From the NCBI RefSeq assembly GCF_002220095.1, contig NZ_CP022372.1, positions 4,870,501 to 4,934,500 of the forward strand: DNA of 64,000 nucleotides, given 5' to 3'. The notes beneath the pieces were generated by a model that saw only the letters and a list, made by a program, of their open reading frames with translations, was not told the origin of the DNA and made no database searches. The stretch comes from Bosea sp. AS-1 (GTDB taxonomy: Bacteria > Pseudomonadota > Alphaproteobacteria > Rhizobiales > Beijerinckiaceae). The translations under genes and the position numbers were made by a program. Shown piece by piece: positions 1-64,000 of the stretch. Each line of letters opens with the position of its first letter. The first letter of the stretch is position 1.

Positions 1-301
1 TCTCGCCGGGAGTCCGGCCACGCGTCGCCAGAGAGACGACCTGCGAAACGGCATTGTCGTAGCTGCGCTGCGTCACGCCGGTCACGGCGAGGCTGCCCGG
101 CGGCGGGAGCGCCAGAGCGCGGCCGACATCGACCGAGACCGCGCGCGAGGCGGTGACGAGATCTCCGCTTGCGAGCTTCTGCTCTCCGCAGCCGGCTGCG
201 ATCAGGCCCATCCAAACCGCCGCGAGCGCCTTCGCCACACGCTTGGACCCGCCATGGAGGCGCTCAGAACGCGCTGGATGATTGTGCTCGGAAGCCCTCA
301 T
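1..301 (-). CDS. Putative lipoprotein, partial (runs off left edge)
   Basis: I read this frame directly: it is open from an ATG at 301 (alternative GTG at 239) to the window edge with no stop. The hydrophobic stretch AVWMGLIAAGC ends in a lipobox-like LIAAGC, so the product is probably exported and lipid-anchored at that Cys. The mature part begins with polar residues and is rich in small residues and prolines (ALPPPGSLAVTG). The N-terminal region before the hydrophobic core is long (about 27 residues) from the ATG and normal in length from the GTG, so the start is uncertain; neither has a strong ribosome binding site. I do not recognise the family. A row of GTTAACC repeats lies about 50 bp upstream. 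Confidence 0.5.
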   Translation of the reverse strand, partial: MRASEHNHPARSERLHGGSKRVAKALAAVWMGLIAAGCGEQKLASGDLVTASRAVSVDVGRALALPPPGSLAVTGVTQRSYDNAVSQVVSLATRGRTPGE

Positions 302-348
302 CGGTGCGCATGCCGATGTCGGTACAGCATCGTCATGTCTTGACCATT

Positions 349-376
349 GGTTAACACAGGTTAACGAGCGGTTACC
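349..376. promoter_or_regulatory. Three phased GGTTAAC-type direct repeats (CtrA-like site candidate)
   Basis: GGTTAAC occurs at 349-355 and 359-365 and GGTTACC at 370-376, spaced 10 and 11 bp, so all lie on one face of the helix. On the minus strand, toward the lipoprotein gene, this reads as repeated TTAACC. The core TTAA-N6-TTAA resembles the CtrA box of alphaproteobacteria (usually TTAA-N7-TTAA). Assignment to CtrA is inference; nothing else is visible between 302 and 522. Confidence 0.35.
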
Positions 377-522
377 CCCTTTGGCGCGGGCTCATCACGT
401 CAGCCACGCCAAACAGCCGCCCCCAATACAGATGATTCGTGCGGCTGATCCAACCATTGGTCGAGATTATCTTCAGGAAATTGGCTCATCCCGCATCATG
501 AGCCAAGCCTCTCCGTGTCAGA

Positions 523-1446
523 TCACGACCGATGTGCGCTAGGCTGGCTGAGCGCTGCCGCCGACTGGCGAACCACCTCGGACATCTCCTGGAGCTGCTG
601 CGCCAACGGGCTGGTCTTGCGCCAGACCATCCCGATGGTACGGGTTGGGCGCGGCGTCTCGAAATGGGCGAGGCAGACGGATGCAGAGCGCGTCTCGACC
701 GCCACGGCCATTTCCGGGATCAGCGTTACGCCCAAGCCGGCATCGACCATCTGGACCAGCGTCGACAGGGAGCTAGCATCCAGCAGATCACGCGGCTGCA
801 GGCTGCCTTGCCGAATGTCGCAGAAAGCGAGCGCCTGAGCACGGAAGCAGTGTCCCTCCTCCAGCAGCAGCAGGCGCATCTCGCGCAGCGCATCCGGGCT
901 GGGGACGGGCTTGCCCTCGTCCTCGCGCGGCCGGACCAGCACGAAGCTCTCCGTGAAGAGGGCGACCTCGGTCAGCGACGGCTCCGAAACCGGCAAGGCG
1001 ACGATCGCCATGTCCAGCCGCCCCTCGTTCAATTCCTGGACCAGCTTCGGCGTCAACGTCTCGCGCACATGGAGGTCCATGCCGCCGTGCAAACGAGTCA
1101 GCTCGCCGACAAGGCTCGGTAGCAGATAAGGCGCGACGGTGGGGATCACGCCGATGCGCAGTTTCGCGACGAGCCCGCCACGCGCGGCCCGGGCAAAGCC
1201 CTCCAGCTCGTCGAGCGAGCGCAGGATGTCCTTGGTACGCGAGACGATCTCCTCGCCGAAGCGCGTCAGGCGGAGTTGGCGTCCACCCCTCTCGAAGAGC
1301 GGGGCCCCGAGTTCTTCCTCGAAAGCCTTGATCTGCATCGACAAAGCCGGCTGCGAGATCGAGCACGCCTCGGCCGCCCTCCCGAAATGACCGTGCCGCG
1401 CCAAGGCCTCGACATAGCGAAGCTGCCTGAAGGTCAGATTTGTCAT
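523..1446 (-). CDS. oxyR: OxyR, LysR-family hydrogen peroxide sensor
   Basis: The 307-aa protein has an N-terminal LysR winged helix-turn-helix (about residues 1-65, with FGRAAEACSISQPALS) and a C-terminal effector domain. The segment GHCFRAQALAFC places Cys200 and Cys209 nine residues apart, matching the redox pair Cys199/Cys208 of E. coli OxyR, so it should be activated by disulphide formation on peroxide. It is divergent from katG across 279 bp, the classic arrangement for an OxyR target. The start at 1446 lacks a clear Shine-Dalgarno, and an OxyR-like palindrome overlaps it, which suggests autorepression (inference). Confidence 0.93.
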   Translation of the reverse strand: MTNLTFRQLRYVEALARHGHFGRAAEACSISQPALSMQIKAFEEELGAPLFERGGRQLRLTRFGEEIVSRTKDILRSLDELEGFARAARGGLVAKLRIGVIPTVAPYLLPSLVGELTRLHGGMDLHVRETLTPKLVQELNEGRLDMAIVALPVSEPSLTEVALFTESFVLVRPREDEGKPVPSPDALREMRLLLLEEGHCFRAQALAFCDIRQGSLQPRDLLDASSLSTLVQMVDAGLGVTLIPEMAVAVETRSASVCLAHFETPRPTRTIGMVWRKTSPLAQQLQEMSEVVRQSAAALSQPSAHRS

Positions 1447-1508
1447 AATCTAAACTTATCAACGTGATCAGAAAATCGGAATTAATATAATGAGACTGCT
1501 TTGATAAG
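1445..1508. promoter_or_regulatory. oxyR-katG regulatory region with OxyR-like palindromes
   Basis: ATAA-N7-TTAT at 1445-1459 is a perfect palindrome with the spacing of the OxyR half-site ATAG-N7-CTAT and covers the oxyR start codon. A second symmetry, CTTATCA (1455-1461) and TGATAAG (1502-1508), has arms 40 bp apart in an AT-rich stretch. Binding by OxyR is inferred from position and shape only. Confidence 0.45.
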
Positions 1509-1539
1509 ACGCGTTGCAGGACAAGGGCAGCGGAGGTGA

Positions 1540-3903
<2,364 letters not shown>

Positions 3904-3912
3904 GCCAACAGC

Positions 3913-3940
3913 GCCCGGCCGCCACACAGAGCGGCCGGGC
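3913..3940. terminator. Hairpin terminator between convergent katG and ankyrin gene
   Basis: GCCCGGCCGC (3913-3922) pairs perfectly with GCGGCCGGGC (3931-3940) around an 8-nt loop, between the katG stop and the tail of the facing gene. No long T run follows, so it is at best a moderate intrinsic terminator, usable in both directions. Confidence 0.65.
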
Positions 3941-3943
3941 TGC

Positions 3944-4618
3944 TTACTTCAACAGCTCGACCATCGCGCGATAGCCCCGCGCCTCCGCATGCTGCAGCGG
4001 GGAGATGCCCTGCCGGTCCGGTATGCCGCGATCGGCGCCGGCGGCGAGCAGGGCGCGAACCGTCTCGACATGGCGCGGACCACCATCGCCGAGCACGACG
4101 GCTTCCATCAGCGCGGTCCAGCCCAGATTGTTGACGTGATCGAGCGGCGCGCCAGCCCTGGCCAATTCCGCGACGACGCCCTCATGGCCGAGATGAGCCG
4201 CGGCGATCAACGCCGTGCCGTCGTAGCGGCTGGTGATCGACTTGGTCGATGCGCCTGACGCCAGCAGCGTCTTCACCATCGGGACATCGTCGCGCACGGC
4301 GGCGATGGTGACGGCGTCGTAGCGCTGATCGTCGAGAAGACCAGGATTGGCGCCTGCGGCGATCAAGGCCCTGGCCGTCTCCGCCTGCCCGCGGAATGCC
4401 GCGACATGAAGCGGAGTGCGGCCGTTGCCATCGCGAGCGTCGAGGCCTTCATGTGCCGCGGCGAGCCGGCGAATAGTCGCGACGTCCCCGGCAGCGGCCG
4501 CGGCGTGCAGGCCGCGATAGCCCGCAACCTCGGCCGCGCTTGGCGGCGTCTGCGCCGACGCGGGGGCGGCGCTAATCGCTCCGGCGAAAGCTGCAGCGAT
4601 CAGCATCCTTCTCGACAT
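3944..4618 (-). CDS. Exported ankyrin-repeat protein
   Basis: The 224-aa product has a Sec signal peptide (MSRRMLIAAAFAGAISAAPASAQ) followed by about five ankyrin repeats, recognisable as GRTPLHVAAFRGQAETARALIAAGANP, YDGTALIAAAHLGH and GWTALMEAVVLGD type units. Ankyrin repeats bind protein partners, so this is probably a periplasmic binding or inhibitor protein with no catalytic role. The start at 4618 is chosen for the GGGAGGGGAG ribosome binding site just upstream and because the signal peptide begins there. It lies 74 bp downstream of the glcG-like gene on the same strand, so the two are probably co-transcribed. Confidence 0.8.
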   Translation of the reverse strand: MSRRMLIAAAFAGAISAAPASAQTPPSAAEVAGYRGLHAAAAAGDVATIRRLAAAHEGLDARDGNGRTPLHVAAFRGQAETARALIAAGANPGLLDDQRYDAVTIAAVRDDVPMVKTLLASGASTKSITSRYDGTALIAAAHLGHEGVVAELARAGAPLDHVNNLGWTALMEAVVLGDGGPRHVETVRALLAAGADRGIPDRQGISPLQHAEARGYRAMVELLK

Positions 4619-4692
4619 GGCTCCCCTCCCGAACAGGACGAGGCGGCCAGGGCGCGCCCGGCCGCCTGCGTCACTCCATGGCGGATTGCGCC

Positions 4693-5181
4693 TCAGCGCA
4701 GCTTGGCCTTCACCTTCTCGATGCCGGCATTGGCGCATTCCTCATCGAGGTGGCCGCCCGGAGCCCCTCCGACACCGACGGCACCGATGACTTCGTCACC
4801 GACCTTGACCGGCACACCGCCACCAAGGAGCAGGAAGCCCTCGATCATGGTAAGATTGCGGGCGCCCGGGTTCTTCTCGGCGCCTTCGGCCATCGCGCTG
4901 GTGAGACCGCGGGCGGAAGCGGCGGTGAAGGCCTTGTCGCGGCTGGCGGCCACGGTGTGCGGGCCGGCCCGGTCCGCACGCAGCATGGCGCGGACGACGC
5001 CGGCGCGATCGACGACCGTGGCGGTAACGTTGAAATTCTTGGCCGCGCAGGCCTCGACGGTCGCCTGAGCCAGCTCCTGGGCGATGGCGAGCGGCATGTT
5101 GCGCTCCTGCAGGACCTGGGCGCCGGCGACGGCGGGGACAAGCGCGAGCGCCGCGACGGCGGCGAAAACGACCTTGGACAT
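4693..5181 (-). CDS. Periplasmic GlcG/HbpS-family (DUF336) protein
   Basis: The 162-aa product has a signal peptide (MSKVVFAAVAALALVPAVAGAQ). The rest is a single GlcG/HbpS domain: AxxxC-rich N-terminal helix, VTATVVDRAGVVRAMLRAD, the RDKAFTAAS helix, and the C-terminal LLLGGGVPVKVGDEVIGAVGVGGAPGG segment typical of the fold. Members include haem-binding HbpS and GlcG of glycolate operons; exported versions often sit near quinoprotein dehydrogenases. Its molecular function is not known from sequence. Start 5181 has GGAGAG upstream. It is the first gene of a probable two-gene unit with the ankyrin gene, and a perfect palindrome lies about 105 bp upstream. Confidence 0.82.
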   Translation of the reverse strand: MSKVVFAAVAALALVPAVAGAQVLQERNMPLAIAQELAQATVEACAAKNFNVTATVVDRAGVVRAMLRADRAGPHTVAASRDKAFTAASARGLTSAMAEGAEKNPGARNLTMIEGFLLLGGGVPVKVGDEVIGAVGVGGAPGGHLDEECANAGIEKVKAKLR

Positions 5182-5277
5182 GATCTCTCCGGTGCTGGCA
5201 TGAACAGGCGCGAAGCCCGATGCCCGCAAACTAGAGAAGCCCGTCCCGGAATGTGATCGGTGCGGTGCCGGAGCGGC

Positions 5278-5295
5278 CTCCGTAGTCCTACGGAG
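5278..5295. promoter_or_regulatory. 18-bp perfect palindrome, likely response-regulator operator
   Basis: CTCCGTAG-TC-CTACGGAG is a perfect inverted repeat with a 2-nt centre, too tight for an RNA hairpin and well suited to a protein dimer. It lies between the FixJ-type regulator gene (stop at 5329) and the glcG-like gene (start 5181), upstream of the latter. LuxR-type DNA-binding domains often use palindromes of this size. Confidence 0.55.
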
Positions 5296-5328
5296 AAGGG
5301 CATTGTTCCGCGGATCGGTGCCGCGGCG

Positions 5329-5934
5329 CTACCCCTCCAGCGCGAAGCGAACCATCTCCGCCACGGAGCCCGCACCCAGCTTCTCCGCGAGGTTGGCCCG
5401 ATGCGTCTCGACCGTCCGCGGCGACACGTCGAGCGCGCGGGCGATCTCCTTGGTCGAGCGCCCGGCGGCGACGAGGTCGAGGATCTCGCGCTCGCGCGGC
5501 GTCAGCCGGCCAAGCAGCGCCTCGCGGTCGGCACGTACCGCCTGCGCCAGCTTACCCGCATCGAACACGGCGAAGGCAGCCTCGACTGCCTCGAGCAGAA
5601 CCTGCTCGTCGACGGGCTTGGTCAGGAAATCGACGGCGCCGGCCTTGAAGGCGCGCCGGCAGGCGGCGACGTCGCCATGGCCAGTGATCATGACCGTCGG
5701 CATGCGCGCGGCCTCACCCGCCATCCGCTCCAGCAACTGCAGGCCGGAAGTACCAGGCATGCGGATATCGACGACGAGGCAACCATCCTGCAGCGGATCC
5801 GGACGGTCCAGAAAAGCCTGGACGCCCGGGAAAGGCCGAGCGGTGAAGCCCATAGTGCGCAGCAGCAGGATGAGTGCGTCGCGCACATCGGTGTCGTCGT
5901 CGATCAGATAAACAATGCGCGGTGCCGGCTTCAT
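5329..5934 (-). CDS. FixJ/NarL-type response regulator
   Basis: The 201-aa protein has a receiver domain (residues 1-120) with acidic pocket DDD at 12-14, phosphoacceptor Asp56 (VVDIRMPG), Thr84 and Lys106. A LuxR-type helix-turn-helix follows at about 143-190 (LTPREREILDLVAAGRSTKEIARAL). It should bind DNA when phosphorylated by the kinase encoded just upstream, whose stop overlaps its ATG by four bases (ATGA). The palindrome 34 bp beyond its stop is a likely target, making the glcG/ankyrin unit a candidate regulon. Confidence 0.92.
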   Translation of the reverse strand: MKPAPRIVYLIDDDTDVRDALILLLRTMGFTARPFPGVQAFLDRPDPLQDGCLVVDIRMPGTSGLQLLERMAGEAARMPTVMITGHGDVAACRRAFKAGAVDFLTKPVDEQVLLEAVEAAFAVFDAGKLAQAVRADREALLGRLTPREREILDLVAAGRSTKEIARALDVSPRTVETHRANLAEKLGAGSVAEMVRFALEG

Positions 5935-7481
5935 TCCGCGGCGATCCTGGGCTCGGCAGCCAAAGCCGGGAGGCGGACGGTGAAGATCGCACCGCGCCGG
6001 GCACCGTTGCGGGCCGCGATGCGCCCACCCGCCGCCTGGACCAGCCGCTCGCAGAGCGGCAAGCCGAGCCCCATGCCGCTGCTCTTGGTCGTGAAGAAGG
6101 GTTCGAACAGACGCGCCAGATCCGCCTCCAACAGGCCCGGCCCCGCATCGGCAACCGCAATCTCGACCTCGCCGCCATCGACCGACGTGGCGAGCACGAT
6201 CTCGCGGCGCTCTTCGGGCAGGTTCTTGACAGCCTCGGCAGCGTTGCGGACGAGGTTGTGCACGACCTGCTCGATCGAAACCCGATCGAGCTTCGCCTGC
6301 GGCGCGAGCGGACTCAGCTCCAATCTGAGGGCGATGCCACGCTCCTGCAGGTCACGCCGCGTCAGCGCGACGACATTGCTGACGATCCGGTTGAGGTCGA
6401 TCGGCTGCGGCAGAGGCTCGCGTCGCATGACGTAGGCCCGCAGTCGCTCGAGGATCTCGCCGGCGCGGCGGGCGTGGCGGACATTCGCCTCCAGCACGCC
6501 GGTGAGCTCCTCCTGCGAGGCCGTGCCGGCACGGGCGAGGCGCAGGCCAGCCTGACTCTGGCTCAAGATGGCAGTAAGTGGCTGGGTGATCTCATGAGCG
6601 ATGCCGGAGGCCATCTCGCCAACGGTGTTGACGCGCATCGCATGGGCGAGCCGGGCGTCATGCTGATGCAGGCGCATCGCCTCCCGCGCCCGCCGGCTGG
6701 CACGCCGTTCGCGCAACATCGCAAGCAGCAACGCCACGCCGAGGCCGGCGACTACGGGCCAGCCGAACAGCAAGGCTGGCGGCAGAAGCTCGGCCAGGGC
6801 CGGCTTGCGCGTCAATGTCAGGACCATCGGCTGGGAACGGCTCCCGAGTGCCTTCCGAAACGACAGCGGGGGGACAGAGGTATCGATGGACACACCGCCA
6901 TGGCGGGCGATCACGGTTCCTTTCGCGTCCTGCAGGACGCGCGCGGCATTGCCCGGCAAGCCGCTTTCCGGTTCGGTCAACAACCCGGCATCGATCACGA
7001 GAACCAGCGCACGCGGCTGCGAGCCACTGTCCGGCACGCGCTTGACCAAGGCGTAGAACGGCGCGCCCGTTCGACTCGCCAGCGTCGCCGCCTGCCCGGG
7101 CAGGAGGTCGCCGATCTGCGCCGCCAGCGCGGCAGGGTCAAAATCAGCAAGGCTTGCCGGCTGAGCTCCGATGGGAACAGTCGTCGTGCCATCCAGCGCA
7201 ACCAACTCGACCGCGGCGATGCGCGGATAGAAGCGCTGCACCGCCTCGACCACGGCCCGGAAAGTCGCCGAACTCTCGCTGGAGCTCGCCAGAACCGCCG
7301 CGAGACTGGTGAGGTGGGCGTCGTGCTGGTCGACACGTTGCGAAACGACGCGGTGCAGCGTCGCGCCGTCCCGCTGAAGTGCGTCGTCCGCCCGCCAATA
7401 TTCGACGAGTGCACCGCCCCCGAGACCGGCCAGCGCCAGCGGGATCCAAAGGACGAAGAAGGTGGCGAGACGTTGCTTCAC
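5931..7481 (-). CDS. Membrane sensor histidine kinase, FixL/DctS-like
   Basis: The 516-aa protein has a transmembrane helix at about 7-27, a periplasmic sensor region (28-235) without a recognisable named domain, and a second transmembrane helix at about 236-255. The dimerisation/phosphoacceptor region has His296 (GEMASGIAHEITQPLTAI). An HATPase_c domain shows N box VHNLVRNAAEAV, G1 DAGPGL and G2 GMGLGL. It is translationally coupled to the response regulator and is the obvious partner. The signal is unknown. Confidence 0.9.
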   Translation of the reverse strand: MKQRLATFFVLWIPLALAGLGGGALVEYWRADDALQRDGATLHRVVSQRVDQHDAHLTSLAAVLASSSESSATFRAVVEAVQRFYPRIAAVELVALDGTTTVPIGAQPASLADFDPAALAAQIGDLLPGQAATLASRTGAPFYALVKRVPDSGSQPRALVLVIDAGLLTEPESGLPGNAARVLQDAKGTVIARHGGVSIDTSVPPLSFRKALGSRSQPMVLTLTRKPALAELLPPALLFGWPVVAGLGVALLLAMLRERRASRRAREAMRLHQHDARLAHAMRVNTVGEMASGIAHEITQPLTAILSQSQAGLRLARAGTASQEELTGVLEANVRHARRAGEILERLRAYVMRREPLPQPIDLNRIVSNVVALTRRDLQERGIALRLELSPLAPQAKLDRVSIEQVVHNLVRNAAEAVKNLPEERREIVLATSVDGGEVEIAVADAGPGLLEADLARLFEPFFTTKSSGMGLGLPLCERLVQAAGGRIAARNGARRGAIFTVRLPALAAEPRIAAE

Positions 7482-7561
7482 GAGACTGACCTAACTCGTG
7501 CCGAATCTACCGCGCCGGGGAGGTGGCGTCACGCTGCCATCGGGTCGACATCGGCACGGCG

Positions 7562-7592
7562 GCGTGGGATCGTGGTTGCCATGATCCCACGC
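7562..7592. repeat. 10-bp perfect inverted repeat in the kinase/SBP intergenic region
   Basis: GCGTGGGATC (7562-7571) and GATCCCACGC (7583-7592) flank an 11-nt spacer. It lies between divergent genes starting at 7481 (minus) and 7748 (plus). It could be an operator or, in a transcript, a stable hairpin. Confidence 0.5.
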
Positions 7593-7655
7593 GCCATGAT
7601 GCAGATGAAAGGCGAGCACCAGCCACGCGAAATTTCGGCGCAGCGGCTCTTGCAG

Positions 7656-7675
7656 ATATTTTAAGCTTGAAACAT
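7656..7675. promoter_or_regulatory. MarR-like 20-bp operator, copy 1
   Basis: ATATTTTAAGCTTGAAACAT is a pseudo-palindrome centred on AAGCTT, 72 bp before the SBP start codon. Its sequence matches the site at 14358-14377 in 18 of 20 positions. AT-rich palindromes of this size are typical of MarR-family operators in aromatic-catabolism operons; no such regulator gene is in the window. Confidence 0.6.
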
Positions 7676-7747
7676 TATGCCTCCGCGCGAGCCATAGAAG
7701 TCCAAGGGAACGCGGCCGCGCTTCAATTCGTCCGGGAGAGAGCATCG

Positions 7748-8920
7748 ATGACGACACTCAGGTTCGGTCTGGCACTCGGTTGCGGCGCGCTGGCTTTGTC
7801 CATCGCATCCGCACAGGCGCAGGAGCCGATCAAGATCGGCGTGGTCAGCGTGCTGACCGGCCCGGCCGCCTCGTTGGGGCAACAGGTCCGCGACGGCTTC
7901 CAGCTCGCGGTCGACAAGAACGGCGGCAAGCTCGGCGGCGTGCCGGTCAAGATCACGGTGATCGACGATGAGCTGAAGCCCGATGTCGCGGTCGACCGCG
8001 TGCGCAGCTTCGTCGAAAGTGAAAAGCCGACCTTCGTCGTCGGCCCGGTCTTCTCGAACATCCTCGGCGCAATCGCCAAACCCGTGCTCGATTCCGGCGC
8101 CTTCCTGATCAGCCCGAATGCCGGCCCGTCGACCATGGCTGGCAAGGCTTGCAACAAGAATTTCTTCGTCACCTCCTATCAGAACGATCAGGTGCATGAA
8201 GTCCTCGGCAAATATGCGCAGGACCAGAAATACAAGACCGCCTACATCATCGCGCCGAACTACCAGGCGGGTAAGGACTCGCTCGCCGGCTTCAAGCGTT
8301 ACTTCAAGGGCGAGATCGTCGACGAGGTCTATGCACCGCTGAACGCGATGGACTTCTCGGCCGACCTCGCCAAGATCGCCTCGACGAAGCCAGACGTCGT
8401 CTTCGCCTTCCTGCCCGGCGGCCTCGGCGTCAATTTCGTCAAGCAGTGGTCGCAGGCCGGCCTGCAGGGCAAGATCCCGTTCCTTTCCGCCTTCACGGTC
8501 GATGAATCGACCCTGCCGGCCCAGCAGGACGCCGCTGTCGGCCTCTATGGCGGCATGACCTGGGCGCCCAACATGGACAATCCGCAGACGAAGGACTTCG
8601 TCAAAGCCTACGAGGCGGCCTACAAGATCGTGCCCGGCTCCTACGCCCAGCAGGCTTATGACGCGGCGATGTTGATCGATTCCGCCGTAAAGGCGGCAGG
8701 CGGCGCCGGTAATGCCGACAAGCTGCGCGAGGCGATCAAGAAAGCCGATTTCACCTCGCTGCGCGGCAAGTTCAAGTTCAACACCAACGGCTACCCGATC
8801 CAGGACTTCTACCTCGTCAAGGTCGCCAAGCGCGCAGACGGCAAGTTCCAGACCGAAATCGCCGAGAAAGTGTTCAGCGACTACGCCGATCCGCACGCCA
8901 AGGATTGTGCGCTGAAGTGA
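7748..8920 (+). CDS. Branched-chain-type ABC transporter substrate-binding protein
   Basis: The 390-aa periplasmic protein has a signal peptide (about residues 1-22, ending SIASAQAQ). It then shows the Leu/Ile/Val-binding-protein fold: IKIGVVSVLTGPAASLGQQ, LISPNAGPSTMAGKAC, and the C-terminal LRGKFKFNTNGYPIQDFYLVKV typical of members serving aromatic acids or other carboxylates. Start 7748 follows GGGAGAG and gives a proper signal peptide; the frame is open further upstream but not family-like. It heads a five-gene importer operon with livHMGF. A strong hairpin follows the stop codon. The cargo is unknown; the flavoprotein sharing its operator hints at an aromatic compound. Confidence 0.92.
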   Translation: MTTLRFGLALGCGALALSIASAQAQEPIKIGVVSVLTGPAASLGQQVRDGFQLAVDKNGGKLGGVPVKITVIDDELKPDVAVDRVRSFVESEKPTFVVGPVFSNILGAIAKPVLDSGAFLISPNAGPSTMAGKACNKNFFVTSYQNDQVHEVLGKYAQDQKYKTAYIIAPNYQAGKDSLAGFKRYFKGEIVDEVYAPLNAMDFSADLAKIASTKPDVVFAFLPGGLGVNFVKQWSQAGLQGKIPFLSAFTVDESTLPAQQDAAVGLYGGMTWAPNMDNPQTKDFVKAYEAAYKIVPGSYAQQAYDAAMLIDSAVKAAGGAGNADKLREAIKKADFTSLRGKFKFNTNGYPIQDFYLVKVAKRADGKFQTEIAEKVFSDYADPHAKDCALK

Positions 8921-8931
8921 CGCGAAGCGTC

Positions 8932-8965
8932 ATCCTCGGGCGAAGCAGCGCTTCGGCCCGAGGAT
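8932..8965 (+). terminator. Intercistronic hairpin after the SBP gene
   Basis: ATCCTCGGG (8932-8940) pairs with CCCGAGGAT (8957-8965), with inner GAAG/CTTC pairing. It begins 11 nt after the SBP stop and lies before livH. No T run follows, so it probably acts as a partial attenuator or 3'-end protector that raises SBP output over the permeases (inference). Confidence 0.6.
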
Positions 8966-9038
8966 TTCGTCGTGGACAGCCGCTCGGGCCCGGCCCGGGC
9001 AGGACGTCCCGCGCCCGGCCCTGACGTTAGGACCGACC

Positions 9039-9965
9039 ATGACCCTGAGCCTCCTGATCGTCCAGCTCCTGAACGGGCTTCAGTTCGGCGTCCTGCTGTT
9101 CCTGGTCGCGGCCGGGCTGACGCTGGTCTTCGGCGTGATGGACTTCATCAATCTGGCCCACGGCGTCCAGTATATGCTGGGCGCCTATCTCGCCGTGACC
9201 TTCGTCAGCCTGACGGGCTCCTTCCTGCTGGGGCTCGCGCTGGCGCTCGCCGCTGCGCTGCTGCTTGGCCTCGCCTTCGAGTTCCTGGTCTTCCGCCACC
9301 TTTACGAGCGCGATCATCTCGACCAGGTGCTGGCAACCTTCGGACTGATCCTGCTCCTCAACCAGGCGGTGAAGATGATCTGGGGCGCTGCGCCGCTCTC
9401 GGTGCCGGTGCCCGAATTCCTCTCCGGCAATGTCCGGTTGATGGACGGCATCCTCTACCCCGTCTACCGCTTCGCCCTGATCGCGGCGGGCCTGGGCGTC
9501 GGCGCGCTGCTCTGGTTCGTGGTCGAGAAGACTCGCACCGGCATGCTGCTCCGGGCCGGAGCCTCGAATGCGCCGATGGTCTCGGCGCTCGGCGTCGACA
9601 TCCGCAAGCTGTTCATGATCGTCTTCGCCTTCGGCACCATGCTCGCCGGCTTTGCCGGGGCGATGGCGGCGCCGATCCTTTCGGTCGAACCCGGAATGGG
9701 TGACACCGTGCTGATCCTCGCCTTCGTCGTCATCGTCGTTGGCGGCATCGGCTCGATCCGCGGCGCCTTCGTCGGCGCGCTGATCGTCGGGCTCGTCGAC
9801 ACGCTCGGCCGCTCCTTCATGAACGACCTGCTCCGCCTGTTCATGGGACCGGCCTCGGCGCGCGCCACCGGTGCCGCCTTGTCCTCGATGCTGATCTATC
9901 TGGTCATGGCGGCCGTGCTGTTCGTCCGACCCGAAGGGCTGCTGCCGGCCAAGGGGCGCTCGTGA
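9039..9965 (+). CDS. livH: LivH-type ABC permease
   Basis: The 308-aa inner-membrane permease has about eight hydrophobic helices. Family signatures are LQFGVLLFLVAAGLTLVFGVMDFINLAHGVQYMLGAY near the N-terminus and VVGGIGSIRGAFVGALIVG near the C-terminus, where it contacts the ATPases. It pairs with the LivM product, whose start overlaps its stop by four bases. The start at 9039 is the first ATG after the hairpin and gives a normal-length protein. Confidence 0.92.
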   Translation: MTLSLLIVQLLNGLQFGVLLFLVAAGLTLVFGVMDFINLAHGVQYMLGAYLAVTFVSLTGSFLLGLALALAAALLLGLAFEFLVFRHLYERDHLDQVLATFGLILLLNQAVKMIWGAAPLSVPVPEFLSGNVRLMDGILYPVYRFALIAAGLGVGALLWFVVEKTRTGMLLRAGASNAPMVSALGVDIRKLFMIVFAFGTMLAGFAGAMAAPILSVEPGMGDTVLILAFVVIVVGGIGSIRGAFVGALIVGLVDTLGRSFMNDLLRLFMGPASARATGAALSSMLIYLVMAAVLFVRPEGLLPAKGRS

Positions 9966-10963
9966 GCATGGCCAGCGCTCCGCCGCATGGCGCAGCAACT
10001 GCTGCGCGACCGGCTTCTCCGATCGTGCGCCGGCTCGCACCACTCGTCATCTTCGCCCTGCTCGCCCTATTGCCGATCGCCGCCACGCTCGGCCTGCCCG
10101 CGCATTGGCTGACGCTGGTGACGCGGGCGATGATCTTCGCGATCGCGGCGCTCTCGCTCGATCTGATCCTCGGCATCGGCGGGCTGATCTCCTTCGGCCA
10201 TGCCGCCTTCATCGGCATCGGCGCCTATGGCGCCGGCATCCTGATTGCCGAGGGCCAGACCGAGCTGCTGGTGGCGCTGCCGGTCATCCTTCTCGCCTGC
10301 GCCATCTTCGCGACCGTCACCGGCTATGTCTCGCTGCGCACGCGCGGCGTCGCCTTCATCATGATCACGCTGGCTTTCGGGCAGATGGCCTTCTACTTCG
10401 CGCAGGCGCTCTCGGCCTATGGCGGCGACGACGGTCTGACGCTCTACGAAAAGAGTACGCTGCTCGGACATGACATCTTCGGCAACCGCACCGGCTTCTA
10501 TTATATCGCGCTCGGCACGTTGGCGGCCTGCTACGCGCTGGCGCGGCGGCTCGTGGCGTCGCGCTTCGGCCGCGTGCTGCGGGCGGCGCGGGAAAATGCC
10601 GTGCGCGTCACCGTCACCGGCTATGACGTCAACCATGTCCGGCTCGGTGCCTATGTGATCAGCGGGATGATGGCGGGGCTCGCCGGCTTCCTGCTCGCCA
10701 ACCAGACCGATTTCGTCAGCCCGGCCTATATGTCGTGGCCACGCTCGGGCGAGCTGATCTTCATGGTCGTGCTCGGCGGCGTCGGCTCGCTTTATGGTGC
10801 GATTCTCGGCGCCCTCGCCTTCCTCGTGACCGAGGACGTGCTCTCCAGCCTGACACAGAACTGGAAGGTCATCTTCGGCCCGCTGATCGTGCTCTTCGTG
10901 CTGTTCACCCATGGCGGCATCGCGGGCCTCCTCGCCAAGCTCAGGGGCGGCCGCAATGGCTGA
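9962..10963 (+). CDS. livM: LivM-type ABC permease
   Basis: This 333-aa multi-pass permease is the LivH partner. Hallmarks are IFAIAALSLDLILGIGGLISFGHAAFIGIGAY near residue 60 and VVLGGVGSLYGAILGALAF near the C-terminus. It is translationally coupled at both ends: its ATG overlaps the livH stop and its tail overlaps the livG start by eight bases. A basic, alanine-rich cytoplasmic N-terminus of about 20 residues precedes the first helix. Confidence 0.92.
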   Translation: MSMASAPPHGAATAARPASPIVRRLAPLVIFALLALLPIAATLGLPAHWLTLVTRAMIFAIAALSLDLILGIGGLISFGHAAFIGIGAYGAGILIAEGQTELLVALPVILLACAIFATVTGYVSLRTRGVAFIMITLAFGQMAFYFAQALSAYGGDDGLTLYEKSTLLGHDIFGNRTGFYYIALGTLAACYALARRLVASRFGRVLRAARENAVRVTVTGYDVNHVRLGAYVISGMMAGLAGFLLANQTDFVSPAYMSWPRSGELIFMVVLGGVGSLYGAILGALAFLVTEDVLSSLTQNWKVIFGPLIVLFVLFTHGGIAGLLAKLRGGRNG

Positions 10964-11705
10964 GCCAGCGCTCGCACTGAAAGGGCTCGCCAAGGCGTTC
11001 GGCGCGCTCAAGGTCACGAACGGAGTCGACCTCACCGTCGCTCCCGGCGAACTCCACGCGCTGATCGGCCCAAATGGGGCCGGCAAGACCACTCTGGTCC
11101 ACCAGATATCCGGGACGCTCCGGCCGGATTCCGGCACGATCCTGTTCAGCGGCCAGGACATCACCCGTCTGTCGCCGCAAGCGCGGGCACGGGCCGGGCT
11201 CGCCCGTACCTTCCAGATCACCTCGACCATCGCCTCGCTCTCGGTGCTGGAGAACGTCGCGCTCGGCGTGCAGGCGAGAAGCCCCCGCCCACTGTCTCTG
11301 TTCCGCGACGCGGCGCATGACGAAGCGCTGAACGCTCCCGCCTGGGAAGCGCTGGAAGCGGTTGGCCTCGCTGAGCGCGCCCATGCGCCCGCAGGCAGCC
11401 TCTCGCATGGCGAGAAGCGCGCCCTTGAAATCGCGATGGCGCTGACGCTGCAACCCAAGCTCATCCTGCTCGACGAGCCGCTGGCCGGCGTCGGGCACGA
11501 GGAGGGCGAGCGCCTGATCGCGCTGTTGAACAGCCTCAAGGGCCGCTTCGCCATGCTCCTGGTCGAGCACGACATGAGCGCCGTCTTCGCGCTCGCCGAC
11601 CGCGTCACCGTGCTGGTCTATGGCGGTGTCATCGCCTCGGGCGAGCCGGCGGCGGTGCGGGCCGATCCGGCCGTGCGGCAGGCCTATCTCGGCGAGGAGG
11701 GCTAG
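10956..11705 (+). CDS. livG: LivG-type ABC ATPase
   Basis: The 249-aa ATPase has Walker A GPNGAGKTT, a livG-type signature LSHGEKRALEIAMAL, Walker B LILLDEPLAGV and the H-loop LLVEHDM. It should energise the LivHM permease together with LivF. I chose ATG 10956, inside the end of livM, because family sequence (MAEPALALKGLAKAFGALK) begins there. Confidence 0.92.
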   Translation: MAEPALALKGLAKAFGALKVTNGVDLTVAPGELHALIGPNGAGKTTLVHQISGTLRPDSGTILFSGQDITRLSPQARARAGLARTFQITSTIASLSVLENVALGVQARSPRPLSLFRDAAHDEALNAPAWEALEAVGLAERAHAPAGSLSHGEKRALEIAMALTLQPKLILLDEPLAGVGHEEGERLIALLNSLKGRFAMLLVEHDMSAVFALADRVTVLVYGGVIASGEPAAVRADPAVRQAYLGEEG

Positions 11706-11707
11706 CG

Positions 11708-12406
11708 GTGCTCAGCGTCGAAGGGCTCGATGCCGGATACGGCGAGGCGCAGATCCTGTTCGGGGTCGATCTCACTGTGGGCGAAGGCGAGGTCGTGACC
11801 CTGCTCGGCCGCAACGGCATGGGCAAGACCACGACGGTGCGCTCGATCATGGGGCTCCTGCCTGCAAAGGCCGGCAAGATCGCCTTCGGCGGGCGCGACC
11901 TGACAGGTGCCGCGCCCTTCCGCATCGCCCAGGCCGGGATCGGGCTCGTGCCGGAGGGGCGCCAGATCTTTCCGACGCTCTCGGTCGAGGAAAACCTGAT
12001 CGCAACTGCGGCGGATCGCTCCGGCAAGAAGCGCTGGAACCTGGAGCGGATCTACGCTTTCTTTCCACGCCTGAAGGAAAGACGGGAAAATCGCGGCAAT
12101 CAGCTTTCCGGCGGCGAGCAGCAGATGCTGGCGATTGGCCGGGCGCTGATGACCAACCCGAAGCTGATCATCCTCGACGAGGCAACCGAGGGGCTCGCCC
12201 CCCTGATCCGCGAGGAAATCTGGGCCTGCCTGACGGCGCTGAAGGCAGAGGGCGAATCCATCCTCGTCATAGACAAGAATGTCGACGCCCTGGTTCGGAT
12301 CGCCGACCGACATATCGTACTGGAGAAGGGACGTGTCGTCTGGCGCGGTTCCAGCGCGGAGCTGCGCAGCGACAGTGCCGTGAAGGACCGGTTTCTCCAC
12401 TTCTAG
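11708..12406 (+). CDS. livF: LivF-type ABC ATPase
   Basis: This 232-aa ATPase begins with GTG two bases after the livG stop. It has Walker A GRNGMGKTTT, signature LSGGEQQMLAIGRAL, Walker B LIILDEATEGLAP and the LivF-type IDKNVDAL switch region (Lys where many ABC proteins have His). It completes the SBP-HMGF importer. Confidence 0.92.
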   Translation: MLSVEGLDAGYGEAQILFGVDLTVGEGEVVTLLGRNGMGKTTTVRSIMGLLPAKAGKIAFGGRDLTGAAPFRIAQAGIGLVPEGRQIFPTLSVEENLIATAADRSGKKRWNLERIYAFFPRLKERRENRGNQLSGGEQQMLAIGRALMTNPKLIILDEATEGLAPLIREEIWACLTALKAEGESILVIDKNVDALVRIADRHIVLEKGRVVWRGSSAELRSDSAVKDRFLHF

Positions 12407-12460
12407 CAGACCATGCCACCGCCACCGGCCCGCAGGCCGGCAGATGAGGAGAGCAAGACC

Positions 12461-12919
12461 ATGAACCCGCTGACTGCCGGCGTGACGCGCGCCAATGAAG
12501 GCCTCGACGGCATTTCCTGGAACATCCTCGGCCAGACCTATGTGCCGAAGACGCTGACCGAGGAGAGCTTCTCCTGGCATGCGACCTTCCCGCCCGGCAC
12601 CTTCGTGCCGCCGCATATCCACACGACGCAGGACGAGTTCATCTACATGCTGGAGGGGCGGCTCGACCTCCTGCTCGACGGCAAGGAAAGCTTCGCCACC
12701 GCGGGCGACCTGATCAAGCTGCCGCGCAATGTCCCGCACGGCCTGTTCAACAAGAGCGACGCGACAGTGAAATGCCTGTTCTGGGTCTCGCCGACGGCAC
12801 GGCTCTACGACCTGTTCTGGGGCATCCACTCCATGGCCGAGCAGAAGCCGGCCGATGTCGTTGCGCTCTCGGCCAAGCATGAGGTCGACTTCCTGCCGCC
12901 CCCGCCGGACGCGGGTTGA
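12461..12919 (+). CDS. Single-domain metal-binding cupin
   Basis: The 152-aa cytoplasmic protein has both cupin motifs intact. Motif 1 is PPHIHTTQDEFIYMLEG (His52, His54, Glu59) and motif 2 is PRNVPHGLFN (His93), giving a 3-His/1-Glu metal site. Such proteins range from dioxygenases and isomerases to ligand sensors. ATG 12461 follows GAGGAGAG, 54 bp after livF, so it is the last gene of the transporter operon. Being co-regulated with a flavin monooxygenase suggests a catabolic step (inference). The reaction is not known. Confidence 0.8.
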   Translation: MNPLTAGVTRANEGLDGISWNILGQTYVPKTLTEESFSWHATFPPGTFVPPHIHTTQDEFIYMLEGRLDLLLDGKESFATAGDLIKLPRNVPHGLFNKSDATVKCLFWVSPTARLYDLFWGIHSMAEQKPADVVALSAKHEVDFLPPPPDAG

Positions 12920-12948
12920 AGCAGGGAGAATTCTGTAAGGAACCGGGC

Positions 12949-13046
12949 CGTCATCGCGGGCTTGACCCGGGATTCATGCCGGAGCGCTGCCGGGCAAGGT
13001 TCAGGCATGGATCCCGGATCTCCGTTTCGCTGCGTCCGGGATGACT
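12949..13046. repeat. REP-like palindromic intergenic repeat, copy 1
   Basis: Nested inverted repeats fill the gap between two converging genes: outer GTCATCGCGGG and CCGGGATGAC, inner CGGGATTCATGCC (12968-12980) and GGCATGGATCCCGG (13004-13017). The motif recurs at 15687-15715. Such 'cccgggatccatgcc' elements are dispersed in many Hyphomicrobiales genomes. It may also end transcription from both sides. Confidence 0.6.
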
Positions 13047-13074
13047 CGCGCTTTCTGGAAACGCAGTCGTAGCG

Positions 13075-14319
13075 CTAAGTCTTCCGCGCGAGCTGCTCAG
13101 CCGAGAAGCCCGCCTTGCCGGCATAGCCCTTGACGATCTGCTCGCGCCTGGCGTGGTCGAGCACCTCGTCGACGTCGTCGAAGCCTTGCGGGGCCAACTC
13201 TTCCACAGCATCGATGACCCGCTCGGGGCCGCCGACCCGGTTCATCGCCACCACCTCCGCCGTCGCCGGCAGGCGCTCGGCCTCATAGGCCGCGAGCGCC
13301 TGGCGCGGATGCTCGGCCTTCGCCAACCAGTCGGCGAGGCAGCGCGCATCGAGGATCGCCTGTGAGGCACCGTTAGAACCGACCGGATACATCGGGTGTG
13401 CCGCATCCCCGAGCAGCGTGACGCGGCCATGGGTCCAGCACGGCAGCGGATCGCGGTCGCACATCGGATACTCCCAGAAGGCGGAGGTCGCACGGACCAG
13501 CCCGAGGATATCGACGCCCGGAACGCTGAAGCGGCGCGCGAAGGGCAACACGTCTTCCAGGCGGCCCGGCTTCGACCAGGCCTCCTTCGGCGGCGGCTTT
13601 TCCGGGTCGCCTGCGCGGATATTGACGACCCAGTTGGTCAGGCGCGTCTGCGGCGTCGCTCCCTGGCCGATCGGGTAGAGCACCAGCTTGCCGGCCATGC
13701 CACCGGCGATGATCATGCTCTCACCGTCGAGGAAGACCGGCCAATCGCAGGCCCCGCGCCACATCTGGACGCCCTGCCAGCGCGGCGGCCCCTGATGGGG
13801 GAAATAGAAGGAGCGAACGGCCGAGTGGATGCCGTCGGCGCCCACCAGGATGTCGCCGCGCGCCGTTTCGCCAGCCTCGCCGAAGCGCGCATCGCCAAAG
13901 TGAGCCGTGACGCCGCCTTCGTCCTGCAGGAAGCCGAGCAGGCGGCGGCCGGTGCGGACAGCATCCCTGCCCAGGCGCTCCCTCACCGCATCGCAGATCA
14001 CGCGCTGCAACCGACCGCGATGGATCGAGAATTGCGGCACCGGCGCGCCCGCATGCAGGCCTCGCAACTCGCGCCAGACCGCCTGGCCGAAGCGATTCAT
14101 GTAGATCAACTCGCGCGTGCGGATGCCAACTTCGTCGAGGGCCGGCAGCAAGCCGAGATCGGCGAGTTCGCGGATCGCATGCGGCAACGTGTTGATCCCG
14201 ACGCCGACCTCACGGATCTCGCTGGCCTGCTCGTAGACCGTCGCGCCGATACCCCGCGCATGGAGCATCAGCGCCAAGGTCAACCCGCCGATACCGCCGC
14301 CGACGATGATCACCCGCAT
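13075..14319 (-). CDS. FAD-dependent monooxygenase, PhzS/salicylate-hydroxylase-like
   Basis: The 414-aa group A flavoprotein hydroxylase has the FAD-binding GGGIGGLTLALMLHARG motif at its N-terminus, the DG motif GADGIHSAVR in the middle and the GD motif LLGDAAHPMYPVGSNGASQAILDA near residue 300. The closest recognised style is PhzS (phenazine N-methyl-carboxylate hydroxylase) and salicylate 1-monooxygenase. It should hydroxylate an aromatic ring using NAD(P)H and O2. ATG 14319 follows GAGGGAA and starts right at the FAD motif. A copy of the 20-bp operator lies about 40 bp upstream, tying it to the liv/cupin operon that faces it. Confidence 0.87.
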   Translation of the reverse strand: MRVIIVGGGIGGLTLALMLHARGIGATVYEQASEIREVGVGINTLPHAIRELADLGLLPALDEVGIRTRELIYMNRFGQAVWRELRGLHAGAPVPQFSIHRGRLQRVICDAVRERLGRDAVRTGRRLLGFLQDEGGVTAHFGDARFGEAGETARGDILVGADGIHSAVRSFYFPHQGPPRWQGVQMWRGACDWPVFLDGESMIIAGGMAGKLVLYPIGQGATPQTRLTNWVVNIRAGDPEKPPPKEAWSKPGRLEDVLPFARRFSVPGVDILGLVRATSAFWEYPMCDRDPLPCWTHGRVTLLGDAAHPMYPVGSNGASQAILDARCLADWLAKAEHPRQALAAYEAERLPATAEVVAMNRVGGPERVIDAVEELAPQGFDDVDEVLDHARREQIVKGYAGKAGFSAEQLARKT

Positions 14320-14357
14320 GCGTCCGTTCCCTCGAATGCGCCCGCTCACCGGGTCTG

Positions 14358-14377
14358 ATATTTTAAGTTTGAAATAT
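14358..14377. promoter_or_regulatory. MarR-like 20-bp operator, copy 2
   Basis: ATATTTTAAGTTTGAAATAT lies 39 bp upstream of the flavoprotein start codon (minus strand). It differs from copy 1 (7656-7675) at two positions. An AT-rich island in GC-rich surroundings supports a promoter/operator role. Confidence 0.6.
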
Positions 14378-14691
14378 CTCTTTTCGCTTTGTCAATCACG
14401 CGAGAAATGGCGGGCCCCGATGAGCCACGCTGAAGCCGAGCTCCGCAAAGACGCGACATCCGGTGTCTGAGCGTGAGACGTTCTGCAACCGGCCGAGCCC
14501 GGTTTTCAGCGCCGATACCGGAACAATGCCCCGGCATGGCGGCGTTGTTTTCATCGAGCTGTCACGTCTGCCCCGGATAAAGCCGGGCTGGCCGAAGGAT
14601 GGCTCGGGCCGCGCTCCAGCGGCCCACTGGCCTCCCTCTCGGACTCGCATGCCGGGTCGTTTCAATCTGCCACGCCTGAGAAGTTGAGATC
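14378..14691. other. Gene-free stretch upstream of ppk2
   Basis: I find no convincing gene here. The only structure is a short CCCGG-ataaa-GCCGGG inverted repeat near 14573-14588, which looks like a fragment of a dispersed palindromic repeat. The ppk2 promoter must lie here, but no consensus promoter stands out. Confidence 0.4.
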
Positions 14692-15597
14692 ATGTCGCCC
14701 GACCACATGGACCGAATCAAGGACGAGATCATCGACAGCTTCGACGAGGAGCTAGAACTGCAGCTCGAGGATGACCGCCTCGATGAGCTGGTTACGGAAG
14801 GGCTGGAAGATCCGGACGGCAGGACGCTCGATCGCAGGATCTATTTCCGCGAGCTCTTCCGGCTGCAGCACGAGCTCGTGCGCCTGCAGGACTGGGTCCA
14901 GCACAAGAAGCTCAAGGTCGTCGTGCTGTTCGAGGGGCGCGATTCCGCCGGCAAGGGCGGCGCCATCAAGCGCGTCACCCAGCGGCTCAATCCCCGCGTC
15001 TGCCGCGTCGTCGCCCTCCCCGCCCCGACAGAGCGCGAGCGCAACCAGTGGTATTTCCAGCGCTATGTCCCGCATCTGCCAACAGCGGGCGAAATGGTGC
15101 TGTTCGATCGCTCCTGGTACAACCGCGCCGGCGTCGAGCGCGTGATGGGCTTCTGCACGCCCGACGAGCTCGAGGAGTTCTTCCGCTCGGTTCCCGATTT
15201 CGAGCACATGCTCGTGCGCTCGGGCATCATCCTGATCAAGTACTGGTTCTCGATCACCGACGAGGAGCAGGAATTCCGCTTCCGGATGCGCATCGAGGAT
15301 CCGCTGAAGCAGTGGAAGCTCTCGCCGATGGACCTCGAAAGCCGCGTGCACTGGGAAGCCTATACCCAGGCCAAGGAAGAGATGCTGGAGCGCACCCACA
15401 CCGCGCATGCGCCTTGGTGGGTCGTGCAGGCGGTCGACAAGAAGCGGGCGCGCCTCAACATGATCGCGCATCTGCTCGGCCAGATTCCTTACGAAAACGT
15501 ACCGAAACCGGAAATCGTCCTGCCCGCACGCGTGCGGAACCCCGACTATCTGCGCCATCCGGTGCCGCCGGAGATGTATGTGCCGGAAGCCTATTGA
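14692..15597 (+). CDS. ppk2: Polyphosphate kinase 2
   Basis: The 301-aa class I PPK2 transfers phosphate between polyphosphate and nucleotides (typically GDP/ADP to GTP/ATP). Walker A is FEGRDSAGKGGAIKR at about residues 80-94. The Walker B/lid region is LFDRSWYNRAGVERVMGFC at about 140-158. The acidic N-terminal 45 residues, ending before RIYFRELFRLQHELVRLQDW, are usual for the one-domain form. The start has alternatives (ATG 14707). It stands alone, tail-to-tail with the next operon. Confidence 0.95.
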   Translation: MSPDHMDRIKDEIIDSFDEELELQLEDDRLDELVTEGLEDPDGRTLDRRIYFRELFRLQHELVRLQDWVQHKKLKVVVLFEGRDSAGKGGAIKRVTQRLNPRVCRVVALPAPTERERNQWYFQRYVPHLPTAGEMVLFDRSWYNRAGVERVMGFCTPDELEEFFRSVPDFEHMLVRSGIILIKYWFSITDEEQEFRFRMRIEDPLKQWKLSPMDLESRVHWEAYTQAKEEMLERTHTAHAPWWVVQAVDKKRARLNMIAHLLGQIPYENVPKPEIVLPARVRNPDYLRHPVPPEMYVPEAY

Positions 15598-15686
15598 GGA
15601 ACGGTGCGCGCTCTGACAGTTGCCGATCGAACGGAAGCGGGAATAGCCTGCTTCCATCGACAGCGTCGTCCCGGACCTGATCCTGG

Positions 15687-15715
15687 ATCCATGCCGGATT
15701 GGTTCCGGCATGGAT
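15687..15715. repeat. REP-like palindromic repeat, copy 2
   Basis: ATCCATGCCGGA (15687-15698) and TCCGGCATGGAT (15704-15715) form a perfect 12-bp stem around TTGGT. It sits between the converging ppk2 and amidohydrolase genes and shares the CATGCC/GGCATG core of the 12949-13046 element. Confidence 0.65.
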
Positions 15716-15734
15716 GCTCCGTGTTCCAGCCTCT

Positions 15735-17168
15735 CTATCTTTTCGGGAAGGTCAGCGGCGAGTAGTCCGTGACCGGCCGCTTCGCCCAATCGTTCTGCGG
15801 AGCGGCCGCCTCGGTCCGCTTCTGCCCTTCATGCAGGCGCCGCGCGGCTGCGGGGTAATCCATCGTCAGGACGGTCCCGTCCTGCACGACCAGCCGGCCG
15901 TCGACATAGACGCGATCGACGGCTCGCTCGGCCGCGGCATAGACCAGGCTGCGGACGGGATCGCGATGCGGCTGCATCATCGGATGGTCGAGGTCGATGA
16001 GGACGAGGTCTGCCTTCGTGCCCGCCTCCAGGCGGCCGATGTCGTTGCGGCCGAGCGCTGCGGCGCCGGCCGTGGTTGCCGCCTCGAACAGATCGGTCGT
16101 GGTCAGGGTGCGCGGGCTTTCCGCCATCAGCCGGGCGACATAGCCGGCATGGCGCATCTCCTCGAGCATGTTGTGCGGATAAGTGTCGGTGCCGAGCCCG
16201 ATCCTCACGCCCGCGCGGCGGTAGCGCCCGAAATCGTCGAGCGCGATGCCGCGGCGCATGAACACCGTCGGACAATGCGCGACACGCGTGCCGGTTTCGG
16301 CGAGCAAAGCGAGATCGCGCCGGCTGTGCCAGGCGACGCGCGGATAATCGTCGAGGAAAATGGCGTGGCCGATGATGCTCGTGTCTCCCAGCACGCCGAG
16401 CTGTTCGAGCCACTGGATCGGCGAAACGCCGTGCCGGCGCGTGATCTCGTGAAATTCGACCGTCGACTGGGCGGCATGGATCTGCCAGGGCAGTTTGCGG
16501 CGCTTCGCTTCGGCGTGGCTGTCCTTGATGAGCCCTTCGCTGCAGGTGTCGATCTGCGCCGGACAGACCATGCCGAAGAGGCGCTCGGAGGGATGCCTGT
16601 CCGCCTGCTCGATCAGGTCGAGCGCCTGGGCCATCGCCGCCTGCCCGGCCTTCTCGTCCCATTCGTATTCGACGACATGGCCGTTCTTGGTGTACCAGCG
16701 GGCCGAGCGGAACATCGGCGAGACGCAGACGCGTAGGCCGCTGTTCGCGGCGAGATCGAGCCAGGCCGGATGGGCAACGGACAGGTCGGCGACCGTGGTG
16801 ACGCCCGACAGCAGCAGCTCCGAATAGGCGACCTGGACGCAGTCCGGCACGGCTTCGGCGTCCGGCCGCAGGATCGGCATGAATTCATAGAGCGAGGAGT
16901 TGTAGAGGGCAGGCGAGCCGAGCTCGTCGAGGAAGCCCTTGTTCAGCGGCTCGCTCGACGGGTGCGAGTGGATGTTGACGAGGCCGGGCATGACCATGCG
17001 CCCGCGCCCGTCGACGGTCTCGTCCGCCTGGCCTTCATAGCGCTTGCCGACGAAGCGGATCGTGCCGTCCTCGAAGGCGACGTCGGCCCCATACAGGTAG
17101 ACATGGCGGGAGGCTTCCGCGTCCCAGGCGACGACGACGTCGGCATTCTTGATGACCGTGACCGTCAT
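15735..17168 (-). CDS. Amidohydrolase of the AtzA/TrzN/guanine-deaminase type
   Basis: The 477-aa metal-dependent hydrolase has HSH metal ligands His67 and His69 (NIHSHPSSEP), His231 (WQIHAAQ), His268 (IIGHAIFLDD) and Asp328 (GLGTDTYPHN), the mononuclear amidohydrolase set. Relatives deaminate or dechlorinate triazines and purine-like rings or hydrolyse amidines. ATG 17168 follows GGGAA; the frame remains open upstream only as an antisense-like shadow of the SBP gene. It is the last gene of an operon with an SBP, two permeases and a second amidohydrolase. The substrate is probably an N-containing compound delivered by that importer (inference). Confidence 0.88.
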   Translation of the reverse strand: MTVTVIKNADVVVAWDAEASRHVYLYGADVAFEDGTIRFVGKRYEGQADETVDGRGRMVMPGLVNIHSHPSSEPLNKGFLDELGSPALYNSSLYEFMPILRPDAEAVPDCVQVAYSELLLSGVTTVADLSVAHPAWLDLAANSGLRVCVSPMFRSARWYTKNGHVVEYEWDEKAGQAAMAQALDLIEQADRHPSERLFGMVCPAQIDTCSEGLIKDSHAEAKRRKLPWQIHAAQSTVEFHEITRRHGVSPIQWLEQLGVLGDTSIIGHAIFLDDYPRVAWHSRRDLALLAETGTRVAHCPTVFMRRGIALDDFGRYRRAGVRIGLGTDTYPHNMLEEMRHAGYVARLMAESPRTLTTTDLFEAATTAGAAALGRNDIGRLEAGTKADLVLIDLDHPMMQPHRDPVRSLVYAAAERAVDRVYVDGRLVVQDGTVLTMDYPAAARRLHEGQKRTEAAAPQNDWAKRPVTDYSPLTFPKR

Positions 17169-17236
17169 GATGTTCCCTTCCTCCCCATAGGCATGGCAAG
17201 GCGCCGCGCAGCCCGGGCCGCGCGGCGCCTGATCGT

Positions 17237-18823
17237 TCAGCGCTTCAGCTTGATGTCGAGGCCCTTGTAGAGGCCGGCGCCGTAGATTCCGTGGGCGCGA
17301 ACGCCCTCGAGGCGATCGCCGGCCACGACCCAGAGCGGCTGCGAGACCAGCGGCACCCAGACATTCGCGTCGGTGAGCTGCATCTGGACGGCGCTGATCG
17401 CGTCCTTGCGCGCCTTGTCGTCGACGGCGGTCGCGGCTGCCTTCAGCAGTTCGTCGGTCTTCGGATCCTTCCAGTTCATCCGGTTCGGCGTCGGCACCTG
17501 GCGGCTGGCGAAATAGAGGTTCAGGGCCTCCGTCGCCGTGACATAGGGGTAGGACATGTAGAAGGCGTCGAACTCCTGCGTCGCGAGCTTGCCCCAGGCG
17601 ACGGTCGCATCCCAGAGCTGGATCTTCATGTCGATGCCGACCTTGCGCAGATCCGCCTGCATCGCCTCGGAAATGCGCGGATTCACGTCGTTGCGGATAC
17701 CGTAGACGGTGAAGGTCGCCTTCTTGCCATCCTTCTCGCGGATGCCGTCGGAGCCCGGCTTCCAGCCCGCCGCCTCCAGCACCTTTATGGCGCCGGCGGG
17801 GTCGTGCTTCGGCATCGCCGCCGCCGAAGCCTTGTCGTAGTCGAGGACGGCGGGATTGAGCAGCGACGGCAGGACCTGGCCCTTGCCGAAGAAGATCGCC
17901 TTGGCGATAGCCTGCTTGTCGACGGCCATGTTGACCGCCTCGCGGATGGCCTTGTCGCTCGAAACGGGCTTGTCGATCTTGAAGCCCATGAAGACGTCGT
18001 AGATGTAATTTTCCTGCCGGAGCACCTGCATGCCCGGGATGCGCTGCATGGTGTCGAGCGCGATATAGGGCATGTAGTAGGTCACGTCGGCTTGCTTGGC
18101 CTGAATCGCAGCCATCAGCGTGTTCGATTCTGGAATGATCTTCCAGACGATCTCGTCGATCTGCGGCTTCGGATCCTTGTAGATCGGCGGCCCCCAGCTG
18201 TAATAGGGGTTCTTCTTCATCACCAGTTCCTGGCGCGGCGTCCACTTCACCCAGCAATAGGGTCCGGTCGCGTTGAAGCCCTGCACGCCGAAATTCGCAC
18301 CAAGCTTCTCGACCGTGTTCTTGTCGACCACCGAGGCGAAGGACAAGGCGAGCTGGAAGAGCAGGTCGCTATAGGGTTCCTTCAGCTCGTAGATCAGCGT
18401 GGAATCGCCGTCGGCGCGGATATCCTTGACCGGGCCGGCGCGGAAGGAGACCGGCGACTTGCTGGCCGGGTCGATCCAGCGCTTCAGCGAATAGACCACG
18501 TCGTCAACGGTCATCGGGCGGCCGTCGCAGAACTTCACGTCCTTGCGCAGCTTGAAGCTGTAGGTCTTGCCGTCCGGCGAAACCGTCCAGGATTCGGCGA
18601 GGCCGGGCTTGATCGTCTTCATGTCGAAGTCGACCGTCACCAACGTGTCGGCCAGCATGTACATCGCCTCGGCAGCGGAGGTCGAGGTCGAGCGGATCGG
18701 ATCGTAATTGTCGGCGTCGATGATGCGCAGGATCGAGAGCGGCGCCTTTTGCTGCGCGACAGCGGGCGCAGCGGCGAGCGTCACGGCCGCGCCGGCGAGA
18801 AGCAAGGTCGAGAGTTTCAGCAT
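17237..18823 (-). CDS. Peptide/nickel-type ABC substrate-binding protein (SBP_bac_5)
   Basis: The 528-aa periplasmic protein has a signal peptide MLKLSTLLLAGAAVTLAAAPAVAQ. It then shows the cluster C fold: GLAESWTVSPDGKTYSFKLR, VKFCDGRPMTVDDVVYSLKRW, and FKIDKPVSSDKAIREAVNMAVDKQAI. ATG 18823 follows AAGGGGAA. It follows the dppC-like permease and precedes the AtzA-like hydrolase, so this importer feeds an amidohydrolase operon. The large family does not tell the ligand. Confidence 0.92.
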   Translation of the reverse strand: MLKLSTLLLAGAAVTLAAAPAVAQQKAPLSILRIIDADNYDPIRSTSTSAAEAMYMLADTLVTVDFDMKTIKPGLAESWTVSPDGKTYSFKLRKDVKFCDGRPMTVDDVVYSLKRWIDPASKSPVSFRAGPVKDIRADGDSTLIYELKEPYSDLLFQLALSFASVVDKNTVEKLGANFGVQGFNATGPYCWVKWTPRQELVMKKNPYYSWGPPIYKDPKPQIDEIVWKIIPESNTLMAAIQAKQADVTYYMPYIALDTMQRIPGMQVLRQENYIYDVFMGFKIDKPVSSDKAIREAVNMAVDKQAIAKAIFFGKGQVLPSLLNPAVLDYDKASAAAMPKHDPAGAIKVLEAAGWKPGSDGIREKDGKKATFTVYGIRNDVNPRISEAMQADLRKVGIDMKIQLWDATVAWGKLATQEFDAFYMSYPYVTATEALNLYFASRQVPTPNRMNWKDPKTDELLKAAATAVDDKARKDAISAVQMQLTDANVWVPLVSQPLWVVAGDRLEGVRAHGIYGAGLYKGLDIKLKR

Positions 18824-18857
18824 CGATCGGTTCCCCTTTTTTGATGGTGGTCGAAAG

Positions 18858-19769
18858 TCACTTGCGCAGCTTGGGATCGAGCGCATCGCGCAGCGCATCG
18901 CCGAGGACGTTGAAGGCCAGCACCACCGCGAAGATCACCAGGCTCGGCAGGACCGAGACATGCGGCGCGAAGAACAGGAAGTTACGCCCATCCGCTGCCA
19001 TCGAGCCGAGTTCAGCGGTCGGCGGCTGCGCGCCCAGGCCCAGGAAGGACAGGGCAGCGCCGAGCAGGATCACCTGGCCGAAGCGTAGCGTGATGAATAC
19101 GAACATCGCCGAAAGGCAGTTCGGCAGCACATAGCGCAGGATGATGCGCAGATCGGTCAGGCCGAGCGAGCGGGCCGCCTCGATATAGCCCTGCTGCAGC
19201 ACCACCAGCGCCGAGCCACGTACGACGCGCGCCATCAGCGGCACGGTCGCGATCGCCAGCGCGATGATGACGGCGAGCAGGCCCGGCCCGAAGATCGCCG
19301 CGATGGCGAGACCGAACAGGATGGCCGGAAAGGAGAGCAGAATATCCATCAGCCGCATCAGGATGCCGGATGCCTTCGGATAATAGGCCGCGGCGAAGCC
19401 GATGATGCCGCCGATCACGCAGCCGAAGGCCACGGAAGCGAGCCCCATCAGCAGCGTCGTCCTGAGGCCGAAGAGCAGACGGGTGATCATGTCACGCCCC
19501 TGCCCATCGGTGCCGAGCAGGCCGGCCTCGCCCGGCGCCTTCAGCGTGTTGGCGAGGTCGTTGCCATACGGGTCGGTCGGGGCGAGCCAGGGTGCGAACA
19601 CCGCACCGAGCACGGCAAGGATGACGAGGGCGAGCGCAATGCAGGCACCGACATCGGAGAGGAGCATCCTCAGAATGGACGTCCGGCGGACCGGTACCGC
19701 TGCGACGGTCGACAGCGCGGCGTCAACCGCCTTTGGAGTCCTGGAAAGAGGATCGGTGGCGGAACTCAT
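18858..19769 (-). CDS. DppC-type ABC permease
   Basis: The 303-aa inner-membrane permease has an N-terminal cytoplasmic tail of about 40 residues, the first helix near ACIALALVILAVLGAVF, then LGTDGQGRDMITRLLFGLRTTLL and the C-terminal [18 protein letters not shown] signature of the DppC/OppC group. Its ATG shares one base with the stop of the upstream permease gene (TGATG). No ATPase gene accompanies it in this operon. Confidence 0.92.
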   Translation of the reverse strand: MSSATDPLSRTPKAVDAALSTVAAVPVRRTSILRMLLSDVGACIALALVILAVLGAVFAPWLAPTDPYGNDLANTLKAPGEAGLLGTDGQGRDMITRLLFGLRTTLLMGLASVAFGCVIGGIIGFAAAYYPKASGILMRLMDILLSFPAILFGLAIAAIFGPGLLAVIIALAIATVPLMARVVRGSALVVLQQGYIEAARSLGLTDLRIILRYVLPNCLSAMFVFITLRFGQVILLGAALSFLGLGAQPPTAELGSMAADGRNFLFFAPHVSVLPSLVIFAVVLAFNVLGDALRDALDPKLRK

Positions 19770-20710
19770 CACGCGCCCCTCACTCTGGGGTCGAGCACGG
19801 CATAGAGCACGTCCACGGTGAGATTGATCAGGATGAACCCCAGCGAGAGCACGATGATGGTGCCCTGCGCCATCGGCAGGTCGCTCGACAGGATGGCGCC
19901 GACGGCGAGCCGGCCGATGCCGGGCCAAGAGAACACTGTTTCCGTGACGACCGCCCCACCGAGCAGGAAGCCGATCTGCAGGCCGATCAGGGTGACGACC
20001 GGCACGAGCGCGTTGCGCAGCGTGTGCCGCAGCACCACGGTGCTTTCGCCAAGCCCCTTGGCGCGAGCGGTGCGGACATGGTCGGCGCCGAGCTCGTCAA
20101 GCACCGAGGTGCGCGTCATGCGGGCCACGGGGCCGACGAAGACGCCGCCAAGCGTGAGCGCCGGCAGGATGATCCCTTGCAGGCCCTCCCAGGTCCAGAG
20201 CGGGCCGGTGCGGCCGGTGAAGGGCAGGATCGGATATTTGAAGCCGAAGAGCCAGATCAGCCCGAGGCCCAGGAAGAAGACCGGCAGCGAGACGCCGCCG
20301 ACCGAGACCGCCATGATCGCGCGGTCCATCAGCGAGCCACGGTAATAGGCGCCGACGGTGCCGAGCAGCATGCCGAGCGGGATCGCCCAGATCAGCGAGG
20401 CGACCATCAGCTCGAGCGTCGGGCCGATGGTATTGCCGAGCTCCTGCGTCACCGGAACGTTATTGATGATCGAGACGCCGAGATCACCCTGGGCCAGGCG
20501 GCCGATATAGATGAAGAACTGTTTCCAGAGAGGCTGATTGAGCCCGAGTTCCTCGCGGATCGCCTGCACGACGTCCTGCGTCGCGGTGGGGCCGGCGCGC
20601 ACCTGGGCCGGGTCCGTCGGCACCACCTGCATCAGCAGGAAGCCGATCAGCAGAACGCCGAACAGGACCGGCAGGACCAGCAGCAGCCTTTGCAGCGTAT
20701 GTCGCAGCAT
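19769..20710 (-). CDS. DppB-type ABC permease
   Basis: The 313-aa permease begins MLRHTLQRLLLVLPVLFGVLL and shows the DppB pattern VVPTDPAQ, LGLNQPLWKQFFIYIGRLAQGDLG, and GAVVTETVFSWPGIGRLAVGAI. ATG 20710 follows AGGAAG; upstream codons are open but not family-like. It lies 16 bp after the YtcJ-like amidohydrolase and is coupled to the DppC-type gene. Confidence 0.92.
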   Translation of the reverse strand: MLRHTLQRLLLVLPVLFGVLLIGFLLMQVVPTDPAQVRAGPTATQDVVQAIREELGLNQPLWKQFFIYIGRLAQGDLGVSIINNVPVTQELGNTIGPTLELMVASLIWAIPLGMLLGTVGAYYRGSLMDRAIMAVSVGGVSLPVFFLGLGLIWLFGFKYPILPFTGRTGPLWTWEGLQGIILPALTLGGVFVGPVARMTRTSVLDELGADHVRTARAKGLGESTVVLRHTLRNALVPVVTLIGLQIGFLLGGAVVTETVFSWPGIGRLAVGAILSSDLPMAQGTIIVLSLGFILINLTVDVLYAVLDPRVRGA

Positions 20711-20726
20711 GCGGAGCTTCCTGAAC

Positions 20727-22373
20727 CTATTGCGCGGCTGCGGCGAGCTGGCCGTGCCGGTCGAAGACGACCTCGCCGCCAAGCAGGGTCAGGTCACAGC
20801 GGACGTCGTTCTCGACCTCTTCGACCGGAACCGAGAAGATGTCCCGAGAGAGCACCGCGATATCCGCGAGCTGACCCGGGACGAGCCGCCCGAGCTTGTC
20901 CTCGGCAAACTGCGTATAGGCGCCGAGCAAGGTATAGGCGTGCACGGCCTCCTCCATGCTCAGCCGCTCGGCGCCGCCGATCTCGGTGTGGCGCTTGGTC
21001 TGTCGCGTGACCATGGTGAAGAGGTTCTTGAACGGATCAGTGGCGCAGACCGGCGCATCCGAGCTCGCCGCCGCATGTAGCCCGGCATCGAGCCATTTGC
21101 GCATCGGATAGGAGGCGCCGGCGCGCTGCTCGCCGAGATTGATCACATAGAGATCGCCGAACTCGTAGATGAAGGCCGGCTGCGGCACGGGGTCGATGCC
21201 GGCGGCGGCCATGCGAGCCAGCTGGCCGTCAGTGAGGAAGCCGCAATGCTCGATGCGATGGCGGCGGCCGTGGATCGGATGCTCGCGACTGTCGGCCTTC
21301 TCAATGCCGGAGAGCACCTGCTCGATCGCCGCGTCGCCGATGGCGTGAATCGCGAGCTGGTAGCCCAGCTCGTGATAGTGCCTGAGATAGCGGTGCATGT
21401 CGGCGTCGGAATAGATGAAGATGCCGCGATTGTCGGGATCCCCGACGAGATAGGGCTCGCTCATCGCCGCCGTCAGGCCGCCGGCGCTGCCGTCGCCGAA
21501 GACCTTCATGGCGCCGTAGCGCAGCAGGCCGGTCTCGCGGCCGAAGCGGTAGCCGGCAGCGTGGGCCTCGTCGCCGATGCCGTCGGCATTGCCGTAGATG
21601 CAGACCCAGGTGCGGACCGGCAGAGTGCCGGCGCGCGCGACCTCCTCATAGGCTTCGATCTCGGCCATGCCCGCGCCCATGCCAACGCCGGCATCCATCA
21701 CGCTGGTGAAGCCCTGGGATAGCATGTAGTGCCCGGCCTTCTCGATCGCCGCCTTGAGCTCGGTGATGCTCGGTCGCGGCATCGCCTCGACGATCAGCCG
21801 CATGGCGCTCTCCGCCAGCAGGCCGGTGAGTTTGTTGTCGCGCCGCTCGATCAGGCCGCCCGCTGGGCTCGGCGTGTTGTGACCGATGCCGGCCGCGGTC
21901 ATCGCCCGGCTGTTGACGACGCCGACATGGCCGCAGGTACGCTTGATATAGACCGGATTGTCCGGCGCAGCGCGGTCCAGCTCGTCGGCGGTCGGATGGC
22001 GCCCCTCTGCGAGCTCGTTGTGGTCGTAACCGCGACCGATCACCCATTCGCCGGGCTTCTTCCCCTTGGCCTCAGCCGCAACGCGGCGCAGGACCTCGCC
22101 GATGCTGTTGACGCCTTCCTCGGGGCGCAGATTGACCTCTCCCATGGCGAGACCAAGTGGGAGCAGATGCATATGGGCGTCGTTGAGGCCCGGGATCGCA
22201 ACCCGACCGGCGAGATCCACCACTTTCGTGCCCAGTCCCTGCAAGGCAGAGACCTCGGCGGCGGTACCCGCAGCCAGAACCTTTCCATCCGCGATCGCCA
22301 GCGCCTCGGCGAAACCTTCCGTCAGACCGCAAAAGATACGACCGTTCAGCAATACGGTATCGGCTTGTGTCAT
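20727..22373 (-). CDS. YtcJ-like amidohydrolase (Amidohydro_3 family)
   Basis: The 548-aa protein has N-terminal metal ligands His67 and His69 (GLNDAHMHLLP), the family segment ARGYDHNELAEGRHPTADELDRAAP (here GRGYDHNEL), IHAIGDAAIEQVL, RIEHCGF and the C-terminal ASSDAPVC and GQLADIAVLSRD blocks. Family members hydrolyse amide or cyclic amide bonds. Lacking a signal peptide, it should act in the cytoplasm. It is the first gene of the operon dppBC-SBP-AtzA-like and is divergent from the XRE-cupin regulator. Confidence 0.88.
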   Translation of the reverse strand: MTQADTVLLNGRIFCGLTEGFAEALAIADGKVLAAGTAAEVSALQGLGTKVVDLAGRVAIPGLNDAHMHLLPLGLAMGEVNLRPEEGVNSIGEVLRRVAAEAKGKKPGEWVIGRGYDHNELAEGRHPTADELDRAAPDNPVYIKRTCGHVGVVNSRAMTAAGIGHNTPSPAGGLIERRDNKLTGLLAESAMRLIVEAMPRPSITELKAAIEKAGHYMLSQGFTSVMDAGVGMGAGMAEIEAYEEVARAGTLPVRTWVCIYGNADGIGDEAHAAGYRFGRETGLLRYGAMKVFGDGSAGGLTAAMSEPYLVGDPDNRGIFIYSDADMHRYLRHYHELGYQLAIHAIGDAAIEQVLSGIEKADSREHPIHGRRHRIEHCGFLTDGQLARMAAAGIDPVPQPAFIYEFGDLYVINLGEQRAGASYPMRKWLDAGLHAAASSDAPVCATDPFKNLFTMVTRQTKRHTEIGGAERLSMEEAVHAYTLLGAYTQFAEDKLGRLVPGQLADIAVLSRDIFSVPVEEVENDVRCDLTLLGGEVVFDRHGQLAAAAQ

Positions 22374-22484
22374 GACGCGCGCTGGACCCCTATGTTCAAG
22401 GCGAATTCTTGCGGGAATCAGAACAGAGCGGCCAATTTCGGCAAACAGCGATCAATGTACGCAAAGACAAACCTGTCACGCACA

Positions 22485-22506
22485 GCCCCATCGGAAGAAA
22501 TGGGGC
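22485..22506 (+). other. GCCCCAT/ATGGGGC hairpin with T-rich tail in divergent promoter region
   Basis: GCCCCAT (22485-22491) and ATGGGGC (22500-22506) flank 8 nt and are followed by ATTTT on the plus strand. It looks like an intrinsic terminator but no gene ends here, so it could be a leader hairpin, an operator or the end of a small RNA. Confidence 0.35.
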
Positions 22507-22600
22507 ATTTTGATCTGAACGGTCGACCCTGCTCGCGAAAATTATTCCACCTCGCCTGTTCCCCGCATCGTGATATTCTTGTTGGCTTTGTGGTAGCATT

Positions 22601-22616
22601 GCTCAGAATATTGAGC
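22601..22616. promoter_or_regulatory. GCTCA-N6-TGAGC inverted repeat, candidate XRE-cupin operator
   Basis: The 16-bp element GCTCAGAATATTGAGC has 5-bp perfect arms around an AT-rich centre, in the 325-bp gap between the divergent ytcJ-like operon and the regulator gene. Position suggests a site controlling both directions. Confidence 0.4.
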
Positions 22617-22698
22617 GGCGCAAGAGGCGCCGACCGGCGTCCACCGCATGGCGCGCAGGGCTCGCACAGACGGCCGGGACGGGGGAGGAAAGATAAAG

Positions 22699-23277
22699 AT
22701 GGGTTTTGATGTCGGGGGCAGATTGCGCGAAATCAGATTGGCCGCCGGGCTTTCCCAGCGCGAACTCGCCGCACGCTCAGGCGTGACTCACAGCCTGATC
22801 TCGCTGATCGAGCAGAACCGAAACAGTCCTTCCGTCGCCTCGCTCCGCAAGATTCTCGATGGCGTCCCGATGAGCATGGTCAATTTTTTCGACGAAGCAC
22901 GGACCCCGCGCGACCGGGTATTCTTCGATGCCGGCGACCTGATCGACCTGACCTCGCGCCTGCATCAGGTCAATGGCGGCGAAAGCCGGGGCAACATGTC
23001 GTTCCGACAGGTCGGGGACGCCCAGGCCCACAACCTCCAGATCCTGCACGAATCCTACGAGCCCGGCGCCGATACCGGTGCCGCCATGCTCAAGCACAAC
23101 TCGCATGAGGGCGGCGTCGTGCTCTCCGGCGAACTCGAGGTCACTGTCGGCGATCAGATCAGGGTGCTGAGGCCCGGCGAGGCCTATCTTTTCGACAGCC
23201 GCGTACCGCACCGCTTCCGCAATATCGGCACGGAACGCTGCATCGTGGTCAGCGCCTGCACACCACCTTACCTCTAG
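22699..23277 (+). CDS. XRE-family regulator with C-terminal cupin (PuuR-like)
   Basis: The 192-aa protein has an N-terminal XRE helix-turn-helix (about residues 5-60, RLREIRLAAGLSQRELAARSGVTHSLISLIE in outline) and a C-terminal cupin (about 110-178, EGGVVLSGELEVTVGDQIRVLRPGEAYLF). This architecture is typical of PuuR and related sensors of small amines, amino acids or their derivatives. ATG 22699 follows GGGGGAGGAAAG. It is divergent from the two-amidohydrolase/ABC operon and is its probable regulator. Confidence 0.9.
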   Translation: MGFDVGGRLREIRLAAGLSQRELAARSGVTHSLISLIEQNRNSPSVASLRKILDGVPMSMVNFFDEARTPRDRVFFDAGDLIDLTSRLHQVNGGESRGNMSFRQVGDAQAHNLQILHESYEPGADTGAAMLKHNSHEGGVVLSGELEVTVGDQIRVLRPGEAYLFDSRVPHRFRNIGTERCIVVSACTPPYL

Positions 23278-23368
23278 ACGCCACCCATTCGGCGGCCGGT
23301 TTCGGCCATCCGTTTATGCGCCGTTAACCCTGCCCATCTAGGTACGGAGGCTGGTTTAGTCAGTCGTA

Positions 23369-25894
23369 GTGTTCGCTGTCCCTATGTATAAACGCGACCG
23401 TCATCAGCGAGCCAACAGCTTCGCCTCGAGCGAGTATCACGCTCATCCCGCCGACGATTCTCAGGCTCCTTCGAGCCGGGCCGACAAGGCCGATTTCACG
23501 CCAAGCCGTGCTCCTGCCGGAGAGGCGGCGGCGCCGGTCTATGTCCGTTCCCCCCGCATGTCGGGCAAGGTGCGACAGACCCAGACGGGGCCGGAAAGTG
23601 ATCGACAGAGCCCTCCCCTGCTGTTCAGCGGCGGCCATCCACCGGCCGTGACCCTGGCCGATTCGACGCGCGTCCGTTTCTGGCGCACGCCGAAGCACCT
23701 GATGAAGGAGATCTGGGGCTCGCCGGATGGGATCGAGCCCCTGCCCCTCGCCATCGAGGAAACGCATCCCGATCCTGCCGAGCTCGCTCCGTTCGCGGAG
23801 CCGGTTGAGCCGGTGGCACAGGAGTCTTGGACGCAGGAAGTCTGGCCGGAAGATGAAGAGGCGATCGCCGAAGCCGTACCGGCGCTGCCTGCAACCGCCG
23901 CAGAGCCGCGGCCAACGCCCTTCGCCTTTCTCTCGGATCACGCCTTCTGGGATCTCGTGCCCGAGATCGGCCGCGACGAGGGCGTAGCGGGCTCTCCCGC
24001 CACGAAGATCCCGGTAACGCAGGTTACTGTCGCGGATGACGACATCCTCGATGATGCGTCGTGGGAAGCGAACGAACCGGCCTTGCCAGTCGTCACGCCC
24101 CTTGCCGCCTCGGCTGGCGGCAACCCGGCCGGCAGCTCGCCCTGGCCGGGCTACACCGTGAATCTGCGCGTCTCTATGGCGCCGCAGCCGGTTGCGCAGC
24201 CGATCGGTGTCCCGCCGGCCGTCGCCCTAGCGCCGACGGAAGCGGCAGTGTCAGACGTCGATAGCACCGAGGATGAGCCGGCTGAGGTCGTTGCTCCGCC
24301 GGTGGTCCAGGCCGCCCCCGTCAAGAAGGCCTCCGCTCGTCGCCAGGAGCCGCAGGCGGGCTTCCAGCTCCCGCCGATCGAATTCCTGGCCGAGCCGCCG
24401 GAGGACCGCGCCGAGACCATGCCGGTCGAGGTGCTGCAGCAGAATGCCGGGCTGCTCGAAGGCGTGCTCGAAGACTTCAATATCCGCGGCGAAATCGTCC
24501 AGGCCTGCCCTGGTCCGGTCGTCACGCTCTACGAGCTCGAACCGGCCCCCGGCATCAAGAGCTCGCGGGTGATTTCGCTGGCGGACGACATCGCGCGTTC
24601 GATGAGCGCGGTGTCGGCGCGGGTCGCGGTGGTGCAGGGCAAGAACGCCATCGGCATCGAGCTGCCCAACAGCAAGCGCGAGACCGTCTTCCTGCGCGAG
24701 CTCCTCGCCAGCCAGGATTTCGAGGCGACCAAGCACAAGCTCGCCCTCTGCCTCGGCAAGACCATCGGCGGCGAGCCGGTGATCGCGGATCTGGCGCGTA
24801 TGCCCCACCTGCTCGTGGCGGGCACCACCGGCTCGGGCAAGTCCGTCGCGATCAACACCATGATCCTGTCGATCCTCTACCGGCTCAAGCCGGAGCAGTG
24901 CCGCCTGATCATGGTCGATCCCAAGATGCTGGAGCTCTCCGTCTATGACGGCATCCCGCATCTGCTCACCCCCGTCGTCACCGATCCGAAGAAGGCGGTC
25001 GTCGCCCTGAAATGGGCGGTGCGCGAGATGGAGGAGCGCTACAAGAAGATGTCGAAGCTCTCGGTGCGCAACATCGACGGCTTCAACGCCAGGGTCGGCG
25101 AGGCCAAGGCCGCCGGCGAGATCATCACCCGCACGGTCCAGACAGGCTTCGACAAGCACAGCGGCGAGGCGATCTACGAGGAGGAGGTCATGGACCTCGA
25201 GCCTCTGCCCTATATCGTCGTCATCGTCGACGAGATGGCCGATCTGATGATGGTCGCCGGCAAGGAGATCGAGGGTACGATCCAGCGGCTCGCCCAGATG
25301 GCCCGTGCCGCCGGCATCCACGTCGTGCTGGCCACCCAAAGGCCCTCGGTCGACGTCATCACCGGCACGATCAAGGCGAACTTCCCGACCCGGATCTCCT
25401 TCCAGGTCACGAGCAAGATCGACTCGCGCACGATCCTCGGCGAGATGGGTGCCGAGCAGCTCTTGGGCCAGGGCGACATGCTCTACATGGCCGGCGGCGG
25501 CCGCATCACCCGCGTGCACGGCCCCTTCGTCTCGGACAACGAGGTCGAGAAGGTCGTCGCCCATCTCAAGACGCAAGGGCGGCCGCAATATCTCGATGCC
25601 GTCACCTCCGAGGAGGAGGAAGGCGAGGAGGGCGAGGACGGCGCCGTCTTCGACAAGACCGGCATGGGTTCCGTCGACTCCGACGACCCCTATGAGCAGG
25701 CCGTCGCTGTCGTGCTGCGCGACAAGAAGGCCTCGACCTCCTACATCCAGCGCCGCCTCCAGATCGGCTACAACCGCGCCGCATCCATCATGGAGCGCAT
25801 GGAAAACGAGGGCATCGTCGGTCCCGCCAACCACGCAGGTAAACGCGAAATCCTCGTCGATGGCGGCCGCCCGCTCCCCGACGACGAGGATTGA
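23369..25894 (+). CDS. ftsK: FtsK/SpoIIIE-type DNA translocase without membrane domain
   Basis: The 841-aa motor protein has a RecA-like AAA domain with Walker [12 protein letters not shown] near residue 488, Walker [18 protein letters not shown], and a C-terminal winged-helix gamma domain ([20 protein letters not shown] onward), which reads KOPS sites in FtsK. The first 330 residues are acidic, proline/alanine-rich and contain no transmembrane helix, unlike canonical FtsK with four. It is therefore a soluble paralogue as found in several Hyphomicrobiales. The start is GTG 23369; ATG 23384 is an equally possible start and neither has a good ribosome binding site. Confidence 0.88.
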
Positions 25895-25934
25895 TCGGGC
25901 GCGCGCTGCCCGATCCCAAAGCGACGCCATGACG

Positions 25935-25962
25935 AAAAAGCCGGCCCATTGGGCCGGCTTTT
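25935..25962. terminator. Bidirectional intrinsic terminator
   Basis: AAAAGCCGGCCCA-TT-GGGCCGGCTTTT is a near-perfect GC-rich hairpin with an A tract on one side and a T tract on the other, located between the converging ftsK and dppF-type genes. Confidence 0.9.
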
Positions 25963-25963
25963 C

Positions 25964-26944
25964 TCATGCTGCCTTTTCGAGGAAATCCTCGGCGAAGTGA
26001 CAGGCGACAAGGCGCCCGTCGACCTCGCGCTTTTCCGGACGCTCGGCCCGGCAGCGATCCTTCACGAAGGGGCAGCGCGTCGAGAACACACAGCCCTTGG
26101 GCGGATTGAGCGGGGACGGCAGCTCGCCGCGCAGCACGATGCGCTCGCGCTTGGCCCCGCTGACCCGCGGCGTCGAAGCGAGCAGCGCCTGGGTATAGGG
26201 ATGAAGCGGACGGGCGTAGATGCGCTCCTTCGGCCCATGCTCGATGGCATTGCCGAGATACATCACCAGCACGTCATGGGCGATGTGCCGGACCACGCTG
26301 AGATCATGCGAGATGAAGAGATAGGCGAGCTTCAGCTCGTCCTGCAAATCGGCCAGCAGGTTGAGCACCTGCGCCTGAATCGAGATGTCGAGCGCCGAGA
26401 CCGGCTCGTCCGCCACCACGACCTTGGGCGAGAGGATCAGCGAGCGCGCGATCGCGATGCGCTGGCGCTGGCCGCCGGAGAACATGTGCGGATAGCGGGC
26501 GTAGTGCTCCGGCCTCAAACCTACCTTCGCCATGATGGCGCGGGCCTTCTCGGTCCGTTCGGCCTTGGAGAGCGTCGTGTTGATCTTGAGCGGCTCTTCC
26601 AGGATCGCGCCGATCTTCTTGCGCGGGTTGAGCGAACCGTAGGGGTTCTGGAAGACGAGCTGCACCGTGCGGCGCAGCCGCTTGCGCTCGGCCGCGGGCG
26701 GATGCACCGCGTCGAGCCCGTCAAGCGTCAGCGTCCCTGAAGTCGGCGTCTCGATCAGCGTCGCCATGCGCGCCAACGTCGATTTTCCGCAACCGGATTC
26801 ACCGACGATGGCAAGGGTGCGCCCAGCCTCGACCGAGAAGGAGACCTTGTTCACGGCCTGCAACTGCGCCGGTGGCTGGAACAGGCCGCGCTTGACCGGA
26901 TAGATCTGGGTGAGCTCGCGCGCTTCGATGACGGGGTTGCTCAT
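25964..26944 (-). CDS. dppF: DppF-type ABC ATPase
   Basis: The 326-aa ATPase has Walker [13 protein letters not shown], signature [15 protein letters not shown], Walker [13 protein letters not shown] and the oligopeptide/dipeptide C-terminal extension with the four-cysteine-like pattern [15 protein letters not shown] 26944 overlaps the dppD-type stop by four bases. It is the last gene of the dipeptide importer operon. Confidence 0.93.
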
Positions 26945-27963
26945 CGCGTCGCCTCCGTCGTCAGGCCGGCCCCGTCGCGAGCGCGTTCGGCATCCCGGTT
27001 CGGATCGCCAAGCGGGTAATGGCAACGCACGCGCCCATCCATCCAGGGCCGCAGCTCCGGCTGGACGTTGCGGGAATGCTCGGTCGCATAGGCGCAGCGC
27101 GGGCTGAACAGGCAACCCTTCGGCCGGTCGTTGAGGCCTGGCACCATGCCGGGGATGGTGGCGAGCCGGGTCGCATCCTCGCTGCGCTCCGGCAAGGCGG
27201 CCAGCAACGCGGCGGAATAAGGGTGCTGCGGATCGGCGAAGAGCGCGCCGACCTTGCGCTCCTCCATGATCTGCCCGGCATACATCACCATGATCCGCTG
27301 CGCCGTCTCGGCGACGACGCCCATATTGTGGGTGATCAGCACCAGCGCCATGCCGCGCTCACGCTGTAGCGACATCAGCAGTTCGAGAATCTGCGCCTGG
27401 ATGGTGACGTCGAGCGCGGTCGTCGGCTCGTCGGCGATCAGCAGGCGCGGGTTGCAGGCGATGGCCATCGCGATCATGACGCGCTGGTTCATGCCGCCCG
27501 AAAGCTGGTGCGGAAAGGCCGTGAGGCGGCTTTCCGGCGCCGGGATGCCGACCTGTTCGAGCAGTTCGATCGCCCGGCGCTTCGCAGCCTTGCGGTCCAT
27601 GCCCTCGTGCTTGCGCAGCGTCTCGGCGAGCTGGAAGCCGATGGTGAAGCACGGGTTCAGGCTCGTGCTCGGCTCCTGGAAGATCATCGCCACGTCCTTG
27701 CCGGTGAGCTGGCGGCGCTCGCGGGCGGACATGGTGAGCAGGTCGCGGCCGTCGAAGCGCAGCTTGTCGGCGCGGACGCGGCCGGGATAACCGACGAGGC
27801 CCATCAGCGCGAGCATGGTGACGCTCTTGCCGGAGCCGGATTCGCCGACGACGCCGAGCACCTCGCCCTCGTCGAGGGTGAGGTCGATGCGGTCGACGGC
27901 GCGCAACGTTCCCTGCGAGGTGGGGAACTCGACGCTGAGGTTTTCGATCTCGAGCAGGGGCAT
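26941..27963 (-). CDS. dppD: DppD-type ABC ATPase
   Basis: The 340-aa ATPase has Walker [12 protein letters not shown], signature [15 protein letters not shown], Walker [19 protein letters not shown] and a C-terminal [11 protein letters not shown] segment. The last 40 residues are a variable polar tail. It lies four bases after the dppC-type stop and is coupled to dppF. Confidence 0.93.
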
Positions 27964-27967
27964 GGGA

Positions 27968-28879
27968 TCAGCGCTTCAGTTTGGGGTCGAGCGCATCGCG
28001 CAGACCATCGCCCAGCAGGTTGAAGGCGAGCACGGTGATGAGGATGGCGAGGCCCGGGAAGGTGACGACCCACCAGGCGCGCAGCACGAACTCGCGGGCA
28101 TCGGCCAGCATCGTGCCCCATTCGGGCGTCGGCGGCTGGGCACCAAGGCCGAGGAAGCCGAGCGCCGCGGCATCGAGGATCGCGGTCGAGACGCCGAGCG
28201 TCGCCTGCACGATGAGCGGCGCGGCGCAGTTCGGCAGGATCTCGGAGAACATCAGCCGGACCGTCTCGGCGCCGCTGACCTTGGCGGCGACGACGTAATC
28301 CTTGGAGGATTCGGCGATGACGGCGGCGCGCGTGATGCGGACATAATGCGGCAGCACGACGATGGCGACCGCGAGCATCGCGTTCATCAGGCCGGGCCCG
28401 AGGATCGCGACGATGACGATGGCCAATAGCAGGCTCGGCATCGTCATCAGGATGTCCATGAAGCGCATAATCGCGATGTCGGCGATGCCCTTGAAGTAGC
28501 CGGCAATCAGGCCGAGGACGACGCCGACGACGATCGCGATGGCGACCACCGCGATACCGATGACGAGCGAAAGACGGGCGCCATAGAGCAGGCGCGAGAG
28601 GATGTCGCGACCGATCGCATCGGTGCCGAGCGGATAGGAGAGCAGGCCGCCCTCTTGCCAGAACGGCGGCTTCAGGAAGACCGCGTTGTTGGTCATGTCG
28701 GGGTCGTGCGGCGCAATCAGCGGTGCGAAGAGCGCGCAGAGCAGCACCAGCACGATGACGACGAGACCCGCGACCGCGCCGCGATTGGCACTGAAATAGG
28801 TCCAGAACTCACGGGCCGGATGAGGCGGCGCGCCGCTCGGGGCGGCGACGGCAGGGGCTTCGAGGGTTTCGGCGCTCAT
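27968..28879 (-). CDS. dppC: DppC-type ABC permease
   Basis: The 303-aa permease has a proline/alanine-rich cytoplasmic N-terminus, the [25 protein letters not shown] segment in outline, and C-terminal [20 protein letters not shown] prefer ATG 28879 (CGGAG upstream) to a TTG at 28903. It pairs with the upstream dppB-type permease. Confidence 0.92.
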
Positions 28880-28922
28880 GGGCGAAGGCTCCGGTGGGCG
28901 CAAATCATGGTGTTGCGGCGGT

Positions 28923-29933
28923 TCATCGGGCGTGCCTGATGCGCGGGTTGATCAGGCCGTAGAGCAGGTCGACCAGGAGGTTGACGCTCATCACGACCAT
29001 GCCAAGCAGCAGCGTGCCGCCCTGCAGGACCGGGTAGTCGCGCCGGCTGATCGCCTCGATCAGCCATTTGCCGACGCCGGGCCAGGAGAAGATCGTCTCG
29101 GTCAGGATCGCGCCGGTGAAGAGCGTGCCGACCTGCAGGCCGATGACGGTGACGACCGGGATCAGCGCATTGCGCAGCGCGTGCAACGCCACGACACGGA
29201 TCGGCGCCATGCCCTTGGCCCGCGCCGTGCGGATATAATCCTCGCCCAGCACCTCCAGCATCGCCGAGCGCGTCATGCGGGCGATGACCGCGAGCGGCAC
29301 GGTGCCGAGCACGATCGCCGGCAGGACAAGATGCGACAGTGCCGACCAGAAGGCGTCGACGTCGCCGGCGAGCAGGCTGTCGATGGTCAGGAAGCCGGTG
29401 ACCGGCTCGATGAAGTACTGCACCGCGATGCGGCCCGAGACCGGCGTGATGCCGAGCTGCACCGAGAACAGCAGGATCAGCAGTAGCCCCCACCAGAAGA
29501 TCGGCATCGAATAGCCGGTGAGCGAAATCCCCATCACGCCATGGTCGAAGATCGAGTTTCGCTTCACCGCGGCGATGATGCCGGCCGGCAGCCCGATGAT
29601 GAGCGCGATCAGGATGGCGCAGAGCGCGAGCTCGATGGTGGCAGGGAAGAGCTGACCGAATTCGGAGAGCACGTTCTCACGCGTCACGATCGACTTGCCG
29701 AGATCGCCCTGCAGCACCCGCTCGATATAGACGCCGTACTGGGTGAGCAGCGGTTTGTCGAAGCCATATTCCTTGACGAGCTGGGCGTGGCGAGCCGGGT
29801 CGATGCCGCGCTCGCCCGCCATGGTCTCGATCGGGTCGCCCGGGACCAGCCGGACAAGGAAGAAGGCGAGCAGGGTGATGCCGACGAAGGTCGGGATCAC
29901 GAGGCTGACCCGTGTCAGGATGAAGCGGAGCAT
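28923..29933 (-). CDS. dppB: DppB-type ABC permease
   Basis: The 336-aa permease begins MLRFILTRVSLVIPTFVGITL and shows VRLVPGDPIETMAGERG, LTQYGVYIERVLQGDLGKS and GAILTETIFSWPGVGKWLIEAI. An insert around residues 175-215 (VSGRIAVQYFIEPVTGFLTIDSLLAGD) is typical of true DppB permeases. It is separated from the preceding SBP gene by 301 bp of hairpin-rich DNA, so it may have its own promoter. Confidence 0.93.
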   Translation of the reverse strand: MLRFILTRVSLVIPTFVGITLLAFFLVRLVPGDPIETMAGERGIDPARHAQLVKEYGFDKPLLTQYGVYIERVLQGDLGKSIVTRENVLSEFGQLFPATIELALCAILIALIIGLPAGIIAAVKRNSIFDHGVMGISLTGYSMPIFWWGLLLILLFSVQLGITPVSGRIAVQYFIEPVTGFLTIDSLLAGDVDAFWSALSHLVLPAIVLGTVPLAVIARMTRSAMLEVLGEDYIRTARAKGMAPIRVVALHALRNALIPVVTVIGLQVGTLFTGAILTETIFSWPGVGKWLIEAISRRDYPVLQGGTLLLGMVVMSVNLLVDLLYGLINPRIRHAR

Positions 29934-30157
29934 GGTTCTCCCAGTCTTATCAGCCGGGGCGCGGCCTCGCGCACGGCGTTTTGTCTTGTCGATTTATTCA
30001 AAGGCGAAATCTGGCGCAGCGCAAACACCAGATCGCGTGAAAGATCAAGAAGATCGTGTTCAAGAATCGGGGATAGCCAGATGCGGTCCGGCAAGCCTGC
30101 AACCACACAGAATAAGACTTGCGAAGATGCAGGCGCGATAACGCAATAATATTATCG

Positions 30158-30228
30158 GGAACAGCGCTGACGCCGCAACGAATGCAACGTCAGCGCGTTC
30201 CGTCTCTTCACGCGCCGCAATGCGGCGC
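30158..30228 (-). terminator. Two intercistronic hairpins between SBP2 and dppB
   Basis: GGAAC-a-GCGCTGACG (30158-30172) pairs with CGTCAGCGC-GTTCC (30188-30201): 14 bp with one bulge and a 15-nt loop. A second stem GCGCCGCA/TGCGGCGC spans 30212-30228, just after the SBP stop at 30235. No T run follows on the minus strand, so partial attenuation or RNA 3'-end protection is more likely than full termination. The rest of the 29934-30234 gap shows only an ATAATATTAT island at 30146-30155. Confidence 0.65.
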
Positions 30229-30234
30229 CTGGTG

Positions 30235-31851
30235 TCACTTGGCGATCGACACACCGTAGAAGGGCTGTCCACCGAAGAAGTGGATCTTGTAGTCCTTCAC
30301 TTCCTTGCGGACGGGCGTGAAAGCTTGCGCATTGGCGAAGAGCAGGCCCGCCACGTCCTGGTGGAACAACTCCTGGAAGCGCTTGTAGAGCTTCGCCCGC
30401 TCAGCCTGATCGGTGATCGTGCTGGCCTTGGCGAGCGCGTCAGAGGCCTCCTGGTTGCACCAGCCGGCGCGGTTGGCCCCGGTCTTCACGCCTTCGCAGG
30501 TCCAGCCGGAGAGCAGGATCTGGCTCGGATCGGGATAGTCCCAGGTGTAGCCGAACATGCCGACCTGATGCTCGCCGGCCCGGCCGCGCTTGAGATACTC
30601 GCCCCATTCGAAGGTCTGGATCGTCGCCTTGACGCCGACCTTAGCCCAGTCGGCCTGGATCAGTTCGGCGGCACGGCGCCCGTTCGGCATATAGGCACGC
30701 ACGACGGGAATAGCCCAGAGCGTCGTCTCGAAGCCGTTGGGCAGCCCCGCTTCCTTGAGCAGCGCCTTGGCCTTCTCGGGATCGTAGGGGCGCGGCTGCA
30801 ATGCGTCGTCATGCGACCACAACGCCGGTGGAACGGCTGCTGCCGCCGCCTTGCCGGTGCCCTGATAGACGGCATCGATGATGGCGGGGATGTTGGTGGC
30901 ATAGGCCAGCGCCTCGCGCACGCGCCTGTCGTCGAAGGGCTTCTTGCGCTCGTTGAAGGCGAGGAAGCTCTGGTCGGCGATGCTGCCCTGCAGGACGGTG
31001 AGATTGCTGTCCGCCTTCATCGCGGAAAGATCGCCGGGGTTGGGATAGCGCGCGATCTGGCACTCGCCTGACCTGACCTTGGCGAAGCGCACGGCGGCAT
31101 CCGGCGTGATGACGAAGATCAGGTCGTTGACCAGCGCCATGCGGTCCTTGTTGCCGACGGCCTTGGTCCAGTGGTCCGGCACCGCCTTGAAGCGGATCAT
31201 CGCATCCTTCTGATAGGCGACGAGCGAGAAGGGTCCGGTACCGATCGGGTTGAGGTCGACCTGCTCGGGCGTGCCGGCCTTGCTCATCGCCGCCGCATAT
31301 TCGGCCGAAAGGATCGACATCGGCTCGACCGAGAGCGCGCTGAGCAGCGGCGAGTTCGGCTTCTTCAGCGTGAGCTTGACCGTGTAGTCATCGACCTTCT
31401 CGACCTTGGCGAGGGCCGGCTTCACGATCTCGTCGAAGAACTGGTAATTGCCGTTGCCGACCTTGTTGTAGGGATTGGCCGGATCGAGCATGCGTCCGAA
31501 CGAGAAGACCACGTCATCGGCATTGAAGTCGCGGGTCGGCGTGAAAGCCTTGTTCGCGTGCCACTTCACGCCCTTGCGCAGCTTGAAGGTGTAGGTCAGC
31601 GCATCATCCGAAATCGTCCAGGACTCGGCAAGGCTGGGAATGATCTGCGAGCCGCCGCGCTCGGTCGCGGTCAGCCGCTCGTAGACCTGCGCCGCAACGT
31701 CATAGGCGGTGTTCTGGCTGCTGAATTGCGGGTTGAGGAAATCGGGGCTCGCCTCGGAGCAGACGACGAGCGCCTGGGCGCTGGCGGCTGCGGGGAGCAA
31801 CAGGGCACTCAGCCCCAAGGCGAGGGCTGCGGTACGGGCGCGAACGGCCAT
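30235..31851 (-). CDS. Dipeptide-type ABC substrate-binding protein (second copy)
   Basis: The 538-aa periplasmic protein has a signal peptide (MAVRARTAALALGLSALLLPAAASAQ). DppA-like features are VVCSEASPDFLNPQF, FTPTRDFNADDVVFSF, and GFETTLWAIPVVRAYMPNGRRAAELIQADW in outline. ATG 31851 follows GAGAGAGA. It is the second of two tandem SBP genes with clear mutual similarity along their length, suggesting duplication and divergence to widen ligand range for one permease. It contains the FGGQPFYGVSIAK C-terminus matching that of its neighbour. Confidence 0.92.
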   Translation of the reverse strand: MAVRARTAALALGLSALLLPAAASAQALVVCSEASPDFLNPQFSSQNTAYDVAAQVYERLTATERGGSQIIPSLAESWTISDDALTYTFKLRKGVKWHANKAFTPTRDFNADDVVFSFGRMLDPANPYNKVGNGNYQFFDEIVKPALAKVEKVDDYTVKLTLKKPNSPLLSALSVEPMSILSAEYAAAMSKAGTPEQVDLNPIGTGPFSLVAYQKDAMIRFKAVPDHWTKAVGNKDRMALVNDLIFVITPDAAVRFAKVRSGECQIARYPNPGDLSAMKADSNLTVLQGSIADQSFLAFNERKKPFDDRRVREALAYATNIPAIIDAVYQGTGKAAAAAVPPALWSHDDALQPRPYDPEKAKALLKEAGLPNGFETTLWAIPVVRAYMPNGRRAAELIQADWAKVGVKATIQTFEWGEYLKRGRAGEHQVGMFGYTWDYPDPSQILLSGWTCEGVKTGANRAGWCNQEASDALAKASTITDQAERAKLYKRFQELFHQDVAGLLFANAQAFTPVRKEVKDYKIHFFGGQPFYGVSIAK

Positions 31852-31923
31852 GGCGGTCTCTCTCGATGATGAGGAGGCGGAATCTGGCGTGGAGCCACTC
31901 GCTCCTTCGTCTCCCGCCCGAAG

Positions 31924-32006
31924 GGATGCGGCCCTGGGGTCGCATCCGTCATTCGATGACGGCCGGAAGCCCGTCATCCGGCGAGATCGCATCGCGACCT
32001 CGCCGG
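31924..32006 (-). repeat. Array of three hairpins between the tandem SBP genes
   Basis: Three stems follow each other: GGATGCG/CGCATCC (31924-31930, 31941-31947), GATGACG/CGTCATC (31955-31961, 31972-31978) and CCGGCGAG/CTCGCCGG (31978-31985, 31999-32006). The third has an inner TCGC/GCGA stem. They occupy most of the 183-bp gap between the two SBP genes. Confidence 0.65.
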
Positions 32007-32034
32007 CTTGCCCCGGCGCGTCAGTCGCGCCAGC

Positions 32035-33627
32035 TCACTTGGCGATGTCGACACCATAGAAGGTGTGGCGGCCGAAGGGCGAGAGCTTGAAGTCGATCAC
32101 TTCCTTGCGGACCGGCTTGAGCTGGATCGCGTGGGCGATGGTGAACCAGGGCGACTGCTCCTTGAAGATCACCTGCGCCTGCCGGTAGAGCTTCTCGCGC
32201 TCGGCCTGGTCGGTGATCGACTTCGCCTTCACGACCAGATCGTCGAAGGGCTTGTAGCAGAACTTGGCGACGTTGCCGCCGTTGTTCTGAGCCGCGTCGC
32301 AGCCGAGCAGCGTGTGCAGGAAGTTGTCCGGATCGCCGTTGTCGCCGGTCCAGCCGAACATGCCGGTCTGGTGTTCTCCCGCCTGCAGGCGCTTGCGATA
32401 CTCGCCCCATTCATAGGTCTTGATCTCGGCCTTGACGCCGACCTTGGCGAGATCGGCCTGCATCAGCTCGGCGATGCGCTTGGCGTTGGGGTTGTAGGGG
32501 CGCTGCACCGGCATGGCCCAGAGGTCGATCTCCAGCCCGTTCGGATAGCCGGCCTCGGCCAGCTCCTTCTTGGCCGCCTCCGGATCGTAGGGGTCGTCCT
32601 TGATCGTCTCGTTGTAGGACCACATCGACGGCGGGATCGGATTGATGGCGGCAACGCCGCTCGACAGATAGACCGCGTCGATGATCGCCTTCTTGTTGAT
32701 CGCCTTGTTGATGGCGTGGCGCACGCGCACGTCGTCGAAGGGCTTCTTGGTGGTGTTGTAGGCGAGATAGCCGATGTTCAGACCGGGCTGCTCGAGGATC
32801 TGGACATTGGTGTCCTTCTTCATCGCCTCGAGATCGGCCGGGTTCGGATAGGGCATGACATGGCATTCGCCCTTCTGCAGCTTGGCCCAGCGCACCGAGG
32901 CGTCCGGCGTGATCGCGAAGACGAGATCGTCGATCTTGGCCTTGCCGGCCCAGTAGTCGGCGAAGGCCTTGTACCGAATGATCGCGTCCTTCTGGTACTG
33001 GACGAGATAGAATGGCCCGGTGCCGATCGGGTCCTGGTCGAGCTTCTCGGGTGTACCCGCCTTCAGCATCGCGTCGGCATATTCCTTCGACTGCACGCCG
33101 GCATACTGCATGGCGAGGTCGGCGAGGAACGGTGCCTCGGGCCGGTTCAACGTGATCTTGACGGTATAGTCATCGACCTTCTCGACCGACTTGAGCAGCT
33201 TCGGCATGCCCATGTCGTTGAAGTAGGAATGGTTCGAGCTCGTGACCTTGAAGTAGGGGTTATCTTCCTTCCACTGCCGCTCGATCATGAACAGCACGTC
33301 GTCGGCGTTGAAGTCGCGCGTCGGCTTGAAGCTCTTGTTCGACTGCCACTTGACGTTCTTGCGCAGGTGGAACGTGTAGGTCAGCCCATCCGCCGAGATA
33401 TCCCATTTCTCGGCGAGCGAGGGCAGAACCTTGGTGCCGCCGCGCTCGAACTGGACGATGGTGTCATAGATCTGGGTGCCGGCATCGAACGAGGTGCCGG
33501 TCGTGTTGACGCTCGGTGCGAAGTTCTCCGGGCTGCCTTCGGAGCAGTAGACCAGGGTCTTGGCCGCGAGCGGCTGCGCAGCCATCAGCGCCGACGCCGA
33601 GAGCGTCGCCAACAATAGTTTCTTCAT
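32035..33627 (-). CDS. dppA: Dipeptide ABC substrate-binding protein, DppA-like
   Basis: The 530-aa periplasmic protein has a signal peptide MKKLLLATLSASALMAAQPLAAKTLVYCSEGSPE in outline, with cleavage near residue 22. Family segments are FKPTRDFNADDVLFMIERQW, DPIGTGPFYLVQYQKDAIIRY, and EIDLWAMPVQRPYNPNAK, all DppA-like. ATG 33627 follows AAGGAGAG. It heads the operon SBP1-SBP2-BCDF. A short perfect hairpin (CCGCCG-tctt-CGGCGG, 33650-33665) lies in its leader and GATGCA-N7-TGCATC (33801-33819) lies further upstream. Confidence 0.94.
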   Translation of the reverse strand: MKKLLLATLSASALMAAQPLAAKTLVYCSEGSPENFAPSVNTTGTSFDAGTQIYDTIVQFERGGTKVLPSLAEKWDISADGLTYTFHLRKNVKWQSNKSFKPTRDFNADDVLFMIERQWKEDNPYFKVTSSNHSYFNDMGMPKLLKSVEKVDDYTVKITLNRPEAPFLADLAMQYAGVQSKEYADAMLKAGTPEKLDQDPIGTGPFYLVQYQKDAIIRYKAFADYWAGKAKIDDLVFAITPDASVRWAKLQKGECHVMPYPNPADLEAMKKDTNVQILEQPGLNIGYLAYNTTKKPFDDVRVRHAINKAINKKAIIDAVYLSSGVAAINPIPPSMWSYNETIKDDPYDPEAAKKELAEAGYPNGLEIDLWAMPVQRPYNPNAKRIAELMQADLAKVGVKAEIKTYEWGEYRKRLQAGEHQTGMFGWTGDNGDPDNFLHTLLGCDAAQNNGGNVAKFCYKPFDDLVVKAKSITDQAEREKLYRQAQVIFKEQSPWFTIAHAIQLKPVRKEVIDFKLSPFGRHTFYGVDIAK

Positions 33628-33649
33628 GTGAACTCTCCTTGACCCCTCT

Positions 33650-33665
33650 CCGCCGTCTTCGGCGG
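33650..33665 (-). other. Leader hairpin upstream of dppA
   Basis: CCGCCG-tctt-CGGCGG is a perfect 6-bp stem about 20 nt before the dppA ribosome binding site. It could stabilise the 5' end or modulate initiation. Confidence 0.35.
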
Positions 33666-33835
33666 GTTACGGCTCCGTTGCATCGGAAGCTCCGCGGGCG
33701 GAAACCCCCGGGCCGCCTTGTCAACAAGCTTATTGAAAGAGACGGGGCGGGGATAGTCGTCCGAAAGGCTGGAGGCACCGCACAACGGCGGACGGTAAAC
33801 GATGCAATGCACCTGCATCGGCAGGCGGCATAGGC

Positions 33836-35197
33836 CTATCCATTGTCGTAAGCGGCGCGCGTGATGCCGTAGCGCGAAAGCTTGTCGTAGAAGGTCTTTC
33901 GCGGGATGCCCAGCGCCTCCAGCGTCGCCTTCACGTCGCCGCGATTGGCCTCCAGCGCCTCGCGGATCAGGTTGGCCTCGATCGCCCCCAGCCGCTCCGG
34001 CAAGCTGAGCGTCGCCGCGTCCTCGCGCGCCGATGCCGCCGGCAGGTCGCCGGCGAGGCCGAGCGCGACCCGCTCCGCGAAATGAACGAGTTCGCGCACA
34101 TTGCCGGGCCAGTCGTTCTCGACGAGATGGCGCTCCACGGCGCGGTCGAGCTGCGGCAGCTCCCGCCCGTATTTGTGCGCAGCGCGGCCGAGGAAATGGG
34201 CGAAGAGCAACGGGATGTCGCGGCGGCGCTCGCGCAAGGGCGGCAGGCGCAACGTGACGATGTTCAGCCGGTAATAAAGATCTTCGCGAAAATCGCCGCG
34301 CTGGGCGGGATCGCCGAGGTCGAGCTTGGTCGCGGCGACCACCCTGAGATCGACCTTGCGCGTCTCGTTTGAGCCAAGCGGCGCGATCTCGCGCATCTCC
34401 AGCACACGCAGCAGCTTCACCTGCGCGTTCACCGGCATGCTTTCCAGCTCGTCGAGGAAGAGCGTGCCGCCGCTCGCATGCTCGATCCGGCCAATGCGCT
34501 TCTTCTGCGCGCCAGTGAAGGCGCCGGGTTCGTAGCCGAACAGCTCGCCCTCGATGACACTATCGGGCAAGGCGCCGCAATTCAGCGCGACGAACGGCAT
34601 TTCGCGGCGCCGGCCGAGGCGGTGCAGCAGGTTCGCGACGACCTCCTTGCCCGTGCCGGTCTCGCCGAAGACCAAAACGTCGACCTCGACATCGGCGAGA
34701 TCGCGGATGGTCTGGCGCAGGCGCAGGATCGCCGGTGTTTCGCCGATCAGCCCCTCATCCTCCACCGCCGAGACGGCCAGGGCGCGCAGCCTGCGGTTTT
34801 CCAGAACCAGGGCCCGCTTCTCGACGGCGCGCCGCAAAGTCTCGACAAGTCGCTCGCCGGCATAAGGTTTGGCGATGAAGTCGTAGGCGCCCTCGCTCAT
34901 CGCCTCGACGGCCATCGCGATATCGGCATGGCCCGAGATCAGCACGACCGGGATATCGGCATCGAGCGCCTTGAGGCGGCGGAACAGCTCGATGCCGTCC
35001 ATGCCGGGCATGCGGACATCGCTGACGACAGCGCCGCCAAAGCCGGGACCGATCTCGGCCAGCAGCGCGCCCGCCGAGGCGAAGGCTCCAACTTTGAAAC
35101 CGGCGATCTGCAGGGCCTGCGCATTGGCTTCGCGCAGATCCGCATCGTCGTCGACGAAGGCGATATCGAGACCGGCGAGATCGGGGCCGAATGTCAT
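33836..35197 (-). CDS. dctD: DctD, sigma-54-dependent response regulator for C4-dicarboxylate transport
   Basis: The 453-aa NtrC-family activator has a receiver domain with phosphoacceptor Asp60 ([16 protein letters not shown]). The AAA+ domain has Walker A GETGTGKE and the sigma-54 contact loop GAFTGAQ. The Fis-type C-terminal helix-turn-helix is [24 protein letters not shown] 35197 overlaps the dctB stop (ATGA). It should activate dctA from the two palindromes and the -24/-12 promoter at 37054-37190. Confidence 0.94.
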
Positions 35198-37044
35198 GGG
35201 GCAGCCTCCGCTTCGGCTTTCCGGAGGGTGATGGTGAAGGTGCAGCCCTCCCCCGGCCGGCACGCTGCCGCAAGGGTTCCGCCGAAGGCCGTGACAATGT
35301 CGTGGCAGATCACGAGGCCAAGGCCGAGACCGCGCGGCTTCGAGCTACGGAACGGCGTAAACAGCGCCGCGACGGCCTTCTCATCGAGGCCGGGACCGCG
35401 ATCCACAATAGCGATCGCGACCCCCTCGTCCCTTTCCTCAACGCCGAGCGAGAGCAGTGGCGAGGCAGGGCGCGGCCTGACCGTCTCGAGGGCCTCGACG
35501 GCATTGCGCAGCAGATTGACCAGCACCTGCTCCAGCTCGACCGGCCGGGCGAGCACTCGCAGGCCCGGCGAGCCGGTCTCGACCTGCGGCACGATACCAG
35601 CCTGGCGCAGGGGCGCGTCGAGGATCATCAGCGCACCCGCGACCGCCTCGCTCAGCAGGACCGGCTCAAGGGCGCCGCTGCCACGCCGGGCGAAGCCGCG
35701 CAAGGTCTCGGTGATGGCGCCAATCCGCTCGGTCAGCCCGATGACCTTCCCGAGTGCGCCGGCGGCAGCGCCCTCGTCCTTGCCGGCAATGAGGGAGCGG
35801 GCGTTCTCGGCATAGGTGCGCAAGGCTGCGAGTGGTTGATTGATCTCATGCGCGACGCCTGCGGTGACCTGACCGAGCGTCGCCAGCCGGTTCGCCTTGG
35901 CGAGTTCCTCGCGCATGTCCAGCAGCCGCATCTGGGCGCGGGCCCGCTCAGCCATCTCCTCCAGGAGCTTTCGGTTGCTGCCCGCGAGCTCAGCCGTCCG
36001 CTCCTCGACACGCCGCTCCAGCTCGGTCTTCGCCTCGGCCGCGGCGAGCAGCCGCATCGCCGCCTGCTGGCGGCGGCGCAGCAGAAGTGCCGCAAGCAGC
36101 AATCCGACCAGCAGCACGAGGGCAACCAGCGTCTGCAGGCGCGACTGCTCGGCGCGAATGGCCTGATCGACAGGCAGGAGCATGTCGAGATGCCAGCCGG
36201 TCGTCGGCACATCCCGACGGGTGAGGACATTGAGCCCGGGCGTCGGCGCCGCACTCTGGACGAGGCCGTCATCCGGTGTCAGCGGCAGCGGCCGAAGCGG
36301 TGCCTCGCCGAACTGCAGCGAGCGACGGATCTCCTTCTGCGTTTCCTCGTCAAGCGGCGCCTCGACGTGGAAGCGCCAGTCGGCCGTGGTCGAAAGCAGC
36401 ACCACGCCGCGCTGATCAGCGACGTAGATCTGCCCCCCCAGCGCACGCCAATCGGCCTCGACCCGGTCGAACTCGACCTTGACCACGACGACGCCGAGCA
36501 GCCTGTCGCCGTCATTGATGCGGCTCGTCAGATAGAGGCCCGGCCGCTGGCTGACCGTGCCGAGTGCGAATTGCTCGGCAGAGCCCTTCAGGATCGCGCC
36601 GAGGTAATAGTCGCGGAAGGCATAGTCGTTGCCGACGAAGCTCGTCGGCTCGTCCCAGTTGCTCGCGGCGATGGTCATGCCCGTCACGTCGAGCAGATAG
36701 ATCACGGCCGTGCGGGTTTCCCGCGCAATGCTTGCGAATTTGAGGTCGAGCGCATGGCGGTTGCCGCCGGATAGCGCAGTGCGGACATCAGGGTCGCGCG
36801 CGAGGATCACCGGCAAGGCACGCTGTTTCTCCAGCTCCCCGCGCAGGATCGCGATGGCGAGGGTCGAGCCGTCCTCTGCCCGCGCATCCATGGCCGCAAT
36901 GGCGCGGCTGCGGCCAATATCCGCGGCCCCGATCAGGCCGACAGCGAGCAGCAGCGCAGCCGCAAGCCCGAAGGCCAACCAACTCCAGCCAGCCGGTGAG
37001 GCCGGAGTACGAGCCTGCGAAAGCATGCGGCGGATGGAGCCCAT
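35194..37044 (-). CDS. dctB: DctB, C4-dicarboxylate sensor histidine kinase
   Basis: The 616-aa kinase has transmembrane helices at about 21-41 and 305-322 flanking a periplasmic double-PAS (dCache-type) sensor. Its conserved ligand-pocket segment includes [23 protein letters not shown] coiled coil (330-385) leads to phosphoacceptor His399 ([22 protein letters not shown] in outline). The HATPase domain has [10 protein letters not shown] and GLGLGL. It pairs with DctD. One of the DctD-like palindromes lies only 10 bp before its start, so it may be autoregulated. Confidence 0.94.
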
Positions 37045-37053
37045 ACCCGATCA

Positions 37054-37071
37054 TGGGCGATTTTCCGCATG
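37054..37071. promoter_or_regulatory. DctD binding site candidate, dctB-proximal
   Basis: TGGGCGA-tttt-CCGCATG matches the stronger palindrome at 37083-37106 in arm sequence (5 of 7 each side) and in the 4-nt spacer. Its centre is 32 bp, about three helical turns, from the other site. Confidence 0.55.
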
Positions 37072-37082
37072 GAGCAATAGAT

Positions 37083-37106
37083 GATTGTGCGGACAACCGC
37101 ACAATC
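37083..37106. promoter_or_regulatory. DctD binding site, perfect 10-bp inverted repeat
   Basis: GATTGTGCGG-acaa-CCGCACAATC is a perfect palindrome of the TGTGCGG/CCGCACA type known for rhizobial DctD upstream activating sequences. It is centred about 95 bp upstream of the -12 element of the dctA promoter. Confidence 0.85.
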
Positions 37107-37174
37107 TCGGAAAGAGGATCAGACGATTCTCTTCTAACCTACTGATATCGCCTGCCTTTAACCGCACCATCCGG

Positions 37175-37190
37175 TTGGCACGCCGCTTGC
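37175..37190 (+). promoter_or_regulatory. Sigma-54 promoter of dctA
   Basis: TTGGCACGCCGCTTGC matches the -24 (TGGCACG) and -12 (TTGC) consensus with correct spacing. Transcription should start near 37202, leaving a 40-nt leader before the dctA ATG. Confidence 0.9.
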
Positions 37191-37241
37191 GAAAACTCGC
37201 TCGCTTCGCCCCGAGCCAAAAACAGCCAACCGGAGGAAACC

Positions 37242-38576
37242 ATGGCTGCCCATTTCGAACCCGCAACGGCAGTGCCGGCGCGTCCCAAGAAATTCTACCA
37301 GCATCTCTATGTGCAGGTTCTCGCCGCGATCGCGCTCGGCATCGCCCTCGGCCATTTCTGGCCCGAGACCGGCGCCTCCATGAAGCCGCTCGGCGACGCC
37401 TTCATCAAGCTCGTGCGCATGATCATCGCGCCCGTCATCTTCCTGACGGTGACGACCGGCATCGCCGGCATGAGCGATATGAAGAAGGTCGGCCGGGTCG
37501 CCGGCAAGGCGATGATCTATTTCCTCACCTTCTCGACCTTCGCCCTGATCGTCGGCCTGATCGTCGCCAACGTCGTCCAGCCGGGCTCCGGGCTGCACAT
37601 CGATCCGAACACGATCGATACCAAGGCCGTGCAGGGCTATGCCGCCAAGGCGCATGACACCAGCATCATCGCCTTCCTGATGAATATCATCCCGGACACC
37701 ATCGCGAGCGCCTTCGTCTCCGGCGACATTCTGCAGGTGCTCTTCTTCTCGGTGCTGTTCGGCTTGTCGCTGGCGCTGGTCGGTGAGCGCGGCCAGCCGG
37801 TGCTGTCCTTCCTTCAATCGCTGACCTCGCCGATCTTCAAGCTGGTCTCGATCCTGATGAAGGCCGCTCCGATCGGCGCATTCGGCGCCATGGCCTTCAC
37901 CATCGGCCGCTACGGCATCGGTTCCGTAGCCAATCTCGCCCTGCTGGTCGGCACTTTCTATCTCACCTCGGCCCTGTTCGTGCTCGTCGTGCTCGGTGCG
38001 GTTGCGCGCTACAACGGCTTCTCGATTCTCGCACTGATCCGCTACATCAAGGAGGAGATCCTGCTGGTCATCGGCACCTCCTCCTCGGAAGCGGCGCTGC
38101 CTGCTCTGATGGAGAAGATGGAAGCCGCTGGCTGCAAGCGTTCGGTCGTCGGCCTCGTCATCCCGACCGGCTATTCCTTCAACCTCGACGGCACCAACAT
38201 CTACATGACGCTGGCGGCCTTGTTCATCGCCCAGGCGATGGACATCCATCTGCCGCTCGGCGACCAAGTGCTGCTGCTGCTCGTCGCCATGCTGAGCTCG
38301 AAGGGCGCGGCCGGCATCACCGGCGCAGGCTTCATCACGCTGGCAGCGACGCTGATGGTCGTGCCTTCGGTGCCGGTCGCCGGCATGGCGCTGATCCTCG
38401 GCATCGACCGCTTCATGTCGGAATGCCGCGCCATCACCAACTTTATCGGCAATGCGGTTGCGACCATCGTCGTCGCCCGCTGGGAAGGCGAGCTCGACGC
38501 CAACCGCCTGCAGGCGGCGCTGAGCGGCGCGACCGTCACCAGTGAGGATGGCGAGCCGCTGCCGCTGGCGGCCTGA
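37242..38576 (+). CDS. dctA: DctA, C4-dicarboxylate:H+/Na+ symporter
   Basis: The 444-aa DAACS-family inner-membrane carrier takes up succinate, fumarate and malate. It has the re-entrant-loop serine motif [17 protein letters not shown], the TM7 motif [21 protein letters not shown] and the second loop [22 protein letters not shown] in outline, which form the transport core. ATG 37242 follows CCGGAGGAAACC. It is divergent from dctBD with a sigma-54 promoter, the classic rhizobial arrangement, and ends in a strong terminator. Confidence 0.97.
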
Positions 38577-38608
38577 GCGGCATCGAGAAGATATCCATCA
38601 AATGCAGC

Positions 38609-38642
38609 GCCGGCCGGGTCTCTCAGCCCGGCCGGCGTTTTC
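38609..38642. terminator. Intrinsic terminator after dctA
   Basis: GCCGGCCGGG (38609-38618) and CCCGGCCGGC (38627-38636) form a perfect 10-bp stem followed by GTTTT. It lies between converging dctA and the amidase gene. Confidence 0.9.
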
Positions 38643-38663
38643 GCGAGCAGTATGGCTTGCTCG

Positions 38664-40013
38664 TCAGGCAGCGCGGGAAGCTGCCAGCGCCGCCTCGATC
38701 GCCAGTCCCACGGCGAGGATGCACCGATCCTGTCCGCCGGCCCCCGCAACCATCAGGCCGACGGGCGCCTCTCCTTCACGATAGCAGGGCAGACTCGCGG
38801 CGCAGCCGTCGAGGAAGTTGATCAGGGTGGAGTTGCGCAGGATCAGCAGGTTCGTCGCGCCATAGACGGCCTCTTCGGCCAAATCGGTGATCCGTGGTGC
38901 GACGACCGGCACCGTCGGCATCACCAGCGCATCGAAGCCGGCGAGCCGGTCCTCGACGGCCATGATCCAGCTTTGGCGGGCGGCCACGAGATCGAGATAA
39001 TCTGCCAGCGCCATCTCGGCCCCACGCTGGATGCGAACCAGCACGCGCGGGTCATAGCGGTCTCCCGCCTTGGCGATCAGCGCGCGATGCCAGTGCCAGG
39101 CCTCGGCGCCGGCGAAGCTACCCCTGGACTGCAAACCGGCGAGCGTGGCGAATTCCGGCACGGCGATCTCGGTGATGCGGGCGCCCTCTCGCGACAGCGT
39201 CTTGAGCGCACGCCGGAAGGCAGTGGCGACGGTCTCGTCCATGCCGTCGAGTGCGAGCGTGGTCGGCACCGCCAGGCGCAAGCCGGCGAGCCCGGCCGGC
39301 GCGGGAACGCTTTCGCCGGAGCCCGACAGCACCGCATCGAGAAGCGCGCAGCAGGAAAGGCTCGGCGCCAGCGGGCCGATCGAATCGAGGCTGGTCGAGA
39401 GCGGCAGGCAGCCTTCGCGTGGCACGCGGCGCGCCGTCGGCTTGAAACCCGTGATACCGCACAGGGCCGAGGGAATCCGGACCGAGCCGCCGGTATCCGT
39501 GCCAATGGCCGCAGCCGCCATGTCGTCGGTCACCGAAACGGCCGCGCCCGAGGAGGAGCCGCCCGGGATGCGGCCGCTGGCACGGTCGAACGGGTTGAGC
39601 GGCGTGCCGTAATGCGGGTTGATGCCGAGACCCGAGAAGGCGAACTCGGTCATGTTGGTGCGGCCGACCAGCACGACGCCGGCAGCCAGGAGCCTGTCCA
39701 CGATCGCCGCATTCGCCGTCGCGACCGGCGCTCCGTCGAGGGCGACGCTGCCAGCCTTGGTCGTCTCGCCCGCGACGTCGAAAAGATCCTTGATCGAGAT
39801 CGGCAACCCTTCCAGCGGCGAGCGGACGAAGCCGGCCTTGCGCATGAGGTCGGAAGCCCGTGCTGCGGCCAGTGCCCTTTCACCGTAGAGGCTGGTGAAG
39901 ACGCGCGGCCCCTCGCCCGTGCCGGCGCGGGCCAAGGCGCCTTCCACCAGCGCCTCGGACGTGGTGCGCCCCGTGGAGAGCGCATCCTGCAGGGCGGAGA
40001 GGGTCTCAGTCAT
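38664..40013 (-). CDS. Amidase-signature family hydrolase
   Basis: The 449-aa enzyme has the Ser-cisSer-Lys triad: Lys75 (LPISIKDLFD), the GGSSSGAA loop at 151-158 and nucleophile Ser177 in GTDTGGSVRIP. Relatives hydrolyse aryl/alkyl amides, indoleacetamide, allophanate or act as GatA; the absence of gatB/gatC and the short C-terminus argue against GatA. It has no signal peptide and stands alone between dctA and an oppositely oriented aldose dehydrogenase gene. The substrate is not evident. Confidence 0.9.
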   Translation of the reverse strand: MTETLSALQDALSTGRTTSEALVEGALARAGTGEGPRVFTSLYGERALAAARASDLMRKAGFVRSPLEGLPISIKDLFDVAGETTKAGSVALDGAPVATANAAIVDRLLAAGVVLVGRTNMTEFAFSGLGINPHYGTPLNPFDRASGRIPGGSSSGAAVSVTDDMAAAAIGTDTGGSVRIPSALCGITGFKPTARRVPREGCLPLSTSLDSIGPLAPSLSCCALLDAVLSGSGESVPAPAGLAGLRLAVPTTLALDGMDETVATAFRRALKTLSREGARITEIAVPEFATLAGLQSRGSFAGAEAWHWHRALIAKAGDRYDPRVLVRIQRGAEMALADYLDLVAARQSWIMAVEDRLAGFDALVMPTVPVVAPRITDLAEEAVYGATNLLILRNSTLINFLDGCAASLPCYREGEAPVGLMVAGAGGQDRCILAVGLAIEAALAASRAA

Positions 40014-40141
40014 CGTCTGCTCGCAGTGGTTGCCGGCCGGGCCGGCTTTAGACCCCGAGGCCTAGCAGAGTCCCGGCGGGCGGGCGATTGATTTCCGCCA
40101 CGAACATGGTTTCCTGCGCCGCCGAAACATGCGGGGCTTCG

Positions 40142-41170
40142 ATGAGTCATCCAGAACAAGGCGTAACGGCGCCGGGCCGGCCGATCGCCGGCATGAAGCC
40201 CAGCCTCATCGGGTTCGGCGGCGCCCCGCTCGGCGACCTTTACGAGCATCTGGACGAGGGGATGGCGCAAGCCACGGTCGCGACGGCTCTCAAGGCCGGG
40301 ATCAATCTCGTCGACACCTCGCCGCTCTATGGCCACGGCCTTTCTGAGCACCGCATCGGAGCGGCTCTGCGAAGCGTGCCGCGCGACAGCGTCATCGTCT
40401 CGACCAAGGTCGGTCGCTGGATGAAGCCCGGTGCGCCGAAGACGGACGGCTCCGGCTATCGCGGCGGACTGCCGCATCCGGCGGTGATCGATTATTCCTA
40501 TGATGGCGCGATGCGTTCGCTGGAACAGTCGCTGCTCAGGCTCGGCACCGACCATGTCGACATCCTGCTGATCCACGACGTCGATGTCTGGACTCATGGC
40601 GACCAGATGGAGCGGCGCTTCGCCGAGGCGATGGACGGCGCCTATCGGGCCCTGGAGAAGCTGCGCGCCTCCGGCGCGGTGAAGGCGATCGGCGTCGGCG
40701 TCAACGAGGTCGAAATGTGCGAGCGCTTCGCCCGCGCCGGTGATTTCGACGTGATGATGCTGGCGGGGCGCTATTCGCTGCTGGAACAGGGGGCGCTCGA
40801 CGGCTTCCTGCCGCTGGCGCTGCAGAAAAACATCGCCGTGATGCTGGCCGGCGTCTTCAATTCCGGCATCCTCGCCACCGGCGCCCGCCCCGGCGCCTAC
40901 TACAACTACCAGCCCGCCCCACCCGAGATCCTTGCCAAAGTCGCGCGGATCGAAGAGGTCTGCGCCGCGTACGGCGTGGCTCTGCCGCAAGCGGCGCTCG
41001 CCTTCGCCGCCGCCCATCCGGCGGTCGCGACCGTCGTGCTCGGCGCCGTGACGCCAGAGGAGATCCTGCGCAATCTCGACCTGGTCGCGCACCCTACACC
41101 TGCGGCTCTCTGGCATGATCTCAAGGCCGAAAAGCTCATCCCTGACCACGCCCCGGTATCGACATGCTGA
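40142..41170 (+). CDS. Aldo/keto reductase, L-fucose/D-threo-aldose 1-dehydrogenase type
   Basis: The 342-aa NAD(P)-dependent oxidoreductase has the catalytic tetrad Asp58, Tyr63 (DTSPLYGHGLSEHRIG), Lys89 (STKVGRW) and His145 (LLIHDVDVWTHG). These segments are characteristic of D-threo-aldose (fucose) dehydrogenases that oxidise the sugar to its lactone. ATG 40142 is chosen because family similarity starts shortly after; the frame is open 18 codons further. It overlaps the following fucU-type gene by seven bases, which strongly supports a deoxysugar-like substrate. Confidence 0.88.
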   Translation: MSHPEQGVTAPGRPIAGMKPSLIGFGGAPLGDLYEHLDEGMAQATVATALKAGINLVDTSPLYGHGLSEHRIGAALRSVPRDSVIVSTKVGRWMKPGAPKTDGSGYRGGLPHPAVIDYSYDGAMRSLEQSLLRLGTDHVDILLIHDVDVWTHGDQMERRFAEAMDGAYRALEKLRASGAVKAIGVGVNEVEMCERFARAGDFDVMMLAGRYSLLEQGALDGFLPLALQKNIAVMLAGVFNSGILATGARPGAYYNYQPAPPEILAKVARIEEVCAAYGVALPQAALAFAAAHPAVATVVLGAVTPEEILRNLDLVAHPTPAALWHDLKAEKLIPDHAPVSTC

Positions 41171-41610
41171 AGACCATCGACCCGATCCTCGGTCCCGACC
41201 TGCTCTGGCTGCTCGCCGCGATGGGGCATGGGGACGATCTCGCCGTGGTCGACGCCAACCACCCGGCCGAAACGATCGCGCGGGCGACGACCTCGGGGCG
41301 GATCGTCCGCCTGCCTGGACTCGCGATGGCCGAGGTGGTGCGCGCCATTCTGACCGTGCTGCCGATCGACGACTTCGAGCCCGAACCGATCCGCCGCATG
41401 CTGGTGGTCGGCGATGCCGCAGCCGTGCCGGCGGTGCAAGAGGAGGTCGAGGCCATGGTCGCGGCATCGCAGGCCGCGCCGACGCCGCTGCCGGGCATCG
41501 AGCGCTTCGCCTTCTACGAGGCCGCACGCAAGGCCTTCGGCGTCGTGCAGGTCGGCGACGCCCGGCCCTATGGCTGCTTCCTGCTCAGGAAGGGCGTGAT
41601 CGCCGGCTGA
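41164..41610 (+). CDS. fucU: FucU/RbsD-family sugar mutarotase
   Basis: The 148-aa protein starts MLKTIDPILGPDLLWLLAAMGHGDDLAVVDANHP in outline, with the conserved His22 (AMGHGD) of the FucU/RbsD family, and ends in YGCFLLRKGVI. It interconverts sugar anomers, supplying the form used by the dehydrogenase encoded just upstream. Overlap with that gene indicates translational coupling. L-fucose is the best-known substrate, but other aldoses are possible. Confidence 0.9.
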   Translation: MLKTIDPILGPDLLWLLAAMGHGDDLAVVDANHPAETIARATTSGRIVRLPGLAMAEVVRAILTVLPIDDFEPEPIRRMLVVGDAAAVPAVQEEVEAMVAASQAAPTPLPGIERFAFYEAARKAFGVVQVGDARPYGCFLLRKGVIAG

Positions 41611-41633
41611 GACCGGCAATCAGGCACTCTTCA

Positions 41634-42332
41634 TCAGATCGACTTGGTCACGCCGCCATCGACACGGATGTTCTGGCCGGTGATGTAGCCGGCATCGGCC
41701 GAGAGCAGGAAGGCGACCGTGCCCGCGATCTCGTCGGCGCTGCCATAGCGCTGCATCGGCACGCTCCCACGGCGCGCATCGGTCGCCGGCAGGCTGTCGA
41801 TCCAGCCCGGCTGGACATTGTTGATGCGGATGTTGTCGGCCGCATATTTGTCCGCATAGATCTTGGTGAAGGTGGCGAGCCCGGCGCGCGCCATCGCCGA
41901 GGTCGGGAACATGTCGCTCGGCTCGAAGGCCCAGGCGGTCGAGATGTTCACGATCGCTCCGGACTTCTGCTGCTGCATCACCGGCGTGACCAGCCGGATC
42001 GGCCGGACCGCGCTGAGGAAATAGACGTCGAGGCCCTTGTGCCAATCCTCGTCGGTCAGTTCGACGATCGGCGCGCGAGGCCCGTGGCCGGCGCTGTTGA
42101 CCAGCGCATCGATCCGGCCCCAGCGATCAAGTGTCGCGTCGACGAGCCGCTTCACGTCGTCATTGGACTGGTTGGAGCCGGTGACGCCTAGACCACCCAG
42201 TTCGGCCGCCAGCGCCTCGCCCTTCCCCGAGGAGGACAGGATCGCGACGCGATAGCCGTCCCTCGCCAGCCGCCGCGCCGTGCTCGCTCCCATGCCGCTG
42301 CCGCCGGCGGTGACGATCGCTACCTTTTCCAT
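41634..42332 (-). CDS. Short-chain dehydrogenase/reductase lacking the YxxxK motif
   Basis: The 232-aa Rossmann protein has a cofactor motif TAGGSGMG at the N-terminus, NSAGHG in place of NNAG, Ser131 (NISTAWA) and a C-terminal GQNIRVDGGVTKSI. Where active SDRs have Y-x-x-x-K, this one reads S145-A-M-A-R149 (PTSAMARAGLATFTK). It therefore lacks both the catalytic Tyr and Lys and is either catalytically different or a binding protein. It lies 118 bp downstream of the GH31 gene on the same strand and faces fucU. Confidence 0.85.
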   Translation of the reverse strand: MEKVAIVTAGGSGMGASTARRLARDGYRVAILSSSGKGEALAAELGGLGVTGSNQSNDDVKRLVDATLDRWGRIDALVNSAGHGPRAPIVELTDEDWHKGLDVYFLSAVRPIRLVTPVMQQQKSGAIVNISTAWAFEPSDMFPTSAMARAGLATFTKIYADKYAADNIRINNVQPGWIDSLPATDARRGSVPMQRYGSADEIAGTVAFLLSADAGYITGQNIRVDGGVTKSI

Positions 42333-42449
42333 GCCCTGCTCCCAAGCCTGATCACTGTGAGGCGACTATATTTGAGCGGTGCCGGAGCGCGGCGCCACTG
42401 CAAAGCTGCATGGACGGCTTGCAAAGTCGCGCGGCGGGTTCCGGATCGC

Positions 42450-44732
42450 TCAGACGCCTTCGCCGATCTGCCGAATGGCGATCCGGTCGATGAAGGGCGC
42501 ATCCGCCCCCTCCTGATGGATCTCGATCTCGCCGTCGCGGACCTGGAAGCGGATAAGCGTCCCGCCGGCGCCGCGCCAGTCGACCGTCTCGCCATCGTCC
42601 TCGTAGAGCTCACCGGTCGCGCCTTCGACCAGCCCGCAGACCAGAACCTCGCGCAGATCGCCAATGCCGGCGGGATCGCCGAGCGGGATCAAGGCGCCAG
42701 CTCGCACGAAGACCGGCAGGCGACCAAGCGGCGCCGACACAGTCACGACAGCGCTACCTGCGAAATGCTGACCCGTATGCCAGTCATACCAGCCACCTGC
42801 ATGCTCCGGCAGGTAGACGCTGCGCTCGCGGGTCCCCTCCTCCAGCACCGGCGCCACCAACACGTCCGGCCCGAGCATGAAGGCATCGTCGATCTTCACG
42901 GCCGCCGCATCCTGCGGGAAATCCCAGAGCAGCGGGCGGATCGCCGGCGTGCCGTCGCGGCTGGCGCGCCACATCAGCGTGTAGAGATAGGGCATCAGTC
43001 GGTAGCGCAGCGCAATCGCCTCACGCACCTGCGGCACCATCTCCGGATACATCCAGGGCAGGTTGACGACGCCGTCGTCGTTCCAGGAGTTCATCACCAT
43101 GCGCGGCCAGAGCGAGCAGAACTCGTTGAAGCGCACGAAGAGCTCGGGGCCGGGCGTCGGGCCGTGGAAGCCGCCGACATCGTGGCCGATCGAGAACATC
43201 CCCGACAGGCTCATGTTGAGGCCTTGCGTCAGGTTGTAGCGCAGCGTCTTCCAAGCGGTCTCGTTGTCGCCCGACCAGGTCTGGGCGTATCGCGAGATGC
43301 CGGCGCAGCCGCCGCGCGTGATCGCATATTGCCGCTTGCCAGGCTCGCGATCGGCCTGCGCCTGATAGGAAAGCTTGGTCATCAGCAGCGCCTGCGCAGG
43401 ACGTGCCAGAGCCTGCCGGAACGGACGCCCATCGCCGTCGCAGACAGCGTCCTCGTCCCAGATCTCGTATTCGTTGTTGTCGTTCCAGACCGTGGTGAAA
43501 CCGTAGTCGAGCAATGCGGTCTCGATGCCATTGCGCCACCAGGCGCGGCCCTTCGGATGGGTGAAGTCGAGATGGAAGCCGAGCCCGTCCCAGAACTGGG
43601 CGACGGCCGGTTCACCGGTCTGGCCATCCTTGACCAGGAAACCGCCGTCCAGCGTTTCCTTCAGCCGCGGATGATCGTCGAGCAGGCAGGGCTTGAGATT
43701 CGCGACCGTGAAGATGCCGACATCGTTCAGACGCTGCATCGTTGCCTTAGGGTCCGGAAACTTGTCGCGGTTCCAGTTGAAGGCATAGCGGCGATGGCCG
43801 ATCTGGGTGTAGCCCGAGCCGAAATGGAACGAGTCGCAGGGAATGCGATGCGTCTCGAGCTTGCCGATGAAGTCGCTGATGCGGGCATCGGCGTCAGGCG
43901 CGTCGGCAATCGCCATCGAGGTTACGCCGAAGCCGAAGGACCAGAGTGGCGCGAAAGCCTGCCCGCCGGTCAACCAGGAGAAGCGCCTGACCACATCCGG
44001 AACGGTGGGGCCGGCAATGACATAGTAGTCGAGGTCGCCGTCATCGCCTTTCCAGGAGCGGAACAGGCCGTGATAGTTATCGAGCGTGCAGCCGAAATCG
44101 ACGCTGCCGGTCGAGAGGTTGTCGTAATAGACGCCGTGGGCGCCGGCCGGCCCGTCGACGATGAAGAAGGGCAGCATCTTGTAGAGCGGGTCCGACAATT
44201 CGGCATCGAAGCCGCAGGGATCGACCGCATCGATGGCGAAGCGGCGGCCGGTGCGGTCGAGCGGACCGGCCTTGTCACCCAGGCCATAGTGGCGCTCGTG
44301 ATAATCCCGCGCCATGAAATGGGCGAGCGCGCCGGTGCGCGGCGAAACCAGATAGGCCTGCGTCGCCCGGTCCTGCAGGAAGGGCTTGTCCTCGCCCTGG
44401 CGGCGCCAGGCGATGCCGAAGGGCGAGAGCGTGACCTCGGCCGTGAGCCCCGCTCCGGCAACCACGACCTTGTCCGCAGAGGCGCGAATATCGGTCTTGG
44501 GTCCGGTGAAACCGGAGAGATCGTCGCGCGGACGTCCCTCATAGGGCGGCTCCAGCCCGCCGGGCGCGATCGACCAGCCGCGGTCGAGCCGGTAGCCGTG
44601 CTGCGGCTTCAGCGTCACCCGGCCGATATCGCCTTCGAGGATGCGCACAGTGAGCGTGTAGCCGAGACCGATGTCGAACAGGGCTGCTTCACCGTCGCGG
44701 CCGAGATAGCGGCCTTGCGTGAGGGCTTTCAT
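42450..44732 (-). CDS. Glycoside hydrolase family 31 alpha-glycosidase
   Basis: The 760-aa cytoplasmic (no signal peptide) enzyme has a GH31 N-terminal beta-sandwich, a catalytic barrel with nucleophile Asp418 in VWNDNNEYEIWDED and acid/base Asp489 in TWSGDNE, and a C-terminal beta domain. Other family blocks are HYGLGDKAGPLDRTGRR and FWDGLGFHLDFTHP. GH31 includes alpha-glucosidases, alpha-xylosidases and related enzymes; specificity cannot be fixed here. It follows the sugar ABC ATPase gene by 20 bp, so it probably processes oligosaccharides after import. Confidence 0.93.
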   Translation of the reverse strand: MKALTQGRYLGRDGEAALFDIGLGYTLTVRILEGDIGRVTLKPQHGYRLDRGWSIAPGGLEPPYEGRPRDDLSGFTGPKTDIRASADKVVVAGAGLTAEVTLSPFGIAWRRQGEDKPFLQDRATQAYLVSPRTGALAHFMARDYHERHYGLGDKAGPLDRTGRRFAIDAVDPCGFDAELSDPLYKMLPFFIVDGPAGAHGVYYDNLSTGSVDFGCTLDNYHGLFRSWKGDDGDLDYYVIAGPTVPDVVRRFSWLTGGQAFAPLWSFGFGVTSMAIADAPDADARISDFIGKLETHRIPCDSFHFGSGYTQIGHRRYAFNWNRDKFPDPKATMQRLNDVGIFTVANLKPCLLDDHPRLKETLDGGFLVKDGQTGEPAVAQFWDGLGFHLDFTHPKGRAWWRNGIETALLDYGFTTVWNDNNEYEIWDEDAVCDGDGRPFRQALARPAQALLMTKLSYQAQADREPGKRQYAITRGGCAGISRYAQTWSGDNETAWKTLRYNLTQGLNMSLSGMFSIGHDVGGFHGPTPGPELFVRFNEFCSLWPRMVMNSWNDDGVVNLPWMYPEMVPQVREAIALRYRLMPYLYTLMWRASRDGTPAIRPLLWDFPQDAAAVKIDDAFMLGPDVLVAPVLEEGTRERSVYLPEHAGGWYDWHTGQHFAGSAVVTVSAPLGRLPVFVRAGALIPLGDPAGIGDLREVLVCGLVEGATGELYEDDGETVDWRGAGGTLIRFQVRDGEIEIHQEGADAPFIDRIAIRQIGEGV

Positions 44733-44752
44733 GGAATCTCTCTCGGCAGTCT

Positions 44753-45820
44753 CTAAGGCCGGATCGCCCGGCCGGCTTCATCGAACAGGTGCAGGCTCCG
44801 CTGCGGGAAGGCGAGTGCGACGTCGTGGCCGCGCTCATGCTCGCTCTGGCCATCGAGCCTGAGCGTCATCTGCGGCAGGCCGGCGCTTGTCCCATAGAGA
44901 TAGCTCTCGCCGCCGAGCCGCTCGACGAGATCGATCGACAGCGGCAGCCCCTGGCCTTGCGGCGCCAGCGCCAGATGCTCGGGGCGGATGCCGAGCGTGA
45001 CCTTGCTGCTGACAGCAAGATTGCCGGTGGCGCACGCGACTTCGTGGCGACTTTCGCCCAGCGAGACCTTGCCGACGGCGACGACGCTCCCGGGCAGCAG
45101 GTTCATGCGCGGCGAGCCGATGAAGCCGGCGACGAAGAGATTGTCTGGGCGGTTGTAGAGCTCGAGCGGCGTCCCGACCTGCTCGATGCGACCGCCTTGC
45201 AGCACGACGATGCGGTCGGCGAGCGTCATCGCCTCGACCTGATCGTGCGTGACGTAGATCATCGTGCCGCCGATCTCACCATGGAGCGCGGCAAGCTCCT
45301 TGCGGGTGGCGACGCGCAGCTCCGCGTCAAGGTTCGAAAGGGGCTCGTCGAACAAGAAGATTTTTGGATCGCGCACGATGGCGCGGCCGATGGCAACGCG
45401 CTGGCGCTGGCCGCCGGAGAGCGCCTTGGGCTTGCGGTCGAGATAATCGGTGAGGCGCAGCATTCCGGCCGCGCGCTTCACGCGCTTCTCGATCTCGTCG
45501 CGCTTGAAGCCCATGTTCTCCAGCGCGAAGGCCATGTTCGCGTAGACGCTCATATGCGGGTACAGCGCATAGGACTGAAACACCATGGCGAGCCCGCGTT
45601 CGGAGGCCGGCAAATGGGTGGCGTCAGTGCCATCGATCGCGATCGTGCCGCCGGTGATCTCCTCCAGACCCGCGATCGAGCGCAGCAGGGTCGACTTGCC
45701 ACAGCCGGAAGGACCGACGAAGACGACGAACTCGCCATCGGCGACGTCGAGATCGATGCCGTGCAGCACCGTCGTCGCGCCATAGGCCTTGCGGACGCCG
45801 GAGAGCTTCAGTTCGGCCAT
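44753..45820 (-). CDS. MalK/UgpC-type sugar ABC ATPase
   Basis: The 355-aa ATPase has Walker [17 protein letters not shown], signature LSGGQRQRVAIGRAI, Walker B IFLFDEPLSNLDAELR and a C-terminal regulatory OB-fold domain (from about residue 240, FIGSPRMNLLPGSV). It energises the two permeases upstream in the same operon. Confidence 0.94.
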   Translation of the reverse strand: MAELKLSGVRKAYGATTVLHGIDLDVADGEFVVFVGPSGCGKSTLLRSIAGLEEITGGTIAIDGTDATHLPASERGLAMVFQSYALYPHMSVYANMAFALENMGFKRDEIEKRVKRAAGMLRLTDYLDRKPKALSGGQRQRVAIGRAIVRDPKIFLFDEPLSNLDAELRVATRKELAALHGEIGGTMIYVTHDQVEAMTLADRIVVLQGGRIEQVGTPLELYNRPDNLFVAGFIGSPRMNLLPGSVVAVGKVSLGESRHEVACATGNLAVSSKVTLGIRPEHLALAPQGQGLPLSIDLVERLGGESYLYGTSAGLPQMTLRLDGQSEHERGHDVALAFPQRSLHLFDEAGRAIRP

Positions 45821-45836
45821 GCGGAACTCACTTCCC

Positions 45837-46904
45837 TCATTTCATGCCCGTATTGGCGATGCCTGTCGTGATGAAGCGCTGCAGGAAGACGAAGACCAGC
45901 GCGACCGGCAGCAGCGTTACCACGGTCATCGCCAGCAGATAGTGCCACTGCGTCTGGAGCTCGCCCTGGAAGGCGTTGAGGCCGATCTGGAGCGTGTAGG
46001 ATTCCGTCTTGGTCAGCACCGCCAGCGGCCAGAGGAACTCGTTCCAGCGCCACATGATCGAGAAGATCGCGAGCACGGCGAGAGCCGGCATGGCGAGCGG
46101 CATGACGATGCGCCAGTAGATCTGCCATTCCGAGGCCTTATCCATGCGGGCGGCCTCGATCAGGTCGCGCGGCAAGGTCAGCATGTACTGGCGCAGCAGG
46201 AAGACGCCGGTCGGCGTCGCGGCGCCCGGCAGGATCACCGCCCAGAGCGAATTGACGAGGCCGAGCTTGGTGATGACCAGATAGACCGGCACGAGGATGA
46301 TCGTGATCGGGATCATCAGCGTGCCGATGACCATCAGCATCACCGCCGTCTTGCCGCGGAATTCGTAGATCGAGAGCGCATAGGCCGCCATCGAATTGAT
46401 GATCAGCGTGATGATCGTGGCCACCAGCGTGACGAAGACCGAGTTCCACAGGAAGCGCATGAAGGCGAAGCGCTCCAGCGGCTCGGTATAGTTCTCGGTC
46501 GCGAGCTTGAACTCGCGCACGGGAGTGCGCTTGTCTATCGGCACGCGGATGATCTCGCCGGGCTTGGCAGGATCGATCATCTGCGCCTGGATGCCGACGC
46601 GCCGGACCTGTGCCAGCACGCGCTTGCTGCCGTCCGGCATCTCGACCTCGAAGAGCGGCAGGGGCTGCGACTGGCCGGGCACCGTCACCTCCTTCTGCGA
46701 CATCGGCAGCAGCGAGGGCGGGAATTCGAGCAGACCGGCCTGGGTCTTAAACGAGGACAGGCCGAGCCAGAGCACCGGGCCGAACATCAGCACGACGCCG
46801 AGCAGGAGATAGGCATAGGCGGCGATATCGGTCCAATGCCAGCGGCCCGGCTTGCGCCTGGCGGCCATCATGCGGGTCAGCCTGTTGCCGTCGACCTGAC
46901 TCAT
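45837..46904 (-). CDS. Sugar ABC permease, MalG-like with large periplasmic insert
   Basis: The 355-aa permease has a first helix at about 27-50 (AAYAYLLLGVVLMFGPVLWLGLS in outline). An extra ~90-residue hydrophilic segment follows (about 58-150, containing PGQSQPLPLFEVEMPDG and KRVLAQVRRVGIQAQ). The core permease domain has the EAA-type motif EAARMDKASEWQIYWRIVMPL and ends in FVFLQRFITTGIANTGMK. The insert lies between the first two helices, presumably in the periplasm, as in some alpha-glucoside transporters. It overlaps the other permease gene by four bases. Confidence 0.92.
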   Translation of the reverse strand: MSQVDGNRLTRMMAARRKPGRWHWTDIAAYAYLLLGVVLMFGPVLWLGLSSFKTQAGLLEFPPSLLPMSQKEVTVPGQSQPLPLFEVEMPDGSKRVLAQVRRVGIQAQMIDPAKPGEIIRVPIDKRTPVREFKLATENYTEPLERFAFMRFLWNSVFVTLVATIITLIINSMAAYALSIYEFRGKTAVMLMVIGTLMIPITIILVPVYLVITKLGLVNSLWAVILPGAATPTGVFLLRQYMLTLPRDLIEAARMDKASEWQIYWRIVMPLAMPALAVLAIFSIMWRWNEFLWPLAVLTKTESYTLQIGLNAFQGELQTQWHYLLAMTVVTLLPVALVFVFLQRFITTGIANTGMK

Positions 46905-47923
46905 GCGGCCCCCTTGCGGCGGCTTGCCGCGAGCTGGGCCAGCGTCAGCGCGAAGAGCACCACGCCGAGCACGACGGAGGCTGCGGCCGCCAGGCCGAAA
47001 TTCTGGACCTGATTGGCGAAGGCTGTCTCATAGATGTAGTGCACGATCATCAGCGTCGCGGTGCCAGGGCCGCCGCCGGTCAGGACGAAGACCTCGTCGA
47101 AGGTCTGCACGCCGCGGATCAGCGCGAGCACGATCACCACGATCATGTTCGGCCAGAGCAGCGGCAGAGTGATGCGCCAGAACACGCGCCAGCGCGGCGT
47201 CGCATCCATCTCGGCGGCTTCATAGAGATCGGCGGGAATGGCCTGCAATCCGGCGAGCAGGATCAGCGTGTAGAAGCCCATATGGGCCCAGATCGAGACG
47301 AAGACGATCCAGAACATCGCCCAGCTCGGATCGACCAGGAAGAGGATGCGCTCGCCGCCGAGCGAGGTGATCGCGGCGTTGAGCAGGCCGTCGCGCTGCA
47401 GGATCCATTTCCAGGTCAGCGCAACCACGACCGGCGAAAGCAGAACCGGGAAGAAATAAACCGCGCGGAAGAAGCCGCGCGCCCGGATTTTCATGTTCAG
47501 CACGACGGCGGTCAGCAGCGAGAACAGCACCATCGCCGTCACCTGGAAGACGGTGAAGCGAGCGGTGTTGGATACGCCGCGCCAAAAGTGGTCCTCGCGG
47601 CAGGACGAGGGATCGAGAAACGAGCCGCAATCGAAGAGATAGGCGTATTGCTGCGCCCCGACATAAGGGCGCTCGCTCGGGAACAGCCCCGCTCCGCCCG
47701 TCACCGAGAAGATGAAGTTGATGACGAGGGGCAGGAAGACGAAGAGCCAGAAGAAGGCGAGATTGGGCAGGATGAAGACATAGGCCATCCGCCGCTCACC
47801 GATCAGGCGCTGGAGCGCCTGCATCGGCCAATCGACGAGCCGCATGAGGAGCGCGAGCGGCGCGGCCAGAAGGCCGGCACCGCCCGCGCCATCCCGGCGC
47901 GGCTTTGTCTCCGCGGAGGCCAT
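46901..47923 (-). CDS. Sugar ABC permease, MalF/UgpA-like
   Basis: The 340-aa permease has the EAA motif EAAEMDATPRWRVFWRITLPLLWP and six predicted helices beginning at MAYVFILPNLAFFWLFVFLPLV. A periplasmic loop after the first helix has two cysteines (FDCGSFLDPSSCRED). It lies four bases after the SBP stop and pairs with the overlapping MalG-like gene. Confidence 0.93.
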   Translation of the reverse strand: MASAETKPRRDGAGGAGLLAAPLALLMRLVDWPMQALQRLIGERRMAYVFILPNLAFFWLFVFLPLVINFIFSVTGGAGLFPSERPYVGAQQYAYLFDCGSFLDPSSCREDHFWRGVSNTARFTVFQVTAMVLFSLLTAVVLNMKIRARGFFRAVYFFPVLLSPVVVALTWKWILQRDGLLNAAITSLGGERILFLVDPSWAMFWIVFVSIWAHMGFYTLILLAGLQAIPADLYEAAEMDATPRWRVFWRITLPLLWPNMIVVIVLALIRGVQTFDEVFVLTGGGPGTATLMIVHYIYETAFANQVQNFGLAAAASVVLGVVLFALTLAQLAASRRKGAA

Positions 47924-47927
47924 GGTC

Positions 47928-49214
47928 TTACTTCTTGCGCTCGGCGATCTGCTGGGCGACGTCGGACTCGATGCGCTTGTAGGCTTCGTCGAGCGTGCCC
48001 TCGCCCGAGATCGCCTGGCCGAGGCGGCTGATCACCGCGTTGAAGATAACACGGTTATTGACGTAGCCCTGCAGCTTGTAGGCAACCGGAGAGAGCTGCG
48101 CGACCTGATCGGAGAAGACCTTGAGCGCGGCCTTGGCCTGCGGGCTGGCGTCCTTGTAGTCGAGGCCCTTGGCGGCGATGCCGAGATGGCCCGGCACGAA
48201 CAGCGAGCGGGCATAGAACTCGCTCAGCACCGGCTCGCTCGCCAGATAGTCCATCACCTTGGCGACGGCTTCCGGGCTCTTGGTCGTCTTGATCGCGACA
48301 AGGCCGGCGCCGCCCGGCATGCCCGAGCAATTGCCCGCGCCGCAGGGCGAAGGAACCGCGACCCAGTCGAAAGCATCCCCGACCGTCTTGTCGAACTGGG
48401 AAATCTGCCAGGAGCCGGAGTGGTACATCACCACCTGGGCGTTCTTGAACTCGTCATTGGCGCCGCGATAGGCGGTGCCGGAGACCGAGCCCCAGAGCTC
48501 CTTCTTCATCACGCCGCTGTTGTGCCAGTCATAGACCAGCTTGGCGGCGCGCTTGAAACCGTCATCGATCACGGCCGGCTCGCCCTTGTCATCAAAGACC
48601 TTGGCGCCTTCCGAGACCGCGACCGAGAAGAAGCGATGGCCGGAGCGGTCCATGGCGAGCGGGAACGGCGCCTGCACCTTGTCGGCCACGGCCTTGACCG
48701 CCTTGCCCCAATCCTCCCAGGTAGCCTTGGCGCCCGGCATGGCGATGCCGGCCTGCTCGAACAGCGTCTTGTTGACGAAGGGGCCAGTGACGGTGAGCTG
48801 CGTCATGAAGCCGGTGATTGCGCTGGAATCGCCCTCGGGACGCATCCAGGGCAGGAACGGCCCGAAATTCTTCTCCCAGTAGGAGGCGTCCTTCAGATAG
48901 GGACGCATGTCGAGCGCGTAGCGGGCGATGCCGCCGAGGTCGACGACGCGAGCGATGTCGGGGCCTTGCCCCGAGGCGAGCTGGACCGGAAGATTCTCGG
49001 TGATCGCCTTGTAGGGCACCTGATCGAGGACGACCTTGATATCCTTGTTCTGGGCCTCGAAGCGCTTCAGCAGGTCGGAAACGACCTCGCCCTCGTTGCC
49101 GTCCGAATACCAGGCGATGCGCACCGTGGTCTGAGCGAAGGCAGTGGTGGCCATGAGGCCGATGGCGAGACCCGCCGTCGCGGCGAAGGCGGAAATCCAG
49201 TGTTTCCTCTGCAT
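47928..49214 (-). CDS. Sugar ABC substrate-binding protein (SBP_bac_1)
   Basis: The 428-aa periplasmic protein has a signal peptide MQRKHWISAFAATAGLAIGL(...)TTAFAQ. Family segments are RIAWYSDGNEGEVVSDLLKRFE, ITENLPVQLASGQGPDIARV and GGAGLVAIKTTKSPEAVAKVMDYL in outline. I chose ATG 49214 because GGAG lies six bases upstream; an ATG at 49223 lacks this. It heads the operon SBP-permeases-ATPase-GH31-SDR and has a perfect LacI-type palindrome in its promoter. Confidence 0.94.
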   Translation of the reverse strand: MQRKHWISAFAATAGLAIGLMATTAFAQTTVRIAWYSDGNEGEVVSDLLKRFEAQNKDIKVVLDQVPYKAITENLPVQLASGQGPDIARVVDLGGIARYALDMRPYLKDASYWEKNFGPFLPWMRPEGDSSAITGFMTQLTVTGPFVNKTLFEQAGIAMPGAKATWEDWGKAVKAVADKVQAPFPLAMDRSGHRFFSVAVSEGAKVFDDKGEPAVIDDGFKRAAKLVYDWHNSGVMKKELWGSVSGTAYRGANDEFKNAQVVMYHSGSWQISQFDKTVGDAFDWVAVPSPCGAGNCSGMPGGAGLVAIKTTKSPEAVAKVMDYLASEPVLSEFYARSLFVPGHLGIAAKGLDYKDASPQAKAALKVFSDQVAQLSPVAYKLQGYVNNRVIFNAVISRLGQAISGEGTLDEAYKRIESDVAQQIAERKK

Positions 49215-49268
49215 GGGCTCCATCCCCTGAACAAACGCGACGCCTCGTCGAGCGTCTTGACATCTACT

Positions 49269-49286
49269 AAGGCAAACGTTTGCCTT
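49269..49286. promoter_or_regulatory. LacI-family operator, 18-bp perfect palindrome
   Basis: AAGGCAAACGTTTGCCTT has the central CG and A/T-flanked shape of LacI-family operators. On the minus strand a TTGACA (49290-49295) immediately precedes it, so binding would block the sugar operon promoter. A TTGACA at 49257-49262 faces the lacI gene. Confidence 0.85.
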
Positions 49287-49376
49287 GGTTGTCAACGGGC
49301 GCGCCGGACGGCATGGGTGCGTAGCCGGCTTCGCACCGGCATGCAGAGGACGAGGCGCAGGAAGGCTGGCGAGGCA

Positions 49377-50399
49377 ATGACGCCCAGAACGGCGGCAAAG
49401 GCAGGCAAGACCCGGCACGAAGCGGTCTCGCTCGCGACCGTGGCGCGCGAGACCGGGGTCTCGGTCGCGACCGTCTCCCGCATCGTCAACGGCAAGAGCG
49501 GGCGCGCCTCGGCGGAAACCATCGCGCGGGTCGCCGAGGCGATCGAGCGGCTGGGCTACCGACCCAACCCCGTGGGGCGGGCGCTGCGCCGCCGGACCAG
49601 CCGGGTCGTGGCGATGCTGTCACCCAATCTCGACAATCCGGCCATGGCGGCCATCGCCGTCTCGACGGAAGCCGCCCTGCGTAAAGCCGGCTACGTCATG
49701 ATTCTCTGCGATACGCATGACCGTCCAGAGCTGCAGGACGACTACCTGCAGGCGATGCGGGACCAGTTCGTCGCCGGCTATATCCTGGTCAGCGCCGTAC
49801 GCAGCAGAGGGCTCGAGCAGACGCTCGGGCGCGGCGACCCGATCGTCTTCGTGGCAAGACGCAATCCATTGGGCGGCGGTGCCTATGTGGGGATCGACAA
49901 TCGCGCGGCAGGCGCCGACGCCGCCGATTTCATGCTAGCCCATGGTGTCGACCGCCCCGCCGTACTGATGGCGACCGAAAACGCCTCGAGCACCGCCGAG
50001 CGCGCCGCGGGCTTCGTCGAACGGCTCGTCGCGCGGGGTGTTCCGGAGGATGGTATCCGCAAGGCGAGCGCGCCGGGGCTGTCGCATATCGAGATCGGCT
50101 ACGCGGCAGCGCGCAACCTGGTCCAGGATGGAGGCTGGCCGCGCGGGGCTCTCTGCGTCAGCGACATGATCGCCTATGGCGCCTACCGACTCGCGGCCGA
50201 ATCCGCGCTCTCGATCCCGCGCGACTGCAGGCTGGTCGGCGTCGACGGCAACGCGATCAACCACTGGATTGCCCCCTGGCTGACGTCGATCCGCATCCCG
50301 TACGAGACCTTCGGCCAGCACGTCCTGGAGCAACTGCGGCTGCAATGGAGCGGAGCCACGACCTCCGAGATCTACATTCCCCATCAACCACTGGCGTAG
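49377..50399 (+). CDS. LacI-family transcriptional repressor
   Basis: The 340-aa protein has an N-terminal LacI helix-turn-helix (SLATVARETGVSVATVSRIVNG, about 18-39), the hinge helix (PNPVGRALRRRTS) and a periplasmic-binding-protein-like ligand domain (VVAMLSPNLDNPAMAAI onward). ATG 49377 is preferred, with GCGAGG upstream; ATG 49341 is possible. It is divergent from the sugar ABC/GH31 operon and almost certainly represses it through the palindrome at 49269-49286, and perhaps itself. Confidence 0.93.
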   Translation: MTPRTAAKAGKTRHEAVSLATVARETGVSVATVSRIVNGKSGRASAETIARVAEAIERLGYRPNPVGRALRRRTSRVVAMLSPNLDNPAMAAIAVSTEAALRKAGYVMILCDTHDRPELQDDYLQAMRDQFVAGYILVSAVRSRGLEQTLGRGDPIVFVARRNPLGGGAYVGIDNRAAGADAADFMLAHGVDRPAVLMATENASSTAERAAGFVERLVARGVPEDGIRKASAPGLSHIEIGYAAARNLVQDGGWPRGALCVSDMIAYGAYRLAAESALSIPRDCRLVGVDGNAINHWIAPWLTSIRIPYETFGQHVLEQLRLQWSGATTSEIYIPHQPLA

Positions 50400-50511
50400 C
50401 AGCGCCACAGCCAGCGCCATCGTCACCGGCTAACCGGCCGGGACGAACTGCCATGCTGTCAACAACCACGCACCCGCCCGCATGCTCGCTGGGTCACACT
50501 GATGCGGGCAC

Positions 50512-50548
50512 TTGTGAGATCTCAGAAAGCCATTGTCAGATTTCACAA
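50512..50548. promoter_or_regulatory. Candidate GntR operator region
   Basis: TGAGATCTCA (50515-50524) is a perfect 10-bp palindrome. It sits inside a wider symmetry, TTGTGA (50512-50517) with TCACAA (50543-50548). The region lies 19-55 bp before the GntR start codon, fitting autoregulation of the operon. Confidence 0.45.
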
Positions 50549-50566
50549 ACTGAGCCAGCATGACGC

Positions 50567-51346
50567 ATGCTCGACTCGTCGCCCTTCTCCGGTCCTGCGT
50601 CATCGAACGGCGAAAGCCATGGCGCCTTCGCGAGCCGGCGCCTGCGACAAGCTTTCGTGAGCTGTGAGCTCGTCCCGAGCCATTATGTCCACGAAGCCGA
50701 TCTCGAACAGCGTTTCGGACTCGGGCGCGCTGCCGTCCGCGTCGCGCTGACGGAGCTGGCCGTAGCCGGTTTCGTCATCCGGCACGCGCGGCAGGGCTGG
50801 CTCGTCGCACCGGTCGACGGGGCCCTGGCGAGTGCCATCGTCGAGGCCAGGCTGAGACTCGAACTCGCCCTGATCGAGCGCTCCCTGGACGACCAGCGTA
50901 AAAGCACCTTGCACGGCCTCCGTGGAGCGATCGAAGCCGTCTGGGGACGTGACGACCCAACAGCACGCGCCATGGCCCATCAGCTCTGCCGACAGGCTTA
51001 CGATCTGCTGGCGCAGAATGCAGGACGCTTCGTCGAAAGCTGGCTTCGCGACCTCTGGGATCATGCCGAGCGCCTGACACGCAGCCTGGAGCTGGCCGGG
51101 CAGGTGGTCGCTCCGAGTGACCCGCGCCCATTGCTGGCTGCGCTCCTTGCCGGCGACCGCGAGGCTGCGCGGCAAGCCCTTCATGACGAGCAGACACGCT
51201 TCAGGGACGCGGTCGCCCTGGGTTTCCTGGCCGCCGGGCACCTGTTCCCCCAGGCCCGGCACGCCCCTGTCCGCAGCCGCCGGCCAGATCGCAAGACGAA
51301 CGATCGAAAACCATCCCCCACCCTGTCCGAGGAGAAATCGCGATGA
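50567..51346 (+). CDS. GntR-family regulator (FadR subfamily)
   Basis: The 259-aa protein has an N-terminal winged helix-turn-helix (about 22-85, YVHEADLEQRFGLGRAAVRVALTEL in outline, then VIRHARQGWLVAP) and an all-helical FCD ligand domain (about 100-225). The C-terminal 30 residues are basic and unstructured. Its stop overlaps the next gene's ATG by four bases, so it is co-transcribed with the nine-gene operon it presumably controls. The ligand is probably the imported compound or its product. Confidence 0.88.
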   Translation: MLDSSPFSGPASSNGESHGAFASRRLRQAFVSCELVPSHYVHEADLEQRFGLGRAAVRVALTELAVAGFVIRHARQGWLVAPVDGALASAIVEARLRLELALIERSLDDQRKSTLHGLRGAIEAVWGRDDPTARAMAHQLCRQAYDLLAQNAGRFVESWLRDLWDHAERLTRSLELAGQVVAPSDPRPLLAALLAGDREAARQALHDEQTRFRDAVALGFLAAGHLFPQARHAPVRSRRPDRKTNDRKPSPTLSEEKSR

Positions 51347-52848
51347 GCCGTGTTTCGAAAGCCGCAGCCGCCTTCCTCGTTGCCACCGCGCTCGGCCTCG
51401 CGGCCGGGCCGGCGCTGGCCGCCAAGGATCGTTTCGTCGTCGACCTCGTCAACGAGCCGTCCTCGCTCGATCCGCAGGTGCAATGGAACCCGGACAGCTA
51501 CTATGTCTACCGCAACATCTTCGACAATCTCGTCACCCGCGACGACAAGGGCGCGATCATCCCGCAGGTCGCGACCGCCTGGAAGCAGATCTCGGATACC
51601 GAGATCGAGTTCGACCTGCGCAGCGACATCGCCTTCCATGACGGTTCGAAGCTGACTGCCGACGACGTCGTCTATAGCGTCAAGCGCATCACCGATCCGA
51701 AATTCGCCAGCCCCCAGCTCGGCCAGTTCGACAAGATCACCGACGCCGTCGCTCTCTCGCCGACCAAGGTGAAGCTCGTCACCGCCGGCCCCTACCCGGC
51801 GCTGCTGGCCCAGCTGGTCAAGCTCTCGATCGTGCCCAAGGCTGTGGTCGAGGCCGTCGGCAAGGACGCCTTCAACCTCAAGCCCGTCGGCAGCGGCCCC
51901 TACAAGTTCGAATCCTGGCAGCGCGGCGTGAATGTCCAGCTCACGCGCAACGACGCCTATTGGGGCACCAAGGCGCCGTTCCCGGCGGTGACCTTCCGCG
52001 CCGTCCCGGACGCGGCGACCCGCCTCGCCAACCTGCAGGCAGGTTCGAGCGACCTCGTCGTCACGCTCGATGCCGACCAGGCCGCCCAGCTCAAATCCGC
52101 GCCCAAGGCCCAGGCCCTGATCGGCCTGACCGAGCGCGTCGCCTATGTCCGGCTCAACACGACCAAGCCGCCCTTCGACAATCCCAAGCTCCGGCTGGCG
52201 GCGGCCTATGCGCTCGACAAGCAGGCGATGATCGACGGCCTGCTCGGCGGCCACGACAAGCCGGTGCCAGAGCTGCTGACACCGGCGATCTTCGGTTGGG
52301 TCGACGGCATCAAGGGCCCGGAATTCGACCTCGCCAAGGCCAAGGCACTCGTTGCCGAAGCAGGCCCAGCGGCGAAGGCGGAGATCGACCTCGCCACCGC
52401 GCCGGTCTTCGATCAGCGCATCGTTCAGGCAATCCAGCAGATGCTGGCAGAGGCCGGCTTCAACGTGAAGATCGCGATGTCCGACATGGCGACCTATCTC
52501 AAGCGGGCCCAGGCCGGGCCGGAGGCGACATCGCTGCTCAGCTTCGGCCGCTGGTCCTGCGCCTGCCAGGACGCGGACGGCGTGCTCTTCCCGCTTCTGC
52601 ACAAGAGCAGCGGCTGGTCGGCTTATCGCAACCCCAAGATGGACGCCCTGCTGGAGGAGGCCCGCACGACGCTCGACAAGGACAAGCGCCTCGCCGCCTA
52701 CAAGCAGGTGCATGAGATCGTCGCCACCGACGTGCCGGTCGTGCCGCTCTACCAGGCTGTGGTGATCTACGGCGCGGCGAAGAACTTGACCTTCCAGCCG
52801 ACGCCCAACGAAAGCATGTTCATCAACCGGATGAGCTGGAAGGATTGA
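51343..52848 (+). CDS. Peptide-type ABC substrate-binding protein (SBP_bac_5)
   Basis: The 501-aa periplasmic protein has a signal peptide ending AAGPALAAKD. Family blocks are LVNEPSSLDPQVQWNPDSYY, IAFHDGSKLTADDVVYSVKR and LNTTKPPFDNPKLRLAAAYALDK. A Cys pair (SCACQ) in the C-terminal half is unusual. ATG 51343 overlaps the GntR stop. It supplies the DppBC-type permeases encoded next. Confidence 0.92.
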   Translation: MSRVSKAAAAFLVATALGLAAGPALAAKDRFVVDLVNEPSSLDPQVQWNPDSYYVYRNIFDNLVTRDDKGAIIPQVATAWKQISDTEIEFDLRSDIAFHDGSKLTADDVVYSVKRITDPKFASPQLGQFDKITDAVALSPTKVKLVTAGPYPALLAQLVKLSIVPKAVVEAVGKDAFNLKPVGSGPYKFESWQRGVNVQLTRNDAYWGTKAPFPAVTFRAVPDAATRLANLQAGSSDLVVTLDADQAAQLKSAPKAQALIGLTERVAYVRLNTTKPPFDNPKLRLAAAYALDKQAMIDGLLGGHDKPVPELLTPAIFGWVDGIKGPEFDLAKAKALVAEAGPAAKAEIDLATAPVFDQRIVQAIQQMLAEAGFNVKIAMSDMATYLKRAQAGPEATSLLSFGRWSCACQDADGVLFPLLHKSSGWSAYRNPKMDALLEEARTTLDKDKRLAAYKQVHEIVATDVPVVPLYQAVVIYGAAKNLTFQPTPNESMFINRMSWKD

Positions 52849-52854
52849 GCCGCG

Positions 52855-53781
52855 GTGTCGGGTTTCCTGCTCCGGCGGCTGGGCCAGGCGCTCGTCACCA
52901 TCCTCGGGGTGGTGACGCTGATCTTCTTCGTCCAGCGCCTGACGGGAGACCCGACCTACCTGCTCGTGCCGGAGACGGCGACGCAGGCCGATATCGCGGC
53001 CTTGCGCCACCAGCTCGGCTTCGACCGGCCGCTCGTCGTGCAGTATCTCGACTTCCTCGGCGAACTCGTCCGCTTCGACCTCGGCCAGTCCGTCGTGCAG
53101 CGCGTGCCAGTGACCACGATCATCGCCTCGCGCCTGCCCTATACGCTGATGCTGGCGGCAGGCGCGCTCATCGTCGCCTGCGGCATCGGCGTGCCGATCG
53201 GCATCCTGCTCGCGATCTTCCGCAACTCGCCCGCGGCGAAGGCCGCCGCCGGCTTCGTCCTCGCCGCGCAGAGCATGCCGACCTTCTGGAGCGGCATCCT
53301 GATGATCCTGGTGTTCTCGGTGCTGCTCGGCTGGCTGCCGCCCTCCTCCACCGGCGATCTCTCGCATCTCGTCATGCCCTCCTTCGCGCTCGGCCTGTTG
53401 AGCATGGCGACCTTCGCGCGGATCACCCGCTCGGCGCTGCTCGACGAACTCTCGAAGGACTATGTCCGCACCGCTCGCTCGCGCGGCGTCCGCAGCGGAC
53501 GCCTGCTGATCCGCCATCTCGCCCGCAATGCCTCGATCCCGGTGATCACCGTCGCCGCCCTCGAAATCTCGAACCTGCTGGCCGGCGCCGTCATCGTCGA
53601 GACGGTCTTCGCCTGGCCCGGCCTCGGACAAGTGACGGTGCAGGCGATCCTGGCGCGTGATTTCATGATCGTGCAGGGCGTGGTGCTGCTCGGCGCCTTC
53701 GTCACCGTGCTGCTCAACCTGCTTTCGGACCTGCTCTACAGCCTGGTCGATCCGCGCATCGTGCTGGAGGGCGCGCGGTGA
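52855..53781 (+). CDS. DppB-type ABC permease
   Basis: The 308-aa permease begins at GTG 52855, six bases after the SBP stop, with FLLRRLGQALVTILGVVTLIF. It has RLTGDPTYLLVPETAT, QSMPTFWSGILMILVFSVLLG and GAVIVETVFAWPGLGQVTVQAI. It overlaps the next permease gene by four bases. Confidence 0.92.
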   Translation: MSGFLLRRLGQALVTILGVVTLIFFVQRLTGDPTYLLVPETATQADIAALRHQLGFDRPLVVQYLDFLGELVRFDLGQSVVQRVPVTTIIASRLPYTLMLAAGALIVACGIGVPIGILLAIFRNSPAAKAAAGFVLAAQSMPTFWSGILMILVFSVLLGWLPPSSTGDLSHLVMPSFALGLLSMATFARITRSALLDELSKDYVRTARSRGVRSGRLLIRHLARNASIPVITVAALEISNLLAGAVIVETVFAWPGLGQVTVQAILARDFMIVQGVVLLGAFVTVLLNLLSDLLYSLVDPRIVLEGAR

Positions 53782-54635
53782 GCGTCGCGTCCGCAAACCC
53801 GATCCCGCGCAGCAAGCGTCTCAGGGTTTGGCGCTGGTGGCCGGTCGTCATCATCGCGCTCGTGGTGCTGGTCGCGCTCCTCGCGCCCTGGCTCGCACCC
53901 TATGACCCCAACCAGCAGAACCTGCTCGGCCGACTGAAGCCGCCCGGCACGGTCTCGCGCAGCTTCCATTACTGGCTCGGCAGCGACGAGTTGGGCCGCG
54001 ATCTGCTCAGCCGCGTCATCTACGGGGCGCGCATTTCGCTCATCGTCGCCTTCGCCTCGGTCATCCTCTCCGGTGCGGTCGGCACGACGCTCGGCATGAT
54101 CGCCGGCTATCATCGCGGCTGGGTCGAGATCGCCGTGATGCGCGTCGTCGACGTCTTCCTCTCGATCCCGGCGATCCTGCTCGCGATCATCACGGTCGCG
54201 GTGCTCGGTCCCGGCATCGTCAACGTCATCATGGTGCTCGCGCTCACGCGCTGGCCGCGCTACGCGCGCATCGCCTATAGCCAGACGCTCTCCGTCGCGA
54301 ACATGCCCTATGTCCGGCTCGCAGCCCTGATGGGCGCGGGCGCGCCGCGCATCCTCTTCCGCCACATCCTCCCCAACATCGTCGGCGCCGTCAGCGTCGT
54401 GGCGACGCTCGAATTCGGGCTGATGATCCTGTTCGAGGCGGGCCTGTCCTTCCTCGGGCTCGGCGTCCAGCCGCCAACCGCGAGCTGGGGCGCGATGCTC
54501 TCGACCGGGCGGAACTATGTCGCGACCGCCTGGTGGGTCGCGACGCTGCCGGGCGCCTGCCTGTTCGTGCTCGTGCTCGCCGTCAATCTCACCGGCGACG
54601 CCGTGCGCGACCGCCTCGATCCCCGCCATCGCTGA
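53778..54635 (+). CDS. DppC-type ABC permease
   Basis: The 285-aa permease has an N-terminal basic tail, LGSDELGRDLLSRVIYGARIS, and C-terminal AGLSFLGLGVQPPTASWGAML. It is coupled to the DppB-type gene and followed 11 bases later by an SDR gene. Family length is normal. Confidence 0.92.
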   Translation: MSVASANPIPRSKRLRVWRWWPVVIIALVVLVALLAPWLAPYDPNQQNLLGRLKPPGTVSRSFHYWLGSDELGRDLLSRVIYGARISLIVAFASVILSGAVGTTLGMIAGYHRGWVEIAVMRVVDVFLSIPAILLAIITVAVLGPGIVNVIMVLALTRWPRYARIAYSQTLSVANMPYVRLAALMGAGAPRILFRHILPNIVGAVSVVATLEFGLMILFEAGLSFLGLGVQPPTASWGAMLSTGRNYVATAWWVATLPGACLFVLVLAVNLTGDAVRDRLDPRHR

Positions 54636-54646
54636 AGGAAACGCTC

Positions 54647-55432
54647 ATGTTCGAGGACATCAAGGGGAAGCGCGCCGTCGTCACCGGCGCTTGCGGGGTG
54701 ATTGGCCGCTGGATCGCCGAGGTGCTGCACGAGGCCGGCGCCACGCTCTGCCTGACCGATGCACGGGCTGGGGATCTGGAGGCACAGGCCAAAGCGCTGG
54801 GCCTCTCCGGCGAGAGCTTCGTCATGCCGGCCGACCTGACCGACGAGGCCTCGATCACGGCGCTGACCAACGAGATCGGCAAGCGCTGGGGCGCCGCCGA
54901 CATCCTCGTCAACAATGCCGGCATCTATCCGAGCGCCTTCCTGCTGGACACGCCGACCGCCGAGTTCGACCGCATCCTCGCGATCAACCTGCGTGCCCCC
55001 TTCATCCTGACGCGCGAGCTCGCGACCCAGATGGTCCGCAAGGGCGTGAAGGGCTCGATCATCAACATCTCCTCAGGCGCTTCGCGCAAGATGCGGCGCA
55101 CGGCCTGCGTCTACTCGATGTCGAAGACCGCGCTCGACCGGCTGACCAAAGGGTTCGGCGTGGAACTGGCCGAATACGGCATCCGTTCCAACGCGCTGGA
55201 GCCGGGCTTCGCCGCCGGCAGCACGGTCAGCGCGCTGACCGACGCGCATATCCAGAACACCGTCGCGCAGATTCCGCTCGGCCGCGCCTCCTCGCGCGCC
55301 GATGTCGGCAACGCCCTGCTCTATCTCGCCAGCGACGCCTCCGCCTATGTCACCGGTGCGACCTTGACGGTCGATGGCGGCAACTCGATCGGCTCGCTCG
55401 CCGTCCATCAGGACAAGAAGCAGGCGCTCTGA
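54647..55432 (+). CDS. Short-chain dehydrogenase/reductase, canonical
   Basis: The 261-aa NAD(P)-dependent oxidoreductase has cofactor motif TGACGVIG, NNAGIYP, catalytic Ser in INISSGAS and YSMSK (Tyr and Lys present), with C-terminal GATLTVDGGNS. ATG 54647 follows GAAGGAAAC. Inserted between the permeases and the deacetylase, it probably oxidises or reduces an intermediate of the imported substrate. Confidence 0.9.
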   Translation: MFEDIKGKRAVVTGACGVIGRWIAEVLHEAGATLCLTDARAGDLEAQAKALGLSGESFVMPADLTDEASITALTNEIGKRWGAADILVNNAGIYPSAFLLDTPTAEFDRILAINLRAPFILTRELATQMVRKGVKGSIINISSGASRKMRRTACVYSMSKTALDRLTKGFGVELAEYGIRSNALEPGFAAGSTVSALTDAHIQNTVAQIPLGRASSRADVGNALLYLASDASAYVTGATLTVDGGNSIGSLAVHQDKKQAL

Positions 55433-55444
55433 GGAGGCACGGAC

Positions 55445-56341
55445 ATGACCGCCCCGAACGCCGCCCGCCCCGCCTATGAATGGCCCCAGGGCAAGTCGAG
55501 CGCCTTCTGTTTCACCATCGATGTCGATGCGGAGAGCCCCTATCAGTGGAGCCTGCCGGAAGGCGCGCCGGTCGCGCTCGGCCAGATCGAGCAAAGGCTG
55601 TTCGGCCCGCGCGTCGGCATCTGGCGCCTGCTCGACCTGCTCGATCGCTACGGCATCAAGGCGACGCTGTTCGTGCCGGGGCTGATCGCGAAGAACCACC
55701 CGGAGCTGCTGCCCACCTTCGTCGCCCGCGGCCATGAGATCGGCCTGCACGGCTATTTCCACGAGCTCGCCACCGAGGCCGGGCCGGAGGAATTCGCCCG
55801 TGCGATGGACGAGTCGCTGGCGCTGTTCAAAAGCCAGGCGGGCGTCGTGCCGAAAGGCTTCCGCTCGCCGGCCTGGGAAATGACGCCCTTCATGCTGGAA
55901 GAGGTGAAGCGGCGCGGCCTCTACGATTCCTCGCTAATGGGCTTCGACCATCCCTATACGATCGACGGCGTGACGCAGGTTCCGGTGCTCTGGGCCGTCG
56001 ACGACGCCGTCTATTTCCGCTTCACCGGCAGTGCACAGGATCGCGCCCCGCCCTCGGCCCAGAACGGCATCCTCGATGCCTGGCTCGACGAATGGGAGGT
56101 ACTCCATCGCGAGGGCCGAATGATGATGCTCACCGTCCATGACTGGATATCCGGTCGCGCCGGGCGCGTGCGCATGCTGGAGAAGCTGCTCGACGTGGTG
56201 ACGGCCTCGCCCGGCGTCTGGATCGCGACCGTCGGCGAGCTGGCGGAGCATCACGCCGCGAGCGCCAATGCGCAGCGCTTCAGCGTGCCGATGCGGCTGC
56301 CACAGCCGAGCGCGCCCTTGCGCTTCCGGACCAAAGCCTGA
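55445..56341 (+). CDS. Polysaccharide-deacetylase (NodB) fold hydrolase, PuuE-like
   Basis: The 298-aa protein has the NodB motif 1 FTIDVDAES (Asp26, Asp28), motif 2 HEIGLHGYFHE and motif 3 FRSPAWEM. The extra N- and C-terminal loops and the absence of a signal peptide resemble the PuuE/allantoinase-like cytoplasmic group, not cell-wall deacetylases. It should cleave a C-N bond of an imported amide. Its stop overlaps the next gene's ATG by one base. Confidence 0.85.
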   Translation: MTAPNAARPAYEWPQGKSSAFCFTIDVDAESPYQWSLPEGAPVALGQIEQRLFGPRVGIWRLLDLLDRYGIKATLFVPGLIAKNHPELLPTFVARGHEIGLHGYFHELATEAGPEEFARAMDESLALFKSQAGVVPKGFRSPAWEMTPFMLEEVKRRGLYDSSLMGFDHPYTIDGVTQVPVLWAVDDAVYFRFTGSAQDRAPPSAQNGILDAWLDEWEVLHREGRMMMLTVHDWISGRAGRVRMLEKLLDVVTASPGVWIATVGELAEHHAASANAQRFSVPMRLPQPSAPLRFRTKA

Positions 56342-57885
56342 TGCAGACCTTCAGTATCCGCCGCCCGGCCGTCCGCTCGCCGCATGGACTCGTCGCCGCG
56401 CAGAACCGCCATGCGGCCGAGGCCGGCGCCGCCGTGCTGGCGCGCGGCGGCAATGCGATGGATGCGGCTATCGTCACCGCGCTGGTGCTGAGCATCGTCG
56501 AGCCCTGGCTGTCCGGCGTGGGCGGCGGCGGTTTCCTCATCCATGCCGACGGCAAGACGGGCGCGATCGACACGCTCGACTTCAACGTGCGCTCGCCGCT
56601 TGGCCTCGATCCGGCGAACTACCCGCTGACAGAGGCCGGCTCGGGCAACTGGTTCGCCTGGCCTGCCGTTGCAGGCGAGCGCAATATCGCCGGCTACAGC
56701 GCGATCTGTGTGCCTGGCGCCATCGCCGGCTTCGCCGCGGCACTGGAGCGCTACGGCACGATCTCCTGGAGCGAGGCGCTGCAGCCGGCCATCGAACACG
56801 CCGAACGCGGGCTGGAGATCGACTGGTATGCCGCGCTCTGCATTGCGGTCGAGGTCGCCGGGCTTTCGCGCGACCCCGCGATCTCCGCACTCCTGCTGGA
56901 TAACGGCCAGCCCCCCAAGGCCGGCGCCGATACACGACGCTTCAAGCCGATGACGGCCAAGGCCAGACTGCTGAAGCGCCTTGCCGAGGCCGGCGCGCGG
57001 GACTTCTACGAAGGCGAAGCCGCACGCCTGATCGCGGCCGATCTCGAAGCCGGGGGCTCGGCCATCCGCACCGACGATCTCGCACGCTATCAAGTCGCCT
57101 GGTCGCCGGCCCTCGCGGGTCGCTATCGCGATCTCGATATCGCCGCGATCCCCGGTCTCAGCGGTGGCCCGAGCTTCTTCGACGCCGCGCGGCGTGTCGA
57201 GGCCAGCGCGATCACGCGCGACATCTCGGCAGCCGAAGCCGCGCTGATCTATGCCACGGCAATCCGCGACGCCTATGCGGTGAGGTTGAACAGCCTAGGC
57301 CATGCCGCGACCCCACAGGCGGGCTGCACCTCGCATGTCAGCGTGGTCGACCGAAACGGCACCATGGTCTCGCTCACCAACACGCTGCTCTCGCGCTTCG
57401 GCGCCCGCGTGGCGCTGCCGCAAGCCGGCATCATCATGAACAACGGCATGATGTGGTTCGACCCCCGCCCCGGCCAACCCAACAGCATGGCTCCCGGCGT
57501 CAAGCCGCTGGCCAATATGTGCCCGCTGGTGCTGAGCCGGGCCGGAAAACCCTGGCTCGCGATCGGCGCGGCAGGTGGACGGACTATCTTCCCGACGCTG
57601 CTGCAACTCATCTCCGGCATGGCCGATTCCGGCCTCTCGCTCGAAGAGGTCTTCCACCGCCCGCGCATCGACGCATCGACGCCACGGATCAAGGTTGATG
57701 CCCGGGCCGAACCTTCCGTCGCCGCGCGGCTGGCGAGTGCCTTCCCGGTCGAGATCGTCGAGGACACACTCTATCCAGTGAATTTCTCCGTTCCCTCCGC
57801 GGTGATGCGGAGTCCAGAAGGCGGCTTCCTCGGCATGGCGCATCCGACCAGCCCCTGGGCCGCGGTCGTGGCGGCAACGGCATGA
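56341..57885 (+). CDS. Gamma-glutamyltransferase-family Ntn hydrolase, no signal peptide
   Basis: The 514-aa proenzyme has the GGT N-terminal signature GLVAAQNRHAAEAGAAVLARGGNAMDAA in outline, GVGGGGFL near residue 60, and the autoprocessing site GCTSHVSVVD with nucleophile Thr330. Cleavage there would give subunits of about 36 and 19 kDa. Classical GGTs are periplasmic; here the sequence begins directly at the enzyme, so it should act in the cytoplasm on imported gamma-glutamyl compounds. It overlaps the following ATPase gene by four bases. Confidence 0.9.
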   Translation: MQTFSIRRPAVRSPHGLVAAQNRHAAEAGAAVLARGGNAMDAAIVTALVLSIVEPWLSGVGGGGFLIHADGKTGAIDTLDFNVRSPLGLDPANYPLTEAGSGNWFAWPAVAGERNIAGYSAICVPGAIAGFAAALERYGTISWSEALQPAIEHAERGLEIDWYAALCIAVEVAGLSRDPAISALLLDNGQPPKAGADTRRFKPMTAKARLLKRLAEAGARDFYEGEAARLIAADLEAGGSAIRTDDLARYQVAWSPALAGRYRDLDIAAIPGLSGGPSFFDAARRVEASAITRDISAAEAALIYATAIRDAYAVRLNSLGHAATPQAGCTSHVSVVDRNGTMVSLTNTLLSRFGARVALPQAGIIMNNGMMWFDPRPGQPNSMAPGVKPLANMCPLVLSRAGKPWLAIGAAGGRTIFPTLLQLISGMADSGLSLEEVFHRPRIDASTPRIKVDARAEPSVAARLASAFPVEIVEDTLYPVNFSVPSAVMRSPEGGFLGMAHPTSPWAAVVAATA

Positions 57886-58862
57886 GCCAAGGCCAAGACG
57901 CCATGCTCGCCATCGACAATCTCGTGGTCGAGATCGACGGCCATCGTATCGTCGATGGCGTCTCGCTCGGCGTCGAAACCGGGCGCATTCTCGCGCTCGT
58001 CGGGGAGTCGGGCTGCGGCAAGAGCCTGACGGCCTTGTCCGTGCTCGGACTGCTGCCGGGTGCGGCGCGGGTCGCCTCCGGTTCCATCCAGCTCGACGGA
58101 CGCGAGCTGACGGGCCTTTCCGAGGCCAGGCTCGCGCAGCTGCGCGGCAACGACGCCGCGATCATCTTCCAGGAGCCGGTCGCCTCGCTCAACCCGCTGA
58201 TGCGGGTCGGTGAACAGGTCGAGGAAGCACTGCTGCTGCATCGCGGCCTGTCGCCCTCCACCGCCCGCGAGGAGGCCATCGCGATGATGGCGCGCGTCGG
58301 TATTCCCGATCCGGCGCGGCGGGCCCGGCAATATCCGTTCGAGCTCTCGGGCGGCATGTGCCAACGCATCATGATCGCCTCGGCCTTGATCTGCCGGCCT
58401 TCGCTGCTGATCGCGGACGAACCGACGACGGCGCTCGACGTCACCATCCAGGCGCAGATCCTCGCACTGATGCGCCGGCTGCGCGACGAGGTCGGCAGCG
58501 CCGTGGTGCTGATCACTCATGACATGGGCGTGGTCGCCGATCTCGCCGACGATGTCTGCGTGATGTATGGCGGGCGGATCGTTGAGAGCGGCCCGGTCGA
58601 CGCCATCTTCGCCACACCGCGCCATCCCTATACCCGGCTGCTGCTGGCGACGATTCCGAAACTCGATGGCGCGCGAAAAACGATGCTGCGCACGATCGAA
58701 GGCATGGTGCCTCCCGCCGGCGCCTGGCCCGAAGGTTGCCGTTTCCGGACGCGCTGCCCGCTCGCCGACGAAGCCTGCACGCAGGTACCGCCCGCTGTTG
58801 TGATTGGGCCGGAGCACCGCGCGGCCTGCTGGCATGTCGACCGGCTGGAGGCGATGGCATGA
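57882..58862 (+). CDS. DppD-type ABC ATPase
   Basis: The 326-aa ATPase has Walker [14 protein letters not shown], signature LSGGMCQRIMIASAL, Walker [19 protein letters not shown] and the C-terminal GCRFRTRCPLADEAC peptide-family segment. It is coupled to GGT upstream and to the DppF-type gene downstream (four-base overlap each). It completes the importer begun at 51343. Confidence 0.92.
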   Translation: MSQGQDAMLAIDNLVVEIDGHRIVDGVSLGVETGRILALVGESGCGKSLTALSVLGLLPGAARVASGSIQLDGRELTGLSEARLAQLRGNDAAIIFQEPVASLNPLMRVGEQVEEALLLHRGLSPSTAREEAIAMMARVGIPDPARRARQYPFELSGGMCQRIMIASALICRPSLLIADEPTTALDVTIQAQILALMRRLRDEVGSAVVLITHDMGVVADLADDVCVMYGGRIVESGPVDAIFATPRHPYTRLLLATIPKLDGARKTMLRTIEGMVPPAGAWPEGCRFRTRCPLADEACTQVPPAVVIGPEHRAACWHVDRLEAMA

Positions 58863-59836
58863 GCGAGCCGCTCCTGCAGGTGCGGGATCTCAAGGTACAC
58901 TTCCCCCTGCGCAGCGGCGTCGGTACGCCGGGCGGCGTGGTCAAGGCGGTCGATGGGGTGTCGTTCGATCTTCGGCCCGGTCGCACTCTCGCATTGGTCG
59001 GCGAATCCGGCTGCGGCAAATCGACGACCGCCTATGCCATCGTTGGGCTCGAAAGGGCAACGGAGGGCTCGATCCATTTCGACGGGCGTGACATCACGGC
59101 GCTGCGGGCGCATGAGCGCGCCGCGCTGGCGCAGGATATCCAGATCGTCTTCCAGGATCCGTCCTCGGCGCTCGATCCCAAAATGAGCATCGCCGACAGC
59201 ATTGCCGAGCCGCTCGCCATCGCAGGCCGCGGTCGTGCGGAGCGCAAGGGCCGCGTCGCCGAGCTTCTCGACCGTGTCGGATTGTCCAAAGCCTTGTCGG
59301 AACGCCTGCCCAGCGCCCTGTCGGGCGGGCAGCGTCAGCGTGTCGTCATTGCCAGGGCGCTGGCGCTGTCCCCGCGCCTGCTCGTGCTCGACGAGCCGGT
59401 CTCGGCACTCGACGTATCGATCCGCTCGCAAGTGCTCAACCTGCTGCTCGAACTCCAGCGCGATCTCGGCCTATCCTATCTCTTCATTTCGCATGACCTC
59501 TCGGTCGTCCGGCATGTCGCCGATGAAGCGATGGTGCTCTATCTCGGAACCGTCGCCGAGCGCGGGCCGGTCGATGCACTCTTCGCGAAACCCCAACATC
59601 CCTATACGCGCGCGCTGCTTTCAGCGATCCCGCTGCCGGACCCGCGGGCACAGCGCCAGCGCGAGAAGATCATTCTGAGCGGCGACCTTCCGAGCCCGCT
59701 TTCTCCGCCCACCGGTTGCCCCTTCGTGACGCGTTGCCCGGAGCGGATCGACGTCTGCTCGACCCGACGTTTCCCGCTCGCGCCGGGCCATACGGGGACC
59801 GCGGCCGCCTGCGTCCATGTGGACGCCCAGCCCTGA
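58859..59836 (+). CDS. DppF-type ABC ATPase
   Basis: The 325-aa ATPase has Walker [17 protein letters not shown], signature LSGGQRQRVVIARAL, Walker [15 protein letters not shown] and C-terminal GCPFVTRCPERIDVC. It is the last gene of the operon. The start at 58859 is chosen because it begins at MSEPLLQVRDLKVHF and gives the usual ATGA overlap. Confidence 0.93.
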   Translation: MSEPLLQVRDLKVHFPLRSGVGTPGGVVKAVDGVSFDLRPGRTLALVGESGCGKSTTAYAIVGLERATEGSIHFDGRDITALRAHERAALAQDIQIVFQDPSSALDPKMSIADSIAEPLAIAGRGRAERKGRVAELLDRVGLSKALSERLPSALSGGQRQRVVIARALALSPRLLVLDEPVSALDVSIRSQVLNLLLELQRDLGLSYLFISHDLSVVRHVADEAMVLYLGTVAERGPVDALFAKPQHPYTRALLSAIPLPDPRAQRQREKIILSGDLPSPLSPPTGCPFVTRCPERIDVCSTRRFPLAPGHTGTAAACVHVDAQP

Positions 59837-60156
59837 CGGCTATCCGGCCGCGGTTGCCAGCGGGTATGTCGATTCCTATCAGGGATAGACCGCGCGATGC
59901 CCAGAAGCCCAATCCTCGGAACGGAGCCCGTCCGAGAGCAGGGACACCGGCCGTTCTGAACGGATGATCGATATCAACTCGCGAAGGGATCAGCCCCATC
60001 TGAAACGAACTTGAGTCGGCATTGGCTGCACTGAAGAGGTTCGCAATTGGGCAGTGCGGATGTGGCTCGTCGGCAAGCAATGCGAGGTTGCGTGCGCCGT
60101 CCCAGGAGTGCTTCGTTCGAATCCGAACACGATTGGGCAAGACGGAGATCCGGCAA
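59837..60156. other. Gene-free stretch with one hairpin
   Basis: No convincing gene is visible. CTCGGA-a-CGG-agc-CCG-TCCGAG (59915-59936) is a 9-bp stem with one bulge, 79 nt past the last operon gene, and may end its transcript; it has no T run. The remaining DNA up to the next start has no clear promoter. Confidence 0.4.
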
Positions 60157-60600
60157 ATGAACAAGGAACGGGTGCTCAGGAAGCTAATTGAACTGGCAGC
60201 TGCCGAACTTGACGGAGCCAGGGCCGCCTATGCCGAGCATCTTCAGGCGAGCAAGCCGGAAAAAGATGAAGCGACCGTGGTTGACGATCAGGCTCAGGCC
60301 TGGTCGCAAGCGGAACTTGCTGAAGACCTTGAGAGGATGCTGCGCGTCGCCGAAGCCAAGGTCGCCGAGTTGAATCAGATCGATTTCGGACCGAAGGAAT
60401 TCGTCGAGCCTGGAGCGATCGTGAGGGTCAATAATCGCCACTTCGCAATCGGGGTCTCCATGGACCACTTCACCTGCGAGGGCGTCGAGTTCATAGGCCT
60501 CTCACCGCTCGCCCCGTTCTATCAGGCGATCGATGGATTGGGAAAATCAGACACGGCTGAGTTTGACGGCCGCAAGTTGAAAATTGAAGAGATCATCTGA
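60157..60600 (+). CDS. Small protein with coiled coil and GreA/GreB C-terminal-like domain
   Basis: The 147-aa protein has an N-terminal helical, charged region (about 1-75) likely to form a coiled-coil hairpin. Its C-terminal domain reads GAIVRVNNRHFAIGVSMDHF and SPLAPFYQAIDGLGKSDTAEF, which resembles the FKBP-like C-terminal domain of transcript cleavage factors. The acidic tip residues of a true GreA cannot be confirmed here. ATG 60157 follows GGAG; open codons upstream look unrelated. Base composition is lower in GC than its neighbours. It stands alone. Confidence 0.65.
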   Translation: MNKERVLRKLIELAAAELDGARAAYAEHLQASKPEKDEATVVDDQAQAWSQAELAEDLERMLRVAEAKVAELNQIDFGPKEFVEPGAIVRVNNRHFAIGVSMDHFTCEGVEFIGLSPLAPFYQAIDGLGKSDTAEFDGRKLKIEEII

Positions 60601-60707
60601 GCAACACTGGCGGTTCGTTCCGAGATTCACAGTCCGCGCCCCGTCCCAGCCGCAGGGAAAGCATATGGCCCGCCCGCCGGCAAAATCATGATGTGGACGA
60701 CATGCAA

Positions 60708-60738
60708 CCGGGCGAAGCCGCGCGCAATTTGCGCCCGG
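60708..60738. terminator. Hairpin between converging genes
   Basis: CCGGGCG (60708-60714) pairs with CGCCCGG (60732-60738), with an inner GCGCAA/TTGCGC symmetry at 60722-60734. It lies between the GreA-like gene and the tail of the minus-strand operon and could terminate either. No T run is present. Confidence 0.45.
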
Positions 60739-60794
60739 CCGGTCATCTGCGCTGAGAATGAGAAAGCTGGCAATCTAGCCCCCCATCTCGACAT

Positions 60795-61730
60795 TCACTC
60801 CGCGGCAATCGGACTTCCAATACCAAGCAGCGCTTCGCCTTTATTCACCGCGAGGCTGCTGAGCGCATAGATGATGGTTCCGGTTTCAGTGGCCAGAATC
60901 CGTTCGAGCACGTTGCCAAAAACGTCCCTGATCTCACCGATCGGCTCTTGCTTGCGTGCGCTTCCGCCCAAGCTCACGGTCGGATACCACAACCCGTCGA
61001 CCGCGGCCGCCGGAACGGACATGCTGACGATGCGGGTCGGTTCAGGAGGCGCGGTTGGCGCAGGGCTATCGCTCATGCCCAGATGGCGCAAGGCGCGCTC
61101 AATTCCGTTGGTCATTGTGGCAACGGACTGCTCGTCCCAAATCCCGTTACCACTGACCTCCGCAATGATACTGGGGATACCGAGTCGGCCGGCCGCGTTG
61201 ATCGTATAGCCTTCGCCGCCTGCCGCGACCGCAATCGGGAGACCGAAAGCGACGGCCAGATCGCGCGATGCCTCACTATCGCGAGGGAAGAGTGAAAACG
61301 GCAGCAAGGCCTCGCTCAGATCTCCGCCGTGCAGGTCGAGATAAGCATCGGCTTTCGGATAAATCGTATTGACGAGCCAGTGCGCGACCTGCTCGCTGAA
61401 ACTGCCATCGGCCCGCCCCGGGAACATGCGGTTCAGGTTGCGGCCGTCCTCCGGCATCACATAGACGGCTCGCCTGCGAAACGCCGTCATATTGACGATC
61501 GGCAGAATGAGAATCGTGCCGGACAGATCGTCGGTCCGGCGTCGCATCAGACGCAGAGCAGCCTCGATCGAGCAGTATTCCGAGCCGTGCACGCCCGCAG
61601 TGACCAGTAGGCACGGGCCCGGCCGTGAACCTTCGACGATGCCGAAGGGTATCTCAAACCCGTCGAACGGCTTGAGAAGACCGGTATAAATGCGCGGCCT
61701 TCCGCTGCGCAGTTCGGGCAATTCTTTCAT
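60795..61730 (-). CDS. AstE/AspA-family zinc deacylase
   Basis: The 311-aa protein has zinc ligands His48 and Glu51 (TAGVHGSEYCS) and His134 (AYLDLHGGD), the set shared by succinylglutamate desuccinylase, aspartoacylase and related M14-like enzymes. It also has NLNRMFPG, the family Arg motif. It should remove an acyl group from an N-acylated amino acid or amine in the cytoplasm. It is the last gene of an operon with an acetylpolyamine-amidohydrolase-like enzyme and an MHS transporter. Confidence 0.86.
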   Translation of the reverse strand: MKELPELRSGRPRIYTGLLKPFDGFEIPFGIVEGSRPGPCLLVTAGVHGSEYCSIEAALRLMRRRTDDLSGTILILPIVNMTAFRRRAVYVMPEDGRNLNRMFPGRADGSFSEQVAHWLVNTIYPKADAYLDLHGGDLSEALLPFSLFPRDSEASRDLAVAFGLPIAVAAGGEGYTINAAGRLGIPSIIAEVSGNGIWDEQSVATMTNGIERALRHLGMSDSPAPTAPPEPTRIVSMSVPAAAVDGLWYPTVSLGGSARKQEPIGEIRDVFGNVLERILATETGTIIYALSSLAVNKGEALLGIGSPIAAE

Positions 61731-61757
61731 GTCTTATGTCTTTCCGCCTTGCGGTGC

Positions 61758-62786
61758 TCAGCTCGCCCGCCCTTCAAACGCCGTCAGAAAGCTCTGGAGA
61801 TACCCGCCGAGAGCAGGGCTCAGATAGCCGCCCTCTTGCACGAGAAGCGTTGGAACCTGCAGACCCGCGATCCTGCGCGCGGCCTCGGCAAATCCGTCGC
61901 CCGTGATCTTGAAAGTGCCAACCGGGTCCTCGGCTCCGGCGTCGAAGCCCAGCGACACCACCAAAGCACCCGGCGCAAATCCACGAATGCGGGAAACCGC
62001 TGCTTCGATAGCCTTGAGCCACGGTTCGTTCCCGGTTGCCCAGGGCAAGGGCTGATTGAAATTCGCCCCCTTGCCTTGCCCTGCCCCAGTCTCGTCCGCA
62101 TAGCCTGCGTAGTAGGGCGCGGACAGGGACGGGTCGACATGGATCGATGCAACGAACACATCCGGGTCTTCCCAGAAGACGAATTGCGTGCCGTTGCAGT
62201 GATGCACGTCGATATCGATGATCGCGACCTTGCCGAATGAACGCATCAGGCGACGCGCGGCGATCGCGGCATTGTTGAGGAAACACACGCCCGTCATCAG
62301 GTCGGGATAGGCATGGTGACCGGGAGGGCGACACATCGCGTAGACAGGTCCGTTGCCCGCCGAAAGCCTATCTGCGCCATGGACGGCCACCTGCGCACTC
62401 GCGAAAACGGCCCTCCAGGTGTCCGTCACGATGGGGCAGGACGTTGAATTGCTATACCAGCCCAACTCGCCGAGCAGCTCGGTAGGCCTGCGATACATGC
62501 GATGCGTCGGGTGAACGTTGGGAATGACAACCGGACCGTAGTCCGGATGCTCGATCCAGCGGGAGTGAACGCTCTTCAGGAATTCCACATAATCCCGATC
62601 GTGAACCGCCGCGATCGCGTCCGCCTGATCAAGCGGAGCAACGGCAATCTCGAGCTTCAGCTGCGTTACGATGTCGAGGAAGACGCGATAGCGCTCCGCC
62701 CGGTCGGGCTGCGCGATAAACTTCCCCGTGCGGAATACCTGATCAGGATCGTGGAGAGCCTGATCAGGATGATGAATCACAAGCAT
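61758..62786 (-). CDS. Acetylpolyamine amidohydrolase / class II HDAC-like enzyme
   Basis: The 342-aa histone-deacetylase-fold enzyme has His158 and His159 (RPPGHHAY), zinc ligands Asp193, His195 (DIDVHHCNGTQ) and Asp282 (LGFDAGAEDP), and transition-state Tyr321 (EGGYL). Numbering and length match Mycoplana acetylpolyamine amidohydrolase closely. It probably deacetylates N-acetylputrescine or -cadaverine type compounds or other small acylated amines. It lies 24 bp after the transporter and 27 bp before the AstE-like deacylase. Confidence 0.9.
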   Translation of the reverse strand: MLVIHHPDQALHDPDQVFRTGKFIAQPDRAERYRVFLDIVTQLKLEIAVAPLDQADAIAAVHDRDYVEFLKSVHSRWIEHPDYGPVVIPNVHPTHRMYRRPTELLGELGWYSNSTSCPIVTDTWRAVFASAQVAVHGADRLSAGNGPVYAMCRPPGHHAYPDLMTGVCFLNNAAIAARRLMRSFGKVAIIDIDVHHCNGTQFVFWEDPDVFVASIHVDPSLSAPYYAGYADETGAGQGKGANFNQPLPWATGNEPWLKAIEAAVSRIRGFAPGALVVSLGFDAGAEDPVGTFKITGDGFAEAARRIAGLQVPTLLVQEGGYLSPALGGYLQSFLTAFEGRAS

Positions 62787-62810
62787 CGAGCCTATTTCTC
62801 CGAAGGAACC

Positions 62811-64000
62811 TCAGTCGAGGGAGCGTCCACGCGTCTCAGGGGTCAGAACCAGATGCGTGACGAGCGTGATCAGGCAGACCGCCATCACGTAGAGCGAGAT
62901 GTAAAGCGGCCCGCCGAGCTGCTGCAGCCACGTCGCCACCATTGGTGCGGTCCCTCCGAAAATCGCCGCGCACACCGCATAAGGAATACCGATTCCCGAT
63001 GTCCGGACCCGGGTTGGAAACAGTTCGGCAAACACCGTTCCCAGAACCGCATTGTTCATGGAGATGAAGATGGCTCCGACGACGGCCACGAAGACGAACG
63101 TGCCGAATCCAAGCTGGGGCACCGCCAGCATCGACAGCAGCGGATAGGTAAAGAGCAAGAAGCAGAGCGCGGCACCGATCAGGAACGGCTTTCGGCCGAT
63201 CCGGTCGGAAATATAGGCGAAGAGCGGCACGCCGATGCAATAAGCGACGCTGGCGAGCACGCTTCCGGCGAAACCGGACGCCTTGTCCAATCCTCCGACA
63301 ATATTGGCGTAGGTCGGAAGGAAAATCATCCAAAGGTAATACTGAAGTCCATTCATCTGCACGACGAATACGATAAAGACCTCTTTCGGAAACTCCGCGA
63401 TAGAAGCCAAAATAGCAGCCGCACTGAGTTTCTGCTTGTCTTTTACTTTTTCGAAAGACGGCGTTTCCGACAATCCGGCACGCAGATACAGCCCGAAGAC
63501 AGAAAGCGCGGCGCCGATCAGGAAAGGCACCCTCCAACCCCAGCTCGTCAGCATGTCGGGCGGGAAATACCTTGTCGTCAGGCTCGCAACACCGGTCGCG
63601 ACGAGGACGGCAACGCCGATGGAGAGCTGTTGCGGGGACGCAGCCAGGGCCCGGTTACGGGTGGAGGCATGCTCGTTCAGGAACGTGATGGCGATCTGGT
63701 ATTCGCCGCCCGCCGAGAAGCCTTGAAGCAACCGCGCGCAAACGATCACGATTGGTGCCGCGATGCCGATCTGTGCATAGGTCGGGCAGATTGCGATCAG
63801 CAGGCTTCCGATGCCAGCCATGATGATCGTCGCAGCCAATAGCGTCCGGCGGCCGTATTTGTCCGACAGCGGCGACAGGACGAAAGCCCCGATTGGGCGC
63901 CCGAGAAAGCCGATCGCGAAGGCCGAAAAGCTTGCGATGAGGGATACGGCCGGGTCATGGGCCGGAAACATCTGGGCAGCGAAGATCCCGGCCAGAAATC
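62811..64000 (-). CDS. MHS-family MFS transporter, 5' end beyond the window
   Basis: About 396 residues are visible, from FLAGIFAAQMFPAHDPAVS to the C-terminus; roughly the first 40 lie past the right edge. The family motif GRPIGAFVLSPLSDKYGRRTLL follows the second helix, and a QGFSAGGEYQ segment marks the metabolite:H+ symporter group (ProP/KgtP/ShiA). It has SDRIGRKPFLIG between the domains. It is the first visible gene of the operon with the two deacylases, so its cargo is probably an N-acylated amine, betaine or amino acid (inference). Confidence 0.9.
   Translation of the reverse strand, partial: FLAGIFAAQMFPAHDPAVSLIASFSAFAIGFLGRPIGAFVLSPLSDKYGRRTLLAATIIMAGIGSLLIAICPTYAQIGIAAPIVIVCARLLQGFSAGGEYQIAITFLNEHASTRNRALAASPQQLSIGVAVLVATGVASLTTRYFPPDMLTSWGWRVPFLIGAALSVFGLYLRAGLSETPSFEKVKDKQKLSAAAILASIAEFPKEVFIVFVVQMNGLQYYLWMIFLPTYANIVGGLDKASGFAGSVLASVAYCIGVPLFAYISDRIGRKPFLIGAALCFLLFTYPLLSMLAVPQLGFGTFVFVAVVGAIFISMNNAVLGTVFAELFPTRVRTSGIGIPYAVCAAIFGGTAPMVATWLQQLGGPLYISLYVMAVCLITLVTHLVLTPETRGRSLD

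Follow-up and report, generated by a model that had tools for sequence, protein, structure and literature searches.

The locus considered here, part of a window of 64,000 nucleotides from the genome of Bosea sp. AS-1, raises the question of which regulator acts on two nearly identical 20-bp palindromes and which pathway is served by the seven genes behind them. According to the original prediction, the sites are operators of a MarR-family regulator encoded elsewhere, and the genes take up and oxidize a single aromatic compound. Both 20-mers lie at the coordinates given in Table 1 and are identical at 18 of 20 positions, and the gene content is as had been proposed, comprising a substrate-binding protein (SBP), LivH- and LivM-type permeases, two ATPases, a cupin and a convergently transcribed PhzS-type flavoprotein (FMO). 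The importer has the make-up of a HAAT/Liv-type ABC system, with a Peripla_BP_6 SBP, two BPD_transp_2 permeases and two ATPases, and the FMO passes the NF005720 (PhzS/PRK07538) model with 569.1 bits (cut-off 400). Uptake combined with oxidation is a sensible interpretation of the module. PhzS is a flavin monooxygenase of phenazine biosynthesis, but the neighbours of the window FMO are an importer and a cupin; since the ten genes annotated in the window from 5931 to 17105 include none of phenazine type, we do not name the protein PhzS.

Table 1. Coordinates of the features discussed; positions are those of the window, except for the MarR gene (contig C3).
Feature	Position	Strand	Description and basis
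Operator W1	7656..7675	+	ATATTTTAAGCTTGAAACAT; 5' of importer-cupin unit; pattern search, conservation, weight matrix
Operator W2	14358..14377	-	ATATTTTAAGTTTGAAATAT on + strand; 5' of monooxygenase; pattern search, conservation
Putative promoter overlapped by W1	7650..7678	+	TTGCAG (7650-7655), 17-bp spacer, CATTAT (7673-7678); inferred, read by eye
SBP, Peripla_BP_6	7748..8920	+	Closest solved chain 4evq
LivH-type permease	9039..9965	+	Domain/family model matches
LivM-type permease	9968..10963	+	Domain/family model matches
LivG-type ATPase	10956..11705	+	Domain/family model matches
LivF-type ATPase	11708..12406	+	Domain/family model matches
Monocupin	12461..12919	+	3-His-1-Glu pattern (H52, H54, E59, H93); quercetinase-like fold, medium-confidence model
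PhzS-type FAD monooxygenase (FMO), PRK07538 family	13075..14319	-	Family model; convergent to importer-cupin unit
MarR gene	C3:3465346-3465909		ACMR locus, 1.4 Mb from window

With up to three mismatches allowed, W1 and W2 are the sole two occurrences of the motif in the window (none in 100 dinucleotide shuffles) and again the sole occurrences in all 5,838,389 bases (5.84 Mb) of the genome. Each is an imperfect palindrome, with three mismatches to its own reverse complement, located 72 bp (W1) and 38 bp (W2) upstream of the start codons of the SBP and flavoprotein genes, respectively. Both are conserved above their surroundings: in same-genus upstream regions, the SBP site shows 96% identity to the window versus 47% for the other positions of the 180-bp region (n = 28 including the window), and the FMO site 85% versus 34% for its surroundings (n = 27 including the window). 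The bases that flank W1 at the putative promoter are likewise conserved in the same-genus upstream alignment; a consensus promoter scan reported no promoter at W1 or W2. The only match of a terminator scan adjoining W2 was at chance level.

No MarR gene is found among the annotated genes of the window, and none of the MarR_2 matches listed for the genome (at least 70, with 150 of 245 candidates scored) falls inside it. A widened pattern, drawn up after the operators of a MarR locus had been seen, yields exactly four sites genome-wide and none in the reversed control, namely, W1, W2 and two sites, each four mismatches from the original pattern, in an intergenic region far from the window. On one side of this region, 1.4 Mb from the window, lies the gene for a bifunctional 2-aminobenzoyl-CoA monooxygenase/reductase-type protein (ACMR), and on the other an SDR-MarR-hydratase-dehydrogenase-CoA ligase-RidA operon. 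The two additional sites argue that the MarR absent from the window very probably exists elsewhere in the genome, as the original prediction had supposed, and has operators of its own; W1 and W2 most likely belong to this single, remotely encoded regulator of aromatic compound metabolism. The protein contains a winged-helix domain (PF12802, 36.4 bits, cut-off 27; PF01047, 30.6 bits, cut-off 24.6), and palindromic operators are predicted, from sequence only, in its own promoter region (two) and at its targets, W1 and W2. Far from being scattered over many unrelated places, the motif is thus confined to four sites, each of which starts a catabolic or transport unit.

The same conclusion is suggested by a weight matrix trained on 55 SBP- and FMO-promoter sites only (13 types). 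In all 30 held-out MarR loci, its top two matches fell in the ACMR-SDR intergenic region, with best scores of 24.4 to 30.7, second scores of 10.0 to 25.5 and third scores of at most 9.0; together with the four-site pattern, this is what would be expected of operators of one MarR-type regulator. In some genomes, the second-best matches at the MarR loci are weak (10.0 to 12). With a score threshold of 20, the 560 kb made up of the window and the training loci contained 56 matches; every source contributed two, except that the two truncated loci had one each.

The predicted functions of the distant locus point to an aromatic acid, in line with the original prediction. ACMR combines FAD_binding_3 and Oxidored_FMN domains in one 778-aa protein, the architecture of a two-domain monooxygenase/reductase, and the CoA ligase, an anthranilate-CoA ligase as far as its sequence tells, has as its best PDB match the anthranilate-CoA ligase 4wv3 (E 5.8e-98; 5.8e-79 for the benzoate-CoA ligase 2v7b). 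The RidA-type gene encodes a putative imine/enamine deaminase. The module of the original prediction is not self-contained: its seven genes make up half of a predicted regulon, whose remainder, comprising the MarR gene and the genes for an anthranilate-CoA type pathway, is at the distant locus.

All seven genes and both sites are present in 26 of the 28 same-genus loci, which had been selected by the operator pattern. Judged by its FMO, the importer-oxidase cluster has been retained by 33 of the 37 same-genus genomes, and MarR and ACMR are each found in 36, both being absent from G016 only; of 24 genomes from other families, five encode ACMR and all five of these also encode MarR (hypergeometric p 0.00014), the compared bacteria being related and the counts hence not independent events. 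In strain YIM 77505, a single locus holds a site followed by ACMR and FMO, the convergent cupin-livFGMH-SBP, a second site and SDR-MarR-hydratase-dehydrogenase. The gene order is the same in Alsobacter (L159 and L160; ACMR-FMO gap of 38 bp in L159), where the SBP- and SDR-proximal sites match poorly (4 to 5 mismatches), and the regulon halves also adjoin in a few other genomes. Two genomes (G002 and G027) have MarR and ACMR without FMO, and two others (G014 and G036) carry a second MarR, 50% identical. Conversely, FMO, cupin and importer are present without ACMR in G040 and, in many loci, without MarR or operator within the flanks examined; therefore, these genes need not be tied to the anthranilate route. 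Among individual relatives, one site (L260, score 37.8) lies 112 bp before an enoyl-CoA hydratase gene, and in L267, genes for a 358-aa dioxygenase and a divergent DUF1684 protein share one site; sites in L269 (31.0) and L275 (23.4) have no convincing gene start and were taken as chance matches.

The compound on which the regulon converges appears, from its gene content, to be anthranilate, a product of tryptophan: besides the anthranilate-CoA type genes, the operator precedes a tryptophan 2,3-dioxygenase gene (two types) in 15 of the 19 same-genus genomes that have one, with weak (G049, 20.3; G053, 18.3) or no sites before such genes outside the genus. In relatives, genes for a carboxylesterase and for a second binding protein are also preceded by operators of this type, so that the regulon appears to gather anthranilate from several sources. 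The AS-1 genome itself yielded no tryptophan dioxygenase match and, in a search without a positive control, no match to the kynureninase-like protein of L096, so that kynurenine is unlikely to be the imported compound here. Ethanolamine was rejected as well: in 22 eutB loci, no site was present within 1.5 kb, the closest match having 7 mismatches; AS-1 has its own eutB at another place; and eutB is missing from 11 same-genus genomes whose FMO reaches at least 81%. In two loci (L076 and L080), eutBC is inserted between livF and cupin, and eutBC-type ORFs occur in the FMO loci L140 and L148.

For the cupin, the original prediction had left open a role as enzyme or sensor. Residues H52, H54 and E59 are invariant in 23 of 23 sequences and H93 in 22 (tyrosine in L191), and the Pfam matches are restricted to Cupin_2, Cupin_1, EutQ and AraC_binding, with no DNA-binding domain among them. 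The retained 3-His-1-Glu pattern and the lack of a Pfam DNA-binding domain make a metal enzyme more likely than a sensor, which we set aside; assignment as a 3-hydroxyanthranilate or gentisate dioxygenase was rejected on the same Pfam result. The top fold matches of the medium-confidence model are bacterial quercetin 2,4-dioxygenases (YxaG and Ni-quercetinase), which have the 3-His-1-Glu pattern too, at 16-22% identity and with other cupins less than 1 Z unit away.

We favour, with a probability of roughly 0.78, the explanation that W1 and W2 are operators of the distantly encoded MarR protein, acting in trans as a repressor, and that the window feeds the anthranilate-CoA pathway. Computation shows the four sites, their conservation, their placement where genes begin and the joining of the two halves in relatives; we infer that the protein represses, what induces the system, what kind of compound is imported and what the monooxygenase and cupin catalyze. 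The repressor would hold W1, W2 and its own two operators between ACMR and the SDR-to-RidA operon until anthranilate or its CoA thioester accumulates, whereupon it would release the DNA and the four promoters would open in concert. The ABC importer would form the upper end by taking up an aromatic acid, which the PhzS-like monooxygenase and the quercetinase-like metal cupin may convert to anthranilate for entry into the distant pathway.

Alternatively, anthranilate itself or a closely related 2-substituted benzoate might be the imported compound, with the monooxygenase and cupin being a side branch that oxidizes anthranilate or an overflow product rather than an upper pathway. This is possible, if doubtful: the best solved relative of the SBP, 4evq, is presumably a benzoate-type binding protein, and some genomes have the cluster but lack tryptophan dioxygenase, which means that no kynurenine step is required for the imported compound. 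However, of the 59 FMO loci that do not belong to the close Bosea group, and whose flanks are often truncated by contig ends, 38 contain the cupin and 10 ACMR, and this wider linkage suggests that the pair has a reaction of its own. A more specific proposal, which we consider unlikely, is a new, metal-dependent and CO-releasing upper pathway to anthranilate from an imported 4-oxoquinoline-type acid. The FMO would hydroxylate the acid (e.g. kynurenate) adjacent to the carbonyl, the cupin would cleave the ring with release of CO to give an N-acylanthranilate, and anthranilate would be liberated by alpha/beta hydrolases such as those encoded 5' of SBP in five relatives (L123, L171, L199, L203 and L209), of which that of L203 resembles kynurenine formamidase.

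Even less probable is a pathway that degrades salicylate via salicylyl-CoA. Such a function is implied by the name of the NCBI model NF006101 (bifunctional salicylyl-CoA 5-hydroxylase/oxidoreductase), which the L187 ACMR orthologue passes (1132.6 bits, cut-off 1078), but three features argue against it: the ligase is most similar to an anthranilate-CoA ligase, the operon includes an imine/enamine deaminase-type gene, and the operator of relatives stands before the gene for tryptophan 2,3-dioxygenase, which initiates the route to anthranilate. We attach an equally low likelihood to binding of W1 and W2 by another of the numerous MarR-family proteins of the genome, the motif likeness then reflecting a common MarR-type palindrome. 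Operators of MarR paralogues can resemble each other, but beyond the four sites nothing in the genome lies within three mismatches of the widened pattern, and the MarR of L186 is closest to the ACMR-locus gene (66%, E 2.9e-67; next, 35%, 7.4e-19).

In the favoured reading, an orphan importer-oxidase cluster acquires a definite candidate regulator and a four-site regulon. A literature search, mostly of titles and abstract openings, returned no account of such a regulon or of an anthranilate-feeding FMO-cupin pair; if the pair does make anthranilate, the upper pathway, not found described there, would be common to many alphaproteobacteria. The distant MarR is only weakly similar in sequence (4.1e-5) to 7kfo, which we take to be a MarR structure from the work on the auxin catabolism loci iad and iac. 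These loci likewise have MarR regulators of aromatic pathways, and the iad pathway ends in anthranilate (PMC9613470). With the aerobic 2-aminobenzoyl-CoA pathway of Azoarcus evansii and Arthrobacter sp. Rue61a, as outlined in two reports (PMC4539516, PMC3534580), the Bosea locus shares a CoA ligase, a two-domain FAD and OYE-type protein and beta-oxidation-type enzymes; in Bosea, a MarR gene lies in the operon and a distant importer-FMO-cupin unit is probably co-regulated. In the upper pathway from quinaldine to anthranilate in Rue61a, an FAD monooxygenase is followed by a CO-releasing 2,4-dioxygenase (PMC3534580), the same logic by which a monooxygenase and then a dioxygenase supply the CoA pathway with anthranilate. 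Hod, the known dioxygenase, is a cofactor-free enzyme of the alpha/beta-hydrolase family (PMC6479552), whereas the Bosea candidate is a metal cupin of a different fold; the metal-dependent upper pathway, if real, would thus be the cupin counterpart of the cofactor-free dioxygenases of quinaldine degraders.

The original prediction placed two nearly matching 20-bp sites, putative operators W1 and W2, in front of the SBP-livHMGF-cupin unit and of the convergent gene for a PhzS-type FAD monooxygenase (FMO), respectively. Both were re-read in the window at the predicted positions, and a scan of the genome (5,838,389 bases) allowing up to three mismatches found them as the sole places, without the spread over unrelated sites that would have spoken against a dedicated operator. 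At the same threshold they are the only window sites, with a shuffled control of 0/100, and stand 72 bp (W1) and 38 bp (W2) before the SBP and FMO start codons. In same-genus relatives, the site is the best conserved stretch within each upstream region, with identities of 0.96 versus 0.47 elsewhere for SBP (28 sequences, window included) and 0.85 versus 0.34 for FMO (27 sequences, window included). TTGCAG and CATTAT, read by eye, flank W1 at a spacing of 17 bp, a placement that would fit a repressor blocking RNA polymerase there; consensus promoter scans reported no promoter at W1 or W2.

Among 28 same-genus loci (L062-L089), chosen because they bear the pattern and drawn from a larger set of pattern-bearing genomes, 26 carry all seven genes in the same order with both sites at up to four mismatches; the exceptions, L073 and L088, are truncated by the end of a contig. 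A site-independent search (E ≤1e-60) recovered FMO in 33 of 37 same-genus genomes, at ≥81% identity in 30 and 71% in three; it was not found in G002, G016, G021 and G027 (G numbers denote compared genomes), the cluster of G021 being interrupted by a contig end. The flanking PPK2 and amidohydrolase genes were matched in just one of the 28 loci, L086. In L089, tblastn splits livH into two pieces that overlap, which may reflect a frameshift or an error in the assembly. Genes of eutBC (ethanolamine ammonia-lyase) type separate livF from cupin in Bosea-type genomes (L076, L080); further examples occur in L140, L148 and L188, and an uncultured Xanthobacteraceae contig has such genes beside FMO. In L207, FMO and cupin are laid out as in Inquilinus limosus (L202); this record bears the title Mycobacterium sp. 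KBS0706, which may be wrong. Elsewhere in the window, genes for a polysaccharide deacetylase and for a gamma-glutamyltranspeptidase accompany oligopeptide-type ABC genes; the group is perhaps a peptide uptake unit.

A candidate regulator emerged from FMO loci in named genomes, of which 80 of 141 confirmed stretches were examined. Among these, a MarR gene with operator-like sites adjoins the cluster in Alsobacter soli and A. metallidurans (L159 and L160), in strain YIM 77505 (L170), and in L175 and L186. The Alsobacter site before the gene of 2-aminobenzoyl-CoA monooxygenase/reductase type (ACMR) has two to three mismatches and those near SBP and SDR four to five; L174, L176 and L196 have MarR and ACMR with the site weaker or absent. 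The L186 MarR protein has a single clear match in this genome (66%, E 2.9e-67; runner-up 35%, E 7.4e-19), 1.4 Mb from the window. Adjoining it is an orthologue (69%) of the 785-aa monooxygenase/reductase, in which a counted stop is the gene's own end and a second count gave none. The two sites at this locus (L224) stand 30 and 25 bp upstream of the start codons of the divergent genes.

Coordinates of the putative operators, genes and neighbouring features (L numbers are loci of related genomes, except L224, the MarR locus of this genome)
Feature	Location	Strand	Remark
W1	window 7656..7675		before SBP
W2	window 14358..14377		before FMO
MarR gene	C3:3465382-3465864 (extent of the match to the L186 MarR)
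ACMR gene	L224	minus	left of intergenic region
Operator TTATTTTAAACCTGAAATGT	L224		ACMR-SDR intergenic region
Operator ATATTTTAAGTCTCAATCAA	L224	reverse	ACMR-SDR intergenic region
SDR, MarR, enoyl-CoA hydratase, acyl-CoA dehydrogenase, CoA ligase, RidA-type gene	L224	plus	in this order
Operator at tryptophan 2,3-dioxygenase	L096:7768-7787; L267:4046-4065		13 further loci
Operator at carboxylesterase	L093:8697-8716; L094:8371-8390; L095:7490-7509		strong
Operator at second SBP	L257:3979-3998; L258:4012-4031; L273:3999-4018
DUF1684 gene	L267:3170-3988
livH in two pieces	L089:10644-11566
eutBC-type genes	L076 (7349-9591); L080 (9597-11830); L188:1-2095
Oligopeptide-type ABC genes and neighbours	window 51343-58862

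The widened pattern WTATTTTAARYYTGAAAYRW occurs at four places in the genome, W1, W2 and the two L224 sites, and at none besides; its reversed control gave 0. As WTATTTTAARYYTGAAAYRW was designed after the L224 sites were known, a weight matrix trained on 55 SBP and FMO promoter sites only provides a fairer test. At all 30 MarR loci examined (from 44 match rows, all same genus), its top two matches fall between ACMR and SDR, in an intergenic stretch of 218 to 371 bp, with best scores of 24.4 to 30.7, second-best of 10.0 to 25.5, weak in some, and third-best of at most 9.0. Among the matches listed, the original pattern (up to three mismatches) lies within about 1 kb of MarR in at least nine same-genus genomes (G003, G005, G007, G011, G014, G017, G022, G029 and G036). 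Judged from these sequence comparisons, W1 and W2 are very probably operators of the distant MarR protein (probability about 0.85).

With cut-offs of E ≤1e-25 for MarR, 1e-150 for ACMR and 1e-60 for FMO, MarR and ACMR were each detected in 36 of the 37 same-genus genomes, neither being found in G016. In other families, ACMR occurs in 5 of 24 genomes, all with MarR; a sixth, G060, has MarR without ACMR. FMO matched in six of the 24, of which G041 and G060 (41 and 47% identity) were set aside as unlikely orthologues; three of the remaining four (G053, G055 and G056) have ACMR (p 0.018), G040 has FMO without it, and ACMR is unaccompanied by such an FMO in G046 and G049.

Several observations bear on the role of the regulon. 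The L224 CoA ligase best matches anthranilate-CoA ligase (4wv3, 5.8e-98; benzoate-CoA ligase, 5.8e-79), and the two-domain FAD and OYE protein, matched by an NCBI model named salicylyl-CoA 5-hydroxylase, we take for the 2-aminobenzoyl-CoA monooxygenase/reductase type, whose pathway is treated in PMC4539516 and PMC3534580. Sites scoring above 31 with the same matrix precede tryptophan 2,3-dioxygenase in 15 of the 19 same-genus genomes possessing the enzyme, which strongly supports a regulon serving anthranilate; G013 has a weak site (14.5) at the same place, and the matrix scan gave none in G026, G031 and G034. Outside the genus the site is weak (G049, 20.3; G053, 18.3) or not convincing (G038, G046, G056, G060). 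This genome yielded no match for a tryptophan dioxygenase and, accordingly, has no operator of that kind. On this sequence evidence, the importer-cupin-FMO unit probably feeds or serves anthranilate catabolism.

The 24 extra-site loci inspected, selected among the matches listed for the original pattern, comprise 15 dioxygenase, three esterase, three SBP and one hydratase locus, and two without a convincing gene. The dioxygenases are of two types, 282-284 aa (nine genomes) and 358-359 aa (six); both types, found in separate same-genus genomes, have an operator of this kind, which would fit two recruitments. In the nine genomes the site is common to a divergent 392-407 aa gene, the one annotated (L096) being aminotransferase-V; its KYNU_C score lies just under the cut-off (26.8 versus 27 bits), and its putative kynureninase-like identity is thus a lead. 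In L267, a DUF1684 gene faces the operator common to the 358-aa dioxygenase. The carboxylesterase (G008, G029, G033) matches PF00135 in L093, and the other two were assigned visually on the basis of a similar N-terminus; it begins 26-29 bp downstream of the operator and possibly frees anthranilate from esters. A second Liv-type SBP is preceded by the operator in G003, G005 and G029 (L257 annotated). Collectively, these results describe an accessory module, for which we found no published description, within a well-supported regulon for a pathway of known kind.
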